A stretch of DNA of 38,776 nt from Planctomycetota bacterium (lineage in GTDB: Bacteria; Planctomycetota; Planctomycetia; Pirellulales; Pirellulaceae), in contig JAGWWZ010000024.1 in the NCBI GenBank assembly GCA_018970165.1, forward strand, positions 1 to 38,776. The letters are read 5' to 3'. A program made the translations under genes and the position numbers. Positions within the stretch are counted from its first letter, which is position 1; each line of letters begins with the position of its first letter. This document shows positions 1 through 38,776 of this stretch, in pieces. Under the pieces are notes generated by a model. That model was not told where the DNA came from. It made no database searches and saw only the letters and a list, made by a program, of their open reading frames with translations.

Positions 1-585
1 GCGGCCGAGGAAATGCAAAAGATCGCGGCCGTGGAACCGTTGACCGACTCGTACCTGCGCACCCCTTTGATGATCCTGTCATGGAAGCGCGGGATTTGGC
101 TGATCATCCTGTTCGTGGCTGCTCTTTCGACTGCTTTCGCCTTGCGCAATTACCAGACCGAGTTGGAGCTGTTTGATTGGCTCGTTCTGTTTATCCCGCT
201 CGTGATCAGCTGCGGAGGAAACTCGGGAAGTCAATCGTCCACTTTGATCATCTCGGCACTTGCGACCAAGGACATCGATCTATCGGACTGGGCCAAGATA
301 GTGAAGCGTGAATTGGTGATGGGATTAGTGCTCGGGGGTGCGATGGGTATCTTTGGTTACCTGTGCGCGCTGTTGCTAGCGCCCACACCGATCGATGCAC
401 TCGTTATTCCGGTGACGATTCTCTGCGTTGTGATTTGTGGGACCTGTATGGGAAGCATGCTCCCATTGATCTTCAAACGCTTCGGGTTGGACCCTGCCTT
501 GATGAGCAATCAGTTTGTTGCGGGGCTTAGCGATCTGCTCGGGATCCTGATCTATGTTCACATCGCGATGTTGTTCTTGGTATGA
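1..585 (+). CDS. mgtE: MgtE-type magnesium transporter, C-terminal part (5' end outside window)
   Basis: This is the membrane domain of an MgtE-family Mg2+ channel/transporter; the cytoplasmic N and CBS domains lie before the window. The frame is open from base 1. The fragment shows about four to five hydrophobic helices. It carries the family signature around residues 65-85 (FIPLVISCGGNSGSQSS, in which the GGN.GSQ core lines the pore) and a charged amphipathic stretch after it (DWAKIVKREL). It ends in a hydrophobic helix at the TGA of 583-585. The next gene starts inside this stop (ATGA), so the two are probably co-transcribed and translationally coupled. The family assignment is firm; the true start cannot be seen. 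Confidence 0.88.
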   Translation, partial: AAEEMQKIAAVEPLTDSYLRTPLMILSWKRGIWLIILFVAALSTAFALRNYQTELELFDWLVLFIPLVISCGGNSGSQSSTLIISALATKDIDLSDWAKIVKRELVMGLVLGGAMGIFGYLCALLLAPTPIDALVIPVTILCVVICGTCMGSMLPLIFKRFGLDPALMSNQFVAGLSDLLGILIYVHIAMLFLV

Positions 586-1901
586 GCGAGTGGATTCTGT
601 CCCCTTCCCATCGCCTGCGACAACGCACTTTCGATCCGATCGGCCACACGCTGAATCATCGCCAGGTCCTGTCGCCGACCGGAAGGTTCGCCTATTTCGA
701 TACCCGGAATGCGGATGCCGAGATCATCTCTACCGATCGCATCGGCCGGCTCGATTTGCAAAGCGGCAAGGTTGATTGGATCTATCGTGTTGTTGATCCC
801 AATCCGTTTGGTCCCGGGGTCGGCGCGGTGGCTTGCCATCCGCAGCGAGAACGATTGGTTTTCATACACGGGCTACCCCACTGCGGTCCCGATTATCCTT
901 ACCGCGCGACTCGCAGATTTGGGGCAATCCTCGATGTGCGACATCCATCGCCAACGTGGATCGAGCATGCGGAAGCCAGATGCCTTGCTCTAGCACCTCC
1001 CTACGGTGCCTTGCGAGGCGGAACGCATGCGCACAGTTGGTCTGTCGATGGACGTGCGATCAGCTTCACCTACAACGATGCGTGGGTCGAACAACAACAC
1101 CAATCAGGACATGGGCCTGCCGACTTGCGGACGGTGGGAGTGATGTGGTGCGACATGCGAGTCGAGGTCGCCTCGTCCAGCGGCGAAGTAGATCGCGGCG
1201 AGAATTTTTCCGGCAATGCTCATGCGATGATTATCGCGAAGGTGGATACCTACCCAGCACCCGGTTCCGATGCGATCGAATCGGCCCGCGAAGAGTGTTT
1301 CCTGGGACAAGGCAGTAATGCGATTGCGTTCATTGGACGAGTACGGAGCAATCGGGGTGAAGCCGTCGACGAAATCTTTGTCTCGCGTTGGCCGAATCAT
1401 CCTTGTTTGCCATCGGGCCTGTGCACTAGCGACTCCGATGGTCGTTTGGAGCCTCCTGCGTTTGTGACGACTGAACGAGTGACACGATCGGAGAACCGCC
1501 TCTTTCCCGGAATCAGCACCCCTCGTTCCTGGCTGCTCGCCTCGCCAGATGGTCACGGGGTCTATTGTCTAATGCGCGATGAGGCGGGAGTAGTACAAGT
1601 TGTGGAGGTCGATATCGGATCGGGTCGGATCGAGTATGTAACTCACTTGGCAACTTCGATCGACAGTCCGCTCGCCCTCGACCAGAGCGGGACTCGAATC
1701 TCCCTGGTGTCGGATGGTCGAATTGGAATTCTCGACTTGGCGTCACGCGAAGTGCGATGGAGTCCGGATTTGCGAGAGATTCTCGAGATCCCTTGGGGAG
1801 CAGTCCATTTTTTGCACGATGGACAAGAATGCCTGTTTCATGCTTATTCGCGAAATCAAACGCCGAAATGGCTACAACTCTGGACGTTGACCCTACACTG
1901 A
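582..1901 (+). CDS. DUF3748 family beta-propeller protein (YidR-like)
   Basis: A 439-residue protein that overlaps the stop of the Mg transporter by ATGA. It resembles the DUF3748/YidR family, which is predicted to fold as a WD40-like beta-propeller and has no established biochemical role. Supporting segments are an early SPTGRFAYFDTRN strand pair, the HPQRERLVFIHG stretch near residue 90, and the family-like block ALRGGTHAHSWSVDGRAISFTYND near residues 140-165 (given here in pieces: ALRGGTHAHSW, then ISFTYND). No signal peptide is visible, so it is probably cytoplasmic. I recognise the family from these motifs only; no substrate can be inferred. Coupling to a Mg2+ transporter is unexplained. 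Confidence 0.72.
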   Translation: MSEWILSPSHRLRQRTFDPIGHTLNHRQVLSPTGRFAYFDTRNADAEIISTDRIGRLDLQSGKVDWIYRVVDPNPFGPGVGAVACHPQRERLVFIHGLPHCGPDYPYRATRRFGAILDVRHPSPTWIEHAEARCLALAPPYGALRGGTHAHSWSVDGRAISFTYNDAWVEQQHQSGHGPADLRTVGVMWCDMRVEVASSSGEVDRGENFSGNAHAMIIAKVDTYPAPGSDAIESAREECFLGQGSNAIAFIGRVRSNRGEAVDEIFVSRWPNHPCLPSGLCTSDSDGRLEPPAFVTTERVTRSENRLFPGISTPRSWLLASPDGHGVYCLMRDEAGVVQVVEVDIGSGRIEYVTHLATSIDSPLALDQSGTRISLVSDGRIGILDLASREVRWSPDLREILEIPWGAVHFLHDGQECLFHAYSRNQTPKWLQLWTLTLH

Positions 1902-1942
1902 TAGGGAAGCGAGACAATCCATAAGCCCAGGGCGATACGGTC

Positions 1943-3646
1943 ATGAACAAGCGAAACGATGTCGGTGGCGTGGTCCATGTCTACCAAAAGTACAACCCCA
2001 CCGAGTTCCCAAGCCCACTGGCCGAACCCCCGGATTTGGTTTCCAACGCTTTTGAACACGCGTTGACTTATGGCAGTTATCGGGAACTGACCGAAGAGGA
2101 ATTGGCCCGCGCGGTTCATTTGGACCCGAGCCAGATTGCAGGCTTCGGCCCTAGCATCGACGCGTTGCGAGCGATGCTCGAAGAACGCAAGCGGAAGATA
2201 CTCGAGACCTATCAAGTCGATGGTCTAGATAAAAAGGCTCAGGATAGATACGACAAGCAATCGCGGCGCGTTCGGCCTCCTGCCAAGCTCAAGGGGCTCT
2301 TCGATCGAGCGGTGCGGCAGCAGCAAATCTATCTCCTCGAGCAGCTTTGGTATCAAACCGATCGAACGAATCCCGACTTGGCCAGTGATATCCTGCATTT
2401 GATGGAGACATTAGGGGACAAGTACCAAATCGACGAATTGCTCAGCAAGTACACCTTCACAGGCCGACAGCGTATCGACATGCCGGATGCGATCGAGGTC
2501 AAAAAGGAACTGGAGAAAATCGATGAGTTGCTCAAGCAACTCGAGGAGGCAGCCAAGACCGCGCAGATCGCTCTGATCGATATGGAAGCGTTGGCGGAGT
2601 TCGCACCGACTCAGGATCTCAACAACCTCGAAGAGATTCGGCAGCAGATCAACAACATGGTTCGGGAAATGGCCGAGCGACAGGGCTTGGAGCGAAACGA
2701 ATCAGGTGGTTTTCGATTGACTCCGAAAGCCTACAAGACATTCCAAGCGCAACTACTGGAACGGATCTTCTCGAATCTTCAAGCTTCCCGGAGCGGTCGA
2801 CACGCTGGTCGCATCATGGGGGATGGGAGTGTGGAATTGCCGAGTACCAAGCCTTACGAATTCGGGGACTCGATCGCCAACGTGGATGTCGTTCAATCGG
2901 TTATCAACGCCATGCTTCGACGACCCGATGAGCGGCCTGTTCGTCTCTCGAGCGACGACCTGGAGGTTTTTAAGACGCGAAACTCACCCAAGTGCGCCAC
3001 AATCGTCGTCATGGATATGAGTGGATCGATGCGATATGACGGGCAGTACATCAACGTCAAGCGGATGGCTCTCGCCCTGCAGGGATTGATTACGAGCGAG
3101 TATCCAGGCGACTTCCTGAGATTTATCGAAATGTTCACGTTCGCGAAACTGAGACGCCCCGGGGAGGTAGTCGATTTGATGCCCAAGCCGGTGACGATCC
3201 ACCAACCGGTCGTTCGGCTCAAAGCCGACATGAGTCGCGACAACATCAGCGAGTCGGATATCCCGCCCCACTTTACCAACATCCAACATGCGTTGAGGTT
3301 GGCCAGGCAAAACCTTGCCACCGCCGACACCCTCAACAAACAAATCGTACTCATCACCGATGGGTTGCCGACGGCTCACTTCGAGGAAGAGACGTTGTTC
3401 CTCCTCTATCCACCCGATCCGCGCACCGAACAGCAGACGATGCGCGAAGCGATTCTGTGCGCCAAGGATGGGATCACAATCAACATTTTCTTGGTCCCGA
3501 GTTGGTCGCAGTCGGAGGAGGATATCCGGTTCGCGTATCGCATGGCGGAACAGACCAAGGGGCGAGTCTTCTTCACTGCGGGTAAGGATCTCGATCGATT
3601 CGTTTTGTGGGACTACATCGATCGCAAGCGAGAGATCCTCGGATAG
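1943..3646 (+). CDS. VWA-domain protein with helical N-terminal region
   Basis: A 567-residue protein without a signal peptide. The C-terminal third is a von Willebrand factor A domain. A complete MIDAS start, DMSGSM, lies near residue 356, and the second acidic strand (ITDGLPTAH) lies near residue 470. The middle region is charged and probably forms coiled coil (around residues 185-220, rich in KKELEKIDELLKQLEE-type heptads). VWA proteins of this kind in bacteria usually act with a MoxR-type AAA+ ATPase, but no such ATPase is seen within the window. It starts 41 bp after the DUF3748 gene, so it may belong to the same transcript. The function is unknown beyond metal-dependent protein binding. 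Confidence 0.75.
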   Translation: MNKRNDVGGVVHVYQKYNPTEFPSPLAEPPDLVSNAFEHALTYGSYRELTEEELARAVHLDPSQIAGFGPSIDALRAMLEERKRKILETYQVDGLDKKAQDRYDKQSRRVRPPAKLKGLFDRAVRQQQIYLLEQLWYQTDRTNPDLASDILHLMETLGDKYQIDELLSKYTFTGRQRIDMPDAIEVKKELEKIDELLKQLEEAAKTAQIALIDMEALAEFAPTQDLNNLEEIRQQINNMVREMAERQGLERNESGGFRLTPKAYKTFQAQLLERIFSNLQASRSGRHAGRIMGDGSVELPSTKPYEFGDSIANVDVVQSVINAMLRRPDERPVRLSSDDLEVFKTRNSPKCATIVVMDMSGSMRYDGQYINVKRMALALQGLITSEYPGDFLRFIEMFTFAKLRRPGEVVDLMPKPVTIHQPVVRLKADMSRDNISESDIPPHFTNIQHALRLARQNLATADTLNKQIVLITDGLPTAHFEEETLFLLYPPDPRTEQQTMREAILCAKDGITINIFLVPSWSQSEEDIRFAYRMAEQTKGRVFFTAGKDLDRFVLWDYIDRKREILG

Positions 3647-3677
3647 TAGTTGGATCCCTGGAGGTACCGTTTGCAAC

Positions 3678-4238
3678 TCAGTTCGCTTTTGGGAAACTGA
3701 CCAGTCCGTATTTGAAGACGGTTTCAATACGCTGGAAGCCTACGGATCGGTATAGTTCGATTGCTCGAAGGTTATGGACGGTGACTTCGAGGGTCACATA
3801 GCGGCAGCCTGCGGCGTGAAAGCCGAGCAAGGCTTTTCGAATCAGTTCGCGACCGACCCCGCGACCGCGGGCGATGGGTACGACTCCAATATTTTGGATC
3901 GCCCCATGCACGGGCCCGTGACGGAGTCCCTGGATGGTCCCCAGCGGAGCCTCCCAAGGTGTGCCCGCCCTCTCGATCGCTAGCCACGTTGATTCCGGAA
4001 CAAAAGAGTTTTTTCCTGCAATGTCACGCATCAACTGGCGGCATCCTTCGCGGTCTGCCAGGCAGGGAAAGACGCTTCCGTCCATCTCATTTCGAAAGCT
4101 TTCCCATTTCGCCAAAGCGTGCATTCCCAGAAGCTTTGGATGCCAGGGCACGAAGGATATGTCGTCTCTTGCCGACCGCTCGGAGATTCGGCAAGGTAAA
4201 TCGACTCGCATCCGATAACGCTTGAAGAACACCGCCAT
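3678..4238 (-). CDS. GNAT family N-acetyltransferase
   Basis: A 186-residue protein when started at the ATG of 4238 (MAVFFKRYRM). An upstream ATG at 4307 would add 23 unlike residues, so I prefer 4238. The acetyl-CoA binding loop is clear as ARGRGVGRELI (R-x-x-G-x-G/A type). It is preceded by the beta strand GAIQNIGVVP and followed by LEVTVHNLRAIELYRSVGF, the usual GNAT beta5/alpha4/beta6 order. The N-terminal part (FVPWHPKLLGMHALAKW..F..E) is of the type seen in planctomycete GNAT proteins. The substrate is unknown. It is tail-to-tail with the VWA gene, with only 31 bp between the stops. Confidence 0.82.
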   Translation of the reverse strand: MAVFFKRYRMRVDLPCRISERSARDDISFVPWHPKLLGMHALAKWESFRNEMDGSVFPCLADREGCRQLMRDIAGKNSFVPESTWLAIERAGTPWEAPLGTIQGLRHGPVHGAIQNIGVVPIARGRGVGRELIRKALLGFHAAGCRYVTLEVTVHNLRAIELYRSVGFQRIETVFKYGLVSFPKAN

Positions 4239-4364
4239 ATCGTGTTTTACTGAATCGCAGAGTTGGCTTTCGGTTGGTTTCAATCGAATTCCCCGTCGCT
4301 TTGTCAACGCTCAAGTCTTATACTAAACCATGTAAGAAATCGAGGAAACTCTGGCGCACGAATC

Positions 4365-5612
4365 ATGTCGCAAAACCTATCATCTCGTCGCTTTCCACTT
4401 TCATTCCGTTCTCAAGGGATCTCAAAGTGTATCAAAGGGGTGTTGCTATTCGCTATCGCGATTGCCGCGAAAAGCGAAGCTTTGGCCGACGTCATCGAAC
4501 TTCGCGATGGCGGAGTTCTGGTTGGGAAAGTCTTGAACCCAACCGGCGGCCAGACAGTCCAAATCGAGACCGATGATGGATCGGTGATCGAAGTGGACCG
4601 TAAAATGGCACGTATCCGCATCTCCATGGATCGGGAACGGGAATACATCGACCGCGTAAAGCCTCGTGGTGATTCGCTCGAGGATCATCGCGCCGTGGTC
4701 GAGGAATGCATGAAAGACGGTTTGCAAACTCTGGCCAATGCTCACCGCGAACGAATCGTCGAACTCGATCCGAGCGATCGGCAATCCTGGGCACAACTCA
4801 AGTACTACAAGGAAGAAGCCTCTGGAAAGTGGATGCGTAATGAAGTGGTGATGTATCGACGCGGGAAGATCCAAGGTGAAAAGGGAAAGTGGTATACCTG
4901 GCAAGAAAAAGCCCTCATGGATCTGGATCAAAGGTACACCGAACTGCGTGTGGCCGCCGAGAAAGAACTTCAAGTACGACTTCGAGGCTTAGACGGGAAT
5001 CCAAAACAGCAATCGGAGGCCCAAGCCTATTTTCAAAATCTGAACGATCCGCTTGTGATCAACAAGCTGCTGAAATTATTCCGCGAGGATCGCTCCAAAG
5101 ATCGAGCGTTCTACATGAAATTGCTACAGCAGATGCCACCTCAATCGGTTGCTCCCGCGATGATTTCCATTGCGATGGAGGAGCAGGACATGACCTTTGT
5201 CAGTGAAGCGATGAACTCCTTGGAGTCTTCCGACGATGTCGTAAGAGAAATGGCCTTGGCCGCATTTGAAAAGAACCTCAAAAGCAATAAGACCAGAGAT
5301 CGCGCCGCCTACTGCATGTCGTTCATCGCGGATGAGCGATTCATCAGCATGCTGATTGGATCACTGTTATCCAGCGATGTGATCGTTCCATCGGGTCCAG
5401 CCCTCAATGCAGGTACGGGACGCGATGGAGGTGTCGGATTTAACGCCGGTGGGCAAAAACCGCAACGGCGCATAAACCAACACAAGCAAGTTTTGTCAAC
5501 TTTGTCGCAGTTGACCGGTCAGAACTTTGGCTTCGATGTGCAAGCTTGGCAATACTGGTTCGCAAAGACCTACGCTATCGAAAATCTCGATTTGCGACGC
5601 GATGAGTACTAA
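4365..5612 (+). CDS. Secreted HEAT-like repeat protein
   Basis: A 415-residue protein when started at ATG 4365. The frame is open from 4263, but the start at 4365 gives a normal signal peptide: basic residues up to K24, a hydrophobic core (GVLLFAIAIAA), and an ALA|D cleavage site near residue 41. A GAGGAA-like stretch lies about 18 bp upstream. The mature part begins with a small beta domain (VIELRDGGVLVGKV..., residues 42-75). Alpha-helical repeats of HEAT type follow (for example DDVVREMALAAFEKN near residue 305). It is probably periplasmic. No enzymatic motif is visible. It is followed after 12 bp by the ATP-grasp gene. Confidence 0.7.
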   Translation: MSQNLSSRRFPLSFRSQGISKCIKGVLLFAIAIAAKSEALADVIELRDGGVLVGKVLNPTGGQTVQIETDDGSVIEVDRKMARIRISMDREREYIDRVKPRGDSLEDHRAVVEECMKDGLQTLANAHRERIVELDPSDRQSWAQLKYYKEEASGKWMRNEVVMYRRGKIQGEKGKWYTWQEKALMDLDQRYTELRVAAEKELQVRLRGLDGNPKQQSEAQAYFQNLNDPLVINKLLKLFREDRSKDRAFYMKLLQQMPPQSVAPAMISIAMEEQDMTFVSEAMNSLESSDDVVREMALAAFEKNLKSNKTRDRAAYCMSFIADERFISMLIGSLLSSDVIVPSGPALNAGTGRDGGVGFNAGGQKPQRRINQHKQVLSTLSQLTGQNFGFDVQAWQYWFAKTYAIENLDLRRDEY

Positions 5613-5624
5613 CTCGAGGTTCGG

Positions 5625-6761
5625 TTGAAGGTCGCCATTCTCGAATACATCTGCAGTAGCGGCGTTTTCTGCCATGACGTTCCCGAGGATGCCAATACCC
5701 CTCTGAACGCATTGCTTGGTGAGGGTTATGCGATGCTCTCCGCATTGACCAATGATATGGTCGATGCAGGAGTGCATGTCTATTCGCCCCTCGAGCCGAC
5801 GATCGCCGCATTGCCGCGATGGCGAATGCGGACCGATTCTCAATCGACCTGGTCACCTATCCCGTACGACCTCCAACGCTCGGTGGATGATGTGGCGACT
5901 CACTGGATCGAATTGTCGCACGGTTGCGATGCGGCAATCGTTATCGCTCCCGAACTCGATGGAATCCTGCCTCGAATCATTGCTCGTCTACGAGATGCCG
6001 GAATCTCGGTCCTGGCCAGCGATGAACGGTTCCTGACAACTGCCTGTGACCAGTGGAGAACCTGCCAAACATGGCAAGCATCGGCAGTCAGACATCCCGA
6101 TACCTATTTGCTCGAAGAGTTCCTTCGCAATGCTGACCAACATCCCGATGATCGATGCTGGGTTCTCAAACGCCGCGACAGCGCAGGTTGCGTAGGGCTA
6201 CAGCGATTTGAAAGCGCCGGCGCGATTGTCAGCAAAGCTGCTCAGGATCGGGAGCTTCGGGATTCCGGCGACCGCTGGGTCGTCCAACCCTGGATTCCAG
6301 GGACCGCGGCTAGCTTGGCGATATTGTCCGGCGAGAGGAACCGAGTTTTGGGAGCGTTTGAGCAACAAATTGAGCCGGGGAATGGGGAAGATTCCACCGA
6401 AGAGGATTCCACCCAATGGGGCTACTGCGGTGGTTCCGGGCCCATTCCTGGCCTGACTCTCGTGGCCCTGGAACGCTTCGCCGACGATGTTCTCAGGGCA
6501 ATCCCAGGCAAGCCACAAGGCTGGATCGGCATCGATTTCATCATGGAACCTGATGGGCAATGGTGTGCCATCGAGGTCAATCCGCGTCTGACCACCAGTT
6601 ACCTCGGCTATCGAAAATGGTACGGCCATCGGTTGGCTGGAAGCTGGGCTAGCGGTCAGGATTTCGAACGAAGTGTAGATTCCGACCGTGGCAATTCACT
6701 GCCTCAAGACTTGCAAGAGTTTCCGCGAGTACGCTTTTCTGTCGAAGCGTTCGAGGGATAA
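5625..6761 (+). CDS. ATP-grasp ligase (MfnD/OrfY-like), TTG start
   Basis: A 378-residue protein starting at TTG 5625, preceded by GAGG at 5616-5619. The frame has no better start. The ATP-grasp fold is visible as VLKRRDSAGCVG (glycine-rich loop region, near residue 185), VVQPWIPGTAASL (near 222), and the metal-binding end segment GIDFIM...AIEVNPRLTTSYLGYR (near 305-330). The INPR-TTSY style ending and the N-terminal LL-EGYAML-AL segment resemble the group that includes archaeal tyramine-glutamate ligase MfnD. They also resemble the ATP-grasp protein found with tetrahydromethanopterin C1 genes in methylotrophs and planctomycetes. The substrate is an inference from resemblance. No other C1 gene lies in the window. 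Confidence 0.75.
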   Translation: MKVAILEYICSSGVFCHDVPEDANTPLNALLGEGYAMLSALTNDMVDAGVHVYSPLEPTIAALPRWRMRTDSQSTWSPIPYDLQRSVDDVATHWIELSHGCDAAIVIAPELDGILPRIIARLRDAGISVLASDERFLTTACDQWRTCQTWQASAVRHPDTYLLEEFLRNADQHPDDRCWVLKRRDSAGCVGLQRFESAGAIVSKAAQDRELRDSGDRWVVQPWIPGTAASLAILSGERNRVLGAFEQQIEPGNGEDSTEEDSTQWGYCGGSGPIPGLTLVALERFADDVLRAIPGKPQGWIGIDFIMEPDGQWCAIEVNPRLTTSYLGYRKWYGHRLAGSWASGQDFERSVDSDRGNSLPQDLQEFPRVRFSVEAFEG

Positions 6762-6824
6762 TGGGCTAGATGCCAGTGAGCACCTACCTACCTTACCTAC
6801 CCCTGCCTTCACTCAAGTCCCACC

Positions 6825-9800
6825 ATGACTGCTAATCGTCAAGTTCGTCTCTCGCTGATCGCGATGGTCTGCTCCGGTGTTGCTCTCTCCGGTGTTGCTT
6901 ATGGCGAGGAATCGCCAGACTTTCGGACGCAGATCCAACCCATCCTGGCAGAGCATTGTTCGCAATGTCATGGCGTGGACCAAACAACCCGAGAAGGAGG
7001 CTTAAGACTCGATCTGCGGGCTAGCGCATTGCAAGGAGGGGATTCGGGTAGCGCTGCGATTGTTCCTGGAAAATCATCCGAGAGTGAATTGCTTCGCCGT
7101 ATCCACTCTCAAGATCCCGACGAAGTGATGCCGCCCCCCTCTCTGAAGAAGCCGCTGTCCGATCCGCAGAAGGAATTGCTCAAGCGATGGATCGATTCCG
7201 GGGCGAACTACCAAGAGCATTGGGCGTTTGTTCCGCCTCAGATGCCTCAGGTGAAACTCGATCAACCTATCCATAGCAAGACCTACCGCACTGCCGTCGA
7301 TTGGCTGATCGCCGACACGCTCCATCGCAAAGGATGGAAATCGAACGGACCAGCGGAGAATTGGGAACTGTGCCGCAGAGTCTACCTCGATATCATCGGT
7401 GTCCCTCCAACACCGGAACAACTCGAAGCATTTGCCAAGGACGGATTGGAGGCCACGATCGATCGCTTGATGGCGGATGAACGTTATGGAGAAAAATGGG
7501 CCCGCCCCTGGTTGGATGTCGCGAGATATTCAGACACCAACGGTTACGAAAAGGATCTGCAGCGCGACCAATGGGCTTGGCGAGATTGGGTGATCGACGC
7601 GATCAATCGCGATATGCCCTACGATCAATTTGTCATCGAACAAATCGCAGGGGATCTGCTCCCCGGCGCGGGGCAAGATCAAATGATCGCCACCGGATTC
7701 CTTCGCAACAGCATGATCAACGAAGAAGGGGCCATCGTTCCAGAACAATTCAGGATGGTCGAAATGTTCGACCGCATGGACTGCGTTGGAAAGGCGGTTC
7801 TCGGTTTGTCGATCCAATGCGCCCAGTGCCACTCCCATAAATTCGACCCGATCACCCACGATGAATACTACGGATTGTTCTCGTTCCTCAACAACAGCTA
7901 TGAAGCCAAATCGTGGGTCTACACGCCAGAGCAACAGGCGGTCATTCGCGATGTGCGCGATTCTATCGCCAAAGAAGTCGAATCGTACCGGCAATCGCAT
8001 GCTTCATGGCGCGAAGATCTCCGGACCTGGCGCGCTTCAGTGCTCGCGGCGAGACCCCAATGGACCCCCCTGCGCGCTGAGTTGCTTGAAACGGTCAGCG
8101 GCTTGAACCACCCGGTGCAGGAAGCGGATGAATCGATTTTGATGGTCGGCCATTGGAGCAACGATGTTTTCATGATCGCTCCTGCAACAATGGATCGCAT
8201 CACTGGTCTGCAGTTCGAGATCCTGACCCATGGCGAACTACCATTCCGAGGTCCGGGCCGAAGCGGTATCGGCACGTGGGAGTTGCGCGAGCTCGAACTC
8301 TTATTGAAGCGCCCCGGGAGCGAAACATGGGAGAAGATCAAGCTCGCATCGGCCACCGCCGACTACTCAAATCCGGATACGAAATCCGCAGACGGCAAAA
8401 ATGCTTCAGGGCCCGTAGCCTATTTGATCGATGGCAAAGATGAGAATGTTTGGAAGGCCGATCGCGGACTCGGGCTGCGGAACCAGTCGTCGGTCGCCGT
8501 GGTGCAATTGGAGACGCCGCTCGAAGGGGTGAAAGACTGCAAGCTGAAGATTGTCTGGCGACAGGGGGATATGGTCGGATCCTGCCGCATCAGTGTGACC
8601 GACACACCTCAGCCGACTGCGCCAACGATCGATCACGATGCAATGCTCGACATGGTCCACCACGGTTCGAGTGAAACCATCAGTGAGAAAGAGTTCTTTG
8701 CATGGCTAAACACGCGCGACGATGCGACCGCGCAGCGCGATGCGATCGCTTCCCACTGGAAACGATTTCCAAACGCTAAAACCAGCGTGCTACATCTCGC
8801 GGAACGAGAATCGGAACGTGCGCGGCCGACTTACCTGTTGCAGAGAGGCAATTGGGATCAACCCCTCGAGCCGGCTCGCCCGATGATGCTCACGAGCTTT
8901 CATCCGCCGAAGAATCAAGACGAACCGGCTCGATTGAAGTTTGCTCGCTGGCTGGTCGATCGCGACTCCCCACTCACCGCGCGCGTCGCTGTGAATCGCA
9001 TTTGGCAAAACGTATTCGGTGAAGGGCTGGTCGAAACCGCGGAGGATTTCGGAACCCGGGCTCCCATTCCCGAGTATTTGAATGTCCTCGACGTTCTCGC
9101 GATCGAATTGATGACCCATGGTTGGAGTCAAAAACAATTGCTCAAGTCGATCTTGATGACCGATGCCTATCAACGGAGCGCGCAATCGACGGCGGAGTTG
9201 CTCGAAGTAGATCCGAGGAATCGTTGGCTGACGCGAGGACCTCGTTTCCGCTGCGATGCCGAATCGATAAGGGACATTGTGCTGAGCGCTGCGGGATTGC
9301 TGCACCACAAGGTCGGTGGCCCCAGCGTCATTCCCCCCGTTCCGCAAAACGTATTGGACTACAACTTTATATATCCGGGTTATTGGCAAGCTGCGCCCGC
9401 CCCTGAGCGATATCGGCGAGCTGTATACATGTTCCGCAAGCGATCGATGCCCGATCCGGTTCTCAATGCCTTTGATGCGCCCAATGGCGACTTGTCCTGC
9501 GCTCGGCGAATGCGATCGAACACATCCCTCGCAGCGCTGACGGGACTGAATGAACCCATCTTTGTCGAAGCAGCCCAAGGATTGGCGCTGAGGGTTCTTC
9601 GCGAAACTCCAGGCGACGATGCGAAGAGATTGCAACGTGCCTATCTCCTTTCGACATCGAGATTGCCAAATTCGGAGGAACAACAGGCAATGTTGGACTT
9701 CATCCAACTGCAGCGCAAGCGATTGGCCGATGGTTGGCTCAATCCTCGCGAGATCGTGACCGGCGACCCATCCAAAATGGCAAGTTTGCCTGAAGGAACA

Positions 9801-9875
9801 ACACCCCAGGATGCCGCAGCTTGGACGTTGGCCGCTCGAGTTATCCTCAATCTCGATGCGACGATCACCAAGTAA
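6825..9875 (+). CDS. Planctomycete cytochrome c / DUF1549 / DUF1553 secreted protein
   Basis: A 1016-residue exported protein. A signal peptide (residues 1-27) is followed by the planctomycete-type cytochrome c domain with heme motif CSQCH at 45-49. The DUF1549 domain (around 140-370) carries a second CxxCH-type motif, CAQCH, near 332-336. A beta-rich middle region covers about 430-600. The DUF1553 domain (around 700-1000) begins near FARWLVDRDSPLTARVAVNR. This architecture is characteristic of planctomycetes, which carry many paralogs. They are thought to act in periplasmic redox or polysaccharide metabolism, but the chemistry is not settled. A DUF1501 partner gene is usually adjacent and is absent here. 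The signal peptide contains a 5-residue tandem duplication. Confidence 0.93.
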   Translation: MTANRQVRLSLIAMVCSGVALSGVAYGEESPDFRTQIQPILAEHCSQCHGVDQTTREGGLRLDLRASALQGGDSGSAAIVPGKSSESELLRRIHSQDPDEVMPPPSLKKPLSDPQKELLKRWIDSGANYQEHWAFVPPQMPQVKLDQPIHSKTYRTAVDWLIADTLHRKGWKSNGPAENWELCRRVYLDIIGVPPTPEQLEAFAKDGLEATIDRLMADERYGEKWARPWLDVARYSDTNGYEKDLQRDQWAWRDWVIDAINRDMPYDQFVIEQIAGDLLPGAGQDQMIATGFLRNSMINEEGAIVPEQFRMVEMFDRMDCVGKAVLGLSIQCAQCHSHKFDPITHDEYYGLFSFLNNSYEAKSWVYTPEQQAVIRDVRDSIAKEVESYRQSHASWREDLRTWRASVLAARPQWTPLRAELLETVSGLNHPVQEADESILMVGHWSNDVFMIAPATMDRITGLQFEILTHGELPFRGPGRSGIGTWELRELELLLKRPGSETWEKIKLASATADYSNPDTKSADGKNASGPVAYLIDGKDENVWKADRGLGLRNQSSVAVVQLETPLEGVKDCKLKIVWRQGDMVGSCRISVTDTPQPTAPTIDHDAMLDMVHHGSSETISEKEFFAWLNTRDDATAQRDAIASHWKRFPNAKTSVLHLAERESERARPTYLLQRGNWDQPLEPARPMMLTSFHPPKNQDEPARLKFARWLVDRDSPLTARVAVNRIWQNVFGEGLVETAEDFGTRAPIPEYLNVLDVLAIELMTHGWSQKQLLKSILMTDAYQRSAQSTAELLEVDPRNRWLTRGPRFRCDAESIRDIVLSAAGLLHHKVGGPSVIPPVPQNVLDYNFIYPGYWQAAPAPERYRRAVYMFRKRSMPDPVLNAFDAPNGDLSCARRMRSNTSLAALTGLNEPIFVEAAQGLALRVLRETPGDDAKRLQRAYLLSTSRLPNSEEQQAMLDFIQLQRKRLADGWLNPREIVTGDPSKMASLPEGTTPQDAAAWTLAARVILNLDATITK
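6870..6899 (+). repeat. 15-bp tandem duplication inside a signal peptide
   Basis: Two adjacent 15-bp units (6870-6884 and 6885-6899, 13 of 15 identical, core CTCCGGTGTTGCT) encode the repeated residues SGVA in the hydrophobic core of the signal peptide of the DUF1549/DUF1553 protein. The reading frame is kept. Confidence 0.75.
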
Positions 9876-9884
9876 CGCCATCGG

Positions 9885-11318
9885 CTACTTGCCGATGCAA
9901 AAACGACTGAACAGTGCGTCGAGAATATCGTTGTTGACGACCGTTCCCGCGACCTGCCCCAGTTCATCGAGCGCCATCCGCAACTCGCTCGCAACCACTT
10001 CGTCTCCCGACCCCAATTCGGTTGCCGTCCTTGCCTCATCGATTCGTTGAATCGCTCGATCCACCGCCTCGCGACATCGCTGGCCAGTCATCGGAACCAC
10101 ATCCTGTTCGCTTTCCCGTGTGCGAGCCAAGCAGGATGCGATCGCATGGAGCAACTCGTTGACACCTGTCCCTTTCCATGCGCTTACCGAGAATGAGGGA
10201 AGAGTTTTGCCATGCGGAGCAATGGTCTCGCTCAAATCCGCCTTGGTGACCACCCTCCACACATCGCATGGAGCATGGTCGGCGACGAGTTCGAAGCAAG
10301 ACTGGTCCCGTTCGTTACCGACACCATCGATCGATGGCAACATATCTGCGGGTGTGCAATACAGGACGAGATCCGCATCCCGAAGTTGGTGGATCGTCCC
10401 CCGTTGAGACTGGCGATCCGGGTCATGTTCCTTCGACGGAGGTTTCTCCAAATCGCTGTGTTGCTCGAGCATGTCATCGAGGCCCGCGGTGTCGATCAGA
10501 TCAAATACGAGACCATCGCGATCCTGTCTCGAACGGAGAAAGTCTCTCGTCGTTCCCGGCATATCGCTCGCGATCGCCACATCCTCGCGACTCATCGCAT
10601 TGAACAGCGAGCTTTTTCCGGCGTTGGGTAAACCAGCCAGCACAACGCGCGGAACCAACTGCTGACCGGAACGAAGTGAGAGTTGCGATTGAAGATCGGA
10701 CAATTGAGTTGCGGCCTGCGATAGACGTTTCAGGATATCCGCCTTGGACACAAATTCGATATCCTCGTCCACGAAGTCGAGCCCAGCTTCGATGTCTGCG
10801 AGCAATTCGATCAGGTTGCGTCGCAGCATTTTGAGAGGCTCCGACAGCCCTCCCGCCAACTGCTCGAGCGCCACGCGCATCGCTCGCTCTCCCTTGGCGT
10901 GAATGAGTCCCAATACCGCTTCGCATTGCGTCAGGTCCATCCGACCTGCCAAATAGGCTCGCAGGGTGAACTCGCCACCCTGAGCCAACCGCGCACCGAG
11001 CGAAATGATCCTGCCTTCCACCTCGCGCAGCAGAACCGGTGCACCGAGCATATGGAGCTCTGCCGATGGCTGGCCGGTATAGCTGCGATCGGTCGGCCAG
11101 CAGAAAATCGCTACAGGAAAATGTCCCAGTTGAGGTAGGCTGATGACTTCTTCGATCACCCGCGCATAGCGATGCGCGAGCAGGGATTCCCGAGCATTGG
11201 GAAAGAGATCTCTGAGGATTGCAATCGTTTTTGGGCCGGTGATGCGGATGATCCCGCGCGGCGCACCTTCGTCTCCTGTTGCGATGGCGCAAATCGTCGT
11301 ATCGGTCTCGAATCGCAC
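9885..11318 (-). CDS. mnmE: tRNA uridine-5-carboxymethylaminomethyl modification GTPase MnmE
   Basis: MnmE works with MnmG to modify U34 of certain tRNAs in the cytoplasm. I start it at GTG 11318 (477 residues), because the ATG at 11372 would run into the upstream kinase gene, whose stop is at 11329. The N-terminal tetrahydrofolate-binding domain begins with TICAIATGDEGAPRGIIRITG. The helical domain contains LTQCEAVLGLI near 129-139. The inserted GTPase domain has G1 GLPNAGKSS at 229-237, G2 GTTRD near 255-259, G3 DTAGL and G4 TKAD. The protein ends in the invariant FCIGK tail. The gene lies 10 bp behind the kinase stop and is probably co-transcribed with it. It meets the DUF1549/DUF1553 gene tail-to-tail with 9 bp between them. 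Confidence 0.93.
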   Translation of the reverse strand: MRFETDTTICAIATGDEGAPRGIIRITGPKTIAILRDLFPNARESLLAHRYARVIEEVISLPQLGHFPVAIFCWPTDRSYTGQPSAELHMLGAPVLLREVEGRIISLGARLAQGGEFTLRAYLAGRMDLTQCEAVLGLIHAKGERAMRVALEQLAGGLSEPLKMLRRNLIELLADIEAGLDFVDEDIEFVSKADILKRLSQAATQLSDLQSQLSLRSGQQLVPRVVLAGLPNAGKSSLFNAMSREDVAIASDMPGTTRDFLRSRQDRDGLVFDLIDTAGLDDMLEQHSDLEKPPSKEHDPDRQSQRGTIHQLRDADLVLYCTPADMLPSIDGVGNERDQSCFELVADHAPCDVWRVVTKADLSETIAPHGKTLPSFSVSAWKGTGVNELLHAIASCLARTRESEQDVVPMTGQRCREAVDRAIQRIDEARTATELGSGDEVVASELRMALDELGQVAGTVVNNDILDALFSRFCIGK

Positions 11319-11328
11319 AGGCTGGTTC

Positions 11329-12459
11329 TCACTTCGCTTCCGATTCGATATCCAATCGCCGCAGTTCCTCAATCCAGACTCGAATATCGTGATCGTATTC
11401 CGTGGCCAGATTACTCAAGACCAATTGGCGATGGAAGGATGCCGCTCCCTCGTGCAACAGTTCCGCCGCCTCCGCACTCGGAAACCGACGAGATGGATCG
11501 GGAGAGATCAGGCCTCGGCAAAAATTCATCAACAGGTCGTTGCATGAGACCTCGGGTGGCAGGATTTCATGTAAGCGATTCGGAAGCGATCGCTTTTGCT
11601 CGAGCAGATCGCGATAGGAATCGGTCTCGCTGAAACAGGGGCGTCCCGAGAGAAGCTCGATAAGGACATAGCCTGTGGATGCCAAATCCGAACGAGGAGA
11701 GACCGGAGCGTTCTCCAAAACCTCGGGGGCTGCGTATACAGGAGTTACCGTAAAGACTGGAGGCTGATGCCCCATCGAAAATGCCGATCCGATATCGATT
11801 AGCTTCGCCTGACCCGTCCTCTTGACCATGATATTCGAGGGTTTGATATCGCCGTGAACGATATTCTCGCGATGCATCGCAGCCAAGGCAGCTAAACAAT
11901 CTCGCACAATGGCTACAGCGATACCCGCTTTGAATCGAGCGTGAACCGGACCAGCGGTAATGACAACGTTGTTGATGTATTCCCATCGACGCGCCGACAA
12001 TTTCGATCGCAGGGTCGCCAATCGTTCCAATCGGAGCAGATCCCGAAGATCGTAACCATCGATCCACTCCATAATCAAAATGCGGATGCGGTTTCGATCG
12101 ATGAAGTCATGCACGTCCAAGACACCATCGTGCTGGATCCTGGCGACTTCCGCCGCAACGGACCCGATCCGCGTCATCGCGTCATCGTACGCCGCTTGTG
12201 TTCCATATCGCTCCGGCGAGAAAATTTTCATCGCGACCGGCAACGCGAACCCATCAGATCCGTAACGGGTCGAGTAAAAGACTACCCCCTGGCCACCGCT
12301 GCCGAGCACCTTCTCTAACCTCTGGTATTCCGTCCACTGCAGCCGACGATCTTTCAGCAAAAAATCGTAGCGGGACACTAACTCCGGATTGCCGGATTGC
12401 GTCGATTCCCCTCCAATCGTGCGGGTTCGAAAGTCGCCGGCAAAAGTTGTAGAATTCAT
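11329..12459 (-). CDS. Small serine/threonine protein kinase (Hanks type)
   Basis: A 376-residue kinase when started at ATG 12459 (MNSTTFAGDF). The glycine loop GSGGQG is at 53-58 and the catalytic lysine is in VAMKIF (K78). The catalytic loop reads HGDIKPSNI (202-210), so the usual HRD arginine is a glycine and the kinase is of the non-RD kind. The metal-binding DFG is DIG (222-224). An APE motif is at 244-246. There is no transmembrane segment and no C-terminal sensor domain, unlike many planctomycete kinases. It lies just upstream of mnmE on the same strand and is divergent from the TPR-like gene. The signal and targets are unknown. Confidence 0.88.
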   Translation of the reverse strand: MNSTTFAGDFRTRTIGGESTQSGNPELVSRYDFLLKDRRLQWTEYQRLEKVLGSGGQGVVFYSTRYGSDGFALPVAMKIFSPERYGTQAAYDDAMTRIGSVAAEVARIQHDGVLDVHDFIDRNRIRILIMEWIDGYDLRDLLRLERLATLRSKLSARRWEYINNVVITAGPVHARFKAGIAVAIVRDCLAALAAMHRENIVHGDIKPSNIMVKRTGQAKLIDIGSAFSMGHQPPVFTVTPVYAAPEVLENAPVSPRSDLASTGYVLIELLSGRPCFSETDSYRDLLEQKRSLPNRLHEILPPEVSCNDLLMNFCRGLISPDPSRRFPSAEAAELLHEGAASFHRQLVLSNLATEYDHDIRVWIEELRRLDIESEAK

Positions 12460-12479
12460 GGAGTGTTTCCCAATCGGCA

Positions 12480-15110
12480 ATGAGGTCCGAAGTGATCGTG
12501 AGGCATGACGAGGCTTTCCCCAAGACGATTTTCTATTGTAACGGAATCGCACGGTTTGCGAGTACATCGACTTGCACTCCGTTTACTGCACACTCGACGT
12601 TTATTGCACACTCGACTTGCTTGATATTGTCGATCTGCTTATTCGCGGCCTATGCTAGCAACTCGACTAATACTTCCTGGGGACAGGAATCTCCGAATCG
12701 GCCCTATGGAATGTCGGGGATTGCACAGTCACCCGATATTCGATGGATCGAATCTTTGATTGACGACGGTTTTTCAAAATTCGCACTCGATGCTTGTGAA
12801 AGTCGACTGAAACTTCATTCGCAGGATTCCGATCCCTACGCGCAGTGGTTGATGCTGGCGATGCATGCACAAACAGCGATGGAGCTAGAGACCTTTGACT
12901 TTTCAGGCGAGCCGAGGGGTTTGGATGCGATCCGCAAGGGGATCGAAGAACGAACGCAGAGCACCCGAGGAACTCCGCGCGAGTATTGGGTTCGATGGAA
13001 GGCGGGTTGGTGTCAATGGCTGATCCAGCAGCGAGCGCTCGGGAGTTACATGGCTGTCCCTACGCGCGAACCACTGAAGGAGTGGGTCATCGCCTCCATT
13101 CGTCAGTCACTCGATGCGGTGGAACAATTGCAGTTGGATACCCGCAAGCTAGCGACCGGATCGGGCAAATCCATCACCAACGATCAGAAACTGGATTTGC
13201 AGGGGCGATTGGCCTTGCTGCAAGCGGATTTGCTTTATCAAAGAGCGCAGTGTTATCCACCCATGAGCGATGATCGATCCGCAGCGGCGGCTGAGATGCT
13301 TCGTTCGTTGGATCAAGCTCTTGGAAAACTTCCTGCCGACTGGATTCATCGTCCTTCTTTGGCTATCGCCCGTATTCGCGGCCAGATTTTGCTTGGTCAA
13401 TATGACGATGCGATCTCCAGCGCGAACAAACTTTGGGAGAGCTTGCATGCGGAAAGCGATACGCGCGCTACATCGCTTCAATATGAAGGAGCCTTGGCCG
13501 TCGTAGGAGCCCGAGCTTCGCGACTCAAGGGTCAATCCGACGCGTTCCTCGCATGGATCGAGCGAGGTGGTGGGCCGATGGCGTCCCCTGAGCTGGCGAT
13601 GGAGCAATTCGCAGCCGATTTGGATCGAGGAGGCGATCAAGCCGCAGAGAAGGCACTGGAGTGGAAGCGAGCGGTTGGCAAACGGTTTGGTCCCTATTGG
13701 GAACAACGACTCGATGCCATGCTCGTTTCGAATAACTCTGCAACGCAGCGCAATAGCAAGGTGCCATCGTTGGAGATTCTGCGCATCGAAATCCGGCAAC
13801 TGCTCAACGCCAAACGCTTCGAAGAAGCGATCGAAAAACTGCGGCAGGCCGAAATTGCCGCCGCACAGTTGCAGGCTGAAGAAGAAGCGTTGGCATTCGG
13901 CATGCAAGTCGCAGCAGTCCACGACAGCCAAGGGCAACGAGATCAGGCTGCGAAGGCTTTCTTCGAAGCTGCTTTGCATTATCCCGGTCAGCCGAAAGCT
14001 GCCGCGGCATCATTGATGGGAGCTTGGCTGATCCGCCCAAACATCGACGCGAACGTCGAACCATCGTCGAAAAACCGTTCGCTCTATCGAGAACGATTGC
14101 TCGCTACGGCTCTGAAATGGCCAACGACCGATGCTGCGAAGCAGGCGGTGGATTGGTTCGAGCGGGATTGCCTTTCGCAAGACACGATTGCCCCGAACCT
14201 TCAACTCTGGACCGAACGAACTGCGGCAACGAAGAAAACATCCTCATCGATCGGCCGATATCTTCTTGGAATGTGCGTCAAGAACGATGCATGGGTCGAG
14301 CCCTTGAGCAAGCTGCATGTCGACTTGGATGAATCTTTGAAATCGCTTCGAGGATCCTTGGTCGATACTTACAGCGAAGTGGACCGCGACCGACTGCGAA
14401 CTTGGATTGCCACCACGGAATTCGATTTGCGCTGGTCGACCCTTGCGGTCGATGGGGATTCAAGCACTTGGCTTGGCAACCTGTCGCGCCTCGTTTCAGG
14501 CGGAACTTCGGGCACACCGATCACCGATGACATGCTGCGTGAATCGCTTTCAAATTGGCAAGACGATCCACTTGCGCGACTTGGGATTCTTTGGTTCGCT
14601 TGCGAGTCGAGAGCTTCCGCGATGCTCTCTCGGTCGACGGCCCCTTCGGAGCAGGAGTATCGACAATTCGATGCCTTGCAAAGAATCCTGAAGGGTGAAC
14701 GCGATTTGGATTCGGCATATCCCCTTGGCCCAGCTATCGAAGGAACACTAAGGCGATCCATGCGATTCTATGAGATGCTGGCTTCCGGAATCGGAGGAGA
14801 TTGGAGCGGCATTCTTAAGCAACTCGAACAGGAACGGGACGCGAATAAGAAATCTGCTTGGTGGCTGTATCGAAGCGCACGGGTACTGCAGTCGATCGAG
14901 CCCCAGCGCCAAGAAGCGATTCCATGGTATCGGCTGTTGGCAAGCGGTTTTCCCGCGGGGAGTGAAGCTTGGCTCGAAGCTCGGGCTCGAACCGCGCAGA
15001 CCCTGCGTTGGTCCGGCGACAGCAAGGGAGCCGATCAGCTGCGGGACCTCGTATTCGCAACCTATCCTGCAGCCGAGCCGAAATGGCGTACCCGTTTCGA
15101 AGCCAAATGA
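12480..15110 (+). CDS. Secreted TPR-like helical repeat protein
   Basis: An 876-residue protein whose start is uncertain. ATG 12480 leaves only 20 bp to the divergent kinase, and in-frame GTG codons at 12492 and 12498 are alternatives. A hydrophobic export segment (CLILSICLFAAYA) lies near residues 48-60, so the n-region is unusually long. The rest is helical, with TPR-like units (for example RFEEAIEKLRQAE near 442-454 and RDQAAKAFFEAALHYPGQ near 485-502). No catalytic motif is visible. It is probably a periplasmic scaffold. A perfect hairpin directly follows the stop. An 18-bp tandem duplication sits in the N-terminal coding region. Confidence 0.72.
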   Translation: MRSEVIVRHDEAFPKTIFYCNGIARFASTSTCTPFTAHSTFIAHSTCLILSICLFAAYASNSTNTSWGQESPNRPYGMSGIAQSPDIRWIESLIDDGFSKFALDACESRLKLHSQDSDPYAQWLMLAMHAQTAMELETFDFSGEPRGLDAIRKGIEERTQSTRGTPREYWVRWKAGWCQWLIQQRALGSYMAVPTREPLKEWVIASIRQSLDAVEQLQLDTRKLATGSGKSITNDQKLDLQGRLALLQADLLYQRAQCYPPMSDDRSAAAAEMLRSLDQALGKLPADWIHRPSLAIARIRGQILLGQYDDAISSANKLWESLHAESDTRATSLQYEGALAVVGARASRLKGQSDAFLAWIERGGGPMASPELAMEQFAADLDRGGDQAAEKALEWKRAVGKRFGPYWEQRLDAMLVSNNSATQRNSKVPSLEILRIEIRQLLNAKRFEEAIEKLRQAEIAAAQLQAEEEALAFGMQVAAVHDSQGQRDQAAKAFFEAALHYPGQPKAAAASLMGAWLIRPNIDANVEPSSKNRSLYRERLLATALKWPTTDAAKQAVDWFERDCLSQDTIAPNLQLWTERTAATKKTSSSIGRYLLGMCVKNDAWVEPLSKLHVDLDESLKSLRGSLVDTYSEVDRDRLRTWIATTEFDLRWSTLAVDGDSSTWLGNLSRLVSGGTSGTPITDDMLRESLSNWQDDPLARLGILWFACESRASAMLSRSTAPSEQEYRQFDALQRILKGERDLDSAYPLGPAIEGTLRRSMRFYEMLASGIGGDWSGILKQLEQERDANKKSAWWLYRSARVLQSIEPQRQEAIPWYRLLASGFPAGSEAWLEARARTAQTLRWSGDSKGADQLRDLVFATYPAAEPKWRTRFEAK
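12581..12616 (+). repeat. 18-bp tandem duplication in N-terminal coding region
   Basis: Two head-to-tail 18-bp units, 12581-12598 and 12599-12616, differ at one base (unit GTTTAYTGCACACTCGAC). They encode a 6-residue repeat (FTAHST, FIAHST) just before the hydrophobic export segment of the TPR-like protein. Confidence 0.85.
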
Positions 15111-15139
15111 ACAGAAGCCACCGGTGAGGTGGCTTCTGT
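15111..15139. terminator. Perfect 12-bp hairpin after the TPR-like gene
   Basis: ACAGAAGCCACC (15111-15122) and GGTGGCTTCTGT (15128-15139) pair perfectly around a 5-base loop, starting directly after the TGA at 15108-15110. It sits between convergent genes and could end transcription from both sides. There is no long T-run on either side, so it is either a weak intrinsic terminator or a 3'-end stabiliser. Confidence 0.7.
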
Positions 15140-15164
15140 AGATGGATTTATCGATTCGTTCTGC

Positions 15165-15209
15165 GCCGTGTTACTGGACGCCGTGTTACTGGACGCCGTG
15201 TTACTTGAA
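15165..15209 (-). repeat. 15-bp tandem repeat carrying the M16 peptidase stop codon, about 2.8 copies
   Basis: The 15-bp unit GCCGTGTTACTGGAC (plus-strand reading) occurs at 15165-15179 and 15180-15194, then as a 13/15 copy at 15195-15209. The copy at 15195 holds the TAA stop (15201-15203) of the M16 gene. Because 15 is a multiple of three, the other copies place further in-frame TAA codons at 15186-15188 and 15171-15173. Confidence 0.9.
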
Positions 15210-17951
15210 ATCGCCAGCTCGGATAATCACCAACCGCTTGGGATCAATGTAACGTTGCCATGCGGCCCGTACTTGTTCCGTAGTGAGTGCTTCGATCTGC
15301 TGCTCCTCTGCGGCGATATACCCAAAGTCGCGACCGAGATCGAGATTGGATGCCAATTGTCCAGCGATGGCACCATCGGAAGCGCGACCGATTTTGCGAG
15401 CTTCTAGATAAGCCTTCTTAGCATCATCGAGTTCTTTCTCGGTCGGACCATCTTGGATGAAGCGAGTCAGTTCTTCCATCGCGGCCTTCTCCACAGCATC
15501 GATGTTCTCCGGATTCGTGATTGCATTGATCGAGAAGCGAGCATCGTTGCCTCGCGATGGGATCGAAATCGAACTGGTCACTCCGTAGGAGAGCCCTTCC
15601 TTCTGGCGAATCCGATCTCCCAAACGAGAGGAGAGAGTACCGCCACCGAGAATGAAGTTGCCGAGTTCCAACGGGATGTCATCTTCGCTTTCATCGTTCA
15701 TCGCAAACGACAAACCGGTAAGAAACACCGCATTGGCCTTGTCGGGAGTGATGATGTTGTCTTTCTTGCCGGTTTGATCTTTCTTGACATCGCGTTCCAC
15801 ACGCTCAAAACGAGTGGAGGATTTCCAATCCTTGAGGGCTTCGCCGATTTCCTTGAGTGCTACTTCGGGATCGAAATCGCCGACGATCGCCACTTCGCCA
15901 ACGGCAGCGGAGATTTGATCGTTGTAAACCGATACGATGCGGTCGAGAGTTACACTCTTTGCATCTTCGATCATTTCATCGACGGTGCGGGCATAGCGCA
16001 CGTCTCCTTTCTCGTAGTCGGATAGGGCACGCGACAGTTCGGCGCCTGCGAGCATCGCTGGTTCGGTGGTCATCTGGGCCATGCCCGCGATCGATCGAGC
16101 CTTCATCTGTTCGAATTCCTCTTCGGAGAAGGCAGGATTGCGCAGGATTTCCGCGAGCAGCTTGATTCCTTCGCCGAGCGAATCCTTCTTGGCTTGGATG
16201 CTGAAGGAGAGTTGTCCGGCACCGCCACCGCCACCACCGGCACCGCGTCCGCCGCGACGTCCGCCTCCTCCACCGCCAGCACCGATCTGAACACCCAGTT
16301 CATCCATCTTTTGTCGGAGTGCTTGGCGATCGTACTTCTTGGTTCCAGACATCAACATCGACGCAACCATTCCGGCTGCTACCGACTGATTCATCAAGGA
16401 GTCTTCGTTTCCATAGCGAAGGGTCATCGTCATATTGACGGTATCGCCGCGGTTCTTCTTAGGAAGAAGAGCGACTTGGATGCCGTCCATCTTCACGACC
16501 GAGGTTCGAGCATCGATGTTCGCCGGAGAAGGATCGAATTCCTCACCGGAAGCGATTGCGTTTCCACCCTTGTAGTTTTCTACAATGGCAGCGATTGATT
16601 CGACGGCAGGGACACTCAATCGTTGCGGCTGATCGACGGGAATGAAACGACCGATGGTTCGGTTCTGGACTTTGAAGTAGGTTTTTGCGACACGATTCAC
16701 ATCGTCCGCTGTCACGGCCGCGAGTCGATCGCGTTGAACGAACCAGAGTCGCCAGTCACCGAGGGCCGATGCAGAGCTGAGGGCTTGCGACATCCCTGCG
16801 GCATTGGCCATGCTGTCTTCATATCGGCGTTTGGCTCGAAGTTTCGCGCGATCGATCTCCTCTTGAGTAAACGAAGTCGATTCCAGATTCTCCGACAGTT
16901 CCAGCAAGACTGCCTCGGCCTCTTCCATCTTCCCTTCGGCGGGTGTTACCGAGAATTGGAACAAGCCGGGATCGTGCGCGTTGTCGGCGAATGCGCTAGC
17001 GCTGGTCGCGATCCCCGGTTCGATCAGCTTGCGATCCAAGCGACCGACTTTGTCCTCGGAAAGCACACTGGCGAGAATCGACAGCGGAGCCCAGTCAGGA
17101 TGCGATGCAGCAGGAATGTGATAAGCCGTCATCAAGGCGCCGATCTTGCCGACCCGTCGAAGGATCACGGTCCGTTCGCCATCCTGAGGAGGCTCTTCGG
17201 TGTAAGTAGCATTCAAGTTTCTATCTGGTTTTTGAATGGATCCAAAATACTTGTCCGCCAACTCGAGGGCTCGCTTCTCCTCGAATTTGCCGGTTACGAT
17301 CAACACGGCGTTATCCGGTTGATAGAACCGCTTGTAGAAGTCCCGAAGATTGTCGATTGGAACTCGTTCGATATCGGATCGGTTTCCGATGGTGGTCTTG
17401 CCGTAGTTGTGCCACTCGTAGGCAACGGCCTGGACGCGTTGTGAGAGAACGTTTTCGGGGCTGTTCTCGCCTCGCTCAAATTCGTTGCGTACAACGGTGA
17501 ACTCCGACATCAAGTCTTCGCGTTTGATCAAGCTATTGACCAGTCGATCGCATTCGAGTTGGATCGCGAACTCCAGATTCTCGTCGGTGGCAGGGAGGGT
17601 TTCGAAGTAGTTGGTGCGATCGACGTTGGTGGTTCCGTTGAAGTTCGCGCCGTGATCTCGAAGGGCTTTGGGGACTTCCGGAAACGTCGGAGTCCCCTTG
17701 AAGACCATGTGCTCGAGCAAGTGAGCCATGCCCGCTTCGCCGTATCCTTCGTGCCGAGACCCGACCAGCACCGTCATGTTGACACTGATCGTAGGCCGCG
17801 AAGGATCCGGGAAGAGAATCAACCGACCTCCATTTTCAAACTTGTACTCTGTGATTCCTTCGACCGTGGCGACTCGCTGTGGCGGTGCAGCATACGCGCC
17901 GGTGGCACAGCAACAGATCGCTGCACATAAGAGAAATTTACGCAACATCAT
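15201..17951 (-). CDS. Secreted M16 family zinc metallopeptidase (pitrilysin-like, two-domain)
   Basis: A 916-residue protein with a signal peptide (cleavage near A21/A22, AYA|APPQ). The inverted zinc motif HxxEH is HLLEH at 77-81. The third zinc ligand is probably in RNEFERGE near 155. A second M16 domain (from about 480) has no HxxEH, the usual active plus inactive half arrangement of single-chain members, which close like a clam around peptides. A glycine/arginine-rich insert lies near residues 550-575 (GGGGGGRRGGRGAGG). The probable location is the periplasm or outer membrane. The stop codon lies in a 15-bp tandem repeat. Confidence 0.92.
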   Translation of the reverse strand: MMLRKFLLCAAICCCATGAYAAPPQRVATVEGITEYKFENGGRLILFPDPSRPTISVNMTVLVGSRHEGYGEAGMAHLLEHMVFKGTPTFPEVPKALRDHGANFNGTTNVDRTNYFETLPATDENLEFAIQLECDRLVNSLIKREDLMSEFTVVRNEFERGENSPENVLSQRVQAVAYEWHNYGKTTIGNRSDIERVPIDNLRDFYKRFYQPDNAVLIVTGKFEEKRALELADKYFGSIQKPDRNLNATYTEEPPQDGERTVILRRVGKIGALMTAYHIPAASHPDWAPLSILASVLSEDKVGRLDRKLIEPGIATSASAFADNAHDPGLFQFSVTPAEGKMEEAEAVLLELSENLESTSFTQEEIDRAKLRAKRRYEDSMANAAGMSQALSSASALGDWRLWFVQRDRLAAVTADDVNRVAKTYFKVQNRTIGRFIPVDQPQRLSVPAVESIAAIVENYKGGNAIASGEEFDPSPANIDARTSVVKMDGIQVALLPKKNRGDTVNMTMTLRYGNEDSLMNQSVAAGMVASMLMSGTKKYDRQALRQKMDELGVQIGAGGGGGGRRGGRGAGGGGGGAGQLSFSIQAKKDSLGEGIKLLAEILRNPAFSEEEFEQMKARSIAGMAQMTTEPAMLAGAELSRALSDYEKGDVRYARTVDEMIEDAKSVTLDRIVSVYNDQISAAVGEVAIVGDFDPEVALKEIGEALKDWKSSTRFERVERDVKKDQTGKKDNIITPDKANAVFLTGLSFAMNDESEDDIPLELGNFILGGGTLSSRLGDRIRQKEGLSYGVTSSISIPSRGNDARFSINAITNPENIDAVEKAAMEELTRFIQDGPTEKELDDAKKAYLEARKIGRASDGAIAGQLASNLDLGRDFGYIAAEEQQIEALTTEQVRAAWQRYIDPKRLVIIRAGDFK

Positions 17952-18047
17952 CCAACCCCCCTAATAAATTAGAAACACAACGCAGGATGCGATTATAGGC
18001 AATAGAGAAGCCTTTGGGGATCCGCTTGGGAAGGGCGAAAAGGCGAA

Positions 18048-18081
18048 ATCAATCACCATGCGGCATCAATCACCATGCCGC
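18048..18081 (-). repeat. 17-bp tandem duplication over the stop codon of the GNAT gene
   Basis: The units ATCAATCACCATGCGGC (18048-18064) and ATCAATCACCATGCCGC (18065-18081) are adjacent and differ at one base. The unit at 18065 contains the TGA stop (18066-18068, minus strand) and the last codons of the acetyltransferase. The other unit is outside the gene. Because 17 is not a multiple of three, the duplicated TGA is out of frame. Confidence 0.85.
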
Positions 18082-18998
18082 GGGCTGGCGATCCATGCTT
18101 CCACCGCATTCATCGGCTCAAAGCCAAAGCTATCGTAGAGATGCAAAGCAGGAGCATTCTTCTCATCGACAGCCAACACGATCCGCGACTTGCCTTGATC
18201 CAGCATCCATTGGCCCACATAGTCCATGATCTCGGGGCTATATCGATGGCCGCGAGCTGCGGGAACCAGCCCCAAGTACGTCAACTCGCAATCGCGGTTG
18301 GAAAGACTCGTCAGGATCAAACAGCCGATGGGGGATCCACCCGCGTGGATGCTCCACCATGCCAACTCGTTTTCGGGCTGGCCAACCGCATAGCCTCGCA
18401 GTGTCTGCTCGATCGAGCGGATACCGTTGAGGATCGGCACGTCGAGTGTGTCTGTGTAGGTCTCCTCGACCAACTGACACCATTGATACCAAGGCATGTC
18501 GCGATAGGATCGTAACTCGATGGGAGAAAAGGATAATGCCATCGGGCTTCCATCGTGTCGAAAGGGAATGTCGGTGCACTCGAATTGTAACAAACGCGCC
18601 GCCCGGATCATTCCCGCTGATTGAAATGCCTTTCGGAGTCCCGATTCGACCGGTCCTTCCGAATCGGCTGGCAAGATGGCTTGTACCAGTTCCACTCCTG
18701 TCGCGAGAATTTTGCGACACAGGTCGGTTACGGTTCTACCTAACAGGGCTGGTTCGTCGCCATGTGCGGGCTGGCACTGGAGTCGACCGAGATAGCCGAT
18801 GGCACCTTGGCAAGCGACTGCATATCCACGCGCGATCGAATCGCCATCTTGAGTTTCAGCCAGAACTACGGGATGCGGATAGGGAGACGCATCCACCATC
18901 CGTTTCACTGCTTCGAGCGCAGCGATTGCATACATAGCGGGTTGATCGCTATGGCACCAGTAAATCCATTCTTTCTCCGTGTCGGTGGGGAACGGCAT
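18066..18998 (-). CDS. GNAT family N-acetyltransferase, two-lobed
   Basis: A 310-residue protein. The C-terminal half (about 160-310) looks like a GNAT domain: ELTYLGLVPAARGHRYSPEIM (given here as LGLVP and ARGHRYS) resembles the acetyl-CoA loop, and VDEKNAPALHLYDSFGFEP matches the usual final helix and strand. The N-terminal half may be a degenerate second GNAT lobe, as in tandem GNAT proteins. The substrate is unknown. It lies between ilvD and the M16 gene on the same strand, 140 bp behind ilvD, and may be transcribed with it. Confidence 0.72.
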   Translation of the reverse strand: MPFPTDTEKEWIYWCHSDQPAMYAIAALEAVKRMVDASPYPHPVVLAETQDGDSIARGYAVACQGAIGYLGRLQCQPAHGDEPALLGRTVTDLCRKILATGVELVQAILPADSEGPVESGLRKAFQSAGMIRAARLLQFECTDIPFRHDGSPMALSFSPIELRSYRDMPWYQWCQLVEETYTDTLDVPILNGIRSIEQTLRGYAVGQPENELAWWSIHAGGSPIGCLILTSLSNRDCELTYLGLVPAARGHRYSPEIMDYVGQWMLDQGKSRIVLAVDEKNAPALHLYDSFGFEPMNAVEAWIASPRHGD

Positions 18999-19138
18999 GC
19001 GGATGGTTCAATCAGGGAGGTACACAAACCGCAAACCATTGTAAGCATCAATCGACGTCAACGTCAGACCGTTGGTGATGGCCTAAGAGTTCCTGCATGT
19101 GTTTCACCACAGATCGCAGGGGATTTCCTGCATTGGAT

Positions 19139-20815
19139 CTACTCGTCGGTAACACAGCCTTGGCTGGCGGTTTTGACGTTCTTGATGTACTTGTACAGCG
19201 TCCCGCGCGTGGCCTTCAGCGGCGGTGCGACCCAGGTCGATTTTCGTTGAGTCATCTCGGTCTCGCTTACGGCGACTTCGAGTCGATTGGCATCAGCATC
19301 AATCGTTACGAGATCCCCGTCTTTGACCAAGCCGATCGGTCCACCGATTTGAGCTTCGGGGGTGATGTGGCCGACGATGAAACCGTGGGAACCACCTGAA
19401 AAACGCCCATCGGTCAGCAAGGCCACGTCCGATCCCAAGCCTGCCCCCATGATGGCCGATGTAGGTGTCAGCATCTCCGGCATCCCTGGCCCACCCTTGG
19501 GGCCTTCATAGCGGATGATGATCACATCACCTTTGGCGATTTTCTTTTCTTCCAAGGCGCGGAGCATCGCTTCCTCGCTGTCGAAACAACGGGCTGGGCC
19601 GGAGAACTTCAAGCCTTCCTTGCCGGTGATCTTGGCGACGGCACCCTCAGGTGCGAGATTGCCGAACAAGATTTGTATGTGACCGGTCGGTTTGATGGGG
19701 TCGCTGATCGGTCGCACGATCGTTTGACCTTTTTTGAATCCGGGTAGCGACGAGACGTTTTCCGCGAGTGTCTTGCCGGTAACCGTCAGGCAATCGCCGT
19801 GCAGAAAACCTTCTTCGAGCAAATACTTCATCACTGCCGGGGTTCCGCCGATGGAATGTAGATCTTCTTGGACGAATTTGCCGGAGGGTTTGAGATCCGC
19901 GAGATACGGGACTTGGCTGCTGATCTTTTGAAAGTCTTCGAGTGTCAATTCGACATTGACCGCTCGCGCCATCGCGATCAAGTGGAGGACGGCATTGGTG
20001 CTCCCTCCGAGGGCAATGACGATCGTCACGGCGTTTTCGAATGCTTGACGAGTCATGATATCGCGAGGCTTGATATCGCGCTCGAGCAGATGTCGGATTG
20101 CAGAGGCGGCCCGCGCGCACTCATCTTTCTTGGCGGGATCCTCAGCAGGGATAGATGCCGAATAGGGGAGAGCCATACCTAGAGCCTCAATGGCGGAAGC
20201 CATCGTATTGGCCGTGTACATGCCGCCGCATGCGCCAGCGCCCGGGCACGCATGCCGCACAATATTTTCTCTCGTTTCGTCGTCGATTTGGCCAGCGATG
20301 TATTGGCCATAGCATTGGAATGCGGAAACGATGTCCAGCGAGTGACCATTCCACTTGCCTGCCCTAATCGTTCCACCATAGAGCATCAAAGCTGGCCGAT
20401 TCAGTCGGCCCATTGCGATCAAGCATCCGGGCATATTCTTGTCGCAACCGGGTATCGCGATCAGTCCGTCATACCACTGTCCCCCCATGATCGTTTCAAT
20501 CGAGTCGGCGATCAGATCGCGGGACTGAAGAGAGAACGACATGCCGTCGGTACCCATGCTGATACCATCGCTCACTCCGACGGTATTGAATCGCATGCCG
20601 ATCATATCATGGGCTTGCACCGCCTTCTTGACCTCTCCTCCAAGATCCAGCAAGTGCATGTTGCAAGGATTTCCTTCAAACCACACGCTGCAGATTCCTA
20701 CCTGAGCTTTGCTCATGTCCTCGGGCTTTAAGCCGGTTGCATAAAGCATTGCCTGTGACGCGCCCTGGCTCTTGGGCTGGGTGATCTGCGAAGAGTAGCG
20801 GTTGATAGTGGTCAT
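19139..20815 (-). CDS. ilvD: Dihydroxy-acid dehydratase
   Basis: This enzyme converts 2,3-dihydroxy-isovalerate or -methylvalerate to the 2-keto acid in valine, isoleucine and pantothenate synthesis. At 558 residues it has the usual family length. The iron-sulfur ligands are visible: C51 in GNPCNMH, C124 in GCDKNMPG and C196 in [12 protein letters not shown]. The C-terminal part has [19 protein letters not shown], here seen as [10 protein letters not shown], which is the substrate/Mg region of the family. The three-cysteine pattern and length suit the IlvD/EDD branch, and I cannot tell the cluster type with certainty. No attenuator or T-box was seen upstream. No other ilv/leu gene is adjacent. 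Confidence 0.95.
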
Positions 20816-20898
20816 GTTGAGGAATTAAGCGGGAACGGAAACGAAACAACACAAGTCGGCCTTCGTTTTACCGTGGATTGCATGCCCACGCAAACCGC

Positions 20899-20916
20899 CT
20901 TGCCCCTCTTGGCAAG
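20899..20916 (-). terminator. Short hairpin downstream of the DUF2007 gene
   Basis: CTTGCC (20899-20904) and GGCAAG (20911-20916) can pair around 6 bases, a few bases past the stop of the DUF2007 gene and upstream of ilvD. It has no T-run, so it is a weak candidate only. Confidence 0.3.
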
Positions 20917-20922
20917 TCAATC

Positions 20923-21435
20923 CTATACTCGCATCAATGCGTAAAGCAATAACAGAGAAGGGATGCAGACCGAGAGAGCGATCCATGCACTCCGCCTGGA
21001 ACGTGGATTCAGCGGTTGGTCGCTCCCCAATACCTTGAATATCAATAAGTACAACACATACAGTTGCAAAGGCAGGAATAGTAAGCCGACGAGGGATGCA
21101 CGAAATGCACGGTCCGCACTCTCTTCTCGTTCATTCAGCCGAACGATGATGTCGCTTCCATCGGCTACACTCTCGGATTGGCCCGGAGTCATCTGATGCC
21201 AAGCATCGCCGATGAGATCTTCACCGTCTGCGGCTGAGTCATTGAGTATCTCATTCGCTCGCTCAACGTCATCGGCTGGGACCATCAGTTTGACACCCCC
21301 CAATGCATTGGAAAAAAGCCCCGCGCAGTTCGAGTCTGCTAGGAAACAAGGAATTTCAGCTTCCTTCAAAGCAAGTTTCGCAACGTGAGCTTCCGCAGTG
21401 GTCATGTGCTTGCTGATACAAACCAATTCGTTCAT
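20923..21435 (-). CDS. DUF2007-domain membrane protein
   Basis: A 170-residue protein. The N-terminal part (about 1-70) matches the DUF2007 type: VCISKHMTTAEAHVAKLALKEAEIPCFLAD is the helix-strand that starts it (seen as TTAEAHVAKLALKEAEIPC), and GGVKLMVPADDVERANEIL ends it. The domain is related in fold to GlnB-like signal proteins and its role is unknown. The C-terminal part has two hydrophobic segments (about 114-133 and 148-168), which anchor it in the membrane. It lies 107 bp upstream of ilvD on the same strand, with a weak hairpin between them. Confidence 0.72.
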   Translation of the reverse strand: MNELVCISKHMTTAEAHVAKLALKEAEIPCFLADSNCAGLFSNALGGVKLMVPADDVERANEILNDSAADGEDLIGDAWHQMTPGQSESVADGSDIIVRLNEREESADRAFRASLVGLLFLPLQLYVLYLLIFKVLGSDQPLNPRSRRSAWIALSVCIPSLLLLYALMRV

Positions 21436-21674
21436 TGCCGATATTCCTCAAATCACGACTGACCAGCGAGTATCCGATCGATCGACTGATACCCATAAGG
21501 CAAACCCGTTTCGCACTCGAGATTATACGGCATTCGGATTCTTCATCAAAACTTTGACGCTCCTACCCCTGTCTCCCTACCAAAAGCCACCCGCATTCGC
21601 GGTAAACTGGGAAAAATTTTCCGAACCTAGTTATCCCGCGTTCCGTCAACTTCTTTCCCGCAAGACCAATCACC

Positions 21675-22949
21675 ATGAACCGACCCATCCCCTTCGGCCT
21701 TGTCTGCACCCTGAGTTTCGCCTTTGCCGTTTTCGCTCCTTGGTCGAAAGTCTCGGCGTTTTTTCAAAGTTCCGACGCCAATGGCATCCCCGAGGCGGAT
21801 GGTTCTTTGCAATGGTGGAAGGGAAACTTGCACACCCACTCGCTGTGGAGCGATGGCAATGATTTTCCAGAGATGATCTCCGATTGGTATCGTCAGCGAG
21901 GGTACCACTTTCTTGCGATCTCCGACCATAACGTGTTGCAGGAAGGGTCGCGTTGGATGTCTCTCAAATCCATCCAGGTTCGCGGTGCCAAGGATGGGCT
22001 GGAAAAGTACCGTCAACGATTTGGAGTTAATTGGGTCGAGACGAGAGGCGATGCCAGCGAGTCGCTCGAGGTGCGATTGAAGCCCCTCGATGAGTATCGA
22101 TATCTTCTTGAGGAACGTGGCCGCTTCATCTTGATTCCTTCGGAGGAAATAACCGATCGGGCCGAAGGGAAGCCTGTTCACATGAATGCGACCAACTTGG
22201 CTGAGGTCATCAAGCCTTTGGGTGGCAAGACGGTTCGTGAAGCGATGGAAAACAATCTCCGGGCTGTGCTCGAACAAGAGAAGGCTCGCGGCCGCGAGAT
22301 CCTCATGCACCTGAATCATCCCAACTTCGGATACGGGATCACCTTTGAGGACTTGGCAGCTGTCATGGCTGAACGGTTCTTCGAGGTCTACAACGGTCAT
22401 CCCGGTGTCAATCATCGCGGAGACGATCAGAACCCAGGGGTCGAGCGCATGTGGGACTTGGCAAATCATCTTCGCGTCAACAAGCTTGGCGGAAGCATCT
22501 TGTTCGGTATCGGGACCGACGACAGCCATGAGTATTTTGGCAAGCCTGGGAGTCGACCTGGTCGCGGATGGGTCATGGTCCGCGCCCAATACTTGACCCC
22601 GGAGCATTTGATTCGAGCGATGAAAGCGGGAGACTTCTACGCATCCAGCGGCGTATCGCTGCGCGATGTTCAGTGGGATCCGGATCGTCGAAAACTTTCG
22701 ATCGCGATTCAAGAGGAACCAGGCGTCACCTACACCACTCAGTATCTGGTCACCACAGCCGACGCCGAATTGGATCAGATCGGTCGGATCGCACATTCGA
22801 CACAGGACCTCGAGTCCTCATACCGACTGGCTGATGGAGAAACGATTGTCCGCGCCGTGGTCACCAGCAACCTAGCTCCTGTCGATCCCATCTTCGACGA
22901 CCAAAAGCAACAGGCGTGGACTCAACCCTTCACGACAGTGATTCCCTAG
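21675..22949 (+). CDS. Secreted PHP-domain metal-dependent phosphoesterase-like protein
   Basis: A 424-residue protein with an export signal in the first 30 residues. The PHP domain shows the metal ligands in order: HTH at 53-55 (NLHTHSLWSDG), SDHN at 83-86, a later LNHPN, a YNGHPG and a final GTDDSH. PHP enzymes hydrolyse phosphoesters at a trinuclear metal centre (as in histidinol phosphatase or the polymerase III PHP domain). The secreted form suggests a periplasmic substrate, which is unknown. The C-terminal 90 residues are a beta-rich extension. The 239 bp upstream hold an A/T-rich near-palindrome (GGAAAAATTTTCC, near 21611) but no clear promoter. Confidence 0.82.
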   Translation: MNRPIPFGLVCTLSFAFAVFAPWSKVSAFFQSSDANGIPEADGSLQWWKGNLHTHSLWSDGNDFPEMISDWYRQRGYHFLAISDHNVLQEGSRWMSLKSIQVRGAKDGLEKYRQRFGVNWVETRGDASESLEVRLKPLDEYRYLLEERGRFILIPSEEITDRAEGKPVHMNATNLAEVIKPLGGKTVREAMENNLRAVLEQEKARGREILMHLNHPNFGYGITFEDLAAVMAERFFEVYNGHPGVNHRGDDQNPGVERMWDLANHLRVNKLGGSILFGIGTDDSHEYFGKPGSRPGRGWVMVRAQYLTPEHLIRAMKAGDFYASSGVSLRDVQWDPDRRKLSIAIQEEPGVTYTTQYLVTTADAELDQIGRIAHSTQDLESSYRLADGETIVRAVVTSNLAPVDPIFDDQKQQAWTQPFTTVIP

Positions 22950-23033
22950 TTTCGCATCTACGGTCAACGCAGATCGGTATGTCCAGAGGTCTTGCTAGGA
23001 AGGTGGGATCACCCATTGATTCTTTTCAACCTA

Positions 23034-23060
23034 TTTACCTTGCCTACCGAGCAAGGTAAA
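23034..23060 (+). promoter_or_regulatory. 10-bp hairpin in the leader of the OleD-like operon
   Basis: TTTACCTTGC (23034-23043) and GCAAGGTAAA (23051-23060) form a perfect inverted repeat around 7 bases. It ends 13 bp before the ATG of the reductase at 23074 and covers the place where a ribosome site would lie. It may be an operator, a translational control hairpin, or the terminator of the preceding PHP gene. Confidence 0.5.
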
Positions 23061-23073
23061 AAGAAATCCGATC

Positions 23074-24120
23074 ATGGGTGGTACCTCACGCGACGAATTC
23101 TTCAATTGGCAATCCAGCAGCCAACTTCTTTGGACAACTTCTTCTTCTGCGCCACGCCGTATCCTGGTAACGGGCGCAAGCGGCTTTGTCGGCGGACGGG
23201 TGGCCGATGCGCTCGAGTGGGCTGGTCACGATGTCGTTCGAATCGGTCGCCGGAAACTCGATCGTAGAGATTACATCTCCTGCGATCTCGCGGAGAATTG
23301 GAAAATCGAAAGATTAGGCGGGTGCGATGTTGTCATTCACGCCGCCGCACGCGCATCGCCGTGGGGACCGCGACAGTCGTTCCTTCGAGACAATGTTCAG
23401 GCAACTCAGAACCTACTCGAGTTCTGCGCGGCCACCGGGTTTCCTCGGATCGTGCATATATCTTCTTCGAGCGTTTACTATCGAGCCGAAGATCAATTCC
23501 ATATCTCCGAGTCGACTCCGCTCCCCGAAAAATTCGTCAACACTTATGCCGAGACGAAACGAGCGTCTGAGGAAATCATCGAGCAATACTCCGGTGCGTG
23601 GACTATCCTGCGTCCCCGCGCAGTTTTTGGGCCGGGTGACACGGTCCTTCTGCCGAGGATTCTGGAGGCGGCTCGCCGCGGCAAGCTTCCCTTCCTTTAC
23701 CGTCACGGCACACCGGTCGTGGGAGACCTGATCTACATCGACAATCTGGTCGATCAAATCGCTCAGGCCGCCGTATGCGAGAGAATTTCCGGTACGGTCA
23801 ACGTTTCCAACGGCGAACCGATCGTCGTCATGGACCTGATCCTCGGCGTTCTCAATCGCATGCAGATCCCACCTCCCTCGCGTCGAATCGCCGTGAACCG
23901 AGCGATGTTTGCGGCAACACTCTTGGAATTGGTCTATAAACTAGGGGGATTTCGTTCGGAGCCGCCGATCACCCGTTTCGGTGTGCATGTTTTCGCGTAT
24001 TCCAAAACATTTGACGTCACTCGCATGCTGCAGTTGTTCGGTTCCCCCAAGATCAGCCTTCAAGAAGGAATCGATCGCACAGTGCGCGAACTGTCTGCAA
24101 CACAAAGCGCGAGAGGCTAA
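23074..24120 (+). CDS. NAD(P)-dependent epimerase/dehydrogenase of extended SDR type, OleD-like
   Basis: A 348-residue extended short-chain dehydrogenase. The Rossmann loop GASGFVG is at 34-40. The catalytic Y158-x3-K162 is in NTYAETKRASEE, with serines at 131-133 (HISSSSVYY). The RPRAVFGPGD segment and the ending FAYSKTFDVTRMLQ.FG are typical of the 3-beta-HSD/OleD subgroup, in which OleD reduces 2-alkyl-3-keto acids in olefin synthesis. The N-terminal 27 residues are extra, but no later in-frame start exists. It is the first gene of a six-gene operon, and the next start follows after 1 bp. A 3-keto acyl reductase role is inferred from this resemblance and the neighbouring ketosynthase. Confidence 0.82.
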   Translation: MGGTSRDEFFNWQSSSQLLWTTSSSAPRRILVTGASGFVGGRVADALEWAGHDVVRIGRRKLDRRDYISCDLAENWKIERLGGCDVVIHAAARASPWGPRQSFLRDNVQATQNLLEFCAATGFPRIVHISSSSVYYRAEDQFHISESTPLPEKFVNTYAETKRASEEIIEQYSGAWTILRPRAVFGPGDTVLLPRILEAARRGKLPFLYRHGTPVVGDLIYIDNLVDQIAQAAVCERISGTVNVSNGEPIVVMDLILGVLNRMQIPPPSRRIAVNRAMFAATLLELVYKLGGFRSEPPITRFGVHVFAYSKTFDVTRMLQLFGSPKISLQEGIDRTVRELSATQSARG

Positions 24121-24121
24121 C

Positions 24122-25297
24122 ATGCGCGAGGCGCTCGGTTATTGCGGAGTCGCATCGGCGATCTTGTACTTGGTGATTCAATCGCTGAAGACAATTTTGG
24201 CAATCACCTTCTATCGATCCCGCACTGAATGTCGCAGACCCGTTCAGTCCCTTTCGGTCCTGACCCCGATCCTCAGCGGCGACCCGAATCTGGAGAACCA
24301 GCTGCGCGCCCACCTAAATGTCATTCCCTCCGGCTCCCCCATCTACTGGATCATTTACGAGCACGACGCGGAGGCGCTGCGAATCACCACCTTGCTCGCC
24401 CAAGATCATCAAAGAACACAGCATCAACGGCCGATCACAATCCTGCAGTCGCCAGAGATACCGTTCGATGCGAATCCCAAAGCGTACAAGATGCAGCTCG
24501 CCGTCCCGTTGCTCGATACACGCTACGTCTGCGTGCTCGATGACGATACGATCCCGAGTCTGGAAACCTTGGAGGCAGCGATCGGTGCGCTCGAGTCGGC
24601 CGATGTGTATACCGGCCTACCGTGTTACCAGAGGGGAACCGGTTTCTGGTCCGACATGATTTGCCATTTCGTAGCCAACAACGGCATTGCGACGTATCTG
24701 GCGACTCAATGGTTCGGCCCGCCGGTGTCGCTCAACGGTATGTTCTATGTGATGAAGACGGAGACGCTGCGCAGCTACGGCGGTTTCACTCCGATCTACC
24801 CGTTTCTTTGCGATGATTACGCGCTGGCGCGCGTTGTAAAAGAGCATGGAGGCGTGATCCATCAAAGCGTCCTGCCTCATTCCACCAGGACACATGCGGA
24901 GACGAGCCGTGATTACTTCCGTTTGTTTCATCGCTGGTTTGCCATGGCGATGGTATTGTTCCGAGATCAGCCGCTTGGTTTGAAGGGGATGATACTGGTG
25001 TTGCTCGGTCTGCCACCCTTTCTCCTTTGGTTGTCACTGCTCAGCCCGTTGGTAGGAGTATCGGGATGGATATTGCTTGCATCGGTTTTTGCGCTTCGAC
25101 ACCTGCTGATTCGTTTGCAGCACCGGTGCATCCTCCCGTTCCCGTACCCAATCCATGTCGTGAAGAGCCTGATTTCTGAGCTTCTTCAGCCACTGCATGT
25201 TCTGCACGCTTCCCTTTCCAATACGTTCTATTGGCGAAAGTGGCTGATTCGCACTCTGGCAAATGGCAAATTCGAATACGTGAGGGATCGTAGCTGA
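24122..25297 (+). CDS. Membrane glycosyltransferase, GT21/HpnI-like
   Basis: A 391-residue protein from ATG 24122, one base after the reductase stop. The earlier in-frame ATG at 23981 lies inside that gene and is rejected. It has an N-terminal membrane helix (about 9-30), a GT-A domain with DDD at 140-142 (VLDDDTIPS), and an acceptor-side NGMFYVMKTETLRSYGGF region (seen as SLNGMFYV). The CDDYALA motif is at 230-236 and an RW pair at 271-272 corresponds to the end of Q/RxxRW. Several C-terminal membrane segments follow (about 288-330). This order is that of ceramide glucosyltransferases and the hopanoid protein HpnI. It probably adds a sugar to a lipid at the inner membrane. The lipid and the sugar are unknown. 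Confidence 0.82.
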   Translation: MREALGYCGVASAILYLVIQSLKTILAITFYRSRTECRRPVQSLSVLTPILSGDPNLENQLRAHLNVIPSGSPIYWIIYEHDAEALRITTLLAQDHQRTQHQRPITILQSPEIPFDANPKAYKMQLAVPLLDTRYVCVLDDDTIPSLETLEAAIGALESADVYTGLPCYQRGTGFWSDMICHFVANNGIATYLATQWFGPPVSLNGMFYVMKTETLRSYGGFTPIYPFLCDDYALARVVKEHGGVIHQSVLPHSTRTHAETSRDYFRLFHRWFAMAMVLFRDQPLGLKGMILVLLGLPPFLLWLSLLSPLVGVSGWILLASVFALRHLLIRLQHRCILPFPYPIHVVKSLISELLQPLHVLHASLSNTFYWRKWLIRTLANGKFEYVRDRS

Positions 25298-25902
25298 TGT
25301 CGCCTTCCATCTGGCATCGAAGGCCGAGTCCCTTGCCCGATCGCGCGCGCCGCGTCTGCTTTGTGAGCGGCCTGAGCGATCCGACCAGTTCGGCGCTCTC
25401 TCAGGATCAGCTAACTCTGTTGCGATCGCTTCCGTTCGATGAATCCGAAATCATCGATCGCAATTTCCCCTTCACCTCCGATAGCCGCGAAACAGCTCGC
25501 GAAGTCTCAATGTTTTGGGCCAGTTTGATGAATGGTTGGCAGTATGTGAGACTCGGTTCACCCCGATATCGCGAAATCCTGGAGTTGCACTGGAAGAACC
25601 TGTTGCAACACACGGGCAAGTTGTATCTGGTATCGTTGAGCTGCGGTTTGGAATTCATTCGCGTGGGGATCGAGTCGTCTGCCGATGCGTCTCGCATTCA
25701 TGTCGTCGCACTCGGACCAGTCTGCAGACAGCTTCCAAATTGCAGTTTAACGATCATTCAAGGAGAACAGGACTGGATCTCGCGCCGATTCGTGCCCGAT
25801 GCGAATCATCGTGTTCCCGGCTTGGGACATATGGGTTACATGAATCATCCAAAAGTTCAGGAGATCTTATGCAGCGACTTGGGCAACAGCATTTCCGCCT
25901 AA
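25297..25902 (+). CDS. Small alpha/beta-hydrolase-like protein
   Basis: A 201-residue protein that overlaps the upstream stop as TGATG. I do not recognise a named family. The order of motifs fits a short alpha/beta hydrolase: nucleophile elbow SLSCG at 113-117 (S115, with Ser instead of the first Gly), an acid in GEQDW at 156-160 (D159), and a histidine in GLGHMG at 175-180 (H178). It has no lid-like insertion and no signal peptide. OleB of the olefin pathway is also an alpha/beta-fold enzyme but uses an aspartate nucleophile, which is not seen here. It could be a thioesterase or acyltransferase for the product of the next gene, whose start lies inside it. Confidence 0.6.
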   Translation: MSPSIWHRRPSPLPDRARRVCFVSGLSDPTSSALSQDQLTLLRSLPFDESEIIDRNFPFTSDSRETAREVSMFWASLMNGWQYVRLGSPRYREILELHWKNLLQHTGKLYLVSLSCGLEFIRVGIESSADASRIHVVALGPVCRQLPNCSLTIIQGEQDWISRRFVPDANHRVPGLGHMGYMNHPKVQEILCSDLGNSISA

Positions 25903-26867
25903 GCGGGACAGGAAGTTACCTGCCTCAGGCGATCGTCTTGGCAGAGGAAATGGATCGTCGCTTGAACAAGCCTCAAGGCTATGTGGCGAGCACAGGAGGT
26001 GTTCTCACTCGCCATGAATGTCGTCCGCCTGAGACGCTCACCTCCATGGCGATCGCTGCAGCCCGCAGAGCGATTGAAGCTGCTAATTTGCAATGGTCCG
26101 ATCTAGATCTGATTATCGATGCCAGCACCTGTCGTCATCAACCGATACCGTGCAACGCAGCACTGTTATCTCAGGCTCTTGGCACCGACGTGAAGGGGGT
26201 TCCAGCCTTCGATATTCAGAGTACTTGCCTAGGATTCATCGTCGCCATGCAAGTGGCCAATGGGCTGTTTGCGACCGGTAACTACGAACATATACTGGTC
26301 GTTTGCAGCGAATCGCTTCTTGCAGGAGTGAACTACTCGGAGCCGGAAAGCTCTGCATTGATGGGGGATGGTGCTGGCGCAGTCGTATTGTCCCGTTCCA
26401 AGTCGCGAAATACGTTTGCTTACTCGCACGAAACGCATGCCGAGCATTCCGCAATATGCGAAGTCCGCGGCGGTTCGCACAATCTTCCACCCTTTGAATA
26501 CGATCCCTCGAAGGAATGGCTGTATCGTTTTCATATGGATGGGCCGGAACTATTTCGTGTTGCGCGCAAGCTCCTCCCGCCGATGGTCGAGCGACTTCTC
26601 GAAGAAACGCAAGTCGATCGAAACTCGCTCCAGGTCATTCCGCATCAAGCGTCTCCTCGCGGTGTCGAAGCGATTCGTCGCTCTCTCGATGTGGGAACGG
26701 ATGCGTTTCACAATCGCACACATGAGATCGGCAACCTCGCAGCCGCAAGCATCCCTGTGATGCTCGATTGGTTTTGTCGTCGCCCGGAATACACGCATCC
26801 CACTCTAACGATGTTGCTAGGGACCTCGGCCGGCTACTCCCAAGCGGCGATGATTCTCGAGGTATAA
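25869..26867 (+). CDS. 3-oxoacyl-ACP synthase III family protein (FabH/OleA superfamily)
   Basis: A 332-residue thiolase-fold condensing enzyme starting at ATG 25869, 34 bp inside the preceding gene. The full KASIII triad is present: C120 in DIQSTCLGF, H259 in VIPHQASPRG and N289 in EIGNLAAAS. The glycine-rich ending LLGTSAGYSQAAMI is also typical. In the strand before the cysteine the sequence reads CRHQPIP, where OleA proteins, as I remember them, have a catalytic glutamate. That residue seems to be missing, so head-to-head condensation is not assured. It likely makes a 3-keto acyl product for the OleD-like reductase. Confidence 0.88.
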   Translation: MQRLGQQHFRLSGTGSYLPQAIVLAEEMDRRLNKPQGYVASTGGVLTRHECRPPETLTSMAIAAARRAIEAANLQWSDLDLIIDASTCRHQPIPCNAALLSQALGTDVKGVPAFDIQSTCLGFIVAMQVANGLFATGNYEHILVVCSESLLAGVNYSEPESSALMGDGAGAVVLSRSKSRNTFAYSHETHAEHSAICEVRGGSHNLPPFEYDPSKEWLYRFHMDGPELFRVARKLLPPMVERLLEETQVDRNSLQVIPHQASPRGVEAIRRSLDVGTDAFHNRTHEIGNLAAASIPVMLDWFCRRPEYTHPTLTMLLGTSAGYSQAAMILEV

Positions 26868-26873
26868 TCTTCT

Positions 26874-27716
26874 ATGACCGTGAGCGTACGTTTCTTCAAC
26901 AGCGGATATTGTCGCCAAGGCAATGCCATGTCGGGTGGCAAGGGCTGGAAATGGCGACGCTACTACGCTGTCTTTCTCTTGGTGTCGCATCCGGTGAAGG
27001 GAAGTTTTCTTGTCGACACCGGATACAGTCAGGACTTCTTCGACGCAACGCGATGGGGCATGGGGTTGCTTAGCCGTTGGATGCTACCTGCAACTCTGGA
27101 TCAGCATCATGATGCCGCTGGAGTATTGCGATCTTGTGGAGTTGACCCGGAAACCGTGCGATCGATCTTCATCACTCATTTCCATGCCGATCATATCAGC
27201 GGCCTGAAGCGATTTCCTAACGCTCGCTTCATTGCCCGTCGCAGCGCTTGGTCCCATCTGGCGTCGTTGTCTGCTTGGCGCAAGTCGCAGGAACTCTTTT
27301 TTCCAGCTCTGATGCCAATCGATTTCGAGCAACGAGCCGACTGGGTCGAAGAAACGGATTTCACCGTCTCTTCGTCGATTCTTCCTGGTTTTCGCTCATT
27401 CGATTTCTGGGGAGATGGATCGATGTTCTTGGTGGATCTTCCCGGTCATGCGATCGGGCAATACGGACTTTTCTTCCCGGGTGTTTCGCGGCCGATGCTG
27501 TATCTCGTCGATGCCGCATGGAATTTAGAAGCGATGCGTCTAGGAAGGATGATTCCCTCGGCCCTCATGTTCCTGCAACACGACGCGAAGGCTTATCGTG
27601 AAACATGGGCCAAGTTGCGATCGCTACAGGCAGAAGACAGGATCGATATGGTCGCCTGTCACTGCCGAGAGACCCAAGCTCGCGTCGAGAACCGCGGTGC
27701 CAACGATGTCGACTGA
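26874..27716 (+). CDS. MBL-fold metallo-hydrolase
   Basis: A 280-residue metallo-beta-lactamase-fold protein. The dinuclear metal motif HFHADH is at 102-107. An early D48 lies in FLVDTG. A second set of ligands is likely H in DLPGHAIGQYG and D in LYLVDAAWN, followed by the C-terminal ACHCRE histidine. The layout resembles quorum-quenching lactonases and related small-molecule hydrolases rather than true beta-lactamases. It has no signal peptide. It begins 6 bp after the ketosynthase stop and its end overlaps the next start by 11 bp. The likely substrate is the lipid intermediate of this operon (a thioester or lactone), by context only. Confidence 0.85.
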   Translation: MTVSVRFFNSGYCRQGNAMSGGKGWKWRRYYAVFLLVSHPVKGSFLVDTGYSQDFFDATRWGMGLLSRWMLPATLDQHHDAAGVLRSCGVDPETVRSIFITHFHADHISGLKRFPNARFIARRSAWSHLASLSAWRKSQELFFPALMPIDFEQRADWVEETDFTVSSSILPGFRSFDFWGDGSMFLVDLPGHAIGQYGLFFPGVSRPMLYLVDAAWNLEAMRLGRMIPSALMFLQHDAKAYRETWAKLRSLQAEDRIDMVACHCRETQARVENRGANDVD

Positions 27717-28977
27717 ACCACCGATGTCCATCGACCTGATCGCACCTCCCTTTCCTGGCCATCTATTTCCACTGTTGGATCTAGGCCAAGGATTGCGCGA
27801 TCGTGGATTTCGTTCCATCCGCGTGCTGACAACGGCGCGACGCAAGTCAGCCGTCGAAGCATGTTCCTTGGAGTTTGTCGAATTGCTCGCAGGTGCGGAC
27901 CCCTTCATCGACGCGATCGGAAACACCGAGAAACGTGTCGGCTCCCATCCATTTCGTCTTCTCTCGCAGTTCCGTATGAACATGTCCCTGATGGATCGTT
28001 TGCGCGAGGAACTCAAGACCCTATGGCAGGAGCATAGACCGGATGTCGCGATCGTCGACTTCACGGTGCCGTTGGCTGGCATCTTGGCACAGCAACTGGG
28101 AATCCCTTGGTGGACCTGCTGCCCGACTCCCTGTGCGATCGAGACGCGAACCTCGACTCCATCTTATTTAGGAGGTTGGCAGCCTCGATCGGATCTCTAT
28201 GGTCGGATGCGTGATCGCATTGGACGCGGAGTGATTCGAACGTTTAAGAGGACAGTGGGGTTACTGTTCCAAAAACCGTTTCGACGCTGGGGGATCGATG
28301 GTGTTTACCGCGACGATGGGAGCGAGGTCGCGTATTCACCCGAGTGGATCATGGGATGCGGCATCCCTGAATTCGAATTCGATCGCGACTGGCCTAGGGC
28401 ATTCGAGTTCATCGGCCCGCTTACCAGTGGCCCTCCCATCCCGTTCCAACCTCCGGAATTCGAACCGGACCGGCAGCACATTTTAGTTTCGCTCGGCACC
28501 CATATCCCTTGGGCGAAGAAAGCCCTTCGCAAGGTGATCCACGACGTCGCACAGGCACTGCCGTACCTACGGTTTCATGTCTCGGGCGGAAACCCAGGGG
28601 GTGAGAATCGTGAAGCAGTCGGCAATATCCAATTTGTCGATTACTTCCCGTACAGTGCATTCCTTCCGAACTACTCGGGAGCGATCGTTCACGGCGGAAC
28701 CGGATTGGTGTACAGTTGCCTTCGCTCGGGCGTCCCGATGCTCGTGGCTCCGCAGGACTTCGATCAATTCGATCATGCAGCCCGCATCGTCCATCGCGGT
28801 TTTGGGTTGTCGTGTTCCCTGCGCGAGCCGCCACTCAAGATCGCGAATAAACTGGAAAGTATTCTCTCTGACACTAGGATGCGAGAAACGGTTCAGGCCA
28901 TGCAGGCTCGCATGTTAGACAAGAATCCTTACGAAAAGGTGGCCGATCGGCTACGCAGCCAGTTCTTCGAAGCATAA
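27706..28977 (+). CDS. GT1 (MGT-type) glycosyltransferase
   Basis: A 423-residue glycosyltransferase from ATG 27706, overlapping the upstream stop by 11 bp; ATG 27724 is an alternative. The GT-B N-lobe begins with the classic PPFPGHLFPLLDLGQGL. The C-lobe nucleotide-sugar site is clear as VHGGTGLVYSCLRSGVPMLVAP followed by DQFDHAARI (HGG..T and DQ signature). Enzymes of this family add sugars from UDP- or dTDP-donors to small hydrophobic acceptors. It closes the six-gene operon, so it probably glycosylates the operon product. Its 3' end overlaps the convergent cupin gene by 27 bp. Confidence 0.87.
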   Translation: MSTEPPMSIDLIAPPFPGHLFPLLDLGQGLRDRGFRSIRVLTTARRKSAVEACSLEFVELLAGADPFIDAIGNTEKRVGSHPFRLLSQFRMNMSLMDRLREELKTLWQEHRPDVAIVDFTVPLAGILAQQLGIPWWTCCPTPCAIETRTSTPSYLGGWQPRSDLYGRMRDRIGRGVIRTFKRTVGLLFQKPFRRWGIDGVYRDDGSEVAYSPEWIMGCGIPEFEFDRDWPRAFEFIGPLTSGPPIPFQPPEFEPDRQHILVSLGTHIPWAKKALRKVIHDVAQALPYLRFHVSGGNPGGENREAVGNIQFVDYFPYSAFLPNYSGAIVHGGTGLVYSCLRSGVPMLVAPQDFDQFDHAARIVHRGFGLSCSLREPPLKIANKLESILSDTRMRETVQAMQARMLDKNPYEKVADRLRSQFFEA

Positions 28978-29220
28978 GTTCACAGTGCGTCCAATCGCCC
29001 GGGTCCGATGAACCACTGTGGCCGGAATCGTTACACTTTGCCAAGGTGTCAGGCGAAGTTCGCGACCATCTGCAAGATCGATGGCAAGGCACCCTTCTAC
29101 AACGAGGAATAATTCATCCGATGTAGGATGATGATGCCATCGAAATTCACCCTCAAAGACGGCCAACCGCAGGCAATGAGTGTTGACGCGATTGATGACG
29201 ATGTTGCGGTTTTCGGTTGA
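28951..29220 (-). CDS. Cupin-domain protein lacking a clear start (possibly degraded)
   Basis: The frame encodes a small cupin: HHHPTSDELFLVVEG (metal ligands H, H, E) and TIPATVVHRTRA (second motif, H), ending NLCFEELAA. Recognisable family sequence begins near 29214 (NIVINRVNTHCLRL). No ATG or GTG lies between there and the divergent DUF72 gene at 29236. The only nearby in-frame candidates are CTG 29172 and TTG 29166, which would trim the domain. An in-frame ATG at 29547 would require translation across DUF72 coding DNA. An ATG at 29237 is out of frame. It may be N-terminally truncated, frameshifted, or use a rare start. Confidence 0.6.
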   Translation of the reverse strand, partial: STENRNIVINRVNTHCLRLAVFEGEFRWHHHPTSDELFLVVEGCLAIDLADGRELRLTPWQSVTIPATVVHRTRAIGRTVNLCFEELAA

Positions 29221-29235
29221 TGAAACAAGACAAAC

Positions 29236-30198
29236 ATGGCAAAGCGTTTGAGCAACAGTGTTCCGGCTCCCAAACTCGCCGCAACGTGGGATGCATGGCC
29301 TTACCGAATAGGTTGCCCGGTGTGGGGTTGCAAGGAATGGGCAGGACAGATTTATCCCACCGGCACGCAGTCGGAGAATTTTCTGTCCTGGTACAGCCGT
29401 TTGATGCCCACCGTCGAAGGGAATAGCACCTTCTATTCGGTTCCAGGTCCTGAAGTATTTCGCAAATGGGCCGATAGCGCTGCCGATGGATTTCAGTTCT
29501 GCTTCAAGTTTCCGCGCAGCATTTCGCACGACCATCAACTGAGCCATTGTCAGGCACTGACCAAGGAGTGGCTTGCACGATTGGAGATACTGAAGGCCGC
29601 AGGGCGATTGGGCCCGACTTTCCTGCAGTTGGCTCCATCGTTTTCATCGCGTTCGTTTCCGCAACTCCAGGAATTTCTGGAGCAACTCCCTCGCGATTGG
29701 CCATGGGCCGTGGAAGTCCGGCATCGGGATTGGTTTGACGGAGATGTTTGGGAGACGAGACTGAATCGACTGCTGAGCGACTTGGGGATCGATCGCGTTA
29801 TCTTCGATTCCCGTCCGCTGAATGCCATGGCTCCATCGGATGAGGCCGAAGCGGCGTCGCAAGTACGGAAGCCTAAAGTACCGCTTCGCGTAGAGACCAC
29901 AGCGCGGCGGCCGATGGTGAGATTGATCGGGCGAAATGATCTGCGGGAGGTAACCGACTACTGGGATGAGTGGGCAGAGCGAATCGCCCATTGGATCCAC
30001 GAAGGGCTCGAGCCATGGGTATTTACTCATGCTCCCGACGACGCATTCGCACCGATGCTGGTGCATGCGTTGCACCAGCGGATTCAAACGCGACTTTCAC
30101 GGTTACCATCGCTACCAACATTGGATCAAGTCATCGCGAAAGAGGCGGAGTCCAATCCTCCGAGCGGCAAGCTAACGCAATTGCGATTGTTCCCGTAA
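29236..30198 (+). CDS. DUF72 family protein (YecE-like TIM barrel)
   Basis: A 320-residue protein of the DUF72 family, which forms a TIM-barrel-like fold with no proven reaction. Matching segments are GCKEWAGQIYP near the start, FYSVPGPEVFRKWA, FQFCFKFPRSISHDHQL, FLQLAPSF and WAVEVRHRDWF, in the usual order. It is slightly longer than most members. It starts a few bases from the likely 5' end of the divergent cupin frame. The start at ATG 29236 is the first that fits the domain. It ends in a loose tail that is not part of the fold. Confidence 0.85.
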   Translation: MAKRLSNSVPAPKLAATWDAWPYRIGCPVWGCKEWAGQIYPTGTQSENFLSWYSRLMPTVEGNSTFYSVPGPEVFRKWADSAADGFQFCFKFPRSISHDHQLSHCQALTKEWLARLEILKAAGRLGPTFLQLAPSFSSRSFPQLQEFLEQLPRDWPWAVEVRHRDWFDGDVWETRLNRLLSDLGIDRVIFDSRPLNAMAPSDEAEAASQVRKPKVPLRVETTARRPMVRLIGRNDLREVTDYWDEWAERIAHWIHEGLEPWVFTHAPDDAFAPMLVHALHQRIQTRLSRLPSLPTLDQVIAKEAESNPPSGKLTQLRLFP

Positions 30199-30324
30199 AA
30201 ATCTTTGGTCAGGCGTTGTGTACGCGAAATGGTAGCGAGATCAACCGGGGCATTTTGTGGTAACATTGCCTTAGCTTGATCGGTACGATCCCTCGATCGT
30301 TAAATTTTTAGAGTATGAACTCGA

Positions 30325-31689
30325 ATGGATAGAAAACCAATGTTGAACAGATTCTTAAAAATTCAAACCACTTGCGCATTATTTGCTGCATGGCTCGTGT
30401 CTTCTTCGAATCCTGCCTGTCTGAAGGCCGATCATGGCTGGACCGGTTTTCAAAACGGTGGGCAATTGAAGGTGAACGCTCTGCCGGATTCCTGGGACGC
30501 ATCCGGTAAGAATATCGCTTGGCAAGCATCGATCGATGGTTACGGACAATCCTCGCCTGTAGTGTTCAACGATCAGGTTTTCATCACCTCGACCAGCGGG
30601 CCGAACAAAGAGAAATGTCACGTCGCTGCTTACAGCCTGAAGGATGGCTCAAAACAATGGCAGCAGGATTTCGCGAATCCCTCTCCCGAAGAAAACAACA
30701 ACTATGTGAGCCGCGCTGCGCCGACACCTGTGGTCGATGCACAAGGCGTATTCATCAGTTTCGAAGGTGGCCTGATCGTCGCCTCATCCTTCGATGGTAA
30801 AACCCGTTGGCAAAGGAACTTGGTCGACGAGTACGGGTCGGTCAAAGCGCGTCATGGATTGGCCGCTTCGCTGGAACAAGACGACCAGCATCTTTTTGTC
30901 TGGGTGGAACGGGAAGCGAATCCCTACGTCTTGGCCCTGCGCAAGGATTCCGGCGAAACCGTTTGGAAAGCTCCAGGGGTCGGTGCTACCAGTTGGAGTA
31001 GCCCTCGCTTGATCACCGTTGACGGCAAGCCGCAGCTTATTTGCAGCTCTAGCGGTCGTGTTGCTGGCTACGATGCGAAGACAGGGAACAAGTTATGGGA
31101 GTTCACCGACATTGCGAACAACACCACATGCACCCCCATCCCGGTTGGCGATGGATTGTTTGTGATCGGAGCATCGGATGGACGGGGCGAACAAGCTGGG
31201 GGGACCACCGCGCCCTCCTCAGGACTCATCGCCGTTGAAGCGACAACAGACGGCAAGTACACTGCGAGCTACAAGTGGCGTGCTGACAAGGCGACATGCA
31301 GTTTCGGCAGCCCAATCGTCGCTGGCAATCGTGTCTGGCTGGTAAATCGATCAGGGGTCCTCTACCAACTGGACCTCGAAACAGGCAAACAGATTTCAGC
31401 CGAACGCATCTCTGCGGGGAGTGTATGGGCCACGCCGTTGGCGACCGAGAATCGACTCTACTTGTTCGGCAAGGCCGGAATGACCTCAATTGTCGATCTC
31501 ACGAATGCAGCGGAGCTCAGCACCTGCACCCTCTGGGATGCAACTGGCGATGCAGCGCCTCGCGGTGGCCCGCCGGGTGGCGGTCCCGGTGGCATGGGTG
31601 GTCCGGTCCTGTACGCTGCAGTGACCGCGAGCGATACTCTCCTCATCCGCCGCGGCGACACGTTGTTCGCAATCCGGCAATCAAAGTAG
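30325..31689 (+). CDS. Secreted PQQ-type beta-propeller protein
   Basis: A 454-residue exported protein. The start is ATG 30325, or ATG 30340 five codons later. Basic residues and a hydrophobic core (TTCALFAAWLVSS) give a signal peptide ending before ADHGW. The rest shows PQQ-like propeller blades: QASIDGYGQSSPVVFNDQVF, SLKDGSKQWQQDF, DGKTRWQRNL, DAKTGNKLWEF and DLETGKQISAE are successive blade strands with the A-D-G-K-x-W pattern. It resembles the BamB-like/dehydrogenase propeller fold, but no catalytic PQQ site can be assigned. A glycine/proline-rich stretch (GGPPGGGPGGMGG) lies near residue 415. The 126 bp upstream show no clear promoter. Confidence 0.85.
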   Translation: MDRKPMLNRFLKIQTTCALFAAWLVSSSNPACLKADHGWTGFQNGGQLKVNALPDSWDASGKNIAWQASIDGYGQSSPVVFNDQVFITSTSGPNKEKCHVAAYSLKDGSKQWQQDFANPSPEENNNYVSRAAPTPVVDAQGVFISFEGGLIVASSFDGKTRWQRNLVDEYGSVKARHGLAASLEQDDQHLFVWVEREANPYVLALRKDSGETVWKAPGVGATSWSSPRLITVDGKPQLICSSSGRVAGYDAKTGNKLWEFTDIANNTTCTPIPVGDGLFVIGASDGRGEQAGGTTAPSSGLIAVEATTDGKYTASYKWRADKATCSFGSPIVAGNRVWLVNRSGVLYQLDLETGKQISAERISAGSVWATPLATENRLYLFGKAGMTSIVDLTNAAELSTCTLWDATGDAAPRGGPPGGGPGGMGGPVLYAAVTASDTLLIRRGDTLFAIRQSK

Positions 31690-31788
31690 CACAAAAAATT
31701 TTCCGACGCCCCTCGTTCGTTGCATCGTTTGACTCGCGATGCGGTGGATGGAAATGATAGGAAGAATGGGGCCGGTTAGCCCTCGTAC

Positions 31789-31807
31789 GCCGGACTGGAA
31801 GTCCGGC
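31789..31807. repeat. REP-like palindrome (GCCGGACT-GGA-AGTCCGGC)
   Basis: An 8-bp perfect stem (31789-31796 with 31800-31807) around GGA, followed by CTACC, lies between two convergent genes (the PQQ-type protein and Pnkp). Similar GTAGGCCGGACTTCCAGTCC-type palindromes recur in planctomycete genomes as I remember them. Only one copy is seen in this window. It may serve as a shared 3' hairpin. Confidence 0.6.
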
Positions 31808-31874
31808 CTACCAAACGATTCGTCAATAATCTCTCCAACAACCATCGATGCCGGGCGCCGACAAGACTGCCCCA

Positions 31875-34460
31875 TCAGAGCCGCGGATCGATCGGTTCGC
31901 TTTCCATAGCCAGAACTGCAAACACACACTCGTGGACACGGCGCAACGGTTCGCGCCGGACGAAACGCTCGAGAGACTCGACTCCCAGCGCGAACTCGCG
32001 CAGTGCCAAAGCCCGCTTGGCTCCCAGTCGGCGTGAGCGCAGACGTTTCAAATGTTCCGGCTTGGTGTATTCGGGCCCATAGATGATCCGCAAATACTCC
32101 GCCCCCCGAACCTTGATGGCTGGTTGCAACAAACCATGTGGCCCTTCGGCGATAAACGATAATGGCTTGACCACCATTCCTTCGCCACCCGAGCCAGTGA
32201 GTGCAGTCCACCACTCGGTTGCCTCCTGTTCACTCGCCGGGCTCGATAGATCGACCAGCTTCCACGGTGTCGCGAAGAGCACTGGATCCACTCCGTCGGC
32301 CAAACGCGACAAGGTCTGCATATGCCAAGTGTGATCGCGATCGAGGTGGACTTTGCCTTCGCTAGCGAGCAGATGAAATGGAGCGAGCCGCAGATCATCA
32401 ACGCCGACAACATTCCAGCAGTAACGTTGATAGGCTTGGATGTAGCGCTGCACGAGTTGATGTCGCTCGATCGCATCGGTCAAGATTGGCTCGATGGTGG
32501 AGATTCGCTCGCGAGTCTTTTTGAGAGCAGCGACGGTCGCTTCGAGACCGGCCGTGCCAGCGACTCCCACGGCAGCATACTGATCGCGGATCAGTGCTTG
32601 CGCCTTGGCAGACCATGGCATCAATTCGCAATCCAAGCAGATCCAATCCGTGGCGAGTTCCTGCCACAGACCCACACGTTCGATCGCATCGCGAAGCCGT
32701 GCGAGCAACGACTGCTCCATGCCGCTATCGTCAAAGAATGGACGACCGGTGCGGGTAGTCACGATACCAAGGTTATTGTTCCCGGTGATCCCGAAACGTG
32801 TTGAAGGAACCCGTTCATCGCGACAAACGATCACCACCGCTCGCGAACCCATATGCTTCTCTTCGCAGATGACCTGCGAAATGCCACCGGCGCGATAGTA
32901 CTCGAACGCTTCGCGCGGCTGCTCCAGGTACGGTCCATCGCTGGCTGTTTCGCATGGTGACATGGTCGGTGGCAAATAGATCAGCCAACGTGGATCGGCC
33001 GCGAATCGGCTCATGATCTCGAGCGCTGCGGCAGCATTCTCGGTCCGGACGGTGATGTTTCGCATCAGTCGCGTTTCGATGTGGCGTTTTCCTGAAACAT
33101 CTTCCAGATCGAGGACGCCATCGTATTCCTGCTGCAACGATAATGGATGGGGACCATCCTTCAGGAACGGTTTTCGCGGTTCCGCATAGGTCGCCCGCGC
33201 GTTGACGGAAACAAACTCACGCTCCGGCCATCGCAGCGCCGTCAGTTTGCCACCAAAGACACAACCGGTATCGATGCAGATCGTATTGTTGAACCATTCC
33301 GGACGAGGGACAGGCGTATGTCCGTAGATGACAGATGCTTTTCCTCGATAATCTGCGGCCCAGTTGTATCGAACCGGCAATCCGAACTCATCGGTCTCGC
33401 CTGTTGTCTCGCCGTAAAGCGCGAACTCGCGGACAGCGCCCGAACCTCGCCCCTGCATCGATTCCTTCATCCCCGCATGAGCCACCACCAGCTTGCCGTT
33501 GTCCATGACGTAATGACTGACCAAATCGTCGATGAATTTCCTGACAGCCTCCCTGAATTCATCCGGCTCCCGTCCAAGTTGTTCCAGCGATTCTGCGAGT
33601 CCATGTTTGATCTGAACATTCTTGCCCGAGAGTGCTCGCATCAGCTTGATATCATGATTGCCGGGAACACAGAGGGCCTGTCCAGATGCAACCAAGTTCA
33701 TCACGAGGCGGAGGACCGCGGGTGTCTTGGGACCGCGGTCGACGAGGTCGCCGAGAAAGACCAGTTTTCGTGGGATGCCGTCCTGAAGGAGTGGTTCCGC
33801 ATCGCATGCTCCTTCAGGTTCACCCGGAATCGAGGTGATTCGCCAGTGGAGTTGCTGTAGGAGTTCGATGAGTTCATCGTAGCAACCATGCACATCGCCG
33901 ATGATATCGAACGGCCCATGCTCATGCTTGAGATTATTCCAGAGCCGTTGTCGCACCAAGGTCGCATTGGAGCATTCCTCGGGGCTGCGAAGAGTAAAGA
34001 CATGTCGAAACCCTTCGCGGAACAGACCTCGCAGTTCTCGCTGCATGGCTCTCCGTTGATTGCGAACGACGTGCGGACCGAAATCGCGATCGGGTCGCGT
34101 GGAGTTTCGATCGTGACAAACTTTCTCGGGGGTATCGACGACAATTGCAACGGGGAGACAGTGATGTTCGCGGGCGAGCTGCACCAGTGGTTGACGGTCC
34201 TCGGCCCGGACGTTGGTCGCATCGATGACGGTCAGCAAGCCTCGCGCCAGGCGTTTGCGAGCCAAGTAGTGCAGGACTTCAAATGCATCGCCCGTCGCTT
34301 CCTGGTTGTTCTCATCATTGGAGACCCAGCCTCGGAACGTGTCCGATGAGAGAATCTCGTTGGGTGCGAATAGACGACGGGCAAGTGTACTCTTTCCGGA
34401 CCCTGAGGCACCGATGAGAACGACCAGCGATAGCTCGGGAACGATAATTTCAGGAGTCAC
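31875..34460 (-). CDS. pnkp: Polynucleotide kinase-phosphatase-ligase (bacterial RNA repair)
   Basis: This enzyme heals and, together with Hen1, seals broken RNA ends. I start it at GTG 34460 (861 residues), which overlaps the hen1 stop by 11 bp. The ATG at 34610 lies far inside hen1. The kinase domain has P-loop GASGSGKST at 17-25. The metallophosphatase has D189 and H191 (GDVHG), D238 (GDLVDRG), N268-H269 (GNHD), H328, H381 and D397, with spacing close to that of the Clostridium thermocellum enzyme. The ligase/adenylyltransferase has K535 in EEKHMGSRA and EGMVVKP near the end. All three catalytic modules look intact. Confidence 0.96.
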   Translation of the reverse strand: MTPEIIVPELSLVVLIGASGSGKSTLARRLFAPNEILSSDTFRGWVSNDENNQEATGDAFEVLHYLARKRLARGLLTVIDATNVRAEDRQPLVQLAREHHCLPVAIVVDTPEKVCHDRNSTRPDRDFGPHVVRNQRRAMQRELRGLFREGFRHVFTLRSPEECSNATLVRQRLWNNLKHEHGPFDIIGDVHGCYDELIELLQQLHWRITSIPGEPEGACDAEPLLQDGIPRKLVFLGDLVDRGPKTPAVLRLVMNLVASGQALCVPGNHDIKLMRALSGKNVQIKHGLAESLEQLGREPDEFREAVRKFIDDLVSHYVMDNGKLVVAHAGMKESMQGRGSGAVREFALYGETTGETDEFGLPVRYNWAADYRGKASVIYGHTPVPRPEWFNNTICIDTGCVFGGKLTALRWPEREFVSVNARATYAEPRKPFLKDGPHPLSLQQEYDGVLDLEDVSGKRHIETRLMRNITVRTENAAAALEIMSRFAADPRWLIYLPPTMSPCETASDGPYLEQPREAFEYYRAGGISQVICEEKHMGSRAVVIVCRDERVPSTRFGITGNNNLGIVTTRTGRPFFDDSGMEQSLLARLRDAIERVGLWQELATDWICLDCELMPWSAKAQALIRDQYAAVGVAGTAGLEATVAALKKTRERISTIEPILTDAIERHQLVQRYIQAYQRYCWNVVGVDDLRLAPFHLLASEGKVHLDRDHTWHMQTLSRLADGVDPVLFATPWKLVDLSSPASEQEATEWWTALTGSGGEGMVVKPLSFIAEGPHGLLQPAIKVRGAEYLRIIYGPEYTKPEHLKRLRSRRLGAKRALALREFALGVESLERFVRREPLRRVHECVFAVLAMESEPIDPRL

Positions 34461-35865
34461 GAACGAATACTCCCATTTGTGTTGGGCTGCCGACGTCGCG
34501 GCCGTCGGATGTGGTTCCCAATTCGCCGATGTTCCGAAATTCGCATGTATATCCAAACCGGGAGCAGATGCTGTTGGCCCAAGCTTGAAACTGCTCGCGT
34601 GTCCACTCAAATCGGTGGTCTTTGTGCCGCATCGAGCCTGCCGTGAGCGATTCCCACATCGCGTTGTATTCGCTGTTGGGAGTAGAGACGATGACCAGTT
34701 CCGGCTTCATACTCCAGAATACGACTTTCTCCATCGCCTCGAGTCGCGGCTGGTCCATATGCTCAATGACTTCGCAGAGGACCGCCGCATCGACACCGTC
34801 CATGCGCTGATCGCGATACATCAGGGAACCATGGAGCAGTTCCACTCGTTGTTGCATGCGCGGTGGAAGGCGATCCAATCGAAGACGATCCGCAGCCATC
34901 TCTAGGCTGCGATGGGATACATCCATGCCGATGATCTTTTCGAGGTTGGGTTGTTTGAGAAGCTCGCGCAGCAGTTTGCCTTCACCACAACCGAGGTCGA
35001 CAACTTTACGTGCCCCATGAGTTTGAAGCACAGACAGGATTTCGTGGTGACGTTGCTGATGCAGACTGAGTTTGTTTTCAGTTGCTTCCTCGCGAGGATC
35101 ATCCGGGCTATCCGAATCGATCGCGATGGGGCTTTCGCCATCCTGTTCGCGCAGTTGCTTGATCGCGTCATCGGCGAGGGTGCGGCGGTACTTTAAATAG
35201 CGATTGGCGATCAGTTCCCGCTCCGGGTGCTGGGCCAGCCACCCTTCGCCGTGTCGCATCAGTTTCGCGACCTCGTCATCGCCGACGTAGTAATGTTTTT
35301 CGTTGTCGAGTACCGGGATCAACACATACAGGTGGCTCAAGAGATCGCTCAGTGTTTTCGTAGCGGCCAGTTCGATACCGAAGAGGGAGGGTTTATCGCT
35401 CGGCTCCCCAGTAGTGTTCGATGAATGCACCGTCACAGATACGCGATATCCCAGGGGCTCGAACAATCGATGAAGCAGTTCCTCGCCGCTTGCGCATGGT
35501 AGAGATGGAATACGAACTTCGAGAGGGATGGCAGTAGAAACCAATGCGGGGTGATCCTTGCAATTACCTGCGAGAGCCGTGCCGTAGACCTGGGCGATGG
35601 CAACCGCCAGCATCGACGAGGCGACATAGGGGCGATCATTGACGTACTGGTCGAGCGTTCGTTCACCTCGTTTGCCTCGTACAAGTCCGATGGGGTCGAC
35701 ATCGAGCATGAGGCATGCTGTGCATCGTTCGTTATCGGAATCGGGATAGAAGACATGAGCCTTGCCGAAGGCCAAATCAAACGACTGCACCCGATCGGGA
35801 TGTTTATGGAGGAGGTACCCTATGTCCGAAGGAGGATGATGTGTGGTGGAAATCGAGAGAAGCAT
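34450..35865 (-). CDS. hen1: 3'-terminal RNA ribose 2'-O-methyltransferase Hen1
   Basis: A 471-residue protein. Bacterial Hen1 methylates the 2'-OH at the break during RNA repair, so that the healed RNA resists renewed cutting. Its N-terminal domain activates Pnkp ligation. The N-terminal part opens with the family signature ending GYLLHKHPDRVQSFDL. The methyltransferase domain has the SAM loop DLGCGEGKLL near 290-299. The metal-binding set is E365, E368, H369 (CEVIEHM) and H417 (DHRFEW), as expected for Hen1 enzymes. The start ATG 35865 is fixed by the conserved N-terminus; no good ribosome site is seen. It is the first gene of the two-gene repair operon. Confidence 0.96.
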   Translation of the reverse strand: MLLSISTTHHPPSDIGYLLHKHPDRVQSFDLAFGKAHVFYPDSDNERCTACLMLDVDPIGLVRGKRGERTLDQYVNDRPYVASSMLAVAIAQVYGTALAGNCKDHPALVSTAIPLEVRIPSLPCASGEELLHRLFEPLGYRVSVTVHSSNTTGEPSDKPSLFGIELAATKTLSDLLSHLYVLIPVLDNEKHYYVGDDEVAKLMRHGEGWLAQHPERELIANRYLKYRRTLADDAIKQLREQDGESPIAIDSDSPDDPREEATENKLSLHQQRHHEILSVLQTHGARKVVDLGCGEGKLLRELLKQPNLEKIIGMDVSHRSLEMAADRLRLDRLPPRMQQRVELLHGSLMYRDQRMDGVDAAVLCEVIEHMDQPRLEAMEKVVFWSMKPELVIVSTPNSEYNAMWESLTAGSMRHKDHRFEWTREQFQAWANSICSRFGYTCEFRNIGELGTTSDGRDVGSPTQMGVFVRDS

Positions 35866-36067
35866 AAATCGATGTGATATCCAGGTAACCGAAACAGCTT
35901 GCGACGAAAAAAGTTTAGGAGCAAAGACAAAAAATAGCTATCCATACAAAGACAGCGACACGACTAAGCATTGGATCAGCAATGGGGAGTTCACCTTCAC
36001 GAATAACTGATCTTTCTGAGAGGCGAGAGTCTCGGCGACTGTCATGGATTCCAATTCAATGTTCTTT
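35866..36067 (-). promoter_or_regulatory. Intergenic region upstream of hen1-pnkp
   Basis: These 202 bp hold no gene. On the minus strand they become T-rich toward hen1 (for example GCTATTTTTTGTC), which suits a promoter, but no confident -35/-10 pair or sigma-54 site is seen. An 11-bp palindrome CGAGAGTCTCG lies at 36024-36034, close behind the pncC stop. Confidence 0.35.
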
Positions 36068-36580
36068 CTAACCTAAGAATTCGATCAGGGTCGTGATCAT
36101 GAGTTTCGCTGCTTGTGCCTGACGAAGGCAACGAGCGGTGATGTCTTGCGAATCCTTCGGCGAAGGCGCAGACAAACGGTACTCTTTGCAGATCGTCGCA
36201 GTCTGATCGCTTCGAACTGCGATCGCACAGTAAACGATCCCGTCGAGATGCTCTGGGGATCCAGGGCCCAAGTGGCCAGTGATCGCTCCCGCGAGCGTTG
36301 CTTCGGGGGTGCATTGCAAGGCCGATTCGGCGAGAGCCAAAGTGACCACATCGCTGACCGGTCCAACGCTGGGATCCTCGAGCACCGCAGGCTCAATCCC
36401 CGCCCAACGAATTTTTGAATCATTGCGGTAGGCCACCAGCGAACCGCACAGATAATTCGAAATTCCAGGAATTCCACCCAATTCCGCAGCCACGAGTCCT
36501 GCGGTGCAGCTTTCTGCCAACACGAGCCGATGCTCGAATCGACGCAGTGACGCATACAAATTCAATGTTTCCGAGTACAC
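36068..36580 (-). CDS. pncC: Nicotinamide-nucleotide amidohydrolase, CinA C-terminal type
   Basis: A 170-residue stand-alone CinA C-terminal domain. PncC deamidates NMN to nicotinate mononucleotide in NAD recycling. The catalytic serine lies in AESCTAGLVAAELG (S24). The sequence continues with the family segment GSLVAYRNDSKIRWAGI and SDVVTLALAESAL near 95-107. The usual glycine-rich GxAGPGGG-like segment reads ITGHLGPGSPEHLDG, a mild variant. It is separate from any CinA N-terminal domain. It is divergent from the NagB-PIG-L gene with 57 bp between the starts. Confidence 0.9.
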   Translation of the reverse strand: MYSETLNLYASLRRFEHRLVLAESCTAGLVAAELGGIPGISNYLCGSLVAYRNDSKIRWAGIEPAVLEDPSVGPVSDVVTLALAESALQCTPEATLAGAITGHLGPGSPEHLDGIVYCAIAVRSDQTATICKEYRLSAPSPKDSQDITARCLRQAQAAKLMITTLIEFLG

Positions 36581-36637
36581 TGAAACCTCCTCGATTTTGC
36601 CCCCTGATTTCCCGCCTTTGATTGTATCTCCGAGAAC

Positions 36638-38536
36638 GTGCTCGCAAACGAATCTTCGCCGCGAAGCCCTAAGGCTCGCCCTATTTCAGGAACTCACATT
36701 CCCGCGTTCTGCTTTGGGACGGTTCACGAATTGGCCCACTATGCAGCATACATTGTGGCGGGATTGGTGCGGGAACGAGCCGCACTCGGACAAAAGACGG
36801 TGATCGGATTGCCAGCCGGTTCCACCCCGCTGTCGACCCTGCGAGAGCTGATTCGACTCCATCGGGACGAAGGACTCGACCTGTCGAATGTTGTCCTGTT
36901 TCTGCTCGATGAGTACTACGGCTTGCCTCCAGGAAGCCCCCAGTCGCACCGCACGTGGCTGCATGAGCAACTCGTCCAACATGTCAATATTCCGCCCGAA
37001 CAGGTTCATTGCATGGATGGGAATGTACATGCGAGCGATGTCGATCTCCATTGCCGACGATTCGACGAAGCCATTCAACAAGAAGGGGGCTTCGATCTGG
37101 TTCTGCTGGGGATCGGGATGAATGGGCATATCGGATTCAACGAACCCTTCTCCGCCCGACGCAGTCGCACTCGATTGTGCACCCTGGATCCGATCACTCG
37201 CCGAGGTGTCGCAAGCGACTTTTTCGGAGAGGAGAATGTCCCGACGCAGGCGCTCACGGTCGGCCTCAACGCAATCCTATCCGCACGCCGTATCCTGCTC
37301 ATGGCGATCGGTGAACACAAGGCCAAGATCATCGTCGAAGCGCTCGAGGGTGCGATCACAGAACGGGTCCCCGCATCGTTTCTTCAAGAGCACGGCGATG
37401 TCCGAACCCTTCTCGATACACCTGCAGCATCGTTGCTCAAGGGATACTCCACACCGTGGCGACTTCGCAACGTTGAATGGAACGATGACCTGATCAAGCG
37501 AGCAGTGCTATGGCTGTGCAGCCAGACGGGCAAGTCGTTGTTGAAACTCGATGCAGATGATTTTCGCGCGCACGATCTGCATCAATTGCTCCGTCACCAC
37601 GGTCCTCCCGAACGATTGTCGCAAGCCGTCTTCCAGTGGATGCTCAACACCATCGACTACCATCCAGCAGGAAAAGAGTCGAAACGGGTCCTCTGTTTCA
37701 GTCCCCACCCTGACGATGATGTTATCAGCATGGGTGGAACGCTCATTCGTTTGATCAACGATCAACACGATGTGCACATCGCATATATGACCAGCGGCAA
37801 CATTGCAGTCTTCGACCACGATGCTCGCATGGTCGCCGATCTGGTCTCGGAATACAACCGTATCTTTGGAATCGAGACCGAGCGATCATCGGCGCTCGCG
37901 CAGGAAATCCGATCCTCCATTCAAAACAAACGCCCTGGACAACCCGACACGCAATCTGTCCTGAATATCAAAGGATTGATTCGAAAGAACGAAGCCCGCG
38001 CCGGCGCCATCGCGATCGGTTGCAAAGAGAGCAACCTCCACTTCCTCGATCTTCCCTTCTATCGCACCGGGACCATCGCCAAGAATCCTGTCGGGGCCGA
38101 CGATATCGCTATCCTCGATGAACTCCTACGTCGAGTAATGCCTGACCAAATTTACGTTGCAGGGGACTTGGCCGATCCGCACGGCACCCATCGCGTTTGC
38201 GCAGAAGCTATCTTCAGCGTCCTGCTCCAATGGAAATCTCGCGGGGAAGCTATCCCCGACGTATTGTTGTATCGAGGCGCCTGGCAGGAATATCCGCTCC
38301 ACGAAATCGAAATCGCCGTCCCCTTGAGCCCCAGCGAGATCGCTCTCAAACGACAAGCTATCTTCATGCACGAGAGCCAGAAGGACAAAGCTCTCTTCCC
38401 AGGAAGCGATCCTCGGGAATTCTGGCAGCGTGCAGAAGATCGCAATCGCGGTACCGCAGACAGTTACAATTGCATCGGACTTCCCGAGTTCTTCGCTCTC
38501 GAAGCGTTCACTCGTTGGAAAGGGAACCCGATCTAA
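36638..38536 (+). CDS. Glucosamine-6-phosphate deaminase-like / PIG-L deacetylase fusion
   Basis: A 632-residue two-domain enzyme starting at GTG 36638. The N-terminal part (about 20-285) is NagB-like: LLDEYYGL with D91-E92, and GIGMNGHIGFNEP with H164. The C-terminal part (from about 345) is a PIG-L/LmbE deacetylase with its zinc motif SPHPDDDVISMGGTL, and later DPHGTHR. NagB turns GlcN6P into fructose-6-phosphate and ammonia; PIG-L enzymes remove N-acetyl groups from GlcNAc conjugates. One polypeptide could therefore deacetylate and deaminate amino-sugar compounds, similar to the Bacteroides protein BT_0258. I see no transporter or hydrolase partner nearby. The substrate is inferred. Confidence 0.9.
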   Translation: MLANESSPRSPKARPISGTHIPAFCFGTVHELAHYAAYIVAGLVRERAALGQKTVIGLPAGSTPLSTLRELIRLHRDEGLDLSNVVLFLLDEYYGLPPGSPQSHRTWLHEQLVQHVNIPPEQVHCMDGNVHASDVDLHCRRFDEAIQQEGGFDLVLLGIGMNGHIGFNEPFSARRSRTRLCTLDPITRRGVASDFFGEENVPTQALTVGLNAILSARRILLMAIGEHKAKIIVEALEGAITERVPASFLQEHGDVRTLLDTPAASLLKGYSTPWRLRNVEWNDDLIKRAVLWLCSQTGKSLLKLDADDFRAHDLHQLLRHHGPPERLSQAVFQWMLNTIDYHPAGKESKRVLCFSPHPDDDVISMGGTLIRLINDQHDVHIAYMTSGNIAVFDHDARMVADLVSEYNRIFGIETERSSALAQEIRSSIQNKRPGQPDTQSVLNIKGLIRKNEARAGAIAIGCKESNLHFLDLPFYRTGTIAKNPVGADDIAILDELLRRVMPDQIYVAGDLADPHGTHRVCAEAIFSVLLQWKSRGEAIPDVLLYRGAWQEYPLHEIEIAVPLSPSEIALKRQAIFMHESQKDKALFPGSDPREFWQRAEDRNRGTADSYNCIGLPEFFALEAFTRWKGNPI

Positions 38537-38551
38537 TTCGCCGAGATCGAT

Positions 38552-38776
38552 CTAAGTCGCCGCTGTAGCGTCGCTGCTGACCGTTGATTCGGTTTCCTCA
38601 GCGACAGAGCGGCGACGGCGGCGACGTGGTCGGACCGCTGCCCACTCCTTGGTCATCATCTCGAAAACTTCCGGTGACTCGTATCGTGCGATGTTCTTCC
38701 CCTCGGGAATCGGACCGATAAGACCGCGAAAGACGGGCATGCCACGAAGATCCAAATCGGTACTGCTGTCATCTAC
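38552..38776 (-). CDS. C-terminal end of an unrecognised protein with arginine-rich tail (5' end outside window)
   Basis: The frame is open to the edge of the window, so this is the last 74 residues of a longer protein; a TTG at 38755 is not needed as a start. It contains GLIGPIPEGKNIARYESPEVF, here GLIGPIPEGKNIARY then ESPEVFEMM, a cluster of seven or so arginines (RPRRRRRRS), and a Ser/Thr/Ala-rich tail. I do not recognise the family. The basic patch could bind nucleic acid, but this is speculation. It meets the NagB-PIG-L gene tail-to-tail. Confidence 0.5.
   Translation of the reverse strand, partial: VDDSSTDLDLRGMPVFRGLIGPIPEGKNIARYESPEVFEMMTKEWAAVRPRRRRRRSVAEETESTVSSDATAAT

Follow-up and report, generated by a model that had tools for sequence, protein, structure and literature searches.

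A conserved six-gene planctomycete operon joins a ketosynthase, an OleD-like reductase and a lactonase-fold hydrolase with two glycosyltransferases and probably builds a glycosylated fatty molecule

To characterize the gene cluster at positions 23074..28977 of the window, as we call the whole stretch of 38,776 nucleotides that was analyzed, its coding regions were compared with domain models, structures and other genomes. Six ORFs were confirmed on the plus strand, in the order SDR-GT21-ABH-KS-MBL-GT1:

23074..24120, + strand: SDR, an extended, OleD-like reductase with GxxGxxG, Ser and YxxxK in its sequence (PF01370)
24122..25297, + strand: GT21, a membrane glycosyltransferase of the GT21 family (PF13506)
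25297..25902, + strand: ABH, a minimal alpha/beta hydrolase of 201 amino acids with Ser115-Asp159-His178
25869..26867, + strand: KS, a KASIII-type ketosynthase of a PRK07204-like group with C120-H259-N289 (ACP_syn_III)
26874..27716, + strand: MBL, an MBL-fold hydrolase with the shape of AHL lactonases and 4-pyridoxolactonase and the residues H102, H104, D106, H107, H192, D213 and H263 (Lactamase_B)
27706..28977, + strand: GT1, an MGT-like glycosyltransferase of the GT1 family (EryCIII-like/MGT models)

The GT21 ORF is open from a GTG at 23981, and the ATG at 24122 was taken as start, which leaves a gap of 1 bp after the SDR gene. With this start and the ATG codons at 25869 (KS) and 27706 (GT1), the genes are separated by a gap of 1 bp, overlaps of 1 and 34 bp, a gap of 6 bp and an overlap of 11 bp, exactly the spacings of the original prediction. 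Its family assignments for the SDR, GT21, KASIII-type KS, MBL and GT1 proteins were upheld by the domain models. Scans predicted five promoters, compared to 3.8 in shuffled sequences, and eight terminators, compared to 6.4. A single-sequence scan of genome contigs confirmed no match.

The complete gene order was found in the window and in six other planctomycete genomes, namely G449, G426, G538, SZAS-6 (L060), MAG-38 (L061) and G744 (L119), and five of the six genes are present in L063 before the contig ends. A lack of conservation among the neighbors, considered in the original prediction, was therefore not observed: the six families are kept together in seven planctomycete genomes, and their conserved order indicates that the set is more than a chance assembly. 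ORFs of at least 150 amino acids flanking the operon in the window had no match at E 1e-10 around the other six complete operons, and no flanking protein is common to any two of the window, G538, L060 and L061 at this limit. The flanks of G449 and G426 share proteins, one of which is also common to G744. The operon is rare: of 295 other genomes in the order, five contain a relative of the KS at E <1e-90. ABH was detected in 6 of 241 genomes of the family, every time inside the six-gene operon, by a profile built from four of these six genomes, with G592 and G744 as the independent ones. A phylum-level profile search matched 2 of 392 genomes, G107 being itself part of the model. Gene contexts were compiled from matches of at least 45 bits to the given queries within 9 kb of the KS gene; L031 and L062 represent one contig, as do L032 and L059, L033 and L058, and apparently also L063 and L099.

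The catalytic triad C120/H259/N289 claimed for the KS is intact and invariant in all 50 KS rows compared. The best model was PRK07204 with 269 bits, below its cut-off of 402, which was passed by one of four KS proteins of related gene sets that were scanned (Pontibacillus, 445 bits; E. coli, Paraburkholderia and L035 reached 333, 346 and 238 bits). Phylogenetic trees were calculated from chosen rows rather than every locus, 50 in the first and 49 in the second tree, from which L056 and L054 were left out as long branches, both being present in the first. One branch with 100/100 support parts 36 PRK07204-like KS proteins from 13 others including the genome's own FabH, and the clade of the window type is also supported by 100/100. 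Among these 13, L055 (by model) and L046 (by annotation) were shown to be FabH, and the remaining FabH-type rows were classed by having neither an SDR nor an MBL match in the stretch covered. A housekeeping FabH function of the KS was rejected, since it scored 209.5 bits with PRK09352/FabH (cut-off 249) and lies outside the clade of the genome's own FabH, which is a separate gene (L055, 391 bits). The grouping with housekeeping FabH that the original prediction had named as a contrary outcome was thus not obtained.

The KS is also no OleA. The pattern EPxx[AS]x(14,18)DxxNACL described for OleA (PMC7158056) is absent, with I93 of the window protein at the column of the pattern's glutamate, which is replaced by isoleucine or valine in the KS. 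Only one of the 50 rows matched this pattern, the genome's own L056. The model PRK09258, which we take to cover OleA, gave 88.9 bits for the window KS (cut-off 285) and 420 bits for L056. Moreover, the 3fk5/3row group, which heads the match list of L056, contributed no chain to the 40 PDB matches obtained with the window KS at E 1e-10. The best match of the window KS was the ketosynthase 4v2p (E 4.1e-41), marginally ahead of the FabH-named 4ryb (6.8e-41); CorB and the PQS biosynthetic enzyme 3h76 were also matched. Instead of condensing two acyl groups, the KS could use a non-carbon nucleophile.

The best NCBIfam match of the SDR was OleD with 172.7 bits, a score that falls well short of the cut-off of 580. 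A sugar-nucleotide epimerase, with which the original prediction had contrasted it, was rejected by the family models, as the OleD models scored 162.9-172.7 bits compared to 84.8 for the sugar epimerase HpnA and 51 for galE. A sequence search of the PDB listed sterol-4-alpha-carboxylate 3-dehydrogenase, MoeE5 and epimerase-type enzymes as best matches, and no chain named OleD. In the SDR tree, calculated without L033 (no match) and without L032, L042 and L090 (aligned stretch crosses a stop), the nine rows of the window clade form one group (SH-aLRT 100).

In the MBL protein, all seven metal-ligand residues are invariant in 10 of 10 sequences. The predicted structure (pLDDT 92) was most similar to lactonases (9khq_B, TM 0.77, E 7.8e-18). 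The fold and the metal ligands are those of AHL lactonases (AttM/AiiA), and the score of 68 bits with the AttM equivalog model misses the cut-off of 390. PqsE is an MBL-fold thioesterase (PMC9241726); as closest fold it was rejected, being absent among the 50 Foldseek rows listed. Of the two functions originally suggested, lactonase or thioesterase, the former agrees with the closest structures, and a thioesterase role may still apply. With its similarity to lactonases, however, the MBL protein is a less obvious candidate for a simple thioesterase. In the MBL tree, calculated without L066 (aligned stretch crosses a stop), the window-type rows need two changes, and 10 of 11 form a set with a support of 98. 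Within 392 genomes of the phylum, all five strong MBL matches adjoin a KS gene, an SDR gene or both, and eight weaker matches had neither within 1.5 kb.

GT21 enzymes work at membranes on lipid acceptors. The GT21 protein matched PF13506 with 79.2 bits (cut-off 21.7), and D187-D189, D278-D279 and H317-R318-W319 are invariant in 4 of 4 sequences; without H317, this holds true for 7 of 7 rows including two from L117. It has the domain and motifs in common with HpnI and the ceramide- and hopanoid-type enzymes of the family, but an identity with the hopanoid glycosyltransferase HpnI was rejected (TIGR03472, 44 bits; cut-off 310). Ten places in the genome resemble a hopene-cyclase domain weakly (best 69 bits), none being a clear squalene-hopene cyclase. 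ABH had no match in Pfam and NCBIfam at E 0.01 and a best E value of 0.93 in a PDB sequence search. The original prediction of an alpha/beta-hydrolase-like protein was borne out by an AlphaFold2 model (pLDDT 81) with this fold, whose best Foldseek matches were minimal lipases (6nkc and B. subtilis lipase, TM about 0.5; 15 matches at E ≤0.001). Its catalytic Ser and Asp are present in 10 of 10 rows and the His in nine, the distant ABH of L117 having no aligned His. In GT1, HxGxG and PQDxDQFDxxAR are kept in 5 of 5 sequences.

Genes for the KS group have an OleD-like SDR and an MBL protein of lactonase fold as neighbors in planctomycetes, an Opitutaceae MAG, Proteobacteria, Bacillota and Fusobacterium. 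Of 45 loci that were inspected outside the window clade, 42 also carry a TIGR02304-type adenylating enzyme, an ATP-grasp protein or both. In one search, all 30 KS loci outside this clade had the order KS-SDR-MBL-TIGR02304, 20 of them from Janthinobacterium and therefore not independent. Eight of 49 plasmid matches were chosen for inspection; seven carry KS, SDR, MBL and an F390/CoF-type synthetase together, and the eighth is a housekeeping FabH. The four-gene form is present in 672 of 5426 complete E. coli genomes, where the core operon sits between narI and purU; its neighbors in E. coli and Janthinobacterium encode an acyl-CoA desaturase and a sterol-desaturase-family protein. In searches of the openly licensed PMC literature we found no description of this operon family, and F390 synthetase is mentioned there in other settings (PMC2649909, PMC5467263, PMC9823363).

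The window operon belongs to this family by its PRK07204-like KS, OleD-like SDR and MBL protein with full metal site, all of the same kind as in E. coli, Janthinobacterium, Mesorhizobium, Paracoccus and Pontibacillus. In contrast to these, it lacks TIGR02304 and ATP-grasp/GNAT genes and adds GT21, ABH and GT1. The adenylate-forming partner is usual rather than universal in the family; no F390 match was detected within 9 kb of the KS gene in L034, L035, L038, L064, L117, L118 and L120. The E. coli adenylating protein had no match in the genome of the window at E 1e-3, in a search run without positive control, and a DVU_1553-family ligase (L053, contig C195) reached 73.7 bits (cut-off 300). GT21 and ABH are also found as a pair in L117, from another planctomycete family, and in L124 of Fusobacterium vincentii, the only match for either protein in the plasmid collection (E limits 0.1 and 1e-10). 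Their presence beside other KS lineages makes a chance linkage unlikely. Like the window, L124 combines GT21, ABH, OleD-like SDR, MBL and KS, but it retains a TIGR02304-like enzyme, encodes a FabG-like protein as a further SDR and shows no GT1 match in the stretch. A GT1 gene also lies 3' of the core in Ponticaulis and relatives (L074, L075, L085), the Ponticaulis protein being Rgt-like (128.8 bits, cut-off 800). In L064, a single MAG contig that may have been assigned to the wrong taxon during binning, window-type KS, MBL and SDR genes occur with ATP-grasp, GNAT and Rieske genes in place of glycosyltransferases, indicating that glycosylation is not obligatory for the KS clade of the window. 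The 7-kb contig L032 carries KS-MBL and a divergent SDR and had no GT21, ABH or GT1 match.

Gene content and order, conservation, the KS and SDR clades, catalytic residues and predicted folds led us to a proposal for substrates, step order, sugars and product. With moderate confidence, we regard the six genes as one biosynthetic operon, a glycosylating variant of the KS-SDR-MBL family that condenses and reduces an acyl chain, releases it and attaches sugars; the operon probably builds a glycosylated fatty molecule. The KS would join an acyl thioester to malonyl or a second acyl thioester to give a beta-keto acyl product, whose ketone would be reduced to a hydroxyl by the SDR. The MBL protein might hydrolyze a thioester or lactone and release the hydroxy acid. 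GT21 at the membrane and then GT1 would attach sugars to the hydroxyl, and ABH might transfer or trim an acyl group, yielding a membrane glycolipid or a glycosylated acyl natural product. The condense-reduce-glycosylate scheme of the original prediction agrees with the conserved genes and with the two glycosyltransferases in 7 of 7 complete operons, and its chemistry stays putative.

It appears unlikely to us that the product of KS, SDR and MBL is a diffusible small molecule, a signal or antibiotic resembling a pyrone, quinolone or butyrolactone, that is glycosylated for export or self-protection. The PDB matches 4v2p, CorB and 3h76, the MBL shape of quorum-quenching lactonases, the MGT-like GT1 and the Rgt-like GT1 of Ponticaulis would fit such a product, but GT21 acts on lipid acceptors, and the desaturases that accompany the core in E. 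coli and Janthinobacterium suggest a lipid product.

The original prediction had described the locus as a rewired Ole system without OleC, a view borne out only in part. Indeed, none of the six genes encodes OleC, and OleABCD has in common with the operon a thiolase-fold condensing enzyme, an OleD-like reductase and hydrolases, in an analogous sequence of condensation, reduction and release. However, the KS is not OleA, the hydrolases are MBL and a Ser-type mini hydrolase, and two glycosyltransferases are present; ABH shows a hydrolase fold and is most similar to minimal lipases, and no OleB was shown in the operon. OleA-like and OleC-like genes lie elsewhere: L056 on contig C55 is separate and very distant from the window KS, and L051 on contig C118 scored 613 bits with PRK09274 (cut-off 478) and 556 bits with the olefin beta-lactone synthetase model (cut-off 900). 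The closer parent is the KS-SDR-MBL operon family, elsewhere usually accompanied by an adenylate-forming enzyme (TIGR02304). We consider it doubtful that a head-to-head condensation yields a 2-alkyl-3-hydroxy acid or beta-lactone for glycosylation, perhaps with OleC from elsewhere in the genome. The OleD-like SDR, L051, the lactonase-like MBL model and an OleA-glycosyltransferase-OleC-P450-OleD region in A. atraurantiacus (PMC7064751) would agree with this route, but the missing OleA pattern and the separate L056 argue against it, and neither the window nor any of 13 loci of the window type or with GT21/ABH contains a match to the OleC-like L051 at E 1e-5. Hydrolysis of p-nitrophenyl esters was reported for OleA and not for FabH (PMC7064751).

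A further, rather improbable possibility is that the KS acts as an acyltransferase that esterifies a sugar or lipid produced by GT21 and GT1, giving an acylated glycoside. CerJ/ChlB-like enzymes form C-O bonds, and the KS lies beside two glycosyltransferases in every complete operon. However, its invariant C-H-N triad is typical of condensing enzymes, the reductase would be left without an obvious beta-keto substrate, and most inspected loci have the same core without matching glycosyltransferases. That unrelated genes lie side by side with a spare FabH found no support and is hardly credible in view of the order conserved in seven genomes, the separate FabH gene and the 100/100 split of the KS clade.

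More tentatively than the glycosylating operon itself, we suggest that KS, SDR and MBL constitute the core of a modular pathway that is widespread, extending over at least five phyla, and has so far not been described. From acyl groups it would make a hydroxy acid or lactone as scaffold, to be modified by exchangeable tailoring sets, the window representing a glycolipid version. In E. coli and Janthinobacterium, the set would consist of an adenylase and desaturases; several alphaproteobacteria would combine an adenylase with GNAT, Rieske and ATP-grasp proteins, and planctomycetes would use GT21, the mini-hydrolase and GT1. The product of the window operon would then be a new class of membrane glycolipid. 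By the comparison of loci, an odd isolated operon becomes a member of a conserved enzyme system also present in E. coli. The comparison yields a minimal core and several swap-in modules, and with these named, the product can be sought in the tractable E. coli or Janthinobacterium. Rhamnolipid synthesis by RhlA-RhlB-RhlC, in which an alpha/beta-hydrolase, a GT1 and a GT2-type enzyme work on 3-hydroxyacyl groups, offers a likeness in outline; unlike the window operon, it includes neither a KS nor an MBL protein.

The original prediction of a six-gene operon was confirmed: six ORFs are present at positions 23074-28977 on the plus strand, and the predicted gaps (1 and 6 bp) and overlaps (1, 34 and 11 bp) are exact with start positions 24122, 25869 and 27706. 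The flanking genes belong to other, unrelated families.

Upstream neighbours: IlvD, DUF2007 and ORFs without match
23074-24120, plus strand: SDR
24122-25297, plus strand: GT21 glycosyltransferase
25297-25902, plus strand: mini alpha/beta hydrolase (ABH), 201 aa
25869-26867, plus strand: ketosynthase (KS)
26874-27716, plus strand: MBL hydrolase
27706-28977, plus strand: GT1 glycosyltransferase
Downstream neighbours: DUF72, PQQ and an RNA-repair pair

Pfam and NCBIfam assigned the first protein to the extended SDRs (closest model OleD), the second to GT21, the KS to KASIII and the GT1 to the MGT type, and the NCBIfam models nearest to the MBL protein were AttM lactonases, none of the operon proteins scoring above its curated NCBIfam cut-off. 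Neither Pfam nor NCBIfam gave a match for the 201-aa protein. In its predicted structure (pLDDT 81) the alpha/beta-hydrolase fold is clear and the likeness to the nearest structures, minimal lipases, is modest (6nkc, E 1.5e-5; B. subtilis lipase 1i6w, TM 0.54, E 4.6e-5). The MBL model (pLDDT 92) was nearest to AHL lactonases and 4-pyridoxolactonase. The KS triad C120/H259/N289 is kept in 50/50 aligned rows, the MBL ligand residues in 10/10 and Ser115 and Asp159 of ABH in 10/10; His178 of ABH is kept in 9/10, the exception being locus L117.

The neighbours are conserved together, with the entire six-gene order found in the window and six other genomes. Across the order (296 genomes, counting the window's own), a KS search at E < 1e-90 found close relatives with 46-51% identity in 5 of the 295 other genomes, each belonging to the family of the window's genome; three of these five (G449, G426, G538) have the entire order SDR-GT21-ABH-KS-MBL-GT1. 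The KS alignment, scanned against named GTDB contigs, yielded 37 loci. Of these, L060 and L061 are further entire operons and L063 has five operon genes before its contig ends; L119 (genome G744) is one more entire operon. At L033 the contig edge lies at the KS, leaving KS-MBL-GT1. In L032 (3131-6991) a divergent SDR adjoins KS-MBL, followed on the opposite strand by genes for GDP-mannose dehydratase, GT4 and bacterial sugar transferase; GT21, ABH and GT1 were not matched anywhere in this 7-kb contig. A comparison of flank ORFs of at least 150 aa gave no match at E 1e-10 among the window, G538, L060 and L061, while G449 and G426 have flanks in common, one flank protein being shared also with G744.

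In the KS tree (49 rows) a single 100/100 branch separates the 36 KS encoded at SDR/MBL loci from 13 others for which the available stretch shows no SDR or MBL neighbour; the genome's own FabH falls among the latter. The clade of window-type KS (11 rows) has 100/100 support. The same loci form one group in the SDR tree (SH-aLRT 100), and 10/11 window-type rows group in the MBL tree (support 98). In an Opitutaceae MAG (L064), ATP-grasp, GNAT and Rieske genes replace the glycosyltransferases. Because they accompany a window-type KS, SDR and MBL, this locus bridges the glycosylating and non-glycosylating forms.

Outside the window clade this KS type again lies beside an SDR and an MBL protein of the kinds seen here. 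The 30 remaining GTDB-scan loci (L065-L094, 20 from Janthinobacterium) all have the order KS-SDR-MBL-TIGR02304, the last being an adenylate-forming enzyme. Seven of eight plasmid loci inspected, chosen from 49 KS matches, carry KS, SDR, MBL and an "F390 synthetase-related protein" ("CoF synthetase" in one), and in two of these seven the KS and SDR genes are separated by one for ATP-grasp; the remaining locus holds housekeeping fabH. Among planctomycete loci, the KS-SDR-MBL core occurs with ATP-grasp and GNAT (L034, L035, L038), with TIGR02304, ATP-grasp and GNAT (L121), or without any of these three (L117, L118, L120). TIGR02304 and/or ATP-grasp is present in 42/45 loci outside the window clade. 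The MBL profile (E 1e-20) matched 11 of 392 genomes of the phylum; all five strong places (E ≤2.9e-74) lie beside KS and/or SDR, and eight weaker ones have neither within 1.5 kb.

Of 5426 complete E. coli genomes, 672 have the four core genes KS-SDR-MBL-F390, ABU 83972 and LF82 among them; both E. coli records inspected (L041, L057) place these genes between narI and purU. There the cluster has seven genes, KS-SDR-MBL-F390-PAP2-sterol desaturase family-acyl-CoA desaturase; no description of its function was found in openly licensed PMC papers. The E. coli adenylate-forming protein scored 755 bits against TIGR02304 (cut-off 252). Against PRK07204 (cut-off 402), the Pontibacillus KS scored 445 and those of E. 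coli (333), Paraburkholderia (346), L035 (238) and the window (269) fell below.

The glycosylating module is not restricted to one KS lineage. L117, from a distant planctomycete of another family (G107), carries SDR, MBL, KS, GT1, two GT21-type genes and a protein related to ABH (hhalign: probability 90.7, E 1.3e-6) at 2274-13461, in a different gene order; its KS groups with L004 (100/99), outside the window clade. An extra FabG-like SDR is also present. L124 of Fusobacterium vincentii (7973-14916) reads FabG-like SDR-GT21-ABH-SDR-MBL-F390-KS, with a TIGR02304-like protein 38% identical to that of E. coli and a KS grouping with Pontibacillus (100/87). Its record is 2.1 Mb long and labelled plasmid. 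Among 72,556 plasmid-collection records, L124 was the sole match for the window GT21 at an E limit of 1e-10 and likewise for the window ABH at a limit of 0.1. In Ponticaulis and relatives (L074, L075, L085) a GT1 lies downstream of the core. The strongest evidence for a joint function of these genes is that separate searches converge on loci of this kind.

The original prediction had also likened the operon to a rewired Ole system lacking OleC. Besides the window KS, the genome encodes FabH (L055) and an OleA-like KS (L056), whose best PDB matches, 3fk5 and 3row (E about 1e-50), are entries named 3-oxoacyl synthase III that we take to be OleA structures. L056 fits the OleA pattern given in PMC7158056. 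The window KS is ruled out as OleA in that this pattern is absent; the column of the pattern Glu holds I in 10/11 rows of the window clade and V in 1/11. An OleC-like protein (L051) was above the PRK09274 cut-off and scored 556 against the olefin beta-lactone synthetase model (cut-off 900); neither the window nor 13 related loci contained a match to it at E 1e-5. The Ole pedigree was wrong, while the outline of condensation, reduction and glycosylation is plausible. Since L056 and L051 sit on other contigs (C55 and C118, respectively), an Ole pathway separate from the window operon may be present in the same genome.

The operon belongs to a recognisable kind, KASIII-based biosynthetic operons, of which it is a new form; no description of its family was found in openly licensed PMC papers. 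A candidate acid-activating, ATP-dependent enzyme is present in most other loci and missing here, its place being occupied by the sugar-adding enzymes. The genes present, their conservation and their catalytic residues are direct observations; substrates, step order and product are inferred. GT21 enzymes act on membrane lipids. Together with the Ole scheme (PMC7158056) and the hydrolysis of a beta-keto acyl-CoA by PqsE (PMC9241726), likewise established for related enzymes, this suggests the order condense-reduce-release-glycosylate. The KS would perform the condensation, the SDR would then reduce and the MBL protein would release the product, to which GT21 and then GT1 might transfer sugars; ABH could trim or transfer an acyl group.

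Elsewhere in the window the following features were observed.

21627-22949: long ORFs of 389 aa (minus strand) and 424 aa (plus strand) overlapping on opposite strands, both candidate genes without Pfam match
31875-35865, minus strand: RNA-repair pair Pnkp (kinase-phosphatase-ligase) and Hen1
36638-38536: glucosamine-6-phosphate isomerase and PIG-L deacetylase domains in one protein
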